A stretch of 64,000 nt of DNA from Lachnospiraceae bacterium (GTDB lineage Bacteria > Bacillota > Clostridia > Lachnospirales > Lachnospiraceae), in contig JAAUZT010000006.1 in NCBI GenBank assembly GCA_014804485.1, positions 31,181 to 95,180 of the forward strand, in the 5' to 3' direction. The notes under the pieces were generated by a model that was not told the origin of the DNA, searched no databases, and saw only the letters and a program-made list of their open reading frames with translations. Below are positions 1-64,000 of the stretch, piece after piece. The position numbers and the translations under genes are program-made. Within the stretch, counting starts at the first letter, position 1. The number at the start of each line of letters is the position of its first letter.

Positions 1-1527
1 ATCGACAATTACGGCGGCGTGCGGATCGACGGCAGCAATGCCACGATCATAGGCAGCAAGCAGGGCGAGTTCATAGCGGATCGTAATAATATCACGAGAG
101 TCTGGATGGATCATGGTTTGTGGCCGCTTATGACGACTAAGATGTATATAGACCAGACCGGCGACCTGTCGGTTCTGTTGAAAGAGAATACATATTTTAA
201 AGACAAGCAGGAAGCCAGAGGTACTGACATCGACCAGGCATGGGAAGCCGACGGAACGCCGGTTTTGAAAGATCAGGAAGGTCGCGAATATCTGGGATCC
301 GTATTAGAGCATATTCTGGTGCAGAATCTTACGGTCTTCTACGAGGTGGGAGAGCACAATCACATGCGGCTGCGCGGTGCGGACTGGAACGACGCACTTG
401 ACATGGCGGCGGACAGAGGAGAGAGTGTAGCATTTACCGCTGCCTATGCGGATAATCTGGATGTGCTGGCGGAGCTGATCGGTCTGCTGCGCGAACGGCT
501 GCAGATGGAGAGCGTGGAAGTATTAGCGGAGATAGAGCCGTTGTTAGCTTCCGGCACAGAGCTGTATGAGGATGCAGAGCGGAAGAGAGCCCTGCTCGCA
601 GATTACTGCAAGAGCATATTCCATCAGGTATCAGGCAGGAAGATAAAGCTTGACAGTGAACAGGTTCAGACAAGCCTGCGGGAGAAGGCACAGTGGATCA
701 GGGAACATATTCGCAGAACCGAATGGATCGACGGCAAAGACTGCGGATGGTTTAACAGTTACTATGACAATAGCGGACGCCAGTGTGAAGGAATCAAGCC
801 CGAAGGAGTACAGATGATGCTGACGGGACAGGTATTTACCGTGATGTCCGGCACCGCTACCGATGAGCAGACCGCGGAGATTGTTAAGGCAGCGGATAAA
901 TATTTATACCAGAAAGAAGTGGGAGGCTATCGCCTGAATACCGACTTTAAAGAATTGAAGACCGATCTGGGCAGGATGTTCGGTTTCGCATACGGCCATA
1001 AGGAGAACGGAGCAGTCTTTTCACACATGACGACGATGTATGCCAATGCGCTCTACAGACGCGGTTTCGGACGGGAAGGATATCGCGCCCTGTACACGCT
1101 GTACGAGCAGGTGGCGGATTTTAATACCAGCATGATCTATCCGGGAATTCCGGAGTATTTCAATGACAGGGGAAGAGGCATGTACCATTACCTGACGGGT
1201 GCGGCGAGTTGGATGATGCTGACGGTGATCACGCAGATGTTCGGTGTCAGAGGAAACTGTGGCGACATGATTCTTGCACCGCAGCTTATGAAGGAACAAT
1301 TCCAGGATGGCCGTGCGGGACTCACCCTGAACTTCGGAGGGAGAAGGTGGCATATTGTCTATGTCAATGCGCAGAATGCAGAAGCCGGCACCTATCGAAT
1401 CGGTAGTGTTACATTAGACGGCGGACAGCTTGCGGTGCAGGATAATGAAGTGAGAATTCCGCTTATTGAGATCGAAAAGCTTAGCGAAGAGAGCACCCAT
1501 GAGATCATTGTGGAGCTGCAGGCATAG
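1..1527 (+). CDS. GH94-type glycoside phosphorylase (cellobiose / beta-oligoglucan phosphorylase-like), C-terminal part; 5' end outside window
   Basis: Frame open from base 1; contains GADWNDALD (GH94-like catalytic region), WMDHGLWPLMTTKMYIDQTGDL, YPGIPEYFNDRGRGMYHYLTGAASWMM. Confidence 0.8.
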   Translation: MDNYGGVRIDGSNATIIGSKQGEFIADRNNITRVWMDHGLWPLMTTKMYIDQTGDLSVLLKENTYFKDKQEARGTDIDQAWEADGTPVLKDQEGREYLGSVLEHILVQNLTVFYEVGEHNHMRLRGADWNDALDMAADRGESVAFTAAYADNLDVLAELIGLLRERLQMESVEVLAEIEPLLASGTELYEDAERKRALLADYCKSIFHQVSGRKIKLDSEQVQTSLREKAQWIREHIRRTEWIDGKDCGWFNSYYDNSGRQCEGIKPEGVQMMLTGQVFTVMSGTATDEQTAEIVKAADKYLYQKEVGGYRLNTDFKELKTDLGRMFGFAYGHKENGAVFSHMTTMYANALYRRGFGREGYRALYTLYEQVADFNTSMIYPGIPEYFNDRGRGMYHYLTGAASWMMLTVITQMFGVRGNCGDMILAPQLMKEQFQDGRAGLTLNFGGRRWHIVYVNAQNAEAGTYRIGSVTLDGGQLAVQDNEVRIPLIEIEKLSEESTHEIIVELQA

Positions 1528-1580
1528 GAAATTCCTAAGCATTTGAAATATTCACCGTTGAAAGGAGCATAATTACAGCA

Positions 1581-4500
1581 ATGAAAGATAATACAGCGGC
1601 ATACAGAATTGAAAATTACGGGAAACAATCGGCTTTTGCCAGTTTCCTGCCGGGGATTAGCGGCGTGAGGGGTATCCCGATTTGGTGCTATTATGTAAAC
1701 CGCGGACAAGGCGTGGTCAGTTTTGGTGTAGAGAATAAGGATCATGCCATCATGGAGTTTTATCCGGCACATCAGGCTTATCAGAATGTGAAAAAGACCG
1801 GATTCCGTACTTTTATAAAGAAAGAAGGCAGAGTATGGGAGGCTTTCCGGGATGAAAATATCCCGCATAGCATGTGCATCACCATGAACGGGCTGGAGAT
1901 CGAGGAAAATCATGAGCAGGAAGGGATTGTGACAAATGTGTCATATTATACGCTGCCGGAGGAAAAGATCGGCGCTCTGGTGCGCAGAGTGTGTGTGAAG
2001 AATACCGGCAGTCAGGAGGCTCAGCTGGAGATTCTGGATGGTATGCCGGCGTGCATTCCCTACGGTGTTGACCAGGAGAGCATGAAATTAATGGGGCAGA
2101 CCATAAAAGCTTGGATGCAGGTGGAGGATGTGGGCGGTCATCCCTTTATGCGCGTTCGGGCGAGTACGGCGGATTCCGCGGCTGTGACGGAGATAAACGG
2201 CGGTAATTTCTCTATCGGTACGCTGGCGGACGGCACTATGCTGCAGGCAGTCACCGATCCGGAAGTGATATTTGCTTATGATCTGTCTCTGGAGCAACCG
2301 GTGGGCTTTATTGAGCACGGATTACAGGAGCTTCTGGCGACGCCGCAGGTAAATCAGAATCTGGTACCCTGCAGCTTCTACGGGACGCAGGCGAAGCTGG
2401 CAGCAGGAGAAGAGATTGTGTTCTATGAGTTGATCGGGCAGGTGGAGAGTAAGGAACTTCTGGAAGAGTTTGCTCTCAGGAAGCTGGATGCGGCTTATTA
2501 TGAGGAAAAGAAGCAGGTGGCGGACCGTCTGGCGGAGGAACTGTGCAGACATATCAGGACGAAGACAGCTGATCAGGATTTCGATGCTTACTGTGAGTAT
2601 ACCTATATGGACAACGTACTGCGGGGCGGTTATCCTATCAAACTGACGGATGACAAGGTCTTCTACGTGTATTCCAGAAAACACGGTGATCTGGAGCGGG
2701 ATTACAACTATTTCAGCATGCTTCCGGAGTTCTATTCTCAGGGCAACGGCAATTTCCGGGATGTGAATCAGAACAGACGGTGTGATGTGTTCTTTGCGCC
2801 TTTTACGGGACGGGAGAGCATCAAGACCTTCTACAGCCTCATTCAGCCTGACGGTTATAATCCGCTGGGAGTGGAGAAAGTCACATACCGGCTGAATGCT
2901 GCGAAGACGGAGGAAATCTTCCGGGATGACAGCGCACAGGTAAGAGCGAAGCTTTGCGATATGCTCTCTAAGCCTTTTACACCGGGAGCGCTTTACAGAG
3001 AGCTGGATAGGTCCGATCGGACGACTGAGCAGGTGGAAGCACTCTTTAAACAGGTTATGGCGGCGGCGGAAGGCGTCGTGAATGGTAAGTTCGGTGAGGG
3101 CTACTGGTCGGATCACTGGACCTACAACTTAGATCTTCTGGAAAGCTATCTGAGTGTTTTCCCGGAGAAAGAGGAAGAACTTCTGTATGAAAAAGCGTAC
3201 AGTTATTACAGACCTCAGGCAAAAGTTAAGAAACGCGCACAGCGCTATGTGAAAACAGAAAAAGGAATCCGCCAGTACGAAGCGATAGAAGAGCTGGATG
3301 TTAAGGACGGGCAGCTGCTTTGTGCGAAGGGAGGAGAAGGTGATACCGTTTATGTTACATTGATGGAGAAGCTTCTGCTTTTATCAGCCACCAAATTTGC
3401 AACGCTTGACGCTTACGGAATGGGCGTGGAGATGGAGGGCGGCAAGCCCGGCTGGTATGATGCGTTAAACGGACTGCCGGGACTGTTAGGCTCTTCTATG
3501 CCGGAGAGCTGTGAGCTGGCGAGAAATCTGGAATATACGATACAGGCGCTGAAACGCTATCCGAGAGATGTGGAGCTGCTGGCTGAGCTGGCGGATTTCA
3601 TAGAACAGATCGACCGGGTCGTAGCGGCGGAGAAGAAGACGCTGATGACAGAGCAGAAGGCGGTGTCCTTCTGGAATCAAATCAATGATGTCAAGGAAGC
3701 TTACAGGGATCGGGTTTATGCCGGAGTGAGCGGTGACATGAAGAGTCTTTCCGGCGAAAAACTGGCACAGATGCTGGAAGAATGGCATGAGATCGTGCGT
3801 AGAGGTATTGAGAAGGCCTGCGAAATGGCGGGCGGTATCTGTCCCACCTATTTTACTTATGAAGTGACGGATTATCGTGAGGGTGAGGACGGCATCATGC
3901 CGCTTGATCTGCAGGTAGGAGCGGTGCCGCTGTTCCTGGAAGGTCCCGTACGGTATCTGAAATTGGATCAGGCGATGTCCGGAAAGCGCAAGTTGTACGA
4001 GCAGGTGAAAGGAAGCGACCTGTATGACGATAAGCTGTCCATGTACAAGGTCAACGCCTCCCTGCAGGAAGCTTCTTATGAGCTGGGACGCGCACGGGCG
4101 TTTACGCCGGGATGGCTGGAGAATGAATCCATCTGGCTTCATATGGAATATAAATATCTGCTGGAATTGTTAAAATCCGAGATGTACAAGGAGTTCTTTG
4201 AAGATTTCCATAAGGCGGCGATCCCGTTCCTTGACAGCAAGGTGTACGGCAGAAGCATATACGAGAATTCTTCCTTTATTGCCAGCAGTAAGAATCCCAA
4301 CAGCAGTTATCACGGCAAGGGATTTGTAGCGCGTTTAAGCGGTTCCACGGTGGAGTTTTTGAATATGTGGATTATTATGATGTTCGGCAGACGGCCCTTT
4401 AAGGTATGCGACGGGGAACTTACGCTGCAGCTTACGCCGGCGCTGCCCGCATTTCTGCTACAGGAGAACGGCAGCGTGGAAGCGGTATTTATGGGAGAGA

Positions 4501-4685
4501 CGAAGGTGGTCTATCATGTGGGCGAATGTAAAGATTACATCCCCGGTGAGTATCAGATTACGGAATGCACGCTGGAATATGCGGACGGCAGGAAGACGAG
4601 TGCGCAAAAGGGCGTGATAAGCGGCAGTCCGGCGGAAGATGTGCGTGACGGCAAGGTAAGTTGTATTGATGTTACGCTCTGCTAG
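1581..4685 (+). CDS. large glycoside-phosphorylase-like protein (GH94 or related phosphorylase family), 1034 aa
   Basis: Long ORF directly downstream of the GH94 gene; [25 protein letters not shown] and [16 protein letters not shown]-like C-terminal regions; [14 protein letters not shown] at the expected catalytic position. Confidence 0.7.
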
Positions 4686-4715
4686 TGGGTGCTCCGGTTT
4701 TATATCATGAAACTG

Positions 4716-4757
4716 ATTGAGTCTGCGAGGCTCGTGGAGAGCCTCGACAGGCTCAAT
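4716..4757 (+). terminator. stem-loop after the phosphorylase gene, probable terminator
   Basis: ATTGAG...CGAGGCTC GTGGA GAGCCTCG...CTCAAT followed by TTTCTTATT. Confidence 0.5.
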
Positions 4758-4820
4758 TTCTTATTGCCATTATCCTTTGAGAAATCAATGTTGTAGATTT
4801 TCATTTTATATGGTAGTATG

Positions 4821-4975
4821 GTAACTGTTCAGAAGGTGATTCCGCGAGGTGTTTTTGTGAGTGAAGCGTAAGCGGAAGTCACAGAAAACCCGAGACAGGC
4901 ATGCGCGAAATTATGCAGAATGCATAATTTCTGTGCATCTTCGTAACTGTGAGGAACAGAGTTCTGAACAGCTAC
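4821..4975. repeat. large imperfect palindrome with nested hairpins (element A)
   Basis: gtaactgttcagaa (4821-4834) vs ttctgaacagctac (4962-4975), 13/14 complementary; inner gaaattatgca-gaa-tgcataatttc (4907-4931) perfect 11 bp. Confidence 0.75.
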
Positions 4976-5048
4976 GTAGTATGTTAAATGCATCGGAGTG
5001 TTTGGAATATCTGAGATTTTGACTCATGGTTCGCGGGAATTGAGGAGT

Positions 5049-5678
5049 ATGAGGAAGCAGGTCGTACAAGGGTTTCACGGTTTTAAGGGAAAAATATATA
5101 GGGTTTTCGGACAGAACGGGGAACGTGCGCAGCAGGAGGAGCTTTCCCAGGCGGAGGCCGCCGATTTCGGGAATCAGGATATGCATGGGACGGGGCAGGA
5201 CGCATTCGATAAGCTGGTCGAGCGAAGAGACTTCGAGAGGATTGTCGATGAAGAACTGCGTGCCGGGCATAGTCAGGGATGTCTGCTTGTGGGCAATGTG
5301 GACCGGTTCAGAGAGGTGTGTGAAATTTACGGGCAGGATACGGGCAACGCTGTCCTGCGGCGTGTAGTGGAGGTGCTTTCTTACTCGTTTGCAGAATCGG
5401 TATGTATGAGCAGACAGGGCAGAGATACTTTTGCTATGTGGCTGTCCGATGTTTCGACCGCGCACACGGAGCTGCTTTGCAGGAAGGCGGGAGAGGTCAA
5501 CGACATCCTGTTGCATCCGGCAGGAGAGCTTCCGCCGGTGACGCTGAGTATCGGCATGGCTTTCGGCGATTCGGCGGAAGATTGCAGAGAGCTTGGAAAG
5601 AGGGCGATCAAGGCGTTAAACCATGTCAAAGAGAGCGGAAGGTGCGGCTGTGAGATCGATGACGGACACGGAAGATGA
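5049..5678 (+). CDS. GGDEF-like domain protein with degenerate active site (SRQGRDTFAMWL in place of RxGGDEF)
   Basis: FERIVDEEL...GCLLVGNVDRFREVCEIYGQDTGNAVLRRVVEVL...VTLSIGMAFG follows the GGDEF fold pattern; ATG at 5049 has upstream TGAGGAG. Confidence 0.7.
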   Translation: MRKQVVQGFHGFKGKIYRVFGQNGERAQQEELSQAEAADFGNQDMHGTGQDAFDKLVERRDFERIVDEELRAGHSQGCLLVGNVDRFREVCEIYGQDTGNAVLRRVVEVLSYSFAESVCMSRQGRDTFAMWLSDVSTAHTELLCRKAGEVNDILLHPAGELPPVTLSIGMAFGDSAEDCRELGKRAIKALNHVKESGRCGCEIDDGHGR

Positions 5679-5747
5679 TGATTTAATGATTAAGAGCAGG
5701 GAATCCAGACTGCTTTTGTAAGATAATAAACAGGAGAGGAGAATATT

Positions 5748-7154
5748 ATGGGCGGATTTTTTGGTGTGGCTTCTAAACAGGACTGCGTATTTGACTTATT
5801 TTTCGGGACGGATTATCATTCGCACCTTGGAACGAGGCGGGCCGGTATGGCGGTATACAGCAAGGAGGAAGGCTTCGACCGGGCGATCCATAATATCGAG
5901 AATGCTCCTTTTCGTACGAAGTTTGATAAAGATGCCAATACCATGCACGGCAGTTTCGGTATAGGCTGTATTTCCGATTATGAACCGCAGCCGCTGATTA
6001 TTCGTTCCCATCACGGGACTTATGCAATCACCACGGTGGGCAAAATAAATAATAAAGACGAGATCGTGAAGGAACTCTTCCGGAGCGGGCACGCACATTT
6101 TCTGGAAATGAGCGGCGGGGATATCAATGCTACGGAGCTGGTGGCAGCGGTGATCAACCAGCGGGATAATCTGATAGAGGGGATTCGGTATGCGCAGGAA
6201 TTGATCGATGGGTCCATGACCATGCTGCTCATGACGCCGAAGGGGATCTATGCGGCGAGAGACCGATACGGGCGCACGCCGGTGACCGTGGGGAAGAAGG
6301 AAGAGGCATACTGTGTCTCCTTTGAGAGTTTTGCTTATCTGAATCTGGGGTATGAACCGGAACGGGAACTGGGACCCGGCGAGATTGCGATTATCACACC
6401 GGAAGGCATGAAGTCTCTGGTGGCTCCGGGTAAAGATATGAAGATATGTACCTTCCTGTGGATCTATTACGGCTATCCCTCTTCTTCCTATGAGGGAATA
6501 AGCGTGGAGCAGATGCGCTACAACTGCGGCGCTATGCTGGCGAAACGGGATGATGCGCACCCGGATATTGTGGCGGGGGTGCCGGATTCCGGAACAGCAC
6601 ATGCGATTGGTTACGCCAATGAGTCAGGGATTCCTTTTTCCAGACCTTTTATCAAATATACGCCTACATGGCCGCGCTCCTTTATGCCTACGATTCAGAG
6701 TAAACGTAATCTGATTGCTAAGATGAAGCTGATTCCCGTGCATGACCTGATTAAGGACAAAAGTCTGCTGCTGATCGACGATTCCATTGTACGCGGTACA
6801 CAGCTTCGGGAGACAACGGAGTTCCTTTATCACAGCGGTGCGGGAGAGGTACATATCAGGCCGGCATGTCCGCCGCTTCTGTTTGGCTGTAAATATTTGA
6901 ATTTTTCTCGTTCGACTTCAGAGATGGAGCTGATCGCACGCCGCGTAATCAGTGAGATGGAAGGAGAGAACAAGTATCCGAATCTGTCGGTTTATGCTGA
7001 TCCCGACAGTACGGAGTATAGTGAGATGTTAGAGAAAATAAGAGAGAAGCTGAATTTCACTTCTCTCAGGTATCATCGTCTGGATGATATGATTGCATCC
7101 GTCGGTATAGACAAGTGCAAACTGTGCACCTACTGCTGGGATGGACGTGAATAA
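5748..7154 (+). CDS. amidophosphoribosyltransferase (PurF) family protein lacking the N-terminal catalytic Cys
   Basis: PRPP-loop LLIDDSIVRGTQL; GVPDSGTAHAIGYANESGIP; C-terminal CKLCTYCWDG; N-terminus MGGFFGV rather than MCGI(x)G. Confidence 0.85.
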   Translation: MGGFFGVASKQDCVFDLFFGTDYHSHLGTRRAGMAVYSKEEGFDRAIHNIENAPFRTKFDKDANTMHGSFGIGCISDYEPQPLIIRSHHGTYAITTVGKINNKDEIVKELFRSGHAHFLEMSGGDINATELVAAVINQRDNLIEGIRYAQELIDGSMTMLLMTPKGIYAARDRYGRTPVTVGKKEEAYCVSFESFAYLNLGYEPERELGPGEIAIITPEGMKSLVAPGKDMKICTFLWIYYGYPSSSYEGISVEQMRYNCGAMLAKRDDAHPDIVAGVPDSGTAHAIGYANESGIPFSRPFIKYTPTWPRSFMPTIQSKRNLIAKMKLIPVHDLIKDKSLLLIDDSIVRGTQLRETTEFLYHSGAGEVHIRPACPPLLFGCKYLNFSRSTSEMELIARRVISEMEGENKYPNLSVYADPDSTEYSEMLEKIREKLNFTSLRYHRLDDMIASVGIDKCKLCTYCWDGRE

Positions 7155-7957
7155 CTGTTGTTATTTCCGGATTTCGGACGTGCACAGGGATTAATACGCT
7201 GCTGGCACAGCCAAAGCTTCATCATGACGCGCTGTGGCAGCAGTTTTGCGCCTATATGGCAGAAATTGACGTAGAAGCTGTAGATCGAGATATCTCTGCC
7301 GCGGTCTGCGTCTGCAACAGCCTTCCTCGCTACCTTATCGGGGGTAGTCATGCCGCAAAACCTTCTGGTAGCTTTGGCGGCGCCGATGTTTGCACGGTCA
7401 TACAAGCGGGTTTTCAGCCAGCCCGGACAGACTGCGGTAGCGGTTATGCCGCGCTCCTTAAGCTCCACATTCAGTGCGCGTGTGTAATTGCGCACGAAGG
7501 CCTTAGTGGAACTGTACAGATTCTGATAAGGCAGCGGCTGGAACGCAGCCTGCGATGCAATATTAATGATGTGGCTTCCGCGCGGCATGTAGGGAATGCA
7601 TACAAGCCCCATGGCTACGACACCGCTTATGTTCACATTGATCATGTCAACGGATTCGGTTACGCTTAAGTCGCCGTAAGAACAGAATTTAGCATAACCT
7701 GCGTTATTAATAAGGTATCGGACTTCGACCTTGTTCTCCGCCAGCATAGTGCCGAGCTCTTCAATGCGGGTGAGAACGGCAATGTCCATGGAGAGCGGAT
7801 GAATCTTTTTTCCCATCTGTTTCTTCAGTTTATCCAGTTTATCCCGATGTCTGGCAATCGCCCAGATTTCTTCGATTTCACTTTTTTCTTTCAGTATCTT
7901 TACGAATTCTCTGCCGAGTCCGCTGCTTGCCCCGGTAATGATAGCTATTCTTTTCAT
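7130..7957 (-). CDS. SDR family NAD(P)-dependent oxidoreductase
   Basis: IAIITGASSGLGREFV nucleotide-binding motif, NNAG, YSSTKAFVRNYTRAL (YxxxK). Confidence 0.9.
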   Translation of the reverse strand: MKRIAIITGASSGLGREFVKILKEKSEIEEIWAIARHRDKLDKLKKQMGKKIHPLSMDIAVLTRIEELGTMLAENKVEVRYLINNAGYAKFCSYGDLSVTESVDMINVNISGVVAMGLVCIPYMPRGSHIINIASQAAFQPLPYQNLYSSTKAFVRNYTRALNVELKERGITATAVCPGWLKTRLYDRANIGAAKATRRFCGMTTPDKVARKAVADADRGRDISIYSFYVNFCHIGAKLLPQRVMMKLWLCQQRINPCARPKSGNNNSYSRPSQQ

Positions 7958-8106
7958 GGTTGACTCCTTACCTTTGTTTTGTTATGCTTTATTATATTTC
8001 ATTGTATCAGTATAACAAAGAATGTGTCATAGTGAAAGGTTTTATTCTTGTATTATAAATAGCGAATGTTATACTATCTATTGATTATACGAGATCTAAG
8101 GTGTCC

Positions 8107-8258
8107 GCCCGGATGAAAGCTAATATCTACGGAGCCGCGCTTTCGCTCCGCAAAAAGCGTAACAGACGCTAAACTCGTGAGTTGCTTCGCAACTCATAAC
8201 CTCGTTAAGCGCTGACGCTTTTTGAGGAGCTCCTTAAGAAATTAGCTTTCATCCGGGC
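8107..8258. repeat. 152-bp palindromic element with perfect 18-bp terminal inverted repeats (element B)
   Basis: gcccggatgaaagctaat (8107-8124) and attagctttcatccgggc (8241-8258) are exact reverse complements; inner caaaaagcgt (8151-8160)/acgctttttg (8215-8224) and tgagttgc-ttc-gcaactca (8178-8196). Confidence 0.9.
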
Positions 8259-8358
8259 TGGGTATTGGTTACGGTTGGATAGCGATTTATAATACATAAA
8301 AATGGTATGGTAGTATTAAATATAGATAACATTAGTTACATAGAGAGGGGAACGGAAT

Positions 8359-9342
8359 ATGTTATTTAAATGTAGAAACTGCGGCGGTAACGTGGTGTAT
8401 GAGCCGGGCAGAGGCAGAATGTACTGTCCCCATTGCGAGAGCGAGGACAGTGAGGATACGATACAGGGAGGCTCTCTTACACAGTGCGTTAACTGCGGTG
8501 CGCCCATGGAGGTACCGGCTTATGCTTCAGCGGGCAGATGTGAGCATTGCGGCAGTTATATTATATATAATGAGCGGGTGGAAGGTGTTTTGGAGCCGCA
8601 TCTGATTCTGCCGTTCTATATTAATAAGGAAAAAGCCGTTGCGTCGATGGAAGCGGAGTTTACAAGAAGGTTGTTTACGCCCTCTGATTTTATGTCGGCG
8701 AAGAGTCTGGAGAAAATGGTGGGAATCTATGTACCGTTCTGGCTGTATGATTATAACGCTCGTTATGATTTCGCCGGAGAAGGCACTAAGGTCAGGAGCT
8801 GGACCAGCGGAAATACGGAATATGTGGAGACTTCATACTATGAGGTGGTTCGCAGAATGGAGCTGGATTTTGATAAGATTCCTGTGGATGCTTCATTTGC
8901 AATGGACGACGGGATCATGGATCTGATGGAACCTTACGGCTACCGGCAGCTGCAGGGCTTTCAGCCCAAGTATATGTCCGGCTTCTACGGAGAGATCTAT
9001 AATCAGGGAGCGCCGGAACTGGAGGGCAGAGCACAGATGAAGGCGCGAGGTGCCTCCGAGGAATTGATGCAGCAGTCTCTTGTGGGATACAATACGGTAA
9101 AACCCTATCGAAAAGATCTGAATCTGCAGAGAAACGGTGTCAATTATGCACTGATGCCGGTGTGGCAGTATCTGTACCGTTATCGGGGCAAAACCTATCA
9201 ATTTCATGTCAACGGGCAGACGGGTAAGGTCATCGGCACAACGCCGGTCTCGATGGGAAAAGTTTTTGCCTATGGCGCGTCCGTGTTCGCCATCGTGACG
9301 GCGATATGCTCTATGGCGGTCAGAGTGCTTGAGATCCTGTAA
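8359..9342 (+). CDS. TFIIB-type zinc-ribbon containing protein with C-terminal membrane segment
   Basis: Cys pairs FKCRNCGG...MYCPHCES and TQCVNCGAP...GRCEHCGS; hydrophobic C-terminus. Confidence 0.75.
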   Translation: MLFKCRNCGGNVVYEPGRGRMYCPHCESEDSEDTIQGGSLTQCVNCGAPMEVPAYASAGRCEHCGSYIIYNERVEGVLEPHLILPFYINKEKAVASMEAEFTRRLFTPSDFMSAKSLEKMVGIYVPFWLYDYNARYDFAGEGTKVRSWTSGNTEYVETSYYEVVRRMELDFDKIPVDASFAMDDGIMDLMEPYGYRQLQGFQPKYMSGFYGEIYNQGAPELEGRAQMKARGASEELMQQSLVGYNTVKPYRKDLNLQRNGVNYALMPVWQYLYRYRGKTYQFHVNGQTGKVIGTTPVSMGKVFAYGASVFAIVTAICSMAVRVLEIL

Positions 9343-9424
9343 AATTACGCAATTTGAGCCAGAGCCTCAAATATGATTTGAGCGCGCTATAATCGCGGTA
9401 AGCTGTTCTGGCATGGAGGTATCT

Positions 9425-10303
9425 ATGAAGGAGTATTTTCATTATTTTAAATGGCTTTATATTATATTAGGGATTGTCCTGATTTTGTACATAGTGATAA
9501 GCGGTGGACAGAGTGCGGTTTCCGGTGCTGCCAACCGCCAGAGGAGCAATACGGAGTGTACAACGGATGAAAGGGTGTTTGATTACGCCGATGTGCTGAC
9601 GGATAAGGAGGAAGATAAACTGCGCAGCCTGATTGCCAAGCGGGAGAAACAGACCGGCTGTGATATCGTGCTGATTACCCTGCAGGAGTCGCTTAAGGAC
9701 TATGCGAGAGAGATCGAGCCAAACGTGAGCTATGATGAGTTCGTAAGGGTCTATGCGGAAGCGTTTTATGAGTCTCACAATTTCGGTTATAATAAGCCGA
9801 ACGGGGACGGCGTCCTGTTAGTGGATAACTGGTTCCGTGAGGATGATGGCAGGATCTATACATGGTTCTGTACGACGGGAAAAGTCAAGGATGCCTATAC
9901 AAGCGAACAGATCGATCATATTCTGGACAATGTATACCGTTATGTAGAGCATAATCCTTACCGCGCATATAGGACATATGTGAATGATTTCTACCATGAT
10001 ATGATGGGAACCAGGCTCTTTAATGTGTACGTGCCGGCTTGGGTTCCGTGGGCTATAGGGATCGTATCAGCTGTTATTTTTATACTGTGCAACGGCAGAT
10101 CCAAGCGCGGAGCGAAGACGACGACCGCGACCACCTATGTGGACGGAATGGAACCGCAGTTCCGAGTCAGAGAGGATCGCTTCCTGCGTAAGAGCGTGGT
10201 ACAGCACAGAATCCAGTCAAGCGGCAGCGGCGGCGGAGGCCGTAGCCACAGCGGAGGCGGAGGAGGCGGAGGAAGCCACGGAGGCGGCGGCCACAGCAGA
10301 TAA
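9425..10303 (+). CDS. TPM domain membrane protein with Gly/His/Ser-rich C-terminus
   Basis: RVFDYADVLTDKEEDKLRSLIAKREKQTGCDIVLITL (TPM); two TM segments; SGSGGGGRSHSGGGGGGGSHGGGGHSR tail; GGAGG before ATG 9425. Confidence 0.8.
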   Translation: MKEYFHYFKWLYIILGIVLILYIVISGGQSAVSGAANRQRSNTECTTDERVFDYADVLTDKEEDKLRSLIAKREKQTGCDIVLITLQESLKDYAREIEPNVSYDEFVRVYAEAFYESHNFGYNKPNGDGVLLVDNWFREDDGRIYTWFCTTGKVKDAYTSEQIDHILDNVYRYVEHNPYRAYRTYVNDFYHDMMGTRLFNVYVPAWVPWAIGIVSAVIFILCNGRSKRGAKTTTATTYVDGMEPQFRVREDRFLRKSVVQHRIQSSGSGGGGRSHSGGGGGGGSHGGGGHSR

Positions 10304-10319
10304 CAGCATTAGAATATCA

Positions 10320-10553
10320 AAGGCAGATTGCATAAAATGTTCACGCAGTCGTCTTGCGTAGGAATATGAGATTTTCTTAATATTCCGTTCTATATCCAGC
10401 AATTTCGGGACACGGATGTCCCGAAAAGCCCGACATGAGCCCGGATGGCGAATAGAGGGCGGTTGCGTCCGCAGCCTCAGCCTAATCGGAATATTATTAG
10501 AAAATCCATATGACGAAGCCCGACACAAGGGAACATTTTATGCAATCTGCCTT
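10320..10553. repeat. 234-bp palindromic element with perfect 23-bp terminal inverted repeats (element C)
   Basis: aaggcagattgcataaaatgttc (10320-10342) and gaacattttatgcaatctgcctt (10531-10553) are exact reverse complements; inner ttcgggaca-cgga-tgtcccgaa (10404-10425). Confidence 0.92.
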
Positions 10554-10603
10554 CCACATATACTAAGGCTTAGGGCACTTTTGCACCAAATCTGATAAAG
10601 AAC

Positions 10604-10639
10604 AAAAAAACACTTCCCATGACGGTAGGAAGTGTTTTT
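10604..10639 (-). terminator. rho-independent terminator downstream of rpsT
   Basis: aaaaacacttcc...ggaagtgttttt stem; T-run when read on the - strand. Confidence 0.8.
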
Positions 10640-10699
10640 GTTGTCTGATTATTCTCGAGTCCGCGAAGCGAATCTCGCAATCGAACTTGTTCGATTTTT

Positions 10700-10963
10700 T
10701 TACGCCATCTTATTAACGGCAAGCGTAAGACGGGATACTTTTCTCGCAGAAGTATTCTTGTGATAAACACCCTTCTTAGTAGCCTTGTCAAGCGCGGATG
10801 TAGCAGCGGTAAGAGCTGTCTTGGCAGCTGCCTGATCACCTGATTCAATTGCAGCATATACTTTCTTGATCGCTGTCTTAACGCCGGACTTGATCGCCTT
10901 ATTTCTGTCAGCTTTCGTCTTGTTTACTAAGATTCTTTTCTTTGCAGATTTGATATTAGCCAT
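10700..10963 (-). CDS. rpsT: 30S ribosomal protein S20
   Basis: MANIKSAKKRILVNKTKADRNKAIKSGVKTAIKKV...GVYHKNTSARKVSRLTLAVNKMA. Confidence 0.97.
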   Translation of the reverse strand: MANIKSAKKRILVNKTKADRNKAIKSGVKTAIKKVYAAIESGDQAAAKTALTAATSALDKATKKGVYHKNTSARKVSRLTLAVNKMA

Positions 10964-11254
10964 GATCACACCTCCGATTCCGATATTCTTTTCATCACTC
11001 GCAGCAAAGCTGCTCGTTAGCTTATGAAGTTCACCCTTGCAAGCAAGTGAACTTCTTATAAGCTATATTTAGACGTGTCTCATTAAAGCCGGACACGGAC
11101 GTTTTAATGGAAACACACGCATATTATTGTAGTTTATGAGAATCATGATGTCAATACATATTTTGTTTATTTTTGCAAAAAATAGAAAAGTAAATAACCA
11201 ACTTATAAAGATACGCATATAGTAAGATAAAATGCGGGAAATGAGGAATATGGC

Positions 11255-12133
11255 ATGGATAGCTGGTCGACAGTCAGGACAGACTTGGCGTTGGAAGCCA
11301 GAGAGAGCATCGAGGATAAAGCGGAAGGCCTGCACGGTGTTACGGTGGAAGAGCACTATGACGAGGCGTGTGATGTCCATATCACCAAGGTGGTAGTGGA
11401 GACGAAGAACGGCGCCAAGATATTAGGCAAGCCGATGGGAGTCTATATTACGCTGGAAGCTCCGGCGATGACAGAGCCGGAGGAAGATTACCACCAGGAG
11501 ATTTCGGAGATTCTGGCGCAGGAGATTCGTGATATTCTGCCTGAGCCGGACAGAGAACAGTCCATTCTGGTAGTAGGTCTGGGCAATCGGGAAGTGACGG
11601 CGGATTCTCTGGGCCCCAACGTGGTAGACAATCTCTTTATCAACAGGCATATTGTGCGGGAATACGGTAAGGTGGCATATAACCGCTCGAAAATGCATCA
11701 GGTCAGCAGTTTGATACCGGGTGTTATGGCAAAGACCGGAATGGAGTCCGCGGAGATCATTAAAGGAGTGATCGGCGAGACCAAGCCGGATATGGTGATC
11801 GTGATCGACGCGCTGGCAGCCCGTTCCACCAAGAGACTGAACCGTACAATACAGATCACGAATACGGGAATCCATCCGGGATCAGGGGTGGGCAATCATC
11901 GTAATGCGATCACGCAGGAGAGCCTTCATGTGCCGGTTCTGGCGCTGGGAGTGCCGACGGTGGTGGATGCCGCGACGATTGTGGTGGATGCCATGGGAGA
12001 ACGCCCGGTGGCGCTGAAAGAATTAAATAATATGTATGTCACGACTAAGGATGTGGACCAGCAGATTCAGCAGATCAGCCATATCCTGTGTGACGGAATC
12101 AATAAGGCGCTCAATTACCCGGAGGAATCATGA
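11255..12133 (+). CDS. gpr: GPR endopeptidase (germination protease)
   Basis: VRTDLALEARE, LVVGLGNREVTADSLGPNVVDNLFINRH, IVIDALAARSTKRLNRTIQITNTGIHPGSGVGNHR. Confidence 0.95.
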   Translation: MDSWSTVRTDLALEARESIEDKAEGLHGVTVEEHYDEACDVHITKVVVETKNGAKILGKPMGVYITLEAPAMTEPEEDYHQEISEILAQEIRDILPEPDREQSILVVGLGNREVTADSLGPNVVDNLFINRHIVREYGKVAYNRSKMHQVSSLIPGVMAKTGMESAEIIKGVIGETKPDMVIVIDALAARSTKRLNRTIQITNTGIHPGSGVGNHRNAITQESLHVPVLALGVPTVVDAATIVVDAMGERPVALKELNNMYVTTKDVDQQIQQISHILCDGINKALNYPEES

Positions 12134-12207
12134 GACGACCGGCATATCGGAGATGGGCCGGGCTTATGGTATGAAGTGATGTCCGTACCGCATATATATA
12201 AACTAGT

Positions 12208-13527
12208 ATGGACATGAAAAAGAAAATAGTCAAATTAATTATATTAGCACTTGTTATCGCAACGATTTTCTTCATTCTGACGGAGATTGTGGAGACACAG
12301 CGGCAGCGGGAACAGGACAAAGGAGTGTTCTCGGACTGGGTCAGCGCCATGGTAATGGAACCATATCTTCCTGCCATGCACATGATGCAACATGGTTCCA
12401 CGGCGACAATCACGAGTGATATTTACGTCAGATGGCTTCTGGAACAATATCCGGTGTTCCTGTATGGCATCATGTCGGGCGGGGATGAAGAGACGGCGTC
12501 AGAGAGTGACTATGCAAGGCTTCTTATGTTGGAGGGCAGCGATGAAGATCACAAGTCAATTTCCGAGGAAGAGCTGGAGTATGATGAGAATGCCATGCAT
12601 TTAGAACAGAGTCTTGCCGATGCCATGCTGGCGGAAAACGGCATGTATCTGGAGAATCAGGCGGCAGGTGAAGAAGAGATGCCGGCACAGGAAGAGCCGC
12701 CGGAGCAGACCGGTGATAATGAAGCTCCGGAGTTTGTGCCCGTGCTGGCTAAGAACTACAGCTATCAGTGGGAAGAACTGAAGAGCTATGAGATGCTCAT
12801 TAAGGCTTTCTACGCTGTGGACAGTACGACGCGTGCGGGAGAGGAGCTGTTGCAGGTTGATCGGCTGCTGTCCGGGGACATGCGTATGAAAGGTGATGCA
12901 GACGCGCCCCAGATCCTGATTTACCACACCCATTCCCAGGAAGCTTTCGCGGATTCTGTGGCAGGTGATGAATCCACAAGCATCGTGGGTGTGGGCGAGT
13001 ATCTCGCCTCGCTGTTGCGTGAGCGTTACGGGTACAATGTAATGCACCATACGCAGAGCTATGATAAGGATGCGCGTGATCAGGCTTACAGTAATTCCCT
13101 GCCGGAGATAGAGAAGCTGCTTGCAGAGAATCCGTCCATAGAGGTGGTGATCGATTTACATAGGGACGAGATGCCGGCGGATAAGAGACTGGTGGTCGAT
13201 CTTCAGGGCAGACCCACAGCGCAGTTTATGTTTTTCAACGGGCTCAGCCGGGGCAGGAAGGGGGAGATCGCGTATTTGGAGAATCCGAATCTGGCGGACA
13301 ATCTCGCCTTTTCCTTTCAGATGCAGGCAGCGTGCAACGAATATTATCCGGGTCTTGCGAGAAGAATCTATCTGAAGGCTTACCGTTATAATATGCACGT
13401 GTGCCCGAAGACGCTGCTAATAGAGCTTGGGGCGCAGAATAATACGGTAGAGGAGGCAATGAATGCCTGTGATCCTCTGGCACATGTATTGAATCTGGTA
13501 CTGAGCGGCGAGGAGCCGCAGCGGTAG
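12208..13527 (+). CDS. spoIIP: stage II sporulation protein P
   Basis: N-terminal TM; ILIYHTHSQEAFADS, VVIDLHRDEMP, LIELGAQNNTVEEA. Confidence 0.9.
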   Translation: MDMKKKIVKLIILALVIATIFFILTEIVETQRQREQDKGVFSDWVSAMVMEPYLPAMHMMQHGSTATITSDIYVRWLLEQYPVFLYGIMSGGDEETASESDYARLLMLEGSDEDHKSISEEELEYDENAMHLEQSLADAMLAENGMYLENQAAGEEEMPAQEEPPEQTGDNEAPEFVPVLAKNYSYQWEELKSYEMLIKAFYAVDSTTRAGEELLQVDRLLSGDMRMKGDADAPQILIYHTHSQEAFADSVAGDESTSIVGVGEYLASLLRERYGYNVMHHTQSYDKDARDQAYSNSLPEIEKLLAENPSIEVVIDLHRDEMPADKRLVVDLQGRPTAQFMFFNGLSRGRKGEIAYLENPNLADNLAFSFQMQAACNEYYPGLARRIYLKAYRYNMHVCPKTLLIELGAQNNTVEEAMNACDPLAHVLNLVLSGEEPQR

Positions 13528-13667
13528 CGCGATGAAGTGCAGAGCGCAATGCGGAGCGTGTCGTAACAGTGGACATATTTCTCCCAATTTGGTATACTTA
13601 TCTCTGTATGACAAGAGAAGAAAGTGTTTGCGAGTTTCACAGCATAAACATAAGAAATGAGGAGATT

Positions 13668-15482
13668 ATGGCAGCTATAGACCAGAGTAAAATCAGAAAT
13701 TTTTGTATTGTAGCCCATATCGATCACGGTAAATCGACATTGGCGGATCGGATCATAGAGAAGACGGGACTGCTTACCAGCAGGGAGATGCAGGCGCAGG
13801 TACTCGATAATATGGAACTGGAAAGGGAGCGGGGAATCACGATCAAGGCGCAGGCGGTGCGCATCGTGTATAATGCCAAGGATGGGAACGAGTATATATT
13901 CAACCTGATCGATACCCCGGGACATGTGGATTTTAATTATGAAGTAAGCCGCTCATTGGCGGCATGTGACGGGGCGATTCTCGTGGTGGATGCCGCGCAG
14001 GGCATCGAAGCGCAGACCTTGGCCAATGTTTATCTGGCATTGGATCATGATCTGGATGTTTTCCCGGTGATCAATAAGATTGACCTGCCCAGCGCAGAAC
14101 CGGAGCGGGTGAAGAATGAGATCGAGGACGTAATCGGTATCGAGGCGCAGGATGCGCCGATGATCTCGGCGAAGAACGGCATTGGTATCGAGGAAGTCTT
14201 AGAGGCGGTGGTGGAGAAGATCCCTGCGCCCAAGGGCAGTCCGGACAACCCGTTACAGGCGTTGATTTTTGATTCTGTATATGATTCTTATAAGGGAGTG
14301 ATCGTATTCTGCCGTATCATGGAGGGCAGAGTTTCGAAAGGTACATCGATCAGGATGATGGCCACCGGCGCTGCCGCGGAGGTGGTGGAGGTAGGCTACT
14401 TCGGTGCGGGACAGTTCATACCCTGTGAGGAGCTGTCGGCCGGCATGGTAGGCTATCTGACAGCTTCCATCAAGAATGTGAAGGATACGGCGGTGGGCGA
14501 CACGGTGACGGATGTGAACAATCCCTGTGCGGAGCCGCTTCCGGGATATAAGAAAGTGAATTCCATGGTGTACTGTGGTATGTATCCGGCGGATGGCGCG
14601 AAATATCCGGACCTGCGTGATGCGCTCGAGAAGCTGCAGTTAAACGATGCGTCCCTGCACTACGAGCCGGAGACGTCAATCGCACTTGGCTTCGGTTTCC
14701 GCTGCGGATTCCTGGGACTTCTGCATCTGGAAATCATTCAGGAACGGTTGGAGAGAGAGTATAATCTGGATCTGGTTACTACCGCACCGGGTGTTATTTA
14801 TAGAGTGCATAAGACGGACGGAACCATGATCGAGCTGACGAATCCTTCCAATCTGCCTGATCCGGCGCAGATCGACTACATGGAAGAACCGGTGGTCAGC
14901 GCGGAGATCATGGTGACCACGGAGTTTATCGGTTCCATTATGCAGTTGTGTCAGGAGAGACGCGGACGATATATCAGTACGGAATATATCGAGTCATCCA
15001 GAGCGCTGTTAAAATACGAGCTGCCGCTTAATGAGATCATCTATGATTTCTTTGACGCGCTGAAATCCCGTTCCAGAGGGTATGCCTCTTTTGATTACGA
15101 GCTTAAGGGCTATGAAGAGTCCAAGCTGGTGAAGCTGGATATTCTGATTAATCACGACGAAGTGGATGCCTTATCCTTTATCGTCCACGCGGACAGCGCT
15201 TACGAGCGGGGCAGGAAAATGTGTGAGAAGTTAAAAGACGAGATTCCCAGACATCTCTTCGAGATTCCGATCCAGGCGGCTGTGGGCGGCAAGATCATCG
15301 CCAGAGAGACGGTCAAGGCGATGCGCAAGGATGTGCTTGCCAAGTGTTACGGCGGCGATATTACCCGTAAGAAGAAGCTGCTTGAGAAGCAGAAGGAAGG
15401 TAAGAAGCGCATGCGTCAGGTAGGTAACGTGGAGATCCCGCAGAGCGCGTTTATGAGCGTTTTGAAACTGGATGATAATTAA
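13668..15482 (+). CDS. lepA: elongation factor 4 (LepA)
   Basis: [49 protein letters not shown] end; ATG 13668 preceded by GAGGAG. Confidence 0.97.
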
Positions 15483-15555
15483 GAAGGAAGCAGAAGCGGC
15501 GAGTCTGGCGGATATCAGAAATCAGATATTAAGAATAATGGTAACTTAAAGTGAA

Positions 15556-16821
15556 ATGATGGAAGAACTGAGTATATATATACACATCCCTTTTTGTGTA
15601 AAAAAGTGCCTCTACTGCGATTTCCTGTCTTTCCCGGCGGGAGAAGTGAAGCGGGGCATGGCAAAGCGGAATGCGGTGCTGTCCGGCAGCGGAATGGTAC
15701 AAGACGATATTGAATATTATGTAAACCTACTGTGCCGGGAGATTACACAGTCATCTGAAGTATACAAAAAATATCATGTGATATCTATATTCCTGGGCGG
15801 CGGTACGCCGTCTCTTCTTCCGGCAGATCAGATCAGCCGGATCATGGAAACGGTCAGAGCTCACTACCGGGTAGCGCAGAATGCCGAGATTACCATGGAG
15901 ATGAATCCGGGGACGATAGAAAACGGGGAGCCGGAAAAGTACATAACATCTGGTATCAATCGCGTCAGCATAGGGCTGCAGTCCGCGGATGATGAGGAAC
16001 TTCGGCGGATTGGCAGGATACACGATTACGCAGCTTTTCTGAAAACCTACGACCTGGTGCGCAGGGCAGGTTTTCGCAATGTCAATATTGATATCATGGC
16101 GGCGCTTCCGGGACAGAATACAGATTCCTATGAGCGGACGCTTCGGAAGGTGACGGCGCTTGCGCCGGAGCATATATCGGCCTACAGCCTGATTCTGGAA
16201 GAGGGAACGCCTCTGTATGAGCGGCAGACGGAACACTCTTTTCCGACGGAAGAAGAGGAACAGGAGATGGACCGGCTTACAAGACAGTATCTGGCTTCCT
16301 GTGGTTATCACAGATACGAGATTTCCAATTATGCCAAAGACGGTTATGAGTGCAGGCATAACAAAGTATATTGGCAGCGGGGTAACTATGTGGGATTCGG
16401 ACTGGGTGCCTCCGCTATGGTGCAGAACGTCAGATGGAGCAATCCGGATACGATGGAAAGCTATGCGATGTATGTGATGAGTGCAGAATCTAAGCATGGA
16501 GATGACGGGGCGGAATCCGGGCAGTTTATAGAGGTGAACGGACAGGGAGAGCCGGAGGCCGGATATCTACCGCACAGACAGGTGTTGAGCCGGCAGGAGC
16601 AGATGGAGGAGTATATGTTTCTCGGACTGCGTATGGTCTGTGGTGTGAGCGCGGCAAAGTTCGAGCATATATTCGGCAGTCCTATAGAGGAAGTATACGG
16701 CGAGACGATAGACCGTCTGCGGCGGCAGAGTCTTCTTGTGCGGGACGGGGACGGAATCAGACTGACGGAGCGCGGGCTGGATGTGAGTAATTATGCAATG
16801 TCGCAGTTTTTGTTTGACTAA
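15556..16821 (+). CDS. hemW: radical SAM family heme chaperone HemW
   Basis: IYIHIPFCVKKCLYCDF, FLGGGTPSLL, VSIGLQSADDEELRRIGRIH. Confidence 0.93.
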   Translation: MMEELSIYIHIPFCVKKCLYCDFLSFPAGEVKRGMAKRNAVLSGSGMVQDDIEYYVNLLCREITQSSEVYKKYHVISIFLGGGTPSLLPADQISRIMETVRAHYRVAQNAEITMEMNPGTIENGEPEKYITSGINRVSIGLQSADDEELRRIGRIHDYAAFLKTYDLVRRAGFRNVNIDIMAALPGQNTDSYERTLRKVTALAPEHISAYSLILEEGTPLYERQTEHSFPTEEEEQEMDRLTRQYLASCGYHRYEISNYAKDGYECRHNKVYWQRGNYVGFGLGASAMVQNVRWSNPDTMESYAMYVMSAESKHGDDGAESGQFIEVNGQGEPEAGYLPHRQVLSRQEQMEEYMFLGLRMVCGVSAAKFEHIFGSPIEEVYGETIDRLRRQSLLVRDGDGIRLTERGLDVSNYAMSQFLFD

Positions 16822-17024
16822 AGTTTATTTTCGCTTTTTTCAGACATTAGATGTCATTTTAAAGAATTTGTATTGTAATTTATACACTGTCTTTGTATAA
16901 TATTATTATGGAAACCGCGAAGTCGTGCCCTTTATGGCTTGCCGGAAAACATATTTTCAGGTGGAAAGGCACTTAAGATGCCGCCGGGTCATAGAATAGA
17001 GTAAATGGACTTTGGGGGCTTCTT

Positions 17025-17660
17025 TTGAAAACATTTAAGCAACCACTGACTGCGAAGGAAGAGGCCGTATACTTAAAGCTGTTGAAGACGGGGGAAGACG
17101 CAGATCGGGTGCGGGCTAAGGAAATTCTCATAGAACATAACCTGCGTCTGGTTGCACATATTGCCAAGAAATATCAGAATGTAGACGAAGAAATGGAAGA
17201 CATGATCTCGATCGGGACGATCGGACTGATCAAAGCGATCGATTCTTTCGATGCCGGTAAAGGTAAACTAAGCACCTATGCATCCCGATGTATCGACAAT
17301 GAACTGCTGATGTTTCTGCGTGCAAAGAAGAAAACGTCCAGAGAAGTGTCTCTCTATGAGCCGATCGGTACGGATCGGGAAGGCAATGAGATCAATCTGC
17401 TTGACATTATAGAGCAGGATCAGATTGATGTGATCGACAGGATGGAGGCCGAGGATAAACTGAGCAGGCTTTCGGGACTGATTCATGAGAGGCTCAGTGA
17501 CAGGGAAAGGGAGATCATAACACTGCGTTATGGTCTGACGAGTGAATACGAGGTGACCCAGAGAGAGATCGGACGCAAGCTGGGGATTTCCAGAAGCTAT
17601 GTTTCGAGGATAGAGAAGAGGGCGCTTGAGAAACTCAGGGAGGCTTACGAGGCGTTGTAA
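17025..17660 (+). CDS. sigK: RNA polymerase sporulation sigma factor, SigK-like, TTG start
   Basis: IEHNLRLVAHIAKKYQNVDEEMEDMISIGTIGLIKAIDSF, EVSLYEPIGTDREGNEINLLDI, TQREIGRKLGISRSYVSRIEKRALEKL. Confidence 0.8.
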   Translation: MKTFKQPLTAKEEAVYLKLLKTGEDADRVRAKEILIEHNLRLVAHIAKKYQNVDEEMEDMISIGTIGLIKAIDSFDAGKGKLSTYASRCIDNELLMFLRAKKKTSREVSLYEPIGTDREGNEINLLDIIEQDQIDVIDRMEAEDKLSRLSGLIHERLSDREREIITLRYGLTSEYEVTQREIGRKLGISRSYVSRIEKRALEKLREAYEAL

Positions 17661-17691
17661 GTTGTGTAAGGGCTAAGGAGGAAACGGAAGT

Positions 17692-18819
17692 ATGCTTTTT
17701 GTAAAAAAGGATGATTTGAAGGTAGGAATGCGGCTGGCACGTCCTATTTACAATAAAGACGGTGTTCTGTTATATGAACGCAATTCCAAGCTGACTATGC
17801 AGGGTATTGTGAGTATTAAAAATTTCGGACTGATCGGAATCTTCGTGCTGGAGCCGGCAGAGCCTGTTCCGCCCATGACGCAGGCAGATATTGATTTTGA
17901 ACGTTTTCAGACGATGAGTGTCTTCTCTATCAGGGAAGAGCTGGAGAAGATTCTGCAGACGAGACGACTGTACAAGATGCCTACGATCGCTGCTAATATC
18001 ATCAAAAGTTACGGACATTTGGATAAGAAACTTAATTTCGTACAGAATCTGCGCAGCAAGGAGGACTATATCTATAAGCACTCCCTGAATGTAGCGATTC
18101 TGTGCGCTATGGTAACACATGTTATGAATCTGAGGCTGGATGAGCAGGTAGAGACCGTGCAGGCGGCTATCATCCATGATATCGGTAAGCTGACAGTACC
18201 GAAGAATATTTCCGGTAAGGATAATCTGACCGATGAGGAGCAGGAGTTTGTTCGGAACGCAGAGCTGCAGGGACACAACCTGATCGATATCGTGTTTTCC
18301 TCGAGCCCTAATGTCAAGAGGATCTGTGCGCAGGCGCAGAGGCTGCTGGCGAGTCTTGACATGCAGGGGGACATTTCATCCATGAAGATGGTCAACGGCG
18401 CTAAGGTGCTGGCGGTCATGGAGACTTTTGACACAATGACGGCGATGCAGGTGGAGAAGGAACCGGAATCTGAAGTGGCGGCTCTTAAGCATCTGCTTGA
18501 TAATCCGCAGATATATGACCGCGATGTGGTGAATGGACTGATCCGGTCTATCAGCATTCTGGGACCCGGCACCAGCGTGGAGCTCAATACCGGAGACAAG
18601 GCGCTCGTTCTGGCGGACAATGCGCAGAACATACTGGAGCCGATGATCCTGATGTTCGGCGATAACAGTATCGTGGACTTAAGTGACAGAGAGAGGTTCG
18701 GAGATCTGGAGATCAAGGATATCATGAAGACCATGGATAACCGCCACGTGATGGACATGGATCTGTTAAAAAAGCAGGGGATCAAGGTTGAGGAACCTGA
18801 GTATGTGACAGTACCGTAA
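17692..18819 (+). CDS. HD domain (HD-GYP-like, GYP motif not visible) protein
   Basis: KHSLNVAILCAMV...AIIHDIGKLTVPKNI; N-terminal DDLKVGMRLARPIYNKDGVLLYERN. Confidence 0.8.
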   Translation: MLFVKKDDLKVGMRLARPIYNKDGVLLYERNSKLTMQGIVSIKNFGLIGIFVLEPAEPVPPMTQADIDFERFQTMSVFSIREELEKILQTRRLYKMPTIAANIIKSYGHLDKKLNFVQNLRSKEDYIYKHSLNVAILCAMVTHVMNLRLDEQVETVQAAIIHDIGKLTVPKNISGKDNLTDEEQEFVRNAELQGHNLIDIVFSSSPNVKRICAQAQRLLASLDMQGDISSMKMVNGAKVLAVMETFDTMTAMQVEKEPESEVAALKHLLDNPQIYDRDVVNGLIRSISILGPGTSVELNTGDKALVLADNAQNILEPMILMFGDNSIVDLSDRERFGDLEIKDIMKTMDNRHVMDMDLLKKQGIKVEEPEYVTVP

Positions 18820-18910
18820 CGGGTGTAATATAAACTGCCGTACCACGGCGGGACAGAGAATGGGAGAAATACATTCCATACTACAATACAAGAAGAGGTG
18901 GGACAGAGAA

Positions 18911-19966
18911 ATGCCGACAATAGAAGAGATTATGAGAGTAGCCTGTGATGCGAAGGCATCCGATGTGCATGTTACGGTGGGTATACCGCCTAAGATGCGC
19001 GTAAACGGTAATCTGGTTACCATGAATTTTCCGAGGATGATGCCTGCGGATACGTTGACGCTTGCCTATTCCATGATGAACGATGTCCAGCGGGAGAAGT
19101 TTGATGAACGGGGCGAGTATGATATGTCTTTTTCCATACCGGAACTGGGCAGATATCGTGTTAATGTGTATAAGCAGAGAGGCTCGGCGGCTATGGCGCT
19201 TCGTTTGGTTGGTACGCAGGTGCCTTCGCCGGAAGTGTTGGGGGTGCCGGAGTCTGTTGTCAATCTGTATGAGCGTAAGAGAGGACTGATTCTGGTAACA
19301 GGTCCTACGGGAAGCGGTAAATCTACGACATTGGCGGCAATCATAGATAAGATCAACAATAAGAGAGATGCCCATGTAATCACACTGGAGGACCCGATCG
19401 AGTATCTGCATCAGCATAAGATGGCTATGGTCAACCAGAGAGAGATCGGACTGGATTCCCAGAGCTATGCCAATGCGCTCAGAGCGGCGCTGCGTGAGGA
19501 TCCCGATGTAATCCTCGTAGGAGAGATGCGTGACTTCGAGACCATCAGCGTAGCAATCACGGCAGCTGAGACAGGCCACCTTGTGCTGTCCACGTTGCAT
19601 ACCATCGGTGCGGCGAGTACAGTTGACCGTGTTATTGACGTATTCCCGCCCCATCAGCAGCAGCAGATCCGGGTACAGTTTGCCAACGTGCTGGAAGCAA
19701 TTATTTCCCAGCAGTTGATTCCTACGTTGGACGGGCATGGGCGTGTAGCGGCTTTTGAGGTACTTCACGCAAATCATGCGGTAAGGAATCTGATCCGTGA
19801 AGGCAAGTCCCATCAGCTTGTTTCTACTATGCAGACGAATCGTAAGATGGGTATGATGACGATGGATGAGGCGATCATGCAGCTTTATTATGAAGGAAGG
19901 ATCGATAGAGAGATGGCAATTCAGTTTGCGCAGGATCCTGACGGTATGCAGAATAAGCTTATGTAA
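18911..19966 (+). CDS. pilT: type IV pilus twitching motility ATPase PilT
   Basis: Walker A GPTGSGKSTTLAAIID, ASDVHVTVGIPPKMRVNG, REDPDVILVGEMRDFETI, AAETGHLVLSTLHT. Confidence 0.93.
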   Translation: MPTIEEIMRVACDAKASDVHVTVGIPPKMRVNGNLVTMNFPRMMPADTLTLAYSMMNDVQREKFDERGEYDMSFSIPELGRYRVNVYKQRGSAAMALRLVGTQVPSPEVLGVPESVVNLYERKRGLILVTGPTGSGKSTTLAAIIDKINNKRDAHVITLEDPIEYLHQHKMAMVNQREIGLDSQSYANALRAALREDPDVILVGEMRDFETISVAITAAETGHLVLSTLHTIGAASTVDRVIDVFPPHQQQQIRVQFANVLEAIISQQLIPTLDGHGRVAAFEVLHANHAVRNLIREGKSHQLVSTMQTNRKMGMMTMDEAIMQLYYEGRIDREMAIQFAQDPDGMQNKLM

Positions 19967-20014
19967 TTAAATAATTGGTGTTACATAATTAAAATATGCG
20001 GAATATCAGACAGA

Positions 20015-20044
20015 GGGCTTGACAAGTGGGTCAAGTCCTTTTAT
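20015..20044 (+). terminator. stem-loop terminator after pilT
   Basis: gggcttgac-aagtgg-gtcaagtcc followed by tttta. Confidence 0.7.
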
Positions 20045-20181
20045 GATGGAAAAAATATCTGTAATTCTGATCGTATCAGCAGTAGGCAGTTTTATGCCGG
20101 TCTGCGGATATTCTATTGATTCAGGCGTATCGCCGCATGATTTCAGAGACAGAGATTATGAATTGTGAAGGAGGTATTATT

Positions 20182-21774
20182 TTGTTCAGTACAATTACAT
20201 CAGGGACACTTTATGGCATTCGCAGCTGCCTGATTCAGGTGGAAGTGGATGTCTCGCAGGGACTTCCGTGTTTCCAGATCGTAGGTCTGCCGGGATCGGA
20301 GGTGCGGGAAGCCAGAGAAAGAGTCAAGGTTGCGCTTAAGAATGTGGGAGTCGAGCTGCCACCTGTCAGTATTAATGTGAATCTTTCTCCGGCGGATATC
20401 CCTAAGAGCGGCACTATGTTTGATCTGCCGGTGGCGGTAGGCATCATGACGGCATTGTCCAAGATTCCGGCGAAAGCTGCTGCGGATACGCTTCTGATCG
20501 GGGAGCTGGGGCTTTCCGGAGAGGTTAAACCCGTGAAAGGTGTGCTCCCGATTGTGCGGGAGGCGGCGCGCAGGAGAATCAGGAGGTGTATCCTGCCGGA
20601 GGAAAATCTGTGGGAAGGCTCTCTCGTAGAGCAGGTGGAAAGCGTTGGGGTGTCGGATATGCGGCAGGCTATAGAGACACTGACCGGCGTAAGACAGACG
20701 GCAGCGTGTAGGAGGGCGGAAGGTAATGCGGAACAAGGGGAAAACGGCGTGCAGATACGTGGAGTCCATGACGATGTGTCACAACCGGGGCCAGCATACA
20801 GCGTATCAGAACATGACGGAAGAGAAGACTTCGCGGATATCAGCGGGCAGGAAAGCTTGAAAAGAGCGGCGGAAGTGGCGGCGGCTGGGTTTCACCATCT
20901 GCTGATCGTGGGACCGCCGGGAGCGGGTAAGACGATGCTGGCTTGTCGGATTCCCACGATCCTGCCGCCACTGTCAGCGGAAGAGAGTCTGGAGGTGTCC
21001 TCCATCTACAGTATTTCCGGCCTGCTGCGGTCTGAGGCGGGGCTTAAGAAAGAACGTCCGTTTCTGAATCCCCATCACACGATTACCGGGCAGGCACTTG
21101 TGGGCGGCGGACGGATCCCGACACCCGGAATTATCAGTCTTGCACATAGAGGTGTGCTTTTTCTGGATGAACTGCCGGAATTCAAGAGGGAGACACTGGA
21201 TATTCTCAGACAGCCCCTGGAGGATCGGAAAGTGCAGATCGCCAGAACCTGCGGGACTTATGTTTATCCTGCCGATTTTATGCTGGTGGGAGCCATGAAC
21301 CCCTGTCCTTGCGGATATTACCCTGATATGGGGCGATGTCGGTGCACACCTTCCGAGGTCAGACGCTATCTGCGGCGGGTGTCGGGACCTGTTTTAGACC
21401 GGATGGATATCTGCGTGCAGGCACAGCCGGTAGAATTTCATCATATCGCAGAGCCGGCGGCGGGAGAGAACAGCGACCGGATCAGAGCCCGCGTTATGCG
21501 TGCCAGGACAATACAGGCAGAGCGGTTTCAAGATACCGGTTTGCGCTTTAACTCGGACATGAAGGCAGGAGATGTGGAACGGTACTGCAAGCTGGGTGGA
21601 AAAGAGCAGAGATTTATGGAGCAGATGTTTGCAGCCATGCAGTTGTCTGCAAGAGGGTATCATAAGATTCTGAAAGTGGCGCGTACCATAGCGGATCTGG
21701 CAGGCTGTGAGCGGATCGGCGAGGAACATCTGGCGGAAGCGGTCTGCTACAGACAGACGGAGGTGCTGCAATGA
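20182..21774 (+). CDS. comM: YifB/ComM family Mg chelatase-like AAA ATPase (TTG start)
   Basis: GLPCFQIVGLPGSEVREARERVKVALKNVG, VGPPGAGKTMLA, LDELPEFKRETLDILRQPLEDRKVQIAR; GGAGG upstream of TTG 20182. Confidence 0.92.
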   Translation: MFSTITSGTLYGIRSCLIQVEVDVSQGLPCFQIVGLPGSEVREARERVKVALKNVGVELPPVSINVNLSPADIPKSGTMFDLPVAVGIMTALSKIPAKAAADTLLIGELGLSGEVKPVKGVLPIVREAARRRIRRCILPEENLWEGSLVEQVESVGVSDMRQAIETLTGVRQTAACRRAEGNAEQGENGVQIRGVHDDVSQPGPAYSVSEHDGREDFADISGQESLKRAAEVAAAGFHHLLIVGPPGAGKTMLACRIPTILPPLSAEESLEVSSIYSISGLLRSEAGLKKERPFLNPHHTITGQALVGGGRIPTPGIISLAHRGVLFLDELPEFKRETLDILRQPLEDRKVQIARTCGTYVYPADFMLVGAMNPCPCGYYPDMGRCRCTPSEVRRYLRRVSGPVLDRMDICVQAQPVEFHHIAEPAAGENSDRIRARVMRARTIQAERFQDTGLRFNSDMKAGDVERYCKLGGKEQRFMEQMFAAMQLSARGYHKILKVARTIADLAGCERIGEEHLAEAVCYRQTEVLQ

Positions 21775-22889
21775 CAGAGCGGGAGAAAGCGTATATGCAC
21801 TGGCTGTATCAGGCAGTGGGCATGGGAAACAGAGGGACACTTAAACGGCTTAAGCAGATCGGCACGCCGGAGGAGATCTACGGGCTTGCGAAACAGGGTC
21901 GGCTGGCGGAGAAGCTGAGCGAAAGATACCGGAATAAGGCGGAACAGATCACCGCCTGTGCGGCAGCGTATGACGTGATGGCGGAGTATGAGAAGTTGGT
22001 TGGGGCAGGAATCTCTTTTGTTACCGGAGAAGAGCCGTCCTATCCGAAACGGCTTGCAATGATCACCGATGCGCCTTGGGCTCTGTATTATGTGGGGAAA
22101 CTTCCGGACAATGAGAAACCGGCGATCGCCATTATAGGAGCTAGAAACTGTTCGGAATACGGGCGGGGTATGGCAAGGCAGTTCGGTGAGGCGCTGGCTG
22201 CGGCGGGCGTGCAAATCGTAAGCGGTATGGCGAGGGGGATCGATGGAATCGGTCAGCAGGCAGCACTGCGGACAGGCGGTTACTCGCTGGGCGTGCTGGG
22301 GTGCGGTGTGGATATCTGTTACCCACCGGATAACAGAGCGTTATATGAGGCACTGATCGCTTCGGGTGGTATCTGCTCCGAATATCCGCCGGGGACGACG
22401 CCGAGGGCGGTGCTTTTCCCGCCCAGAAACCGCATTATCAGCGGCTTGTGTGATGCTGTGCTGGTAATTGAGGCGAAGGAGCGCAGTGGGACGCTGATCA
22501 CGGTGGATATGGCATTGGAGCAGGGGCGCGAAGTGTATGCCCTGCCGGGCAGGGCAACGGATCTTCTGAGTCTGGGCTGCAACAGACTGATCAGACAGGG
22601 CGCGGCGCTGGTGATGTCTCCACAGGAGATGCTGCAGGAGCTGGGAGTATCGTGCGGAGACACGGAAGTATACAGACAACAGGTGTTATTTAAACCAGAG
22701 GGCATATCGGGGCGGCTGCTTGAGCTGCTGGATTATCAGCCGAAGTCCATGGAGCAGATACGGCAGGAGTACGCGGCGCTGTACGGCGCAGGGATGTCCG
22801 TTCCGGAATTGTGCAGGGAGCTGCTGGGGCTGTGTACCGGCGGATATGCCGGCAGGGTCGGCGGGAATTATTATGTGAAAAAGATGTAA
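21771..22889 (+). CDS. dprA: DNA-processing protein DprA
   Basis: AIIGARNCSEYGRGMARQFGEALAAAGVQIVSGMARGIDGIGQQAAL, VLFPPRNRIISGLCDAVLVIEAKERSGTLITVDMALEQGREVYALPG. Confidence 0.95.
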   Translation: MTEREKAYMHWLYQAVGMGNRGTLKRLKQIGTPEEIYGLAKQGRLAEKLSERYRNKAEQITACAAAYDVMAEYEKLVGAGISFVTGEEPSYPKRLAMITDAPWALYYVGKLPDNEKPAIAIIGARNCSEYGRGMARQFGEALAAAGVQIVSGMARGIDGIGQQAALRTGGYSLGVLGCGVDICYPPDNRALYEALIASGGICSEYPPGTTPRAVLFPPRNRIISGLCDAVLVIEAKERSGTLITVDMALEQGREVYALPGRATDLLSLGCNRLIRQGAALVMSPQEMLQELGVSCGDTEVYRQQVLFKPEGISGRLLELLDYQPKSMEQIRQEYAALYGAGMSVPELCRELLGLCTGGYAGRVGGNYYVKKM

Positions 22890-23067
22890 CGCAGACATCA
22901 TGAAATCGAAATGCGCAAAACGAAAGAGTGTCTGGGGATTATTGCATGCTCACAGCCTTAGAAGCAAAATAATGCAGAATACAAGGACAGAAAAAGGCAG
23001 CCGATTGTGGACGGGCCGTGAACCGATTCGGATTTGCAGGCACAGATACAGAGAGAAAATAAAGCAG

Positions 23068-23105
23068 ACAGGGAACCCATTATAGGCTCCCTGTCGATGG
23101 TTTTT
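23068..23105 (+). terminator. stem-loop terminator-like
   Basis: acagggaacc-cattata-ggctccctgt, T-run after 6 nt. Confidence 0.5.
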
Positions 23106-23123
23106 ATATCGTTTGATCGGCTT

Positions 23124-23410
23124 TTAGTTTTTCACTTCATCAAGAGATAATCCCGATATGTTTGCAATTTTGTCCAAGGCATATTTCCCCGCTGCCAACA
23201 TACGAAGCGCAGCTTCTTTCATCCCTTCTTTTATCCCCTGCTTTAAGGATTCGTTTCTCATATCTTCCATCACTTTACACATTTCTTGCACTTCCTTCGG
23301 ATTTTCTTTTAGATATCTTGTCGCATAAAATCATCATCTATTGGGCGCAAACCTCTCAAACGTTGTAAATCTTCCTGATGTTGCTGCTCTGACGCTGTCA
23401 ATTTTTCCAT
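23124..23410 (-). pseudogene. internally deleted, frameshifted Rpn/PD-(D/E)XK-type nuclease ('putative transposase') remnant
   Basis: - strand: MEKLTASEQQHQEDLQRLRGLRPIDDDFMRQDI* then, in another frame, ATRYLKENPKEVQEMCKVMEDMRNESLKQGIKEGMKEAALRMLAAGKYALDKIANISGLSLDEVKN*; head and tail of the family with the nuclease core missing. Confidence 0.7.
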
Positions 23411-23603
23411 CTTCTGGATAAAAGTAACTATAACGGTTAAAATCCGATGGGACGGACAAGACCGTGGAAAGACTGATTTTAGATTAAAAAATATTAAAAT
23501 CTCATTTTAATGAAGATTCAACTACGAATGTATGTTCTGATAGTATTATGTTGATTGTTGGTATATAATAAAACATTATAATACTAATAGGTGGAACGCA
23601 AAA

Positions 23604-24335
23604 ATGACGAAAGAATACTATTTGTTTTTAGATGAAACCAAACCTAATGCGCATGGTAGTTACTTTGCGTTGGGTGGCTATGCGATACAAAAGGAAGATT
23701 ATGAGAATATCTTAAAACCAAATTTAGAAAAGATTAAAACAGATTTAATGCCAGTTCCAGAATTACCACTGCATTTATATGATATGCGGAAAAATATAAA
23801 TGGTTTTGAATTCTTGTCTGATGTACAAATAAGGAACAGTTTGTTTGACAGGATCAAAAATTTAATCCAAAATTTAAATTTAAATGTTTTTGTTGCATCA
23901 ATAGACACAGATAAATATAAAAACATGTATTATAATAAAACAAATGACATTTATGACATAGCTTTACAGACAATCTTAGAAAATTTTGTACATTTTTTGA
24001 TTGAGAATAATGCAATTGGTTCATTTTTTATTGAATCAAGAAATCAATCAGAAAACAAATATCTACAAATATGTTATTATAGGTTATTAACAGGTGGTAC
24101 GTTGTATATTGATTCACAAACCATAATGGATAAACTTTCAATATTAAGTTTCCCCTTAAAATCAGATAATAATTTGGGGGTTCAACTTGCAGATTTTATT
24201 CCAGTGTCATTTGTAAGGCATTTGATTGGTTCTAAGGATTACTGTGGATTGTATAGGCTATTTGAATCAAAATTATATAAAGGATTTGGTGGAAATATGG
24301 AAGATAGATTTGGATTCAAAAGATTACTAGAGTGA
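23604..24335 (+). CDS. DUF3800 domain-containing protein
   Basis: YYLFLDETKPNAHGSYFALGGYAI at N-terminus and LGVQLADFIPVSFVRH near C-terminus; markedly AT-rich compared with neighbours. Confidence 0.75.
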   Translation: MTKEYYLFLDETKPNAHGSYFALGGYAIQKEDYENILKPNLEKIKTDLMPVPELPLHLYDMRKNINGFEFLSDVQIRNSLFDRIKNLIQNLNLNVFVASIDTDKYKNMYYNKTNDIYDIALQTILENFVHFLIENNAIGSFFIESRNQSENKYLQICYYRLLTGGTLYIDSQTIMDKLSILSFPLKSDNNLGVQLADFIPVSFVRHLIGSKDYCGLYRLFESKLYKGFGGNMEDRFGFKRLLE

Positions 24336-24398
24336 ACATACGTTCTGTATTGACATACTTTTGTTGTGTGTTAAACTTTAAACAATGATACATATTAA

Positions 24399-24562
24399 GG
24401 TGTAACCATTTTTATGTAGCATTTGCGGAAGGGTAAAGGGTGTAACCGTGACTTCTGCATATTTTAAGTTTGTATTACATATAATGATTATGGTTGAAGG
24501 GTGTAACCGTGAGACCTAGCTATTCAGCGGCAAAAAGGACTTATCAGTATTATGGTGTAACC
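24399..24562. repeat. four direct copies of GGTGTAACC in an A-B-B-A arrangement
   Basis: ggtgtaacc at 24399-24407, 24439-24447, 24500-24508, 24554-24562; outer copies continue ATTTT, inner copies are AAGGGTGTAACCGTGA. Confidence 0.85.
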
Positions 24563-24895
24563 ATTTTCTGATTTAGTCTTTTTTGTTATTTATCTCCGTA
24601 AACTCTATCACAAATTCCTTATTGTCACTGTCAATTTTTCCACCTGTGTTCCTTTCTGTTTTCGTATCTCCATACTACCATAAGCCCCTGGTTTTACAAG
24701 CATGGAGACAGCGGAATGCCTGCCTTTTGGGTGCTTTTCCTATATCTTTGCTTACCGTGTTATCCGAATATGTCAAATTATATTGAAATACAGCGAAATA
24801 TATGTGTATAATCAATATTGGCTGCCGAGAGTGGTACAGTCAGGTCGATTTCGATACGGCATAATGCAGATAAAAACACAGAGGAACAGAATGAT

Positions 24896-26827
24896 ATGGA
24901 CAGAATGAATATGGACACAATTACTACCAATATTAGGAAAGAAAAAGTACTATACTTTTTCCTTCTGATCGGGCTGGTCGTCATATATGCTACGTATATC
25001 CCGTGTCTGATGGACTATTATATTGTTCGTCCGGAACAATCCTATTTTTCTTTTTTTTACGATAACTATTTAAAAGCTCCTTTAGTATTTGAGGGCATTG
25101 TCATAGGCATGGCGGTTGCCGCGTTTTACTGTCTTACTCTGCAAGCCGGGGTGAGTACGCTGATCGTGTCTGCACTCTTGTTTATCCTGACACATGCCAG
25201 TTATATCAAATACATAAACCGAAAAGAACTACTCAGGCTGGATGACCTGAGGCTGACGGAGGCGGCCGGCATGGCGCTCGACTACTTTCGCTTTGCGTTA
25301 AACCGCTGGCTCGTGCTGCTGGTGGGTATGCTCGTTCTTTTTGCCGGGGCAGGGTTTGCGCTGGATTGGTTTAGGAGGAAAGTGCGGAAGAAGAGCGAGG
25401 CTGGCAGGGAGGCGGCGGGGGAGAATCGCCCACGTCAGCGTCACTGGATCATGGTATGCGCGAGGCTGATAGGTTGTGTCTGTCTGTGTGCCGCTATCTT
25501 TCTTTATACGGATCATTTTCTGGGGGAGAGATATGTGATCGATGTGATCGAGCCACTTGTCCCTGAGAATGACCGGTATGTGCTGTACCGCTTTCTGCAA
25601 AATGACAGTCTATCCACGATCAACGTGGAGCGGGTAGAAGAAAGCTATGATTTCCTGCTCTCTAAGGAGCCGCCGAAAGAGGCAGCGAGCGGGGAGAATT
25701 ATCCGAATGTGATCGTGATTATGAATGAATCATGGTGGAATACGGATAATATACAGACGGATCAGATCGCCTTCTCACAAGATCCGATGGGGCCCTATAA
25801 AGAACTTGCGGACAGATGTGTTACCGGTTACCAGACATCCACTGTTTTCGGGGGAGGCACGGTGAGATCGGAAATTGAGTTCTTGACCGGACTGAATGCG
25901 AAATACTATGGTGCTGATTCCGCGTATGCACAGATGCAGGGGCGCAAGGTTCCTTCTCTTGTAGATTATTTTAACGGGCTGGATTATGAGACCGTGGCGA
26001 TACATCCTTATTACGGCTGGTATTACGGTCGCGATGCCGCGTATGCTTCCATGGGGTTTGATCAGGTGATCTTTGAGGAAGACATGCAGTATAGGGATAT
26101 CTATACGCGCTATATTTCGGACGAATCGCTGGCAAAGCAGATCATTGCAGAAGCAGAGGAGGAGAGCGACGGGGCTAAGTTCATATGGGCAGTGTCTATA
26201 GCGAATCATATAAGAGTAATGGATTATACAGCGGAGCCGGTGACGGATTTTGATTACCCAATTGATCTTGAACTGAGGGGAGTGGAACTTGATGCAGAGC
26301 ACTATGACACGCTGGTTAATTATGTCAATGGAATATATCTGGCGAATCAGGCGTTTTCACAGCTTGTAGACTATTTTTCGAAGACGGATCAGCCCACGGT
26401 TATACTAATGTTTGGAGATCATTGTCCCCTTTTTTATACAGATATGCTGGGGGTGTTGGGACTCGGTGACGGAGAAGCCAATAGGGAGACGGCGGAGCGC
26501 CTGTATTCGACGCCGGTCATTGTGTGGAGCAATTTTGCCCATGAGGAGCTAAGCTTTTCGGGAGAAAGCATATATTATCTGCCGCAAGCGCTGATTGATT
26601 ATGCTGGACTGCCTGATTCTGATATGACCCGGATCCTGCGTTATGAAAAAACTTATTTTAAAACAAATTCCCCGAAGTTCGTGCGGGATGCGTCGGGGGA
26701 GGAGCTGCATGAGTGTACCATGGAACAGCTTCAGACACTCAATCATTGCAAGGCTGTGCAGTATGATATCCTGCACGGAGAGGGGATCGGCAGGGACGTC
26801 TGGCAGCCGATTGTTGATGAGCCGTGA
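24896..26827 (+). CDS. LTA synthase family / sulfatase-like membrane protein
   Basis: Multiple N-terminal TM segments; NVIVIMNESWWNTD, VFGGGTVRSEIEFLTGLNAKYYG, VILMFGDHCPLFY. Confidence 0.85.
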   Translation: MDRMNMDTITTNIRKEKVLYFFLLIGLVVIYATYIPCLMDYYIVRPEQSYFSFFYDNYLKAPLVFEGIVIGMAVAAFYCLTLQAGVSTLIVSALLFILTHASYIKYINRKELLRLDDLRLTEAAGMALDYFRFALNRWLVLLVGMLVLFAGAGFALDWFRRKVRKKSEAGREAAGENRPRQRHWIMVCARLIGCVCLCAAIFLYTDHFLGERYVIDVIEPLVPENDRYVLYRFLQNDSLSTINVERVEESYDFLLSKEPPKEAASGENYPNVIVIMNESWWNTDNIQTDQIAFSQDPMGPYKELADRCVTGYQTSTVFGGGTVRSEIEFLTGLNAKYYGADSAYAQMQGRKVPSLVDYFNGLDYETVAIHPYYGWYYGRDAAYASMGFDQVIFEEDMQYRDIYTRYISDESLAKQIIAEAEEESDGAKFIWAVSIANHIRVMDYTAEPVTDFDYPIDLELRGVELDAEHYDTLVNYVNGIYLANQAFSQLVDYFSKTDQPTVILMFGDHCPLFYTDMLGVLGLGDGEANRETAERLYSTPVIVWSNFAHEELSFSGESIYYLPQALIDYAGLPDSDMTRILRYEKTYFKTNSPKFVRDASGEELHECTMEQLQTLNHCKAVQYDILHGEGIGRDVWQPIVDEP

Positions 26828-26889
26828 GCCCCAAAAAACTGAAATGAAAGAAAAAAGTACAAATATCAACAAAAGAATCCCAAAAAGAC

Positions 26890-26917
26890 TTGAAAAGCTA
26901 GACAAATGTGATAAAAT
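26890..26917 (+). promoter_or_regulatory. candidate sigma-A-type promoter for the pilus locus
   Basis: TTGAAA (26890-26895), 16-nt spacer, TAAAAT (26912-26917). Confidence 0.45.
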
Positions 26918-26928
26918 ACAAAGTGGAA

Positions 26929-26970
26929 ATAGTTTGTTGTAAGGTGCAGATGCTCCGGACAGCAGACTAT
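26929..26970 (+). promoter_or_regulatory. stem-loop in the pilC 5' leader
   Basis: atagtttgttgt (26929-26940) pairs over 12 nt with acagcagactat (26959-26970), with two G-U wobbles. Confidence 0.5.
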
Positions 26971-27006
26971 TAAGGTATTATACATAGGTCGAAAAGAGGT
27001 CATGAA

Positions 27007-28221
27007 ATGGCAGTTTATGGATATGAGGTGATTGATAAAGCCGGTAAAACTTCGAAGGGAAGTATCGATGCCGACTCTGTAGGTGCAGCGAGAGCGGAAC
27101 TGAAGAGACAGAATCTGACAGTTGTCAACATCTCAGAGCAGAATGCGTTGACGAAGGATATTAATATCGATATCGGCGGCAAGCCAACGGCGAGAGACCT
27201 GAGTGTGTTCTGCCGTCAGTTCGTGAGTATGACGAGAGCAGGCGTCAGCATTCTGGAAGCGATGAAGATGCTCTGTGAACAGACGGAGAATGCCAGATTG
27301 AGGAAGGCGTTGGAACAAGTCAGGGTCAGCATGGAGAAGGGTGAACCGCTGGCGGAGTCGCTTGCGAAGGAACCGAAGATCTTTCCGGGCATCATGGTGA
27401 ACATGGTGGCAGCAGGTGAGGCTTCCGGTAGTCTGGATACATCACTTGACCGTGTGGCGACACAGCTTGAGAGGAGCAGTAAGACGCAGGCACTTGTCAA
27501 GAAGGCGATGGTATACCCGATTGTGCTCATGGTTGTGGCAATCGTCGTAGTAATCGTTATGCTGGTGTTTGTTATTCCGCAGTATTCATCGATGTTTGAA
27601 CAGCTGGATACGGAACTGCCGGCCATTACTCAGGCTGTTCTTACAGCCAGTGACTTTATTAAGGCAAAGTGGTATATCCTCATAGCGGTCGTGTTGGCTG
27701 TTGTGTTTGGAATCAAGACATTCGCAGGTACCAATACCGGCAAGCATGTGTTCGGTAAACTTGCCCTTGTCCTGCCGGGAGTAAAAGATCTGACGACCAA
27801 GTCGGCGGCGTCTTCCATGGCGCGTACCATGAGTACCCTGATGGCAGCGGGTGTGCCGATGGTGGAGGCGGTAGAGATCGTGGCGAATACCATGACGAAC
27901 GTATGGTTTAAAGAGGCGCTTCTGGATGCGAAGGAGCAGATCGGGCTGGGCGTGCCTTTCTCCAAGCCGCTGGAGGACTGCGGACTGTATCCGCCCATGG
28001 TCTATCATATGGTCAGGATCGGTGAGGAGTCCGGCGCCATCGAAGACATGCTGGATAAGCTGGCGGATTATTATGAAGAAGAAGTGGAGATGGCAGTACA
28101 GTCCCTGATGGCGATGATGGAACCGATGATCATCATTGTACTGGCGGCAATCGTCAGCGTATTGATCGCCTCGGTGCTGGCGCCGATGATGAAGATGTAC
28201 GAGGCTCTGGATAACGTATAA
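27007..28221 (+). CDS. pilC: type II secretion/type IV pilus inner membrane protein PilC
   Basis: YEVIDKAGKTSKGSIDADS, FCRQFVSMTRAGVSILEA, VAAGEASGSLDTSLDRVA, MMEPMIIIVLAAIVSVLIASVLAPMMKMYE. Confidence 0.93.
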   Translation: MAVYGYEVIDKAGKTSKGSIDADSVGAARAELKRQNLTVVNISEQNALTKDINIDIGGKPTARDLSVFCRQFVSMTRAGVSILEAMKMLCEQTENARLRKALEQVRVSMEKGEPLAESLAKEPKIFPGIMVNMVAAGEASGSLDTSLDRVATQLERSSKTQALVKKAMVYPIVLMVVAIVVVIVMLVFVIPQYSSMFEQLDTELPAITQAVLTASDFIKAKWYILIAVVLAVVFGIKTFAGTNTGKHVFGKLALVLPGVKDLTTKSAASSMARTMSTLMAAGVPMVEAVEIVANTMTNVWFKEALLDAKEQIGLGVPFSKPLEDCGLYPPMVYHMVRIGEESGAIEDMLDKLADYYEEEVEMAVQSLMAMMEPMIIIVLAAIVSVLIASVLAPMMKMYEALDNV

Positions 28222-28327
28222 CGGGAATCAGTATTTCCGCCGATATTCTATATGAATTAAGCGCTTAAGTAGGGCGAAGCGTTTAAGATAAACTTAATAA
28301 ATTAAAAGAAAGAAGGAGAATGTAAAC

Positions 28328-28786
28328 ATGAAAAGAGAACAGAAAACATTAACAAACAAAGGTTTCTCCCTTGTAGAGTTGATCATCGTTGTTGCGATCA
28401 TGGCTGTATTGATCGGTGTATTGGCTCCCCAGTACTTAAGATATGTGGAGAAGACCAGACTGCAGAGAGATAACACATCAATGTCTGATTTTGCAAATGT
28501 GGCGAAGATCGCATGTACAGAGGAAGATGTCAATACATCAATTCCGACCGGTGGTGCAGAGTTCGTTTTCGATGGAAATGGCGTATTGCAGCATTCCGGA
28601 CAATCAGCTCTTGATAATGAGATTGATAAAACGGTGCTTATTACTGACGTTAAATTGACATCCAACACCTATAAAGGCACTACACCTAAAATAACAGTAA
28701 AGGTAGATAGTAATGGAATCGTGTCGGTTGAATGTGATGCTTGGATTAATGCACCTGGCGATAATCCTACTAATAAGACATTCTAA
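28328..28786 (+). CDS. pilA: type IV major pilin-like prepilin
   Basis: NKGFSLVELIIVVAIMAVLIGVLAPQYLRYVEKTR class III signal. Confidence 0.88.
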   Translation: MKREQKTLTNKGFSLVELIIVVAIMAVLIGVLAPQYLRYVEKTRLQRDNTSMSDFANVAKIACTEEDVNTSIPTGGAEFVFDGNGVLQHSGQSALDNEIDKTVLITDVKLTSNTYKGTTPKITVKVDSNGIVSVECDAWINAPGDNPTNKTF

Positions 28787-28818
28787 TCAGTTTATAACAT
28801 CTTGAAAGGACACAGCCC

Positions 28819-29577
28819 ATGTTACCCGCAATAATGCTCTACATAATCATATTCCTCTACGGGATCGTGATCGGCAGCTTTTTGAATGTCTGTATCTTCC
28901 GCATTCCGAAACAGGAGAATATCGTTAAAATACGGTCACACTGTATGAATTGCGGGTATCAGCTGAAATGGTACGATCTCGTGCCGGTATTCAGTTACCT
29001 GTGTCTTGGAGGAAAGTGTCGCAGTTGTAAACAGAAGATCTCCGTTCAGTATCCTCTCATTGAGCTGCTGAACGGAGTGCTCTACTGCACCGTGTTTGCG
29101 GTGTATGGTTTAAGCGTGGAAGCCCTACTTTATGCGCTGCTTACATCTGCGTTGATCGCCTTAAGCGTGATCGACTTTCGGACTTACGAGATCCCTGTGG
29201 GGATCAACATCTTTATACTGACATTGGGGCTGATTCGCATAGTGACTGACTATGCTGATTGGCTTGACTATGCAGTCGGCTTCTTTATTGTCAGTGGCTT
29301 TCTCTATATTGTTCATTTGGTTACTAAGGGGCGCGGCATCGGCGGAGGAGATATTAAGCTGATGGCTGCAGCCGGACTTTTACTTGGATGGAAACTGATC
29401 TTACTCGCCTTTGTCTTGGGCTGTATCATCGGTTCCGTTGTACATGTTGCTCGTATGAAGATAAGCGGACAGGGGCATATGCTTGCTTTCGGTCCGTATT
29501 TGTCCGTTGGGATTCTGATTTCCGCATTGGTGGGAGATCAGATGTTAGCATGGTATTTATCATGGCTTGGATTATAG
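28819..29577 (+). CDS. pilD: prepilin peptidase
   Basis: GSFLNVCIFRIPKQENI, CMNCGY/CRSCKQKISVQYPLIELLNG, GRGIGGGDIKLMAAAGLLLG. Confidence 0.93.
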   Translation: MLPAIMLYIIIFLYGIVIGSFLNVCIFRIPKQENIVKIRSHCMNCGYQLKWYDLVPVFSYLCLGGKCRSCKQKISVQYPLIELLNGVLYCTVFAVYGLSVEALLYALLTSALIALSVIDFRTYEIPVGINIFILTLGLIRIVTDYADWLDYAVGFFIVSGFLYIVHLVTKGRGIGGGDIKLMAAAGLLLGWKLILLAFVLGCIIGSVVHVARMKISGQGHMLAFGPYLSVGILISALVGDQMLAWYLSWLGL

Positions 29578-29808
29578 GGTGCAGCCTGTCTGGGTTAGGA
29601 TATATAGGATTCAGGCGTACGGAGCATAGAATTATAGATTGAAAAACAGTGGTTATTTTAAAAGTTATGTTCTATATAAGAATCGTATGATATGGATTAT
29701 TTGAATTAGATTATAATTACATTTTGCGTGACTATTTTAGATGTTGTGCATAATGGATTTAAATAAAGGTGGGTTCCGGAGACAGGAGCCGACGAAAGGG
29801 GAATATCG

Positions 29809-31458
29809 ATGCCAAAGATACTGGGAATAGAAATAGGATCCTCGAAGATCAGGATCTGCGAGGAGGATTACAAGACTAAGAATCCTAAGGTGTACCACTC
29901 AGTCAGCATCAAGACGCCGCAGGGAACGGTGAATGACGGGATGCTGCGTGTTGATGAGAAGCTGATCGGTACGATCAAGACAGCACTTCAGGAGAATAAG
30001 ATCAGGACGAAACAGATCGTCTTTTCCGTGAATTCCACGAAGATCGCGAATCGTGAAGTCGTCATTCCGTTTGTAAAAGAGAATAAAGTAAAAGATTTGA
30101 TCAAGGCGAATGCGTCTGATTATTTTCCTGTAGACTTGGAGCAGTATGAGGTCGGGCACAGTATTGTCAGCACTCTGGAAAATGAGAATGGCACGAAACA
30201 GTATAAAGTGCTTGTCTATGCTATACCCAAGACTATGGCGGCAAGTTATATGCAGCTGGCGCAGGCGCTTGGAGGTAATGTTGTCGCACTGGATTACTGC
30301 GGTAACAGTATCTACCAGATCGTCCGCAGGCATTGTGACACAGGTGTCCAGATGGTAGTCAAGGTAGATGAGAGTTCTACGATCGTCACGATCCTGCAGG
30401 ATCAGGCGGTGGCGTTGCAGAGAACGGTTGCATACGGCGTGGAGGATGCCATCTTCGCCATGATGGATATGGAGGAGTTCCGGAAGCCGGATTATGAGGA
30501 AGCGGTACGGAACTTTAAAGAGAGGGAATGCCTGAACGACGAGCTTACACAGTCCCTCAGCTATCTGGTCAGCGGCATATCGCGTGTTGTGGATTATTTC
30601 TCACGTAACAACGGCGCTGCCATAGAGAAGGCTTATCTGTCCGGCTTCGGTGGGGATTTTAACGGGCTTGCCGAACTGGTTTCCAATGCCATCGAGATAC
30701 CTTTAGAACCCCTTCGTGAGATCAAAGGCTTACATATTGAGAAATATTTTAAAGATAAAGGCTTCGGCGAATTCTTAACCTGTATCGGTGCATCGCTGGC
30801 ACCCATCGGGTTCATGGGCGAGCAGAATAAGGATAAGAAGTCGCTGGAACTGCTTCCGGACGAAAAGGACAGAATGAAGGTCGCGATCCTCTTTGCGGTA
30901 GCGGCATTCATAGGCGCGGCAGTTCTGGCGGGGGTTTCCTATATCAGCCTGAAGTCGGCACAGGATGAAAATGCCAGACTGAATAACCGGATTACGGAGT
31001 TGGCGGAAGCGGAGGACATCTATAAGGAGTATCTACAGCAGAAATATACATTTGATAAGCTTACGTTTTTCGAGAGCAATACTGTGACATTGAATAATGA
31101 TCTGGTAAGTTTTATCGAAGAGATGCAGCATAAGATGCCGGCCTCCTTGAATGTACTCGCTTTTAACGCGGATATAAACGGCGTGAGCCTGTCAGTAACA
31201 GTCGCGGATAAGAAGGAGGCGGCGAAACTGATTCAGGAGTTCCGTACCTTCGAGAGTGTAGCAGGAGTAGAGGTTACCAGCATGACGGACTCAGGAGCCG
31301 TGATGGACGGAGAAGTGCTGGAGGAGGAACCGAAGGTAAGCTTCACGGTCCAGGTACAGTATAAGGGCGGATTAAACGATCCCACACCGGCTCCGGTGGT
31401 GCCGGACCTGACGGAAAGCGCTGACACTACATCATCTGATGAAGACATTTTAGAGTAG
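29809..31458 (+). CDS. PilM-like actin-fold protein fused to a PilN-like TM/periplasmic-type domain
   Basis: MPKILGIEIGSSKIRICEE...YFPVDLEQYEVGHSIV (PilM) followed by one TM helix and LVSFIEEMQHKMPASLNVLAFNADINGVSLSVTVADKKEAAKLIQEFRTF (PilN-like). Confidence 0.8.
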   Translation: MPKILGIEIGSSKIRICEEDYKTKNPKVYHSVSIKTPQGTVNDGMLRVDEKLIGTIKTALQENKIRTKQIVFSVNSTKIANREVVIPFVKENKVKDLIKANASDYFPVDLEQYEVGHSIVSTLENENGTKQYKVLVYAIPKTMAASYMQLAQALGGNVVALDYCGNSIYQIVRRHCDTGVQMVVKVDESSTIVTILQDQAVALQRTVAYGVEDAIFAMMDMEEFRKPDYEEAVRNFKERECLNDELTQSLSYLVSGISRVVDYFSRNNGAAIEKAYLSGFGGDFNGLAELVSNAIEIPLEPLREIKGLHIEKYFKDKGFGEFLTCIGASLAPIGFMGEQNKDKKSLELLPDEKDRMKVAILFAVAAFIGAAVLAGVSYISLKSAQDENARLNNRITELAEAEDIYKEYLQQKYTFDKLTFFESNTVTLNNDLVSFIEEMQHKMPASLNVLAFNADINGVSLSVTVADKKEAAKLIQEFRTFESVAGVEVTSMTDSGAVMDGEVLEEEPKVSFTVQVQYKGGLNDPTPAPVVPDLTESADTTSSDEDILE

Positions 31459-31470
31459 GAGGAAGAACTG

Positions 31471-32226
31471 ATGAAGAAAAATGAAATAATGCTTTTGTTG
31501 GTCGTGTTCGGAATCCTTGCATTGGTTGTTTCGTGGCAGCTGATCTATAAGAATAATCAGACGAAGACACAGGAGATTGAAGCAGAGAATACGGAACTGC
31601 AGCAGACAGTAGACCGACTGGAGATCCTCAACGGTAAGAAACCGGAATATATTACAGCTATAGAGCAGATGAAAACCACTGATGATCGCATCATTGACAG
31701 TTTTGCATCAGGGGTCCGGGTAGAAGATCAGGTTATGTATCTGTATAATATGGAGTTGGTTGATGCGAACGATGTGCGGGTGCCTAATGTCAGCCTGGAG
31801 GCAGCGCAGATCGTACCGTATGAAGGGACGCTTGCCACGTCGGAGGGGTATGAGCTTCATGACGATGGTATCGGCATGTACAGGCTGGGAACTACGGTCG
31901 GGATGACGACGACCAATAACGGTCTGAAGAATGTACTGAATTATATATACGGCATGGATTCCAAAAAGTCTGTTACCGGAGTTGCCCTTATGACAGACGT
32001 AGACGGGTATTTGACGGGTAATATGCAGTTAGACTTTTTCTACCTGACCGGAACGGAAGTGCCTTATGTGGAGCAGAATATTTCCGGTGTCTCCACAGGA
32101 ACCACCAATATCTTCGGTGTCTTGAACGGCAGTGCGGTACAGCCCGTAGGCGGACAGAGCGGAGACTTGGAAGGCGAAATGACAGATACAGAAGGCGAGG
32201 CAGCAGAGGCGGAAGGTGAAGATTAA
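31471..32226 (+). CDS. PilO-like pilus assembly protein
   Basis: N-terminal TM then coiled coil, position directly after PilM-PilN. Confidence 0.65.
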   Translation: MKKNEIMLLLVVFGILALVVSWQLIYKNNQTKTQEIEAENTELQQTVDRLEILNGKKPEYITAIEQMKTTDDRIIDSFASGVRVEDQVMYLYNMELVDANDVRVPNVSLEAAQIVPYEGTLATSEGYELHDDGIGMYRLGTTVGMTTTNNGLKNVLNYIYGMDSKKSVTGVALMTDVDGYLTGNMQLDFFYLTGTEVPYVEQNISGVSTGTTNIFGVLNGSAVQPVGGQSGDLEGEMTDTEGEAAEAEGED

Positions 32227-32275
32227 GGTATGGATCGCACAGCATGGCATATACGGCCGGAGAGGAGGAGACAAA

Positions 32276-33562
32276 ATGAAGAAGAGTAATAAAGGTTTTA
32301 CATTGCTGGAGCTTTTGATTGCAGTTTGCATTCTGGCGATCATTATTGTGCCGCTTCTTCGTGGATTTGTCTCATCACACCGGGTCAATGCCAAGAGCAG
32401 ACACCTTATGCGGGCAACGACGCTTGCACAGAATGAGATGGAGGTGTTTGAGAAGGAGAAGCTGGAAGACCTGCTGGATGACACGAAATTTGACTACGAT
32501 GTGGATGATACGACGCTCAGAACCGATTCAAAGGGGGATGAGCATACGGTTTACACGTTTAAGCGTAGCGGCATTATCAATGATGAATCGGGCAGAGATA
32601 TGTTTGATGTGGTAGTGACGTTAGATCCGAGCGTTTCTTCGGCAGGTATATATGATGCGCAGAACACCGAGGAAATGTTGTTCATGAATACGGTCAGCGG
32701 CATGGACAGCGCCACATATATTCAGCGTGTAAGGAATGTAATTAACACCAACGGCGATGATGAGGAAGTCTACAAGCTCTATACGATCCGCCAGTATCCT
32801 GAAAGCATTTCGGGACACAGATGGTCGGCGGAAGAATTCGGTGTGGAGCTGGAAAGGAAGATTACGTTAAAGATCGAGCAGGAAGATCAGGCCGGCGTCA
32901 TGACGACTGTGGCGAAGATCAGGTATGACTATGAGCTTCCTTCGGCATGGGCTGTTAATGTACTGCCTCCCGAATACTATAATTATACCACCAAGGACAA
33001 AATATTTTTCAATAATGCGCAGACATTGGATGAAGATGGTAATCCCATTGAGTTGAAGAGCGTATATCTTTTCTATGCGCCCAGATATGACACACTCAAT
33101 GTGGATGAAATAATAATAGAGAATAAAGATAAACTTCCGGTCAATGTCTATATTATCCGGCAAAATGTTCTGGATGCCACGGATAAGATTATAGGAGTGT
33201 ATGAAGATGAGACGTTAGGTCTGCAGAATACGATACCTCCCCAATATCAGGCTCATATAGAAATAAACGAGGGATTTGACGCGGACGGCAAGACCTATGG
33301 CAGATATTTTACGAATCTGAATCTGGATCTGCCGGGAGTAGTCGGAGCGGGAATGCCTGTAGATTTGAAGCTGAATGACTGCGATAATCCGGGGCGGTTC
33401 TTTACCAAAGATGAGATTCTGGAGTATACCGGTTTGCGCTCTCTCGATTCGACAGAGAAAAAGGACAGGATCTATACTATGGAGACGGCGGTTTATGAGC
33501 ATGGGGCTGATCCTCTGACAAGCGATCCGGTGGTGCGGCTGACAGGCACCAAGATAGAGTAA
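32276..33562 (+). CDS. prepilin-type N-terminal methylation protein (minor pilin)
   Basis: MKKSNKGFTLLELLIAVCILAIIIVPLL; AGGAGGAG upstream of ATG 32276. Confidence 0.85.
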   Translation: MKKSNKGFTLLELLIAVCILAIIIVPLLRGFVSSHRVNAKSRHLMRATTLAQNEMEVFEKEKLEDLLDDTKFDYDVDDTTLRTDSKGDEHTVYTFKRSGIINDESGRDMFDVVVTLDPSVSSAGIYDAQNTEEMLFMNTVSGMDSATYIQRVRNVINTNGDDEEVYKLYTIRQYPESISGHRWSAEEFGVELERKITLKIEQEDQAGVMTTVAKIRYDYELPSAWAVNVLPPEYYNYTTKDKIFFNNAQTLDEDGNPIELKSVYLFYAPRYDTLNVDEIIIENKDKLPVNVYIIRQNVLDATDKIIGVYEDETLGLQNTIPPQYQAHIEINEGFDADGKTYGRYFTNLNLDLPGVVGAGMPVDLKLNDCDNPGRFFTKDEILEYTGLRSLDSTEKKDRIYTMETAVYEHGADPLTSDPVVRLTGTKIE

Positions 33563-33597
33563 GTCAGGAAACGGCAGTGAGGAGGAATTCGGTAAAT

Positions 33598-36075
33598 ATG
33601 ATGAACGCAGATAAGAGAGAAAAGATATATCGGGATAACAAGGGCAGTGTCATGGTCATGGTCATTGTTATTATTGCGTTTATTGCGATCTTAGTGAGCG
33701 TCTTGATGTTCGTGTCTTTTTCAGGATATCAGATGCGTGCGGTTGACAGACGCGGCAAGGATAACTTCTATACTGCGGAGACGGTGCTGGACGAGATCAA
33801 TGTAGGTCTGCAGGGTGAGATCTCCGCTGCGCTGAGTAAGGCTTACAGCGAGGTCATGAATAACTTTGCATTATACAAGAGCGCCAACGCGAGAAACAAG
33901 GCGTTCCACGAAATCTATTATAAGGAACTGAAGGAATGCTTATGGAAGAGCAGTGCGGAGGAGAATAATTACAGCGTTGATACGTTGCGGAGTTATCTGT
34001 CCAGCGGTAGTCTCGGAGACGGTGACGGAACGCGAGCGACCTTCTTAAGCGGTGCGGCTACCTATGGCGCTATTGTGGAATCCAATCTGGAATATGCCAC
34101 AGAACCGGAAAAATATAAGATGGAGATCGTCAATAACAGCAAATTACTGCTGAAAGATCTGAAAGTTTCCTATGTGGATGAGAGTGGTTACATATCCATT
34201 ATCAGTACTGATATCAGGATCACAATGCCCCCTGTCAACTTTTCACAGGCATCTGCGCTTCCCAGTTTGGAGGACTGCTGTTTGATCGCTGACGATACGC
34301 TTGTCATGGGCAATACCAATGCAGGCGGCAGTATTGTGGTCAAAGGGGATGCTTATGCGGGACAGATGTTCATCGGCAAGCCTTCTGATCCGGTATATTC
34401 CGTATTTGATAAGGATAAGAAACCGTCTGAGAAAACGCCGCTTTCTCTGCCGACACTGCTTTCCACCAGTGTTTCCTTCGAGAAGACGTATAACGCGGAG
34501 GCGTTAAGCAAGTCCTTGGTGATCAGCAGAGAGAACATTGAAGTGGCGGAAAACAGCACTCTCAAGACGACAGAGGCGGAACTGTGGGCACGGAATCTGG
34601 AATTGGACTCAGCCACTGCGGAACTGGATGGTGTGGTTAATCTGAAAGATGATTTTACGTTATCCGGCAAAAACAGCAAGGCGGTTATCAAAGGCGAGTA
34701 TGACGGATTCGGCTATATTGCGGACGAAGAGGGATCCGGTGGCGGAACAGGGGGCAGTGGTGACGGAACGGGTGATCCGGCGGACACTGTCGATACACGT
34801 CCGGATTCCAGCAGCGCGATCGTCATTAACGGTAAGGACAGCACACTTGATCTGTCCGGTCTGGAGCGTATGATGATCAGCGGAAGAGCATATGTTTCCA
34901 CAGCCTATAACGCGGCGGATACCTCGGCAACAGAGCAGGAGAGGCAGAATCAGACAAATATTCTGATGGGAGAATCAGTTGCGATAAAGAGTAATCAGTT
35001 GATTTATCTGGCACCTTCAGAGGCGATCGGATGCAGGATCGATGAAAACGGAATCATCGGCGCTTCGGAATACGGGTGTAATCCGTTGACACTTGAGCAG
35101 TATGAGGAGATAAAGGATAATCCGGACAAGTATCGTCTTCTGGACGGATCAAGACAACTCTCCGTATTGGGATATAAGCGCCTGAATGACTATATCAGTG
35201 AGGAGACCCTGGCGGACGGCTCGCCGGCATATGTTCCGGAGATCGTGTTCCGGCAGACGAATGCAGGGCCGCTGGTATACTGCTATCTGCGCTTTACAGA
35301 TGAGGATGCGGCCAACAAATATTTTGTGGATTATTATGCCATCAATTCTGAGGCGGTTGACCGGTATACGCAACTCTATGCCAAAGAGATTAAGATGTCG
35401 GATGATTTGTTGTACCTGAGTCTGGCGGGAAACATGCTGACTTATGAGGGGTACGAAGGCTGGTCTGTACTGTCGTCTACGGAGTCTACCGTCAATCTGC
35501 AGCAGGCGAAGAGGCTCTCTACAGCGAAGGACGATGTGTTCAAGGCACTGAGCGCTAAGATCATGCGGACTTCCAATCAGCTCACCAGTGAGGAGATGGA
35601 TAAGACCGCATTTCCGAATATCATGAACGAGACCGAGATCGAGATCATCTTACATATAAAGGGTGCACAGGAGGTCAGAATCGATACGCTGGGCGCAAAT
35701 CCGGATAGTATGATCCTGACGAAAAAAGATGAATATGTGGTAGATGGCCATACGCCGTCTTCTGTTAAAATGATTGTCAGTCTTGGGAACGTGACGGTGA
35801 AGAAAGACTTTAAGGGTCTGATCATTGCCAAGGGTAATCTGACGATAGAGGCAGGCGCGTCAGTTACCTTAGAGCCATTGGATACGGATACTTTCTCCAA
35901 TATCCTGCAAACGAAGATCGATGAACTGTCAACGACGGATCGTGATTATCATCTGCTGAATATCTTTAATGATGGCGTGAATTATGTCAATAGCGGCAAC
36001 GCAACGACAGATATGGGTACGCAGCAGGTATCCTTCGTTGATTTGATTACTTATGAGAATTGGAGCAAGAAATAG
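33598..36075 (+). CDS. large PilX/GspK-like pilus component with unusual C-terminal ectodomain
   Basis: NKGSVMVMVIVIIAFIAILVSVLMFVSFSGYQMRAVDRRGKDNFYTAE, lacking Glu5; located between prepilin genes. Confidence 0.65.
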   Translation: MMNADKREKIYRDNKGSVMVMVIVIIAFIAILVSVLMFVSFSGYQMRAVDRRGKDNFYTAETVLDEINVGLQGEISAALSKAYSEVMNNFALYKSANARNKAFHEIYYKELKECLWKSSAEENNYSVDTLRSYLSSGSLGDGDGTRATFLSGAATYGAIVESNLEYATEPEKYKMEIVNNSKLLLKDLKVSYVDESGYISIISTDIRITMPPVNFSQASALPSLEDCCLIADDTLVMGNTNAGGSIVVKGDAYAGQMFIGKPSDPVYSVFDKDKKPSEKTPLSLPTLLSTSVSFEKTYNAEALSKSLVISRENIEVAENSTLKTTEAELWARNLELDSATAELDGVVNLKDDFTLSGKNSKAVIKGEYDGFGYIADEEGSGGGTGGSGDGTGDPADTVDTRPDSSSAIVINGKDSTLDLSGLERMMISGRAYVSTAYNAADTSATEQERQNQTNILMGESVAIKSNQLIYLAPSEAIGCRIDENGIIGASEYGCNPLTLEQYEEIKDNPDKYRLLDGSRQLSVLGYKRLNDYISEETLADGSPAYVPEIVFRQTNAGPLVYCYLRFTDEDAANKYFVDYYAINSEAVDRYTQLYAKEIKMSDDLLYLSLAGNMLTYEGYEGWSVLSSTESTVNLQQAKRLSTAKDDVFKALSAKIMRTSNQLTSEEMDKTAFPNIMNETEIEIILHIKGAQEVRIDTLGANPDSMILTKKDEYVVDGHTPSSVKMIVSLGNVTVKKDFKGLIIAKGNLTIEAGASVTLEPLDTDTFSNILQTKIDELSTTDRDYHLLNIFNDGVNYVNSGNATTDMGTQQVSFVDLITYENWSKK

Positions 36076-36086
36076 GAGCTGTTGGG

Positions 36087-36656
36087 ATGAAGGATAACAG
36101 AGGATTTTCGCTGGTTGAATTATTGGTAGTTGTCGCGATCATGGGGGTCATGAGCGGCTTCGTCTTCATCGGACTGCCGTTATTGACCGGTCAGAATGCA
36201 AGGGAATGCGCCAACAATATGTCGGCGGCGCTCGGCAGGGAGAAGAATTATGCCCTGACCAGATCGGGTACCGCAGATTGTTACATGGAACTGATGCTGG
36301 ATTCCGACGGCTATCGCGTGAAGTACTATATACCGCAGAATGCCGTTGTGGAGGGGCATAATGGGTCGGATTGGGTTCTGGCGGAGGAGCAGAAGATAGG
36401 CAGCGGTCAGGTGAACGTGACATGTTCTTTCAGGGATGGCTCAAGTGTCGATATCACGAGCGGGCAGTCCGTGAAGTTTGTCTACAACCGTTCTAGCGGT
36501 GCGTTTAAGCAAGCTGTGCAGTCGGACGGGTCTACGCTTGGAATTGTAGGAGGCGGCAGTGAGTACTGTACCGGCGTTACCTTTGACAGAGGCAAAAAAT
36601 ATGAGATCACTTTATATCCGGAAACCGGTAAACATGTATTATCCAGAGTGAATTAG
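36087..36656 (+). CDS. prepilin-type minor pilin (GspH/FimT-like)
   Basis: MKDNRGFSLVELLVVVAIMGVMSGFVFIGLPLLTGQNARECANNMSAALG. Confidence 0.85.
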   Translation: MKDNRGFSLVELLVVVAIMGVMSGFVFIGLPLLTGQNARECANNMSAALGREKNYALTRSGTADCYMELMLDSDGYRVKYYIPQNAVVEGHNGSDWVLAEEQKIGSGQVNVTCSFRDGSSVDITSGQSVKFVYNRSSGAFKQAVQSDGSTLGIVGGGSEYCTGVTFDRGKKYEITLYPETGKHVLSRVN

Positions 36657-36687
36657 TCTGTTGGGATCAGATGGAAAGGAGAGCACT

Positions 36688-38646
36688 ATGGAAAAGAACA
36701 GAGGATTGTCCTTGGTCGAACTATTGATTACAGTTGCAATATTGTCTATTGTTATGGTGATTGCGATATCTTTCATGATGACGGGAAGCAGAAGCTTCAC
36801 CAAGGGCAATGCCGACTCTACGGTGCAGAAGGAGGCGGAACTTACTGTCAATCAGATAGAAGATATGATCATAGATATCAACGGCGGTGTCTCCATGATT
36901 GACGATGCCGATAAGACGGAGTTGACGATGTATCATACCGAAGATGATGGAAGCGGAACCGGCGCCATGCTTTACTCTAAGGAGGCGGTGACATGGAACA
37001 AGTCGGATAACAATGTGTACTGCAGTAAGTGGAGAGTCAACTATGATGATTCTACCGGCGCTTATGCGGTGGATGCTTCGGCGACTGATAACTATGTGGA
37101 TCAGCTTCTGGCGGAGCATGTCACTTCATTCGATGTGGATCTGAGCGATACCTTGACGACCACAGCATTGAATGGTACGACGCGGACGATCGTCAAGTCC
37201 GTACTCGTCAAGGTAGGTTATGATGACGGCACGGGTATAGTCGATTATGCCACAAGTCCGGTCATTACGCTCCGTAACCGTATGCTCTTAAGTGACGATC
37301 CGGCGGATATCTTCGATGAGGTCACACCTGCGGCGGATACTCTGAAACTGTACTATTCAGGTATGGAGACGGCGGGAGTCGTACCTATCGTGGATCGTGT
37401 ATCCGAGGTGCAGAGAGGAGCTGTCTACTCTATCTATGCAATGATCAATATCGGGTCGGATGTGAATGACTTGGTAGATTGGGAAATTGCGGAGACAGGA
37501 ACATTAAGTACGATCGACAACAATGGAATCCTCACTGTCGGCACATACGAGGCGAATGCTTATCTGACGATCACGGCGAAATATAAATCCAATACGAGTA
37601 AGAAAGCGACAGGCGTTGTGAAGGTTGTGGGAACTACGCCGTTAAAGTCTCTTAAATCTGTGCATATTCTCACGAAGTCTATGCCAGCCTATGAAGCACA
37701 TTATGGTTCTACGGTCGTTACAGAGGGATTTAGACAAGATGAGGTAGATGCAATCACATATAAGTGGACAGTTGCGTTGATGGGTGGCGGAAGAGAAATT
37801 TCGAGCGTTGCGGAAGATTTTACCGATAACAATAAAACGCTGGATTTGATGATTAAGAAAGATCCTTTGAATTTTGGACAGATTCTTGTGATTACGTTGA
37901 CGGCGCATTCGGATATCACAGGAGAGACTGTGTCTGACCAGGTGATGTATCGAATAAATGATGAAGGAGCGGTTGGCGGCGATTCCTTTATGGAACGTGG
38001 CAAGGGCGGTCACCATGATACTGATTACTGGTTCGAAAATGATTGGGGGAGCAATCATTGGTATGATTACTATTTCTGTGATATATATGGTAATCGTATT
38101 TCAGAATACGATAGTCTACTGAGTTGTATAACAGTGGAGGATAGAGGATGTACGGCTTATGGATTGTTCATTTCTAATGATCTTCCGGTAAACAGGAGTT
38201 ATTATATAAAAGTTATATGTTACTGTAGTGGTACCGATTGGCAGGGACTTGAAAAGAATTGGCAGCGCGAGTTTATTCAGTACATTCCGGAGGTTCGGAT
38301 GTATGGGAAGTCGAATTATGAGTCGACAACTGTAAGCTCTATATTTAATTTCTACTATGTTCTGGATGGATATTATGAAGTGGCGTGGATGAATCAAAGT
38401 GATCCAATTTACGAATATAGTGTTGAAGAATTTGACTATGAAGTAAAAGATGGCGCGGTGGCGGTGGTAACACCTCAATTTACAGGTAATACGGTAACAC
38501 TGGGAGATGACTGTACGATGCATTCATGGGGGAGCTTTACGTGTGAAGGCGCTGCGGATAAGGTAGTGTTAAAGAGCATGAGGATTAGGGTGTCAATGAA
38601 GGAGCACCCAGAAATATACACGTATTCAACTGTCATTTTTGAATAG
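36688..38646 (+). CDS. very large minor prepilin with Ig-like ectodomain
   Basis: MEKNRGLSLVELLITVAILSIVMVIAISFMMTGSRSF; later VDWEIAETGTLSTIDNNGILTVGTYEANAYLTITAKYKSN (BIG2-like). Confidence 0.75.
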   Translation: MEKNRGLSLVELLITVAILSIVMVIAISFMMTGSRSFTKGNADSTVQKEAELTVNQIEDMIIDINGGVSMIDDADKTELTMYHTEDDGSGTGAMLYSKEAVTWNKSDNNVYCSKWRVNYDDSTGAYAVDASATDNYVDQLLAEHVTSFDVDLSDTLTTTALNGTTRTIVKSVLVKVGYDDGTGIVDYATSPVITLRNRMLLSDDPADIFDEVTPAADTLKLYYSGMETAGVVPIVDRVSEVQRGAVYSIYAMINIGSDVNDLVDWEIAETGTLSTIDNNGILTVGTYEANAYLTITAKYKSNTSKKATGVVKVVGTTPLKSLKSVHILTKSMPAYEAHYGSTVVTEGFRQDEVDAITYKWTVALMGGGREISSVAEDFTDNNKTLDLMIKKDPLNFGQILVITLTAHSDITGETVSDQVMYRINDEGAVGGDSFMERGKGGHHDTDYWFENDWGSNHWYDYYFCDIYGNRISEYDSLLSCITVEDRGCTAYGLFISNDLPVNRSYYIKVICYCSGTDWQGLEKNWQREFIQYIPEVRMYGKSNYESTTVSSIFNFYYVLDGYYEVAWMNQSDPIYEYSVEEFDYEVKDGAVAVVTPQFTGNTVTLGDDCTMHSWGSFTCEGAADKVVLKSMRIRVSMKEHPEIYTYSTVIFE

Positions 38647-38745
38647 CAGAAGCAAGAGTGTTATAATGCAACCTTTGGATTCAGGATAACGGGAGTGCCT
38701 ATCAACTTCACAGCTTGTTTCGATGGGCGGATGGGAAGTGAAAAA

Positions 38746-41700
38746 ATGAAGAGAATGATAAGAAACAGAAAGAAACTGAATGGCAAGCGTATTGCAGCGG
38801 CGGCAGTGGCGGGACTGTCCGCTGCCGCTGTTGTTATGACAGCGGTACTGTCTGATGTGATGGAGGCGGAAGCGGCGGATACTTTGCTTGGTATCGAGAA
38901 GCTTCGTACCCGCTATAAAGAGAGCGGACGTGAATTCGTTATTCTGGAAGTTGTACCTGACAGGGCAGCGGCGGAGATCGGATATCTTGTCAGTGGTTAT
39001 GAGCCCATCCTGTGTGAGTGGGATGAGGAGGAGATGGTCTGGAGTAACTGGAAGAACACTTTATGCGAACTGCCGGCGAGAAGCCGTGAGGCCTTCGTAG
39101 AGGATAAGAAAAATGAACTGCGGGAGTACTATGCAAAACAGGGGATTGAGAAAAATTTCCCGGTGGAAGCCATAGAGGACAAGTACGAAGAGGGAGAACC
39201 GAGGCAGGAGGGTTTCGAGAGGATCGTATCCGATGGCGCTAGGAAAACGGGCTGGTTTGAAAAGATCAGTGGTACTCCGGCGGAAGGAACAGACAGATAT
39301 CAGGTTGCTTTTGACTACAAGGGTCCGTTTGGCAATGAGAGTTTGGAGTTCGAAGATACTTTGTATTATACAGTTTCAAGTGCTACCAAGATAACTTCAA
39401 CTATGAAGATAGAGTCCGACAGACCCATATATGTCAAAACAGGTGACATATATGAATATTGCGGCACATGGGAAGAAGTCAATAGTGTGGTGACAGCGTC
39501 TTTTTCGGAGGATTCGTCGGAGAAAGATGAGGAAGAAGAGGAAAAGCCTAAGCCGGATGACGGAAAGAATGATGGCGATAATAAAAATGACGATGGCAGC
39601 GGCGATGAGAATAGCGGTGACAGCGGCAGCGGTGACGAAAAAGAGGATAATGACGGCAGCGGCGACGACAGCAGTAACGAGGATAACAACGGCGGCGACG
39701 ACAGCAGTAACGAGGATAACAATGGCGGCGACGACAGCGGCAACGAAGATAACAACAGCGGCGACGACAGCGGCAACGAAGATAACAATGGCGGCGACGA
39801 CAGCAGTAACGGAGATAGCAATGGCAGCGGCAACGGGGATAACAACAGCGGCAGTAATGACGACAGTAACGGTGGTTCCGACAGTAACGATCAGCCGGAG
39901 GGTGCCGGCAACGATATAAGCAATGATGATGTTGCGAAGACAACGACATCCATTTTTGCATCTCTTCGAGAGGGCAAGTGGTTTAAGCTGGTTGCGGATG
40001 ATACTCCGGCGGACGGCTCCGGTGACAATACAGGAGCGGACGATCAGCTAAAGCCCAGTGAAGGCGAGGGTTCGAACAGTGATTCTGACGTAGATAAGCC
40101 GGATAAGGACGACAATACGGATAAAGATCAGTCAGATTCGGATGGCAACACAGATCAGGATAATACAAATCCGGATGATGCAGACGAGGATGATAGTGCG
40201 GATTCGGACGAGACAGAAACGGATGATAACAGCGATCCGGATAAGGATGAGCCGGCGGCAGATGACCCGGTTGAAGATGATGAAAGTGATAAGAATACGT
40301 TCGCAGTGGGAGAGGCAGGGGAATATTATCTGGTTGCCTTTGAGAGACAGTCTGCCGAGGAGGATCCCGCACTCGGTACACCCATGTATGCAGTAAAAGG
40401 TAAAAATGATATCGTATTGAGTGAAGATGGCGAGTATGTATTTGTGGAATGGGATGAAAGTATGGGCTATAACCAGCCCATACAGGAATACACTTTCGCC
40501 GGTAAAGAGATCTGGTGTAAGAATACATTCAAGAGTAACGAGTGGTTTAAGAAGTATGTTCTCAATATGGATAAGGCCGATTACGATGATTTCCGTATCA
40601 AGGTATTGACATTCACTCCACAGGAACTCAATGACATGGAGAAGATACCGAACTTTGATTTCCTTTATCTTAATTCCGGATTAAGAGTAGATGGACTTGA
40701 AGACGGCGGAGATATTTCAGGCAATGATATCGACACCGGAGATGACGGCAATACGGATAACGGCGACGCCAACGGAGACGATGGAAATAATGAAGGATCC
40801 GGAAGCGAAAATAAGGTAAGCGCTGATGCCGGCAATGAGATAATGACGAAGCTGTTGGCGGCCGAATCTTTACAGGGCCAATGGCGCAGGCTGGTTGCAG
40901 ACGATAATCCGGAAGGGAACACCGATGGATTAGGAACAGACAGTACCTTAGAGAATGACAACGGTTCCGATACGGATAGCGATTCCGCAACTGCCGAAGG
41001 TTCCGATGCGGACAGCAATTCCGGAGACAGCGGAGATTCTGATAAGGACAGCAGCTCCGGGAATGTCGGGGATTCCGATGCAGGCAGTGATTCCGAAAGC
41101 AACGGCAGTTCTGACACGGGCAGCGGTTTGGAGAATGCCGGTGACTCTGATACAGACAGCAATTCTGAGAATAGCGACGACTCTGAGACCGGCGATGACA
41201 GCGGTTCAAAGGATGACGATGATGCCGGGGAAGTCAGTATCTCGGAGAATAATATCGGTTCTGATAAGAAGACTGTTAAGGCATCTTCCGATGGCGATAG
41301 TGATATCGTTGACGAAAAAGTGCATAACTATTCGGCGGATAACGATCTGTCTGATGAGGTGTTGAAATATTTCTTTGATATAACGATCGCAGGCGCGAAA
41401 CCGTGTCTGGTAGATGGTTCTATTCTGTATGCGAAAGATGACAGTGGTAGTATCGCGGTCAATGAAGAACTTCAAAACACCAATATATTCAGACTTTCCG
41501 CGATGCTCTGTCAGGATAATCTGAGCGAATGGTATGAGCAGCATCGTGCTAATTATACGAGACTGTCCGTGACACAGTTAATGAACGGCATTGTGGAGGA
41601 TGCGGATAAGAACTTTGTGGAAGAGCAGGTCTACTGCAGATTCGGCAATGGCAGTGATTCCATCATTAATGACCTATTCTATGACGCAACGATTTATAAG

Positions 41701-44700
41701 GACGGCGGCGAGATCGAACCGGGCTTCCAGTGTGTTCTGGATGAGATCAAACTGGACAATCTGTATCGTGAAGCGGATACATCGGGGAATTATAAGCCTC
41801 TTTCCACTAGTATATCGCAGGCGAAGGCGGTACGGCATATTCTGAATTACAGAGATCGCAGGAAAGTAGAGACGAAGAAAGATATCCGGGTATTGGAGAT
41901 CCAGCCGGCTATGGCGGATACCCCTGAGCTTACATTAGATCAGCTGAAGGAGTGGGCGCCCGGAGTAGAGACTGCTGATATCACGGTTATGACGACGGCG
42001 GAGTTTATCGGCAAGATCGAGAAACTGAATGAAACTTACGACCTGATCTATATCGGTACGAGCAAAGATCATCTGAATATGCGTTATTGGATGGATAGAA
42101 ACTATACGGGCAAACCGGATAAGAACCATATTCCCTCCGGTACGGCGTTCAACGATGCGGATATGGACGGACTGATCTATTGTAATATCGGTGATCTGCG
42201 TGTTACATACATGCCGCTGGCAGGGCAGCTGGACACGGAATATTGGAATAATAACCGGAACGAGAATGTATATTACTATAATTATATGCGTTATGGCGGC
42301 AATGACATTACGGAGGAGAAGAAGGAAGCTTTGTTGTCCTTCCTGGATGGTTCCTATCCGGTTATCATTGCGGATGACTTCATAGAGCAGCCGGCGACGA
42401 TATATGAAGATATCGAGTATAGAGCCAGCCGCGTAAATCTTGCAGAAGGAGAATATACCCAGAAAGATCTGCAGGCGCTTGGCGTACCGGCAAGGGTGAT
42501 CTCTTCCCTTAAGGTGAAGAAAGGCTATAGAGTGACTGTTTTCGATCAGGATAATTTCCAAGGGAACAGTGCGGTATTTACGAAGGATGAGATCAATTTT
42601 GTGACAACGGCCTCTCAGGGGAACTGGAATGACAGGGTAGTTTCCCTGATCATAGAGCGGGAGGAAAATGCGGAACCGAGCCGGCGGATCGATGAGGACC
42701 ATATTGATAACTGTACCTATTTATATGAATTCGTCAAGAAGGCGCTGGATGACAAGTATGTGAACTTCTATACCTGGGGTGACATCGGGGAGGATTCGGA
42801 ACTTTTCAAGTTCTACCTGAATCGGCCTAAGGTAAGTCTGACTGAGACTGCGGTGGGCGGCGAAGTAAAGGAAGGCAGTGATATCTACTATATTAATTCG
42901 GATATGAACGGAAGATACAGTCTGAATTATCGTTTTAAAATTCAGAACGAGGGAACTGCTTCCTATAATACCAAATATCGCTGCAAACTCTATATAGACG
43001 TGAACTCTGACGGTAAATTTTCCGCGCAGGAGGAAATAGAGGATATCAGTATCACGCAGAACGGCGGTTCTGTATCGGCGGATGCATTGTATGCTGACAG
43101 ATCCTACATACTTTCCAGGCAGGTTCCCATGGGATATAAAGGGCTGCTTCCGTGGAGACTGGAGATCACGCAGGCCGATAATCCGAATATTTATACTTCC
43201 ATGAGCGGCTTTACCAAGCTGGAGGGCATGGAACAGGAACAGATCAAGGTCTTACAGATCGGGCGTGATGTAATTAAGGATGTAGACTGGTGGGGCCGTG
43301 AGTGGGAGAGACTGTTTGATCTCGGAGAGGAGATCAGAACACCCGGAACAATTTATAATACGCTGGTATATGGCGGAACGATAGACGGCGTTTATTACGA
43401 GGGGATAACGAAAGATTTTGATATTGATGTAACCTTTAAGACGATCCCGGAGTATGAACAGGAGTATGCGGCGAATCCGGAGTATCTGAAGGATTTCAAT
43501 ATGTTGATTCTGGGATTCAGCGATTCGTACGGAGATTTCAGCGGAGATGCCGAGACGGGCGCGATGGGGTCTATCATTGATTTCGTAAACAGCGGCAAGA
43601 GTGTTCTGTTTGCGCATGACACGACTTCTTACTTCAATTATGAGAAGAAAGGAGGAGGCTATCCTAATTTTAACGGTGTGGGTTATCCCTGGAGAGATAA
43701 TCATAATGACACGAGAAGTCATGATCAATATCACTGGGCCAGCACGCTGAATACGTATTTTCGTAATCTGGTCGGCATGGATCGTTTCGGCATCCTGAGT
43801 ACCGGGACGCTGCAGCGCGGAGATGTGCTGCGCGAGGGAACCGAAGCGTTTAAGGAGGTCGTTGAGTCAAGGTATGACGTGGCGTATAAGCCTAAGAGCG
43901 GCAAGAAGGAAACAGTGCCGCAGGTACACGGGTATACTTACCAGCTTATTAATGCAAAAGATCTTGCGGCAGACGGGGGCCAACAGAAAATTGACTATAA
44001 CAGATGGGAACTGGATATGTCGAAGGCGAATAACTGGAAATTTTCCAATACCTATAGGAATATACGCTATGACAAGGTGTATTACGCGGGTGGAGCCTCT
44101 GAGAACGATAGATACGGTGAAGTGGTATCGCCTTACAACGGTGAGATAGATCAACTTTATGTAAACCAAGTGAATCGTGGACAGATCGTGGAATATCCGT
44201 ATAAGCTTCAGGAGCGTTTTGAGGTTGCAATGACGCACGGACAGTACTATGAGCTGGACTATACGGCGGACGACGACGGCGACGGACAGAGTGATCTGGT
44301 AGTGTGGTACTGCCTTGGATCAAGGGGAGCGAACGGCGCCGAGACAATATATTCCCAGTCGCCCAATGATGTGAGGAATAATTACTATATTTATAACAAG
44401 GGAAATATAACTTATACCGGTATGGGGCATAGTGCCGCACAAAATCTGAGGTATACAGTAGAGGAAGCGAAGCTGTTCATCAACACGATGATCGCATCCT
44501 ATCAGGCAGGTATCAAAGACCCGCAGATCAGTGTGCTGAAACAAGGTCTTCCGGAATCCGAGGAGATGAAACTGCTCTATAGATATTATGATGCGGTTAA
44601 TGACTTCTCCTTGAATGATGCAGTGGCATCGGATGGCTATGAGAAGATTTATTTCACGGTACAGGATATCAACTTCATTAAGGGAACCAGAGAGATCGAA

Positions 44701-45021
44701 TCGCATGTATATTATAAAGATGATAACGGCGGCGAAGTGATCAACGTGGACGGCGAAGATATCAGGGTTAACCGTCTTGCGGACTATATGTTTAACGCCA
44801 AGGACGGAAGCCCGGTAGATGCCTCTAATCTGACCAGCGGCGGTATCTATTACATTCAGGTGCCGAGGGACATCATGAAGAAGTGTGAGGATGGGCTGGA
44901 TCTTTACTTTGAGGCACAGAGTACCATTACCACCAATACGACAAAGAAAAATGTATATACCACCGAAAAGGTATATGCTAAGCTGAAGGTATTACAGGCG
45001 TATTTGTTCAATTTGGAGTAA
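38746..45021 (+). CDS. giant secreted/surface protein (DUF5057-like) with acidic low-complexity linkers and a beta/gamma-crystallin-like module
   Basis: Signal-like N-terminus RIAAAAVAGLSAAAVVMTAVLSDVMEAEA; FVILEVVPDRAAAEIGYLVSGYEP; Asp/Ser/Asn-rich repeats; GYRVTVFDQDNFQGNSAVFTKDEINF...NWNDRVVSLII. Confidence 0.75.
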   Translation: MKRMIRNRKKLNGKRIAAAAVAGLSAAAVVMTAVLSDVMEAEAADTLLGIEKLRTRYKESGREFVILEVVPDRAAAEIGYLVSGYEPILCEWDEEEMVWSNWKNTLCELPARSREAFVEDKKNELREYYAKQGIEKNFPVEAIEDKYEEGEPRQEGFERIVSDGARKTGWFEKISGTPAEGTDRYQVAFDYKGPFGNESLEFEDTLYYTVSSATKITSTMKIESDRPIYVKTGDIYEYCGTWEEVNSVVTASFSEDSSEKDEEEEEKPKPDDGKNDGDNKNDDGSGDENSGDSGSGDEKEDNDGSGDDSSNEDNNGGDDSSNEDNNGGDDSGNEDNNSGDDSGNEDNNGGDDSSNGDSNGSGNGDNNSGSNDDSNGGSDSNDQPEGAGNDISNDDVAKTTTSIFASLREGKWFKLVADDTPADGSGDNTGADDQLKPSEGEGSNSDSDVDKPDKDDNTDKDQSDSDGNTDQDNTNPDDADEDDSADSDETETDDNSDPDKDEPAADDPVEDDESDKNTFAVGEAGEYYLVAFERQSAEEDPALGTPMYAVKGKNDIVLSEDGEYVFVEWDESMGYNQPIQEYTFAGKEIWCKNTFKSNEWFKKYVLNMDKADYDDFRIKVLTFTPQELNDMEKIPNFDFLYLNSGLRVDGLEDGGDISGNDIDTGDDGNTDNGDANGDDGNNEGSGSENKVSADAGNEIMTKLLAAESLQGQWRRLVADDNPEGNTDGLGTDSTLENDNGSDTDSDSATAEGSDADSNSGDSGDSDKDSSSGNVGDSDAGSDSESNGSSDTGSGLENAGDSDTDSNSENSDDSETGDDSGSKDDDDAGEVSISENNIGSDKKTVKASSDGDSDIVDEKVHNYSADNDLSDEVLKYFFDITIAGAKPCLVDGSILYAKDDSGSIAVNEELQNTNIFRLSAMLCQDNLSEWYEQHRANYTRLSVTQLMNGIVEDADKNFVEEQVYCRFGNGSDSIINDLFYDATIYKDGGEIEPGFQCVLDEIKLDNLYREADTSGNYKPLSTSISQAKAVRHILNYRDRRKVETKKDIRVLEIQPAMADTPELTLDQLKEWAPGVETADITVMTTAEFIGKIEKLNETYDLIYIGTSKDHLNMRYWMDRNYTGKPDKNHIPSGTAFNDADMDGLIYCNIGDLRVTYMPLAGQLDTEYWNNNRNENVYYYNYMRYGGNDITEEKKEALLSFLDGSYPVIIADDFIEQPATIYEDIEYRASRVNLAEGEYTQKDLQALGVPARVISSLKVKKGYRVTVFDQDNFQGNSAVFTKDEINFVTTASQGNWNDRVVSLIIEREENAEPSRRIDEDHIDNCTYLYEFVKKALDDKYVNFYTWGDIGEDSELFKFYLNRPKVSLTETAVGGEVKEGSDIYYINSDMNGRYSLNYRFKIQNEGTASYNTKYRCKLYIDVNSDGKFSAQEEIEDISITQNGGSVSADALYADRSYILSRQVPMGYKGLLPWRLEITQADNPNIYTSMSGFTKLEGMEQEQIKVLQIGRDVIKDVDWWGREWERLFDLGEEIRTPGTIYNTLVYGGTIDGVYYEGITKDFDIDVTFKTIPEYEQEYAANPEYLKDFNMLILGFSDSYGDFSGDAETGAMGSIIDFVNSGKSVLFAHDTTSYFNYEKKGGGYPNFNGVGYPWRDNHNDTRSHDQYHWASTLNTYFRNLVGMDRFGILSTGTLQRGDVLREGTEAFKEVVESRYDVAYKPKSGKKETVPQVHGYTYQLINAKDLAADGGQQKIDYNRWELDMSKANNWKFSNTYRNIRYDKVYYAGGASENDRYGEVVSPYNGEIDQLYVNQVNRGQIVEYPYKLQERFEVAMTHGQYYELDYTADDDGDGQSDLVVWYCLGSRGANGAETIYSQSPNDVRNNYYIYNKGNITYTGMGHSAAQNLRYTVEEAKLFINTMIASYQAGIKDPQISVLKQGLPESEEMKLLYRYYDAVNDFSLNDAVASDGYEKIYFTVQDINFIKGTREIESHVYYKDDNGGEVINVDGEDIRVNRLADYMFNAKDGSPVDASNLTSGGIYYIQVPRDIMKKCEDGLDLYFEAQSTITTNTTKKNVYTTEKVYAKLKVLQAYLFNLE
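39658..39846 (+). repeat. in-frame 33-bp tandem repeat encoding [G/S]GDDS[S/G]NEDNN
   Basis: Units at 39658, 39691, 39724, 39757, 39790 plus a degenerate partial unit. Confidence 0.9.
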
Positions 45022-45083
45022 CAGGCAGGGAAGTACTTCAGGAGAAAGGAAGCTTGGAAATAAAACAACAGGGGTAAAAGGGC

Positions 45084-46778
45084 ATGGATTTTAACAGAAA
45101 AAAGATACGTCTTGGCGACGTGCTTGTCAACAGCGGTGTTATTACACAGGAACAGCTTGAAGAAGGATTGAAGCGCCAGAAGGGCAGCGGACGGAAATTA
45201 GGAGAAACTCTGGTAGATGAGGGGTTCGTGACAGAGGAAGCGATTGCCAGGGCATTAAGCAGCCAGCTTGGCTATGAAATGGTGGATCTGCAGAATGTGG
45301 CGATACCGGACGATATTCTGAAGCTTGTGCCCGGTAATGTGCTGGAGCGCTATAAGGTACTGCCTTTCGAGTATGCGCCGGACAATATGAACGTGCTGCA
45401 TGTGGCGATGGCTGATCCGATGGATATGGCCGCGATGGATGATATCACGATCATCACTAATCTTCAGGTGGAACCGGTGGTGTCCACGACAAGAAGCATC
45501 ATGCTCGCTCTGGATAAATATTTCGGCAATGTGGAAGTTAATTCCGCATTGGAGGAATATACGAGGGAGAAAGAAAGCCAGATGGCTGAGCAGGAGGATA
45601 TGTACAGCGAAGACGTGAACAATTCTCCTATTGTCCAGCTTGTTAAGACAATGATCGACCAGGCGGTCAGACAGCGTGCTTCCGATATTCATATAGAGCC
45701 GATGGAGCGTCAGGTGCGTATCAGATACCGTATAGACGGTGCTTTGTATGAGAAAGTGACCTACAGCATCCGGCTGCTTCCGGCGATGGTTGCCAGAATC
45801 AAGATCATCGGCGGCATGGATATCGCAGAGAAGAGGAAACCACAGGACGGGCGTATCACACAGATTGTAGACAGACAGGAGTTCGATATCCGTGTTTCGA
45901 TTCTGCCTACAGTATACGGCGAGAAAGTGGTTATGCGACTTACCTCGAAGAATGCGCTCACCAGAGAGAAGAGTCAGTTAGGATTTAAGCCCAAAGAGCT
46001 GAAACAGTTTGACCATATCTTGCGGAATCCGCATGGTATCCTGCTGGTTACGGGACCTACCGGAAGCGGTAAGTCAACGACACTGTATACGGCGCTCAGT
46101 GAATTAAATAAGGTAGATGTTAATATCATCACCGTAGAAGATCCTGTGGAGGCAAATATTGACGGAATCAATCAGGTGCAGGTGAATAACAAAGCGGAAC
46201 TGACTTTTGCCAGTGCCCTGCGTTCCATTTTGCGACAGGACCCGGATATTATCATGATTGGTGAGATCCGTGACCAGGAGACGGCGTCCATCGCCGTTCA
46301 GGCGTCCATCACGGGACACCTTGTAGTATCTACGCTGCATACGAACTCGGCGGCAGGTACGATTACCCGTCTGATGGATATGGGAATCGAGCCCTATCTG
46401 ATCGCGGATTCCGTAGTGGGTGTTATTGCACAGCGACTTGTACGCCGGCTCTGCCCGGAGTGCAAGAGAGCTAAGAAGCCGAATGAGGAAGAATTGGAGT
46501 TATTATGTCTTGAGCCGGATGCGGATGTCACCATCTATGAGCCCTGCGGCTGCTCTAAGTGCGACGGCACAGGTTTTAAGGGCAGAATCGGTGTCTATGA
46601 GATCATGGAAATCACGCAGCCGATCAAAAATATCATCAGCAAGAACGGCGATGCCGAGGCAATCAAGGGCAAAGCTCTGGAAGAAGGCATGAATACGCTG
46701 CGTATGAGCGCTACCGAGTATGTGTTGGACGGAATCACTTCCGTCAATGAGATGATGAAGGTTTCGTTCGACCTGTAA
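45084..46778 (+). CDS. pilB: type IV pilus assembly ATPase PilB (GspE family)
   Basis: RLGDVLVNSGVITQEQLEEGL, GPTGSGKSTTLYTALSELN, RQDPDIIMIGEIRDQETASIAVQASITGHLVVSTLHTNSA, CPEC...CSKC zinc motif. Confidence 0.95.
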   Translation: MDFNRKKIRLGDVLVNSGVITQEQLEEGLKRQKGSGRKLGETLVDEGFVTEEAIARALSSQLGYEMVDLQNVAIPDDILKLVPGNVLERYKVLPFEYAPDNMNVLHVAMADPMDMAAMDDITIITNLQVEPVVSTTRSIMLALDKYFGNVEVNSALEEYTREKESQMAEQEDMYSEDVNNSPIVQLVKTMIDQAVRQRASDIHIEPMERQVRIRYRIDGALYEKVTYSIRLLPAMVARIKIIGGMDIAEKRKPQDGRITQIVDRQEFDIRVSILPTVYGEKVVMRLTSKNALTREKSQLGFKPKELKQFDHILRNPHGILLVTGPTGSGKSTTLYTALSELNKVDVNIITVEDPVEANIDGINQVQVNNKAELTFASALRSILRQDPDIIMIGEIRDQETASIAVQASITGHLVVSTLHTNSAAGTITRLMDMGIEPYLIADSVVGVIAQRLVRRLCPECKRAKKPNEEELELLCLEPDADVTIYEPCGCSKCDGTGFKGRIGVYEIMEITQPIKNIISKNGDAEAIKGKALEEGMNTLRMSATEYVLDGITSVNEMMKVSFDL

Positions 46779-46812
46779 CATATGTTATTTAATTTCATAA
46801 TATACTTATTAT

Positions 46813-46846
46813 AAAGCCTCTCTGTGGATTCACAGAGAGGCTTTTT
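46813..46846 (+). terminator. rho-independent terminator after pilB
   Basis: aaagcctctctgtg-gatt-cacagagaggcttttt. Confidence 0.92.
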
Positions 46847-46967
46847 GTGCCATCTGCCCTCACCCATCTTTACATATATTTAATTTTTTTCCTCTTGCCA
46901 GCATAATAAATTTAGTGTATAGTGGTTCACGTTGAAAGACCGATAAAAGGAAACAGGGGAATATGCT

Positions 46968-49067
46968 ATGGCAAAGTATTTGGTAATCGTGGAATCACCG
47001 GCTAAGGTGAAGACCATCAAGAAGTTTCTGGGTGCAAATTATGAGGTTGCTGCCAGTAACGGACATGTGCGGGATCTGCCGCGCAGCGTGCTGGGAATCG
47101 ATGTAGACCATGATTTTGAACCCAAGTATATTACAATCAGGGGCAAGGGCGATATTCTGGCAAATCTTCGTAAGGAAGTGAAGAAGGCCGAGAAGATATA
47201 TCTCGCAACAGACCCGGACCGCGAGGGGGAAGCTATTTCGTGGCACTTGCTCGCGGCGCTTAAATTAGAGGATAAGAAGGTATATCGTATCACTTTTAAC
47301 GAGATCACGAAGAGTGCGGTTAAAGAATCCTTAAAACATGCCAGAGAGATCGACATGGATCTGGTGGATGCCCAGCAGGCACGCCGCTGTCTGGACCGTA
47401 TGGTGGGCTATAAGATATCGCCGGTTCTGTGGGCGAAGGTTAAGAGAGGCCTGAGTGCCGGGCGCGTACAGTCCGTGGCGCTTCGGATCATCTGCGACAG
47501 GGAAGATGAGATCAATGCTTTTATTCCGGAAGAGTATTGGACCCTGGAGGCTTCCTTCGCTGTGGAGGGCGAGAAGAAACCGCTGCTTGCTAAATATTAC
47601 GGTACGGTTAATGAGAAGAAGACGATCGCCTCGAAGGAGGAACTGGAAGAGATCAGAAAGAAGCTGGAAGGCGCCGAGTATCGTGTCTCATCTGTGAAAA
47701 ATGGGGAGAGAGTGAAGAAAGCGCCTCTGCCGTTTACCACATCCACGCTGCAGCAGGAAGCAAGCAAAGTATTGAATTTCTCGACGCAGAAGACGATGCG
47801 GCTGGCACAGCAGTTATATGAGGGCATAGACATCAAAGGCAACGGTACGGTGGGTATCATTACCTATCTGCGTACAGATTCCACCAGAGTGTCTGCGGAA
47901 GCGGAAGCGGCTGCAAAAGAGTTTATAACCGCGGGATACGGCGAAGCGTACGCTGCGGGCACGGAGCAGGGACCGGGCAGTAAGCAGAAGATACAGGACG
48001 CTCACGAGGCGATCCGCCCTACGGATATCAGCAGGATACCGCTTGAGATCAAAGAGTCTCTGTCCAGAGATCAGTTCAGACTCTATCAACTGATCTGGAA
48101 ACGTTTCGTGGCAAGTCGTATGGCAGCGGCGGTCTATGAGACAACATCGGTGAAGATCGATGCGGCGGGACAAAGATTTACGGTGGCGGCATCCAAGGTG
48201 AAATTCGACGGTTTTATGAGTGTGTACACCGAGGATGACGAGAAGGAAGAGAATAATACAATGATGAAAGGGATAACAGGTGATACGAAATTATCCCTGA
48301 TCGGATTGGATGAGAAGCAGCATTTTACACAGCCGGCGCCTCATTATACGGAAGCTTCTCTTGTGAGAGCGATGGAAGAGCTGGGGATCGGACGTCCCAG
48401 TACTTATGCGCCCACGATTACCACAATTCTCGCCAGACGGTATATCGTTAAGGAGAATAAGAATCTTTACGTGACGGAGCTGGGCGAAGTGGTGAACAAT
48501 ATGATGAAAGAAGCTTTCCCGTCCATTGTGGATGTGAATTTTACGGCGACCATGGAAGCGCTCTTGGACGGCGTGGAAGAAGGGAATGTGAAATGGAAGA
48601 CGGTGGTGGCGAACTTCTATCCCGATCTGGAGGAGGCTGTGGATAAAGCGGAGAAGGAGTTGGATGAGGTTGAGATCGCCGATGAACTCTCCGATGAGTT
48701 CTGTGATGTCTGCGGCAGACAGATGGTCATTAAGTACGGACCCCACGGCAGATTTCTGGCTTGTCCGGGATTCCCGGAGTGCCGCAATACGAAGCCTTAT
48801 TTCGAGAAGATCGGTGTGGAGTGTCCGAAATGCGGTAAGGACATCGTCTTAAAGAAAACGAAGAAGGGCAGGAAGTATTACGGATGTATCGATAATCCGG
48901 AGTGCGATTTCATGGTGTGGCAGAAGCCGGTGAACGACCGCTGCGGCCGCTGTGGTTCCATTTTGCTGCAAAAAGGAAATAAGCTCGTATGTTCTGATGA
49001 GAACTGTGGATTTATCAAGGATATGCCGAAGACGGAAACGTCAGATAATTCTGTCCGACGAAGCTAA
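46968..49067 (+). CDS. topA: DNA topoisomerase I
   Basis: MAKYLVIVESPAKVKTIKKFLG, ATDPDREGEAISWHL, SAGRVQSVALR, C-terminal zinc-ribbon Cys motifs. Confidence 0.97.
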   Translation: MAKYLVIVESPAKVKTIKKFLGANYEVAASNGHVRDLPRSVLGIDVDHDFEPKYITIRGKGDILANLRKEVKKAEKIYLATDPDREGEAISWHLLAALKLEDKKVYRITFNEITKSAVKESLKHAREIDMDLVDAQQARRCLDRMVGYKISPVLWAKVKRGLSAGRVQSVALRIICDREDEINAFIPEEYWTLEASFAVEGEKKPLLAKYYGTVNEKKTIASKEELEEIRKKLEGAEYRVSSVKNGERVKKAPLPFTTSTLQQEASKVLNFSTQKTMRLAQQLYEGIDIKGNGTVGIITYLRTDSTRVSAEAEAAAKEFITAGYGEAYAAGTEQGPGSKQKIQDAHEAIRPTDISRIPLEIKESLSRDQFRLYQLIWKRFVASRMAAAVYETTSVKIDAAGQRFTVAASKVKFDGFMSVYTEDDEKEENNTMMKGITGDTKLSLIGLDEKQHFTQPAPHYTEASLVRAMEELGIGRPSTYAPTITTILARRYIVKENKNLYVTELGEVVNNMMKEAFPSIVDVNFTATMEALLDGVEEGNVKWKTVVANFYPDLEEAVDKAEKELDEVEIADELSDEFCDVCGRQMVIKYGPHGRFLACPGFPECRNTKPYFEKIGVECPKCGKDIVLKKTKKGRKYYGCIDNPECDFMVWQKPVNDRCGRCGSILLQKGNKLVCSDENCGFIKDMPKTETSDNSVRRS

Positions 49068-49196
49068 ATTGCGGACAAACTGAACAAAATGTGTTGAAAA
49101 TACATTGATAATGCTTAAATGTTGTGATAAAATTATTTTATGTTATAGGAAATATCTACGTTCATGCACAACAGCTTAAATATAAGGAGTAAGAAA

Positions 49197-49982
49197 ATGA
49201 GCAGCGTTCAGTTGTTAGATAAAACAAGGAAGATCGGAAAACTCCTGCACAATAATAATTCGGGCAAGGTTGTTTTCAACGATATTTGTGATGTACTTAA
49301 GGAAATACTGATCTCCAATGTCCTGGTGATCAGCAGAAAAGGTAAGGTGCTTGGAATCGGAGATTTGGACAGCGTGGAATCTATCACGGAGCTGATCGTG
49401 GATCACGTGGGCGGATTTATCGATCCCATGCTGAATGAGAGACTCCTGGCAGTATTATCCACGAAGGAAAATGTCAATCTTGAGACGCTGGGCTTCGAGA
49501 GTATCGACACGAAGAAATTCCGTGCGGTGATCACTCCAATCGAGATATCGGGAGAGCGGCTGGGCACCCTGTTCCTTTATAAATGCAATGAGCAGTATGA
49601 TATTGATGACATTATCCTGTGTGAGTATGGTACTACGGTAGTAGGACTTGAAATGCTCCGGGCGGTGAGCGAGGAGAGCGCCGAGGAGAACCGCAAGCTC
49701 GCAGTGGTGAAATCAGCGATTGGCACGTTGTCTTTCTCGGAGATGGAAGCAATCACTCATATCTTCGACGAGCTGGGCGGCATGGAGGGTATTTTAGTAG
49801 CCAGCAAGATCGCAGATAAGGTAGGAATCACGCGCTCCGTAATCGTTAATGCGCTGCGTAAGTTCGAGAGTGCAGGCGTGATCGAATCCCGTTCGTCGGG
49901 GATGAAGGGGACTTATATCAAAGTACTTAACGACGTAGTCTTTGATGAAGTGGAGAAATTAAAAGAGCAGGGAAGATATTAG
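49197..49982 (+). CDS. codY: GTP-sensing transcriptional regulator CodY
   Basis: LLDKTRKIGKLLHNN; SASKIADKVGITRSVIVNALRKFESAGVIESRSSGMKGTYIKVLN-type HTH. Confidence 0.96.
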   Translation: MSSVQLLDKTRKIGKLLHNNNSGKVVFNDICDVLKEILISNVLVISRKGKVLGIGDLDSVESITELIVDHVGGFIDPMLNERLLAVLSTKENVNLETLGFESIDTKKFRAVITPIEISGERLGTLFLYKCNEQYDIDDIILCEYGTTVVGLEMLRAVSEESAEENRKLAVVKSAIGTLSFSEMEAITHIFDELGGMEGILVASKIADKVGITRSVIVNALRKFESAGVIESRSSGMKGTYIKVLNDVVFDEVEKLKEQGRY

Positions 49983-49987
49983 AATGT

Positions 49988-50036
49988 AAAAGGATTTACT
50001 TAGGAGGCGTCTCGTCAGATGGTAAATCCTTTTTTT
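49988..50036 (+). terminator. terminator between codY and flgB
   Basis: aaaaggatttac...gtaaatccttttttt. Confidence 0.8.
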
Positions 50037-50078
50037 GTGACACAGAATTGGGAATTTGTGAAAATGAATCGAAAAACC

Positions 50079-50106
50079 TTGTAATTTTTGATAAATTATT
50101 TATAAT
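50079..50106 (+). promoter_or_regulatory. candidate promoter of the flagellar operon
   Basis: TTGTAA (50079-50084), 16-nt spacer, TATAAT (50101-50106). Confidence 0.55.
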
Positions 50107-50137
50107 GGAATATGGATTCTATTAATGTGGGAGGAGT

Positions 50138-50542
50138 ATGATTATGAGTACCCTAGCAAATACCAATGTTTTTGACTATGTCAATGTGCTGGACAAGGCG
50201 ATGGATGCATCATGGCTTCGTAACGATGCCATATCGAACAATATTTCCAATGCCGACACACCGGGTTACAAGAGACAGGATGTAAACTTTGAGACACAGC
50301 TTGCCAAGGCGCTTCGCAGCTCCAGATACAAGAGTATGGATGCCAAGGTAGCGGATGTGAAGCTGAACCGCTTGAAACCTATTACATACACGGACTATTC
50401 AGGTTTCTCGTACCGTATTGACGGCAATAACGTGGACCCCGATACGGAGGGCGTATATCTTGCCAAGAACCAGGTGGTATATCAGGGACTGGAGCTGGCA
50501 GTGAATCAGGAATTTAAGAATCTGCAGGCAGTTATGAAATAG
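50138..50542 (+). CDS. flgB: flagellar basal body rod protein FlgB
   Basis: ALDKAMDASWLRNDAISNNISNADTPGYKRQDVNFE-like. Confidence 0.95.
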   Translation: MIMSTLANTNVFDYVNVLDKAMDASWLRNDAISNNISNADTPGYKRQDVNFETQLAKALRSSRYKSMDAKVADVKLNRLKPITYTDYSGFSYRIDGNNVDPDTEGVYLAKNQVVYQGLELAVNQEFKNLQAVMK

Positions 50543-50556
50543 AAGGAGAATTGACT

Positions 50557-51003
50557 ATGGGAATGTTTACGGCTTTTGATATCAATGCAACCGGTATGAC
50601 AGCGGAACGTTTTCGTATGGATACGATATCCCAGAATATAGCGAATGCGAATACGACCCGTACCGAGGATGGCAGCCCTTATCGCAGGAAGGTGGTTGTT
50701 TTTGAGGAGAAGAATTCCCAGACACCCTTCAGACAGGTGTTAAACCGGGCAACGGATCGTTATTCGGGAACGGGAGTTAAGGTGACGGGTGTCTACGAAG
50801 ATAAATGGACAGAAGGTAATATTGTGTATGATCCGTCTCATCCTGATGCTGATGAGAACGGTTATGTTCATTATCCGAATGTGAGCACGATCACGGAGAT
50901 GACGAACTTAATCGATGCAAGCCGCGCTTATCAGGCTAACGCGACAGCGTTTGAAGCCAGCAAGAATATCGCGACTACAGGATTAAATATGCTGAACGGC
51001 TAG
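50557..51003 (+). CDS. flgC: flagellar basal body rod protein FlgC
   Basis: FDINATGMTAERFRMDTISQNIANANTTRTEDGSPYRRKVVVF. Confidence 0.95.
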   Translation: MGMFTAFDINATGMTAERFRMDTISQNIANANTTRTEDGSPYRRKVVVFEEKNSQTPFRQVLNRATDRYSGTGVKVTGVYEDKWTEGNIVYDPSHPDADENGYVHYPNVSTITEMTNLIDASRAYQANATAFEASKNIATTGLNMLNG

Positions 51004-51046
51004 TGAAGAGAATATAATATAAGGGTTTGTGTACGGAGGGAAGAAA

Positions 51047-51373
51047 ATGGCATTGGATATTACAGAACTTTATAATGTGTCTTCGGGAGCGATTAAGGAT
51101 GCTGCCAAGACGGCTGCAACCAATAAGCCTGAATCATATGCGGATCAGGGGTTTGACAATCTGTTACATACCGCCATCGACAATCTGGTTACGACGAATG
51201 ATTATCTGTCGGATGCGGAGAACGAGAAGATCAAATGGGCGCTTGGTGAGACCGAGAACACGCACGACTTAAGTATTGCCCTGCAGAAGGCATCTATAAC
51301 TTTGCAGTATACGGTTGCAATCAGGGATAAACTTTTGGATGCTTACAAAGAACTTATTAATATGCAGATCTAG
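51047..51373 (+). CDS. fliE: flagellar hook-basal body complex protein FliE
   Basis: ENTHDLSIALQKASITLQYTVAIRDKLLDAYKELINMQI. Confidence 0.93.
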   Translation: MALDITELYNVSSGAIKDAAKTAATNKPESYADQGFDNLLHTAIDNLVTTNDYLSDAENEKIKWALGETENTHDLSIALQKASITLQYTVAIRDKLLDAYKELINMQI

Positions 51374-51457
51374 CGGCTGTGGGGAGCAGACTGCCGGATC
51401 GGTGCGCGCCTTGCGCAGGTAAGGGTATAAGGGAAGACTGAAGGAGAATGAGTTGCT

Positions 51458-53068
51458 GTGGATAAATTGTTAGAGAAGTTAAAAGAATTGGGGAATCGGC
51501 TGCTGGAATGGTGGAATCGGTTTACGGCGAAACAGAAGACGCTGATCGTTAGTGGGGTCGCTTTGGTAATCATAGCGATCGTGTTTGTCGTGTCCATGTT
51601 GACACAACCCAAATATGTATTATTACGGGAGTGCGAGACCACGAAGGAAGCGGCGGAAGTGCGGGATCTGCTGGAGGGCGAGGGCATGACCTACACGGTT
51701 TCGGACGACGGTCTTATGATCAAGATTCTTAAGGAAGAGTTGTCCGATGCGAATCTGCTTCTGGGCGCGAATAATATCAAGGCGGCAAGCTACGGAATCG
51801 AGAATGTGACGGACGGAAGTTTTTCCACTACGGAATCCGATAAACAGAAGAAATATGTAGTGTACTTACAGGAATATCTGGCTAAGGACATGATTTCCAA
51901 GTTTTCGGCGGTTAAGAACGCGTACGTGAAACTCAATATTCCGGAGAACGGCGGGACACTTCTTGATTCGGAGGCGGAGTCTTCCGCATGGGTGCAGCTG
52001 GAACTGAAAGATGAGTTTAATACGGACAATGCGGCGTATCTGGCCCGCGCAATCGCAACGGCGATCGGCAATGACACGACAAATAACATCGTGATCACGG
52101 ACAGCGAGGGCAATATGCTGTTCAGCGGGGATGATAATTATACGGTATCCGGTGCCGCCAACGCACAGCTTTCCGTGAAATCAGAGGCGGAGAAGCGGGT
52201 GATCAGCGAGGTACGCAAGGTACTGCTCGGCACGAAGGAATTTGACAATGTAGAGGTGGCGACCAATCTGGTGCTTGATTTCTCTACCACCAAGCAGACG
52301 AATCATAATTATTCCGCACCGGACGGTCGGACGGAGGGTATGACCGCACATGAAGATATTTTCAGTGCGGAAAATACAAGCAATGTGGGCGGAATTCCCG
52401 GAACGGATTCCAATGATGACGATACTACATATGTGCTGGATGATAACGGTAATTCTTCTTCCACACAGTCTGAGGAGTCGAGGGATTATCTTCCGAATGA
52501 GGAGATCATTACGAGAGAGACACCGGCGGGGTTGATTGACTACAGTCAGTCTTCGTTGACAGCTTCTTTAATCAAATACAATATTATCAGAGAAGAGGAC
52601 GTTAGGACTCAGGGAGAGCTGGATGGTGTTACCTGGGAAGAATACAAGCTTGCTCATGCGGAACGTACTAAAATAGATGTAGATGAGGATTTCTATGCGG
52701 CGGTTTCCAATGCTACCGGTATTTCAACAAGCAGCATTTCGCTGGTAGCTTATAGTGAGAATCTGTTCTTTGATGCAGAAGGTTCTAATATTACGGCGAC
52801 GGATATTCTGCAGATTATTCTGATTATCGTGATTCTGGCGCTGCTTGCGTTCGTAGTGCTCAGAAGCATGCGTGGAGAGAAACACGAGAACGAAGAGGAA
52901 GAATTGGCAGTCGAGACACTTTTGCAGTCTACACCCGATACACAGTTAGCGGATATTCCGCTTGAGAATGAGTCGGAGGAGAGAAGACTGATCAATAAAT
53001 TCGTGGAAGAGAATCCGGAGGCGGTAGCGAATCTGCTGCGCAACTGGCTGAACGAAGACTGGGGGTAG
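51458..53068 (+). CDS. fliF: flagellar M-ring protein FliF
   Basis: two TM segments, AKDMISKFSAVKNAYVKLNIPE, position. Confidence 0.93.
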   Translation: MDKLLEKLKELGNRLLEWWNRFTAKQKTLIVSGVALVIIAIVFVVSMLTQPKYVLLRECETTKEAAEVRDLLEGEGMTYTVSDDGLMIKILKEELSDANLLLGANNIKAASYGIENVTDGSFSTTESDKQKKYVVYLQEYLAKDMISKFSAVKNAYVKLNIPENGGTLLDSEAESSAWVQLELKDEFNTDNAAYLARAIATAIGNDTTNNIVITDSEGNMLFSGDDNYTVSGAANAQLSVKSEAEKRVISEVRKVLLGTKEFDNVEVATNLVLDFSTTKQTNHNYSAPDGRTEGMTAHEDIFSAENTSNVGGIPGTDSNDDDTTYVLDDNGNSSSTQSEESRDYLPNEEIITRETPAGLIDYSQSSLTASLIKYNIIREEDVRTQGELDGVTWEEYKLAHAERTKIDVDEDFYAAVSNATGISTSSISLVAYSENLFFDAEGSNITATDILQIILIIVILALLAFVVLRSMRGEKHENEEEELAVETLLQSTPDTQLADIPLENESEERRLINKFVEENPEAVANLLRNWLNEDWG

Positions 53069-53073
53069 GATAA

Positions 53074-54093
53074 ATGGCAAAGGCGGCTGAGGAAAAGCTG
53101 ACAGGCGGAGTCCAGAAAGCGGCGGTTTTATTGATCGCTCTGGGACCGGAGAAATCAGCATCGATCTTTAAACATTTGAAGGAAGAAGAAGTAGAAGAGC
53201 TGACGCTGGAGATCGCTAATACCAGAAATATCACACCACAGATGAAAGATGATGTGATTAACGAATTTTATCAGATATGCCTGGCACAGCAGTATATTGC
53301 AGAAGGCGGTATCAACTATGCGAAAGAAGTTTTGGAGAAATCGTTCGGGTCCGAGAGGGCTATGGATGTAATCGGCAAGCTGACGGCGTCCTTGCAGGTT
53401 AAGCCTTTCGAGTTTGTGAGAAAAACAGACGCAACGCAGCTGCTTAACTTTATTCAGGATGAGCACCCGCAGACAATCGCCCTGATCTTGTCGTATCTGT
53501 CGGCAGCACAGTCTGCGCTCATCATATCGGCGCTTCCGCCGGATAGACAGGCGGATGTGGCGAGGCGTATTGCCGTCATGGACAGAACCAGTCCGGACGT
53601 GATCAAGGAAGTGGAGAAAGTGTTGGAATCGAAAGTGGCATCTTTAGTCAATCAGGATTACACGGTTATCGGCGGTGTGGATGCTGTTGTAGAGATTTTG
53701 AATACGGTAGACCGTGGTACAGAGAAACATATCATGGAGACATTGGAGATCGAAGAACCGGAACTTGCGGACGAGATCAGAAAGAAGATGTTCGTCTTCG
53801 AGGATATTCTGCTTCTGGACGACAGAGCAATCCAGCGTGTGCTGCGTGATGTGGATAACGGTGATCTGGCGATTGCCTTGAAGGGCTCTAATGAAGAGGT
53901 ACAGACTGCGATCTTTAATAACATGTCCAAGCGTCTCAGCGCTATGATTAAAGAGGACATGGAGTTTATGGGACCTGTACGTATGAAGGATGTAGAGGAA
54001 GCGCAGCAGAAGATAGTAAATATCATCAGAAAACTGGAAGACTCCGCAGAAATTGTTATCTCCAGAGGTGGAGGTGACGAGATCATTGTCTAG
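53074..54093 (+). CDS. fliG: flagellar motor switch protein FliG
   Basis: KAAVLLIALGPEKSASIFKHLKEEEVEELTLEIA, LDDRAIQRVLRDVDNGDLAIALKG. Confidence 0.96.
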   Translation: MAKAAEEKLTGGVQKAAVLLIALGPEKSASIFKHLKEEEVEELTLEIANTRNITPQMKDDVINEFYQICLAQQYIAEGGINYAKEVLEKSFGSERAMDVIGKLTASLQVKPFEFVRKTDATQLLNFIQDEHPQTIALILSYLSAAQSALIISALPPDRQADVARRIAVMDRTSPDVIKEVEKVLESKVASLVNQDYTVIGGVDAVVEILNTVDRGTEKHIMETLEIEEPELADEIRKKMFVFEDILLLDDRAIQRVLRDVDNGDLAIALKGSNEEVQTAIFNNMSKRLSAMIKEDMEFMGPVRMKDVEEAQQKIVNIIRKLEDSAEIVISRGGGDEIIV

Positions 54094-54979
54094 GAATTTG
54101 TATAAATCCAGTTGGGTTGTAGTATCCAACGATGATAAATGTATAATTGACAGCAACGCCCGCATAGAGAGCAGAATCGAGGAACTGGAGGCACTCAGAC
54201 AGTCAAGATTGAATGCGTCTGTGGGCTATGGCGAAGAAGCTGAGGACGGGGAACCGGAATTCGTGAGCGGACTCGGCGGAGAAGAAATCGATGCACTGCT
54301 TGCCGATCATGCGGAAGGTGCGGAAGGCAGTATTATTAAGGCGCAGACACAGGACAAAGGCCCCGATCTTGAGGAGATTAAAGCGCAGGCACAGGAAATG
54401 CTCGATGATGCGCAGGCGCAGATCGACGAAATGAGAGAGGCGGCTGAGCGGGAGATCGAGATGCTGCGCCGGCAGGCGATAGAGGAAGGCAACAGGCAGG
54501 GCTATGACATGGGTCATCAGCAGGCCATGGCCGAGATGGAGGATATGAGGCAGGCACTGCTTAACGAGAAGCGGCAGCTTGAAGAGGAATATGACCGGAT
54601 GATCGAGAATCTGGAACCGAGATTCATTGATACGATCACGGAAGTGTACAGTCATATTTTCGGTATAGAGCTGGCTGATAACAGAGATATTCTGGTGCAT
54701 TTGATCGATGCTACCTTAAGACGGGTGGAGAGCAGCAGAACCTTTATCGTACATGTTTCCAAGGAAGATTATCCCTTTGTCAATATGCAGAAGCAGGAAC
54801 TCACGGCAGGGGCGACTGCCGGTAAGGGCATGGTGGAGATCATCGAGGATATAGCGCTCGGACAGGGAGCGTGCCTGATTGAGACAGACGGCGGTATCTT
54901 TGACTGTGGAATCGACACGCAGCTACAGGCGCTGACTAATAAATTGCGGGTGTTATCTTTTGAAAAATCCAATGATTAA
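54086..54979 (+). CDS. fliH: flagellar assembly protein FliH (start uncertain; TTG 54086 proposed)
   Basis: coiled-coil plus FliH-type C-terminus, overlaps fliG end and precedes fliI. Confidence 0.85.
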   Translation: MSRNLYKSSWVVVSNDDKCIIDSNARIESRIEELEALRQSRLNASVGYGEEAEDGEPEFVSGLGGEEIDALLADHAEGAEGSIIKAQTQDKGPDLEEIKAQAQEMLDDAQAQIDEMREAAEREIEMLRRQAIEEGNRQGYDMGHQQAMAEMEDMRQALLNEKRQLEEEYDRMIENLEPRFIDTITEVYSHIFGIELADNRDILVHLIDATLRRVESSRTFIVHVSKEDYPFVNMQKQELTAGATAGKGMVEIIEDIALGQGACLIETDGGIFDCGIDTQLQALTNKLRVLSFEKSND

Positions 54980-56273
54980 TTTTCATAAATACAGTAGAAT
55001 AGCGGACGATACGTTTTTTAAGAGAATGGGGCGTGTCGAGAATGTGGTTGGACTGACGATCGAGTCTGCCGGTCCGGAAGCTAAGCTTGGGGATCTGTGC
55101 AGGATCTTCCCGACGGATGAAGAGTATGAGCCGATCATGGCGGAGGTAGTCGGGTTTAAGGAGCGTAAAACACTGCTCATGCCCTGCGGCAAGACGGATG
55201 GCATAGGACTCGGCTGTATCGTGGAGAATACGGGAGAACCTCTGACGGTGCCGGTCAGCGACGAGCTGCTCGGCAAGGTGCTTGATGGTCTCGGCAGACT
55301 GGACGGCGAATATATGAACGGAACGCCTTACAGTGTGGAAGCACTGCCGCCGGATGCCATGAGCAGGAAGATCATCGATGAAGTGCTGCCCTTGGGTGTG
55401 AAAGCAATCGACGGTCTTATGACTGTGGGCAAAGGACAGCGTATTGGCATTTTCGCGGGTTCCGGCGTAGGTAAATCTACTTTGATGGGTATGTTTGCAC
55501 GTAATACGAAGGCGGACATTAACGTGATTGCACTGATCGGAGAGCGTGGCAGGGAAGTGCGTGAGTTCATAGAGCGTGATTTAGGCGAGGAAGGCATGAG
55601 GCGTTCCGTAGTCGTAGTGGCTACATCCGATAAGGCGGCATTAGAGAGAAATAAGGCGGCTAAGACAGCCACCGCTATCGCGGAATATTTCAGGGATCAG
55701 GGCAGGGATGTACTGCTTATGATGGATTCCCTCACGCGTTTTTCCATGGCTCAGAGAGAAATCGGGCTGGCCAGCGGGGAACCGCCCGTATCCAGAGGAT
55801 ATCCGCCCAGCGTTTACTCGGAGATGCCGAAGCTTCTTGAGAGAGCAGGCTGCGCTGAGCGCGGTTCCATTACAGGGCTTTATACTGTGCTGGTAGACGG
55901 TGATGATATGAATGAACCGATTACGGATACTGCCAGAAGTATTCTGGACGGACACATTATGTTGAACCGGAAACTTGCGCATCAGAATCATTATCCTGCG
56001 ATCGATGTACTGCAGAGTATTTCGAGATGTATGTCACAGATCGTAAATAAGGAGCATAAAGGACTGGCTGGACAGCTTAAGAATGTGCTGGCTACCTATA
56101 ATGAAGCGGAGGATCTGATCAACATCGGGGCCTATAAGAGTGGCAGCAATCCGAAGATCGACTATGCCATCGCTAAGATCGATGCCGTGAATGAGTTCCT
56201 TTTGCAGGATGTAAACGATAAGTTTGATTATGAGCAGGCTGTAGATATGTTGCGGGAGCTCTTTGCAGAGTAA
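54960..56273 (+). CDS. fliI: flagellar export ATPase FliI
   Basis: GQRIGIFAGSGVGKSTLMGMFARNT, LLMMDSLTRFSMAQREIGLASGEPP. Confidence 0.96.
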   Translation: MKNPMINFHKYSRIADDTFFKRMGRVENVVGLTIESAGPEAKLGDLCRIFPTDEEYEPIMAEVVGFKERKTLLMPCGKTDGIGLGCIVENTGEPLTVPVSDELLGKVLDGLGRLDGEYMNGTPYSVEALPPDAMSRKIIDEVLPLGVKAIDGLMTVGKGQRIGIFAGSGVGKSTLMGMFARNTKADINVIALIGERGREVREFIERDLGEEGMRRSVVVVATSDKAALERNKAAKTATAIAEYFRDQGRDVLLMMDSLTRFSMAQREIGLASGEPPVSRGYPPSVYSEMPKLLERAGCAERGSITGLYTVLVDGDDMNEPITDTARSILDGHIMLNRKLAHQNHYPAIDVLQSISRCMSQIVNKEHKGLAGQLKNVLATYNEAEDLINIGAYKSGSNPKIDYAIAKIDAVNEFLLQDVNDKFDYEQAVDMLRELFAE

Positions 56274-56286
56274 GGGGTGACCTGTC

Positions 56287-56739
56287 ATGGCGAAGTTTGC
56301 ATATAGGATGCAGAGTATCCTGAATATCCAGTATCAGTTGGAAAATCAGGCGAAGATGGAGCTCGGCAGAGCACAGATGTGGCTGCTTGAGGAGGAAGAA
56401 AAGCTACAGGGGCTGATCGACAGGAAAGAAGCATATCTGGAAGAGGGCAGGAGAATGCGCAGTGACGCGCTGAGCGTCAATGACTTGAGAGATAACAGAA
56501 ATGCCATGTTGATCATGGATGAAATGATAGAAGTGCAGCGAGGGCAGGTCGCATTGGCCGAGGAGGCCGTGGAAGCGGCGAGACTCAAGCTGCAGGAGAT
56601 CATGCAGGAGCGTAAGATGCACGAGAGGCTTAAAGAGAAGGCCTTCGAGCAGTTCGTGAAGGAAGAGAATGCCGCGGAGGGCAAGGCGGTGGACGAACTG
56701 ACCAGTTATACTTACGGACAGCGTGGAAAAGGGGAGTAA
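56287..56739 (+). CDS. fliJ: flagellar export chaperone FliJ
   Basis: FAYRMQSILNIQYQLENQAKMELG coiled coil; operon position. Confidence 0.88.
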   Translation: MAKFAYRMQSILNIQYQLENQAKMELGRAQMWLLEEEEKLQGLIDRKEAYLEEGRRMRSDALSVNDLRDNRNAMLIMDEMIEVQRGQVALAEEAVEAARLKLQEIMQERKMHERLKEKAFEQFVKEENAAEGKAVDELTSYTYGQRGKGE

Positions 56740-56741
56740 GA

Positions 56742-57617
56742 ATGGCAGACGAACTTTTGAATGTCGGGGTGGATACCAAGGCAGAAAAAAAGAGATTAAA
56801 AGAAGAGCGTAAGAAGATAAAGGAACAGCAGAAGGCACAGAAGAAGGAAGCGAAGCAGAAAGCCAAGGAAATTTCGGCACAGGAAGCCCAGCTTGCCGAG
56901 GATGAGGATCCGGGCGGTGTTTCCGTAGTTTTGGTAACGGTTGTTATCATTATAATCTGGCTGGCGATTCTGTGTCTGTTGATCAAGCTGGATGTGGGCG
57001 GATTCGGGTCAGGCGTGCTTGCACCGGTATTAAAGGATGTTCCGGTGATCAACAAGATTCTGCCCGCGGATACGGTGATAACTACGGATGATGAGGAAGC
57101 CTACGGGGGCTATACAAGCCTGCGCGAGGCCGTGGACTATATCAGGGAGCTTGAACTGGAGCTGGAGAGAGCACAGTCGGACAGTAATTTGGATTATGAG
57201 GAGCTGGAGCAGCTGCGTGCGGAGATTGAGCGGTTACAGACTTTTGAAGACGCACAGGTTGAATTCGAGCGGATTAAGACAGAGTTCTATGAGGAGGTTG
57301 TCTATGCGGAGAAAGGGCCGGGCGCGGATGCTTATCAGAAATATTATGAGAGCATGGATCCTGCCACGGCGGAATATCTGTATAAGCAGGTCGTAGAGCA
57401 GGCAGAGGCGGATGCGGAGATTCAGGATTATGCGCAGGCTTACTCCGAGATGAAACCCAAGGAAGCGGCGGCGATCTTTGAGAGTTTGACAGACGATCTG
57501 GATCTTGCGGCCAAGATCCTGTATCAGATGAGCGCTGAGGACCGAGGTAAGATATTGGGTGTTATGGATTCGGAAACGGCAGCCAGGCTGACGAAGATCA
57601 TGGATCCCGATTCGTAG
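56742..57617 (+). CDS. MotE/YlxF-like protein (MgtE_N-like C-terminus)
   Basis: single TM, coiled coil, MKPKEAAAIFESLTDDLDLAAKILYQMSAEDRGKILGVMDSETAARLTKIM. Confidence 0.82.
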   Translation: MADELLNVGVDTKAEKKRLKEERKKIKEQQKAQKKEAKQKAKEISAQEAQLAEDEDPGGVSVVLVTVVIIIIWLAILCLLIKLDVGGFGSGVLAPVLKDVPVINKILPADTVITTDDEEAYGGYTSLREAVDYIRELELELERAQSDSNLDYEELEQLRAEIERLQTFEDAQVEFERIKTEFYEEVVYAEKGPGADAYQKYYESMDPATAEYLYKQVVEQAEADAEIQDYAQAYSEMKPKEAAAIFESLTDDLDLAAKILYQMSAEDRGKILGVMDSETAARLTKIMDPDS

Positions 57618-57753
57618 GGATTTATATCCGCGGCACTTTAGAAATTGCAGCAACGAGACGATATATATTGCAGCGGCGGAATTCGCCGTATGCTTTATAT
57701 ATATATATGCCGAAAGGCAGGAACCTTGAAAATTGAAGAAAGGAGGAAAGAGT

Positions 57754-59247
57754 ATGACTGTAAACAATGTGAATGCTCTGCTGAACTACACAGCGGGACA
57801 GACAGACCCGGCAGGTATGAAGCAGGATGGGCTTGCACAGGACAGCTTCAATCAGGTCATGGCGAAGGTAAGCGATACGATCAGCAGTCTGCGGACGGAA
57901 GCGGCAGGTAATGCAGTAAATACATCGGCCGCGGTTCAGACGGCGGGAGTAGCAGCTACGGCGAAGACGGCGGTGTCAAAGGACGCTGCGACACAGGGAA
58001 CCTCTAAGAAAGCGGAGCCCGATTCCGGTAAGACCGGGGATGCAGCCGGACAGAAAGACAATGATAAGATTGCGGAAGCTTCCGGAACCGATAAGCAGAC
58101 AGATCAAGCGGCGGAAGAGATTGAAGAAACCGCAAAAGAGCTGGTGCAGGAAATTGCGAAAGAGATGGATGTGACACCGGAAGAAGTGGAAGAAGCCATG
58201 GCAGTGCTGGGACTTACGGCAGTGCAGTTGTTTGACACCGACAATCTGAAACAGCTTCTGCTCCAGATCACGGGAAGCACAGATGAGTTGTCACTGGTGA
58301 CAGACGAGACGCTTTATGGTAATCTTCAAAATCTGCTTGGTGCGGTGGAAGAGAGCCTGGGCAGTCTGGCTAAGGAGCTGGGCATGACCGAAGATGAGGT
58401 GAACGCACTGATGGAACAGATGATTGCCGATGCCGGTGAAGCTGACATTTTGGCGGCTGAAGAAGTGTCGAAAGCCGAAGATGTGCCGGAGGTAAATCTG
58501 GAAGGCATGAAGGATTATACGGTATCAGTGCAGAAGGACGGCAAGACGGTTCAGGTAAAAGTTACCGTGGACGATGCGAGCGGCAGTAAGAGCGTTCAGG
58601 AGGAAGTAACAGACACCCCGAAGACGGAGGTGCAGGCCGGACATAGGACGAGGGAGAGAAATGCTTCAGCGGACAGCGGCAAGGGAGACGGCAGCCATGC
58701 AGGCAATGCTTTCTTACAGACCCTGGATAAGGCGATGGAGACAGGCGAAACACCGGAGCCCGTTAACGTAGAGTACCGTTCGGTGCAGACAGAAGATATC
58801 ATGAATCAGATCATGGATTACATGAAGATCAACCTGAAGGCAGAATCGCAGGAGATGGAGTTACAGCTGCATCCCGCAAGCCTGGGTACGGTAGGCGTAC
58901 AGATCGCTGCGAAAGACGGCGTGATTACGGCACATTTCACAACCCAGAACGAGACAGTCCGCGCAGTCATTGAAACACAGCTGATCCAGCTTAAGAATCA
59001 GTTCGAAGAGCAGGGGATCAAGGTCGATGCGGTGGAAGTTACGGTTGCAAACCATGCGTACGGACAGCAGTTCTCGCAGGAACATGAGAATGCGGACGGT
59101 AAACAGGGCAAAGCAACGAAGAGTACCAGACGGATCAATCTGGATGAGCTGGGAGAAGAAGCCGAGCTTGATGAGATGGAAGATTCCGAACGTATCGCGG
59201 TGGAGATGATGCAGGCAAGCGGCAGCACGGTAGACTATACTGCTTAG
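57754..59247 (+). CDS. fliK: flagellar hook-length control protein FliK
   Basis: C-terminal MELQLHPASLGTVGVQIAAKDGVITAHFTTQNETVRAVIETQLIQLKNQFEEQGIKVDAVEVTV. Confidence 0.93.
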   Translation: MTVNNVNALLNYTAGQTDPAGMKQDGLAQDSFNQVMAKVSDTISSLRTEAAGNAVNTSAAVQTAGVAATAKTAVSKDAATQGTSKKAEPDSGKTGDAAGQKDNDKIAEASGTDKQTDQAAEEIEETAKELVQEIAKEMDVTPEEVEEAMAVLGLTAVQLFDTDNLKQLLLQITGSTDELSLVTDETLYGNLQNLLGAVEESLGSLAKELGMTEDEVNALMEQMIADAGEADILAAEEVSKAEDVPEVNLEGMKDYTVSVQKDGKTVQVKVTVDDASGSKSVQEEVTDTPKTEVQAGHRTRERNASADSGKGDGSHAGNAFLQTLDKAMETGETPEPVNVEYRSVQTEDIMNQIMDYMKINLKAESQEMELQLHPASLGTVGVQIAAKDGVITAHFTTQNETVRAVIETQLIQLKNQFEEQGIKVDAVEVTVANHAYGQQFSQEHENADGKQGKATKSTRRINLDELGEEAELDEMEDSERIAVEMMQASGSTVDYTA

Positions 59248-59303
59248 AAGGCAGGGCATGAACGGCAGGAATGAAGGATTAATAATGAGAGGAGATGAAG
59301 TAA

Positions 59304-59993
59304 ATGGGAGTAGTACAGGAAGTAAAAGACGGTAAACTCGTCGATAACACATCAGCTACGTCTATCGCCAATGAGAAAGCGAAGAAGACCGGCAATTCCA
59401 GTCTGGATAAGGATGCTTTCCTGCAGCTTCTGGTAGCACAGATGAAGTATCAGGATCCCTTGGAGCCTACGTCCAACACGGAGTATATTTCCCAGTTCGC
59501 AACGTTCTCGGAACTCGAGCAGATGCAGAATATGAGCGCGACACTTGAGCTTTCCAGAGCATCCAGTCTGGTGGGACAGACGGTGCTGATGTCAGTAACG
59601 GACAGCCAGGGCAGAACGACGACCGTACAGGGTAATGTGGATTTCGTGTCATATGAGGGCGGCAAAGCGTATCTTTCCATCGGCGGAGAGTTGTATTCTT
59701 TAGACGATCTGGATAAGGTGGCAGATAAGAAATATCTGGATGCATACGCACTGGCAGCGGAATTTTTGAGCATCCTCAATAAGCTTCCCGATGTCAGTCT
59801 GCTGACGACGGATGACAAGGAAAGGGTAGACAGACTGGAAGAAATCTATAATGGCATGGACGACTACCAGAAGGGCTTCCTTACGGACGATTATTTCGAG
59901 AAAGCGGAAGCATATATTAAGAGAATGAAAGATATCACACCGAATACAGACGGTGATGAAACACCTAAGACGGAAGGATCCGGAGAAAGTTAA
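59304..59993 (+). CDS. flgD: flagellar hook assembly protein FlgD
   Basis: LDKDAFLQLLVAQMKYQDPLEPTSNTEYISQFATFSELEQMQN. Confidence 0.94.
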   Translation: MGVVQEVKDGKLVDNTSATSIANEKAKKTGNSSLDKDAFLQLLVAQMKYQDPLEPTSNTEYISQFATFSELEQMQNMSATLELSRASSLVGQTVLMSVTDSQGRTTTVQGNVDFVSYEGGKAYLSIGGELYSLDDLDKVADKKYLDAYALAAEFLSILNKLPDVSLLTTDDKERVDRLEEIYNGMDDYQKGFLTDDYFEKAEAYIKRMKDITPNTDGDETPKTEGSGES

Positions 59994-60032
59994 GCGCCCA
60001 AGGCGGCAGTCATCTCAAGGAGGAGAGAGAAT

Positions 60033-60437
60033 ATGAAGATTCAAGGCAATCAATTCCTTTCCATAGAGCAGCTGCAGGATCAATATTTAAACACAGGCAG
60101 ACAGCAGGCAGGAGCGCCGAAACCGAATACCACGAGTTTTCAGGATATCTTATCCGGCAAGACGGACAGTATCCGGACAGAGGGAGAGGTCAGATTCTCC
60201 AAGCATGCAGCCAACCGCCTTAACGACAGGAATATTGAACTGACGAAGGATCAGGTGGAACGCCTGAACATGGGAGCAGCCAAAGCGGGTGCGAAAGGAA
60301 TCAATGAATCGTTAGTTATCGTCGATTCACTGGCGTTTATCGTGAATGTACCGAATCAGACGGTCATCACCGCGATGGATCAGACGGAAACCGACGAAAA
60401 TGTATTTACCAATATTGACGGAGCCGTAATTATTTAG
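60033..60437 (+). CDS. flagellar operon protein (TIGR02530-like)
   Basis: FSKHAANRLNDRNIELTKDQVERLNMGAAKAGAKGINESLVIVDSLAFIVNVPNQTVITAMD. Confidence 0.85.
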   Translation: MKIQGNQFLSIEQLQDQYLNTGRQQAGAPKPNTTSFQDILSGKTDSIRTEGEVRFSKHAANRLNDRNIELTKDQVERLNMGAAKAGAKGINESLVIVDSLAFIVNVPNQTVITAMDQTETDENVFTNIDGAVII

Positions 60438-60518
60438 CCGGACCTTTACGGAGGCTAATGCCCCTGACTGACAGAGGGGGCAGGCGGTTTCACACAGATA
60501 TAAGGAGGTCATATCACT

Positions 60519-62528
60519 ATGATGAGATCATTGTTCTCTGGTGTGGCGGGTCTTAGAACACACCAGACAAGAATGGACGTTATCGGTAATAATATTGCCA
60601 ACGTCAACACAACTGCATATAAATCACAGAACATGGTATTCAGCGATCTGCTGTACCAGACAACACAGGCAGCGTCCGGCGCTAACGACAACGGACGAGG
60701 CGGTATCAACGCCAGACAGATCGGTCTGGGCGCTAAGACGGGTGCAATCTCCACGGCGATCACGACGCAGGGTTCTGCGCAGTCTACGAATAACCCGTGG
60801 GATATCATGATTGAGGGCGATTCTTTCTTCATCGTCAACAACGGTTCCGAGAATTTCTTCACAAGAGACGGTTCCTTCACCATAGACGGTGCGGGTAATC
60901 TGGTTATGGCAAATACCGGTTTTAAAGTTATGGGATGGCAGGTGGATCCGGAGACCGGAGATATCAGGCAGGATGTGGTGTCTGCGCTGCAGGTTATGCA
61001 TCCGGATAATCTGAATTCTAATCCGGAAGCTACTTCACTTGCATATGTATCCGGTATTCTGGATAAGACGGACACGTCTATCAACAGTACGGCGGGCGCG
61101 ATCCGTACCTTCCAGATCTTCGACGCACAGGGATATGCTTATACGGTGAAGATGAGTTTCCACGGAATCGGAAGCGAGGACGAATTCCGCGTACAGCTCG
61201 ATGATATCTTAGACAGCACAGGCGTGTCTCTTGTAAAGAAATATAATCTGAGCAATATCAACCAGATTGCGAATTTCGGGGGAGATAACACAACCAGCAA
61301 GACGATGCTTTATCAAGCGGATAACACGGCGACATTTGACGGTACGAGTAAGTTTGATATTGAGCTGCCGTTTTCAAGTATTCTGGATGGTTACAGTAAT
61401 AATGCACTTGTGGTTGCGGCAGGTAAGAATGTTACGATCACAAACCCGGGGGACGGCGGAACTGTTACGGCAGGAGCTGAGAACAGCGTCACAGTACACG
61501 GTTCCGTAACGCTGACCAGAGCACAGTTAGAGTCGGCGCCTTATAATTTAAGATATGATGATGCTACAGGTCAGTATTATACCAAACCGGAGACAGGAAC
61601 GACCGGCGTACCGGTGACAGACTGGACGACAGCGATCAGCGCTATGGGACTGGAAGGCGTATCGAACGTAACGGTTACACCGGTGACGGACGGCGCGGCA
61701 GGCGAGATGTCGGTCGAGTTCGACGCTACGTTTACACCAACCCTTGATGCCACACGTAAGGATAATGTCTTCGGGATCACGTTGGAGATGCCGAATGACG
61801 AGAAAGAAATCTTAAAGCAGGTATATCACGTAGAGGACGGAGACGGCAAGACATATACAATCGAGTATATTGCGCCGGACGGATCAGCACAGATCACAGA
61901 GAGAACGCAGACGAACGGTATGTCGCTTGTGTTCGACCATGATACGGGAGTTTTTTCCTATATCGGAAGTGCGGGCAGTAATACGGCGACGCTTACCTTT
62001 AACTCATCCGCTTCTTCCCTGGGTGGGGAACTGATAGATCTGACCCAGTTCAATAATGTGGAGATCGACTTCTCATCCGTTACAAACTATGGTAACGGCG
62101 GTAAGTGTACCTTGGATATCACACCCGGTGGTAAGGGTGGTGACACGATCGGTAAAGGTAGAGCGCCGGGAGAATTGATTGGTATTGAAGTAGGACAGGA
62201 CGGTCGTATCACGGCATCCTATTCCAACGGTCTGTCGAAGCTGTTAGGACAGATCGCAGTAGCGGAATTTGCGAATCCTTCCGGTCTTTCCAAGGCGGGC
62301 GACAACCTGTACTCCGCGACCATGAACTCCGGTGACTTCGACGGTGTCGGCAAGGACATCACGGAAAGCGGCGGTAAGATGACTTCCGGCGTACTGGAGA
62401 TGAGTAATGTGGATCTTTCTTCCGAGTTCACCACAATGATCACCACACAGCGTGGTTTCCAGGCGAACAGCCGTATCATTACCACTTCCGATACGCTGCT
62501 GGAAGAACTTGTCAATCTGAAGAGATAA
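60519..62528 (+). CDS. flgE: flagellar hook protein FlgE
   Basis: MMRSLFSGVAGLRTHQTRMDVIGNNIANVNTTAYKSQN; C-terminal TMITTQRGFQANSRIITTSDTLLEELVNLKR. Confidence 0.95.
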   Translation: MMRSLFSGVAGLRTHQTRMDVIGNNIANVNTTAYKSQNMVFSDLLYQTTQAASGANDNGRGGINARQIGLGAKTGAISTAITTQGSAQSTNNPWDIMIEGDSFFIVNNGSENFFTRDGSFTIDGAGNLVMANTGFKVMGWQVDPETGDIRQDVVSALQVMHPDNLNSNPEATSLAYVSGILDKTDTSINSTAGAIRTFQIFDAQGYAYTVKMSFHGIGSEDEFRVQLDDILDSTGVSLVKKYNLSNINQIANFGGDNTTSKTMLYQADNTATFDGTSKFDIELPFSSILDGYSNNALVVAAGKNVTITNPGDGGTVTAGAENSVTVHGSVTLTRAQLESAPYNLRYDDATGQYYTKPETGTTGVPVTDWTTAISAMGLEGVSNVTVTPVTDGAAGEMSVEFDATFTPTLDATRKDNVFGITLEMPNDEKEILKQVYHVEDGDGKTYTIEYIAPDGSAQITERTQTNGMSLVFDHDTGVFSYIGSAGSNTATLTFNSSASSLGGELIDLTQFNNVEIDFSSVTNYGNGGKCTLDITPGGKGGDTIGKGRAPGELIGIEVGQDGRITASYSNGLSKLLGQIAVAEFANPSGLSKAGDNLYSATMNSGDFDGVGKDITESGGKMTSGVLEMSNVDLSSEFTTMITTQRGFQANSRIITTSDTLLEELVNLKR

Positions 62529-62758
62529 GTGCCGTAAGGCGCATAAACAGAGGGACTTTTCGCATATGCGAAAGGTTCCTCTTCGTGTGTTCTCATATTT
62601 GTACATAAAAGATGATATATTTTTTTTGCAGTTTTGGAAGATGTGTGGTAGAATATATAAGTTCCATACAGTCACAGATGATGACGTATCGGATGTGCTA
62701 CATAATGGCTGTCCGGATTTACCGGGGATCCGGCTGCACGGAAAGACAGGGGTGTGGG

Positions 62759-62944
62759 ATGATAGAAGTTACGAAGATCAATGGCGTGAAGATTCTGATT
62801 AATCCCGATTTGCTGGAATTAGTGGAAGAGACGCCGGACACCGTCCTGACATTTACAACAGGGCGGAAAATAATTGTAAAAGAAAGTAGACAAGAAGTGA
62901 AAAATCTAGTAAAATCGTATAGAAAGGATATTTTTGCAGATTAG
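62759..62944 (+). CDS. flbD: flagellar FlbD family protein
   Basis: MIEVTKINGVKILINPDLLELVEETPDTVLTFTTGRKIIVKES. Confidence 0.9.
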   Translation: MIEVTKINGVKILINPDLLELVEETPDTVLTFTTGRKIIVKESRQEVKNLVKSYRKDIFAD

Positions 62945-62964
62945 TGTAAAACGGGTGAGTACAG

Positions 62965-63762
62965 ATGGATATAGCTTCAATTATCGGCTTATTGGCATGT
63001 TTTGCGTTGATGATTTTCGGTATGGTGTTTGGTAAGACCTTTTCAGCAGTCACCAGCTTTCTTCATGCACCATCAGCGCTTATTACATTCGGCGGCGCAT
63101 TTATGTGTATTATGGCGAGTTATTCGATGTCTAACTTCGTTGGGGGTCTGAAGAGCTTTACGCTGATTTTTAAGGAATCCGCCATGAATGTTCCGGAGAT
63201 TATTCAGAAGATTATCGACCTCTCCAATGTTGCTCGTAAAGAGGGTCTTCTTTCTCTGGAAGAAGCGGCGGGAGATATTGATGATGAATTCCTGAAGAAA
63301 GGTATTCTGCTTGTTGTAGACGGTACCGATCCTGAACTTGTACGTGCGATCATGGAAACGGAGCTTGCCAGTGTAGAAGGCAGACATAAAGATAAGATCG
63401 GCTTTTGGGAGAATGTAGGAGCGATGGGTCCTGCATGGGGTATGATCGGAACCTTGATCGGTCTGGTTCTCATGCTTAAGGATCTGTCTGATTTTGCGTC
63501 CATCGGTCCTAATATGGCGACTGCGCTTATAACCACATTCTACGGTTCCGTATTGGCGAACTGGATCTGTGCGCCGGTGGCTACGAAGCTGAAGGGCAAG
63601 AACGATGAAGAGATGATGGTCAAAGAAATAGAGATAGAGGGACTTCTGTCGATTCAGGCAGGTGAGAACCCGCGCGTTATTGAAGAAAAACTGAAGTCGT
63701 TCATTGCACCGGGTGACAGGAACACCTCGAGTGAAGAAGGCGGAGGTGAAGCAGATGGCTAA
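62965..63762 (+). CDS. motA: flagellar stator protein MotA
   Basis: GGAFMCIMASYSMSNF, GAMGPAWGMIGTLIGLVLMLKDL. Confidence 0.95.
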   Translation: MDIASIIGLLACFALMIFGMVFGKTFSAVTSFLHAPSALITFGGAFMCIMASYSMSNFVGGLKSFTLIFKESAMNVPEIIQKIIDLSNVARKEGLLSLEEAAGDIDDEFLKKGILLVVDGTDPELVRAIMETELASVEGRHKDKIGFWENVGAMGPAWGMIGTLIGLVLMLKDLSDFASIGPNMATALITTFYGSVLANWICAPVATKLKGKNDEEMMVKEIEIEGLLSIQAGENPRVIEEKLKSFIAPGDRNTSSEEGGGEADG

Positions 63763-64000
63763 GAAGAAGCAGGAAGACCCGCCAAAGGGCTCGCCGGCGT
63801 GGATGGCCACATTCAGTGATCTGATGAATCTGCTTCTTTGTTTCTTCGTGTTGCTTTTTGCGATGTCTACTATTGACGAGGTTGCACAGGAACAGATCGT
63901 AGCATCTTTTAGTCAGACGTTTTCTGTGTTTGATAAGGGAGCCTCTGCTATTGGGGACGGCATGCTGATCAGTAACGGCACCAGTCAGTTGAGTGAACTG
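63755..64000 (+). CDS. motB: flagellar stator protein MotB, N-terminal part, truncated by window end (absent from supplied ORF track)
   Basis: Translation from 63755: MAKKKQEDPPKGSPAWMATFSDLMNLLLCFFVLLFAMSTIDEVAQEQIVASFSQTFSVFDKG; overlaps motA end by 8 nt. Confidence 0.92.
   Translation, partial: MAKKKQEDPPKGSPAWMATFSDLMNLLLCFFVLLFAMSTIDEVAQEQIVASFSQTFSVFDKGASAIGDGMLISNGTSQLSEL

Follow-up and report, generated by a model that had tools for sequence, protein, structure and literature searches.

A giant DUF5057-family protein in a Lachnospiraceae type IV pilus locus, a candidate PilY1-like tip protein

The pilus locus and its giant gene

The window analysed here, a stretch of 64,000 nucleotides from a Lachnospiraceae bacterium, carries a type IV pilus cluster together with the gene for a giant protein. 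The genes of the locus are:

18860..19966, +, pilT retraction ATPase (TIGR01420, 476 bits at G000:C6:50100-51122)
27007..32226, +, pilC, prepilin, pilD, pilM-like and pilO/N-like genes of the same cluster (profile matches)
32216..33562, +, minor prepilin, I/PilV-like, Glu5 present (profile matches)
33577..36075, +, large minor prepilin, K/PilX-like, no Glu at +5 (leader NKG/SVMVMVIV; PilX_N sub-threshold, E 0.19)
36060..36656, +, minor prepilin, H/FimU-like (profile matches)
36661..38646, +, large minor prepilin, J/PilW-like, immediately preceding the giant gene (profile matches)
38746..45021, +, giant DUF5057-family protein, predicted to be secreted (2,091 aa, stop codon included in the coordinates; full-length relatives)
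45084..46778, +, pilB extension ATPase (T2SSE, 470 bits; MshEN)

An earlier, sequence-only reading had placed the giant gene between minor prepilin genes and pilB, and this arrangement holds: four minor prepilin genes lie upstream, and pilB, topA and a CodY-like regulator gene (the latter two named from sequence) lie downstream. Among readable leaders in loci of the family, glutamate at +5 is absent from every K/PilX-like protein (0/39) and present in all other prepilins (156/156). In type IV filaments, the tip complex consists of H, I, J and K subunits and is capped by a subunit without Glu5 (PMC10191384); with an H/I/J/K-like set that includes a Glu5-less K-like member, the locus therefore has the docking platform of PilY1. 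As pilT is present at 18860-19966, the pilus encoded here is probably retractile.

The frame at 38746-45021 (+) is open throughout, and its product, at 233 kDa and pI 4.23, matches the acidic protein of about 2,090 residues first proposed. Because relatives at 57–98% identity retain the full length, we take this to be a real gene and not a chance open reading frame. An in-frame GTG occurs at 38695, upstream of the ATG at 38746; the ATG is preferred because the ribosome-binding-like sequence GGGAAGTGA that precedes it is kept in relatives at conserved spacing.

Architecture of the giant protein

The features of the protein, all on the + strand, are arranged as follows:

38746..38880, +, signal peptide, residues 1-45 (basic n-region, hydrophobic core, AEA/AD site)
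38881..41460, +, alpha/beta domain 1, in blocks at residues ~60-95, ~595-646 and ~863-905 interrupted by two linkers (family alignment, profile comparison)
39508..40320, +, Asp/Ser/Asn/Gly linker 1, containing a 33-bp repeat (composition)
40684..41331, +, Asp/Ser/Gly linker 2 (composition)
41875..42795, +, alpha/beta domain 2, with an inserted crystallin domain (family alignment, profile comparison)
42394..42651, +, beta-gamma-crystallin domain, residues 1217-1302, inside domain 2 and the DUF5057 match (phmmer, Foldseek)
42796..43236, +, beta-rich domain 1, between alpha/beta domains 2 and 3, with the EF-hand-like loop DVNSDGKFSAQEE at 42997-43035 (family alignment)
43237..44520, +, alpha/beta domain 3, the best conserved core (family alignment, profile comparison)
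44521..44985, +, C-terminal beta-rich domain 2 (family alignment, profile comparison)
44986..45018, +, conserved tail KVLQAYLFNLE-COOH, the proposed donor strand (C-terminal alignment of relatives)

Three regions with similar LEI/VLQI-type strands had been remarked on in the sequence-only reading. We cut segment profiles from a family alignment of 49 proteins and compared them profile to profile, and the three regions emerge as homologous alpha/beta domains, with probabilities of 96.9% for domains 1 and 2, 95.9% for domains 1 and 3, and 97.3% for domains 2 and 3, against 0.1–0.2% for two control pairs of unrelated segments. The two beta-rich domains are weakly similar by the same comparison (81.6%). 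Domain 3 bears the conserved motifs HDTTS, QVNRGQIVEYPY, THGQYYELDY and NNYYIYNKGNITYTGMGHS, and a loop DDDGDGQSD at 44269-44295. The protein is a member of DUF5057 (PF16480), which it matches with 146.6 bits against a gathering cut-off of 27.9, at residues ~1184-1216 and 1316-1625, the match being split by an insertion at profile positions 33/34; 28 of 30 relatives also contain DUF5057 at E ≤ 0.1. Of this architecture, the Pfam family takes in no more than the last part of domain 2, the beta-rich domain next to it and half of domain 3. The earlier suggestion of DUF5057 was thus right about the family and wrong about its place, which is in regions 2-3 and not in region 1.

Only DUF5057 and Crystall were listed for the giant protein by hmmscan at E ≤ 1. 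Neither it nor its relatives had a convincing match to an enzyme family in Pfam, and a profile search of the PDB with the family alignment matched no solved structure. The alpha/beta domains, which may resemble class I glutamine-amidotransferase/ThuA-like folds, had no Pfam or PDB sequence match to a GATase1/ThuA-like fold. AlphaFold models of residues 906-2091 and 40-1010, built from 8–9 sequences each, were poor (mean pLDDT 46 and 40), so we used only the Foldseek match of the crystallin domain and disregarded weak matches to beta-mannosidases and other proteins.

These searches bear on the view that the protein is an effector or enzyme released via the pilus machine, its alpha/beta domains holding a catalytic or ligand site and its tail serving as an export or recruitment signal. 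The polar motifs of domain 3 (HD, THxQYY, NKGNITYTGxGH) are conserved beyond what a scaffold would need, and type II secretion systems use their H/I/J/K complexes to recognise the effectors they secrete (PMC10191384); however, the missing enzyme and structure matches, and a cell with no second membrane to cross, make such an effector decidedly improbable.

The beta-gamma-crystallin domain had been overlooked in the sequence-only reading. It matches Protein S (phmmer, 1e-10) and clostrillin (8e-9), and Foldseek recovers the fold with a probability of 1.00 and a TM score of 0.94 on the target. What the giant protein shares with these crystallins is this one inserted domain; it differs from them in that its Ca2+ motif, NDRVVS, is degenerate at one position, the fifth, which lacks Ser/Thr. 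Among the relatives scanned, the domain is confined to the clade of the window protein. The extra modules of the relatives vary, and comprise NPCBM/NEW2, ice-binding-like adhesive, Big_2, SdrD_B and PKD-like modules, Listeria-Bacteroides repeats and crystallin. As judged from sequence, loops of the Ca-binding type are present, of which only a DxNxDG-type loop is widely kept, nearly family-wide.

The N-terminal helix, previously noted as signal-like, has the makings of a cleavable signal peptide, and inspection of the sequence found no class III prepilin leader; like PilY1 and PilC, the giant protein is a non-pilin with a type I signal peptide. A hydrophobic N-terminal segment is present in 46/46 relatives, and a strict AxA site in only 13 of them, so some family members may remain membrane-anchored. 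Because of this count, the main rival explanation has the protein as an assembly factor that stays at the wall or membrane; the N-terminal helix would then remain uncleaved in many members, the acidic protein would guide or gate the pilus through the thick wall, and the tail would bind minor pilins or the PilM/O platform. The near-obligatory linkage to pilus genes described below fits such a factor equally, as does the fact that monoderms do without a secretin and the other outer-membrane components (PMC6916266). Nevertheless, the window protein has a clear AEA/AD site, the adhesive and carbohydrate-binding modules of the family suit a tip better than a channel, and several pilus loci are missing the protein altogether; we consider an assembly factor unlikely.

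Composition bears out the long Asp/Ser/Asn linkers reported earlier: the two linkers (residues ~255-520 and ~647-862) contain 21–27% Asp along with Ser, Asn and Gly, and a 33-bp tandem repeat lies at 39659-39829 within linker 1. Such linkers would suit a general surface adhesin of the SD-repeat type that only happens to be encoded next to the pilus genes, as would a match to the SD region of ClfA (21.7 bits against a cut-off of 1150) that is weak, low in complexity and limited to the Asp/Ser linker, and one well-formed promoter-like site at 38639-38667, upstream of the giant gene. By inspection, however, this site does not recur in the intergenic regions of relatives, and promoter-like matches barely exceed background (27 against 19.7 in shuffles, sd 5); we therefore rejected a separate promoter for the giant gene. 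Neither an LPXTG motif nor a C-terminal membrane anchor is present in the protein, which rules out a sortase-anchored SD-repeat adhesin of the MSCRAMM/Sdr type. With linkage to pilus genes also holding across 63 genomes and in one other clostridial family, an adhesin independent of the pilus is very improbable indeed.

Pilus linkage and a conserved C-terminal tail

DUF5057 is found in 63/299 Lachnospiraceae genomes, which almost all belong to different genera, and across the phylum in 7/399 genomes, including one other clostridial family and a more distant family, f32. For 42 of 67 DUF5057 matches, PilM lies 7.6–12.1 kb upstream on the same strand; most of the remaining matches were examined, excluding some at contig ends, and these sit in the same pil cluster wherever contig flanks suffice, whereas two loci, L046 and L048, show too little flank. 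The usual gene order is pilC-pilin-pilD-pilM-pilO-I-K-H-J-giant, followed by pilB or topA. By manual count, a minor prepilin gene stands immediately upstream of the giant gene in 47/51 clostridial loci, often only a few bases away. PilT is present in 61/63 genomes with DUF5057 and in 119/236 others (Fisher 2e-13), and the two DUF5057 genomes without it are fragmented assemblies. The sequence-only reading had said that independent transcription together with a lack of genomic co-occurrence with pilus genes would count against it; as to co-occurrence, all loci examined with adequate flanks lie in a type IV pilus cluster. In f32, the gene for the DUF5057 protein lies beside pilB in divergent orientation, and the conserved tail is absent. 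Several Lachnospiraceae pil loci examined (L072, L073, L081) have no DUF5057 gene, so the giant protein is not required for every Lachnospiraceae pilus.

The last residues of the giant protein are the best conserved short element of the family, in a C-terminal alignment that is ungapped. Leucine occupies position -2 in 50/51 clostridial members, against a background of 29/470 neighbouring genes; position -5 is Leu or Met in 46/51, position -4 is Phe in 34/51, and the final residue is usually Asp or Glu. The motif [LMIF][FLYMHWQ]xL[DENTQKR]-COOH, roughly [LM]FxL[DE], occurs in 44/51 members and in 1/470 identified neighbouring genes, a contrast that is descriptive because the pattern was composed after the members had been seen. 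Median pairwise identity among the clostridial members is 22%. When they are divided into 38 groups below 40% identity, Leu -2 is found in 38/38 and the motif in 32/38, although shared descent keeps these groups from counting as independent trials. One pilus locus has no DUF5057 match, and there the slot of the giant gene is taken by a 919-aa protein in which domain 1 is recognisable (E 2.4e-10) and whose last residues are RRDFFMLD; a second, weaker candidate, at L074 (E 0.005), ends IKDLD. Where the earlier reading saw no sorting signal at the C-terminus, there is a C-terminal signature after all, visible only by comparison.

We found the conservation of the tail before the strand-addition model from Myxococcus came into the analysis. 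In the Myxococcus study, AlphaFold-Multimer models of PilY1.3 and PilY1.1 bind PilX by beta-strand addition, with eight C-terminal residues (LQNVYELP and SKVLIYAP) added as the strand (PMC11046646). The model was later extended to Neisseria (PMC13190605).

A probable functional counterpart of PilY1

Position in the PilY1 slot of a type IV pilus cluster and a near-invariant C-terminal end suggest that the giant protein is probably an unrelated stand-in for PilY1, that is, a secreted, non-pilin tip protein of the type IV pilus, analogous in function and not homologous to PilY1/PilC. Homology itself was rejected: PF05567, the C-terminal beta-propeller of PilY1, had no match to the giant protein by hmmscan at E ≤ 1. 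The giant protein is thus a DUF5057 member that may work like PilY1. The sequence-only reading had offered an adhesin, a scaffold or a Ca-binding surface protein tied to the pilus; of this, the association with pilus genes stands firmly and Ca-type loops are present, and the broad set of roles is here narrowed to a PilY1-like tip protein.

The analysis establishes the gene and its domains, the linkage, the conserved tail, the types of minor pilin and the presence of PilT; a tip position, strand docking, adhesion and calcium dependence we infer by analogy. After export by Sec, the C-terminal tail of the protein would join the K/PilX-like minor pilin as an added beta-strand, placing the protein on the four-member H/I/J/K-like minor-pilin complex at the pilus tip, and the two together would prime pilus assembly. 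The body would be made up of the three homologous alpha/beta domains and the two beta-rich domains, while the acidic linkers and swappable modules, here the crystallin domain, would extend the protein and give it ligand specificity. The distal domains would then bind a ligand or surface, and PilT would pull the complex back.

PilY1 is encoded with minor pilins (PMC7541494, PMC13190605), and that of Myxococcus is a Sec-exported non-pilin encoded with four of them (PMC7541494). With PilY1/PilC1, the giant protein appears to share large size, Sec export as a non-pilin and a gene among H/I/J/K minor pilins, as well as a loop of the Dx[DN]xDGxxD type (here DDDGDGQSD) and a conserved C-terminal end, a proposed donor strand to the K/PilX-type pilin (PMC11046646, PMC13190605). 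PilY1 also combines a conserved C-terminal with a variable N-terminal part, and the giant-protein family likewise has variable modules. Unlike the Gram-negative type IVa proteins PilY1/PilC1, the giant protein belongs to a monoderm host, has three alpha/beta and two beta-rich domains as its conserved body in place of the PF05567 beta-propeller, and is only presumed to sit at the tip.

Pfam describes no function for DUF5057, and we found no mention of it in the PMC literature; nor did titles, abstracts and selected passages yield a paper on a PilY1-like protein in monoderms. Lachnospiraceae are abundant in animal guts. If our reading is correct, a large, exchangeable pilus adhesin, so far overlooked behind a DUF number, is encoded in about one-fifth of the Lachnospiraceae genomes sampled, and DUF5057 gains a function together with a short docking motif open to test. 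Comparison of the two families would then separate the general needs of a type IV pilus tip from features of PilY1 only. A broader proposition, which we hold more tentatively and at slightly less than an even chance, is that monoderms evolved their own tip family, unrelated to PilY1, that caps H/I/J/K by C-terminal beta-strand addition; donor-strand capping would then be general and reached independently.

Reviews assign the PilY1/PilC tip effector to the type IVa pili of diderms, note its absence from the monoderm model Streptococcus sanguinis and credit pilus adhesion in monoderms to modular pilins (PMC10191384, PMC6916266); the reviews consulted describe no PilY1-type protein in monoderms. 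The giant protein has in common with the modular minor pilins PilB and PilC of S. sanguinis large adhesive modules on a monoderm type IV pilus (PMC8179133, PMC9934059, PMC6916266), as far as its predicted place on the pilus holds. The streptococcal modules are grafted onto pilins with a class III leader, whereas those of the giant protein would be carried on a chain without a prepilin leader.

Repeat and hydrophobic islands in the Asp/Ser-rich linkers

The two Asp/Ser-rich insertions in alpha/beta domain 1 of the giant DUF5057 protein, linker 1 and linker 2, carry the following features:

39659-39829 (+), linker 1: in-frame 33-bp tandem repeat, 5.2 copies, unit GDDSSNEDNNG
39961-39993 (+), linker 1: hydrophobic island SLREGKWFKLVADDTP
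40867-40896 (+), linker 2: hydrophobic island SLQGQWRRLVADDNP

The two islands resemble each other, and that of linker 1 is conserved among relatives, for example as NNKWYLLVGGDTE; they may act as short binding motifs or may instead be remnants of linker duplication. The 33-bp repeat is a likely source of strain-to-strain length variation.

Multiple and divergent DUF5057 genes

Giant DUF5057 genes are duplicated in tandem at two loci from other genomes (L055:10132-19899 and L082:1636-11375), in each case with one minor-pilin set ahead of them, and genome G166 has two pilus loci with one DUF5057 gene in each. This multiplicity calls to mind Myxococcus, which has multiple PilY1 clusters. A DUF5057 protein of f32, a more distantly related family, is encoded at L086:1952-6610; it combines an N-terminal DUF5057 with C-terminal ice-binding-like adhesive and Big_2 domains and lacks the conserved C-terminal tail ([LM]FxL[DE]-COOH) of clostridial members; its gene is oriented divergently relative to pilB.

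Unusual pilus loci and a flagellar neighbor

At L049:2882-5958 (minus strand), a truncated pilC leads into the C-terminal third of a DUF5057 gene and the intervening pilin genes are absent; these genes were either deleted or lost through an error in the assembly. In another pilus locus, one that has no DUF5057, a 2,476-aa ORF (L077:5226-12653, minus strand) begins with a class III prepilin motif and is predicted to encode a giant modular pilin. Within the window, a flagellar operon (50138-62528; flgB, flgC, fliE, fliF, fliG, fliH, fliI onward) directly follows the type IV pilus cluster, with only topA and a CodY-like gene between them.
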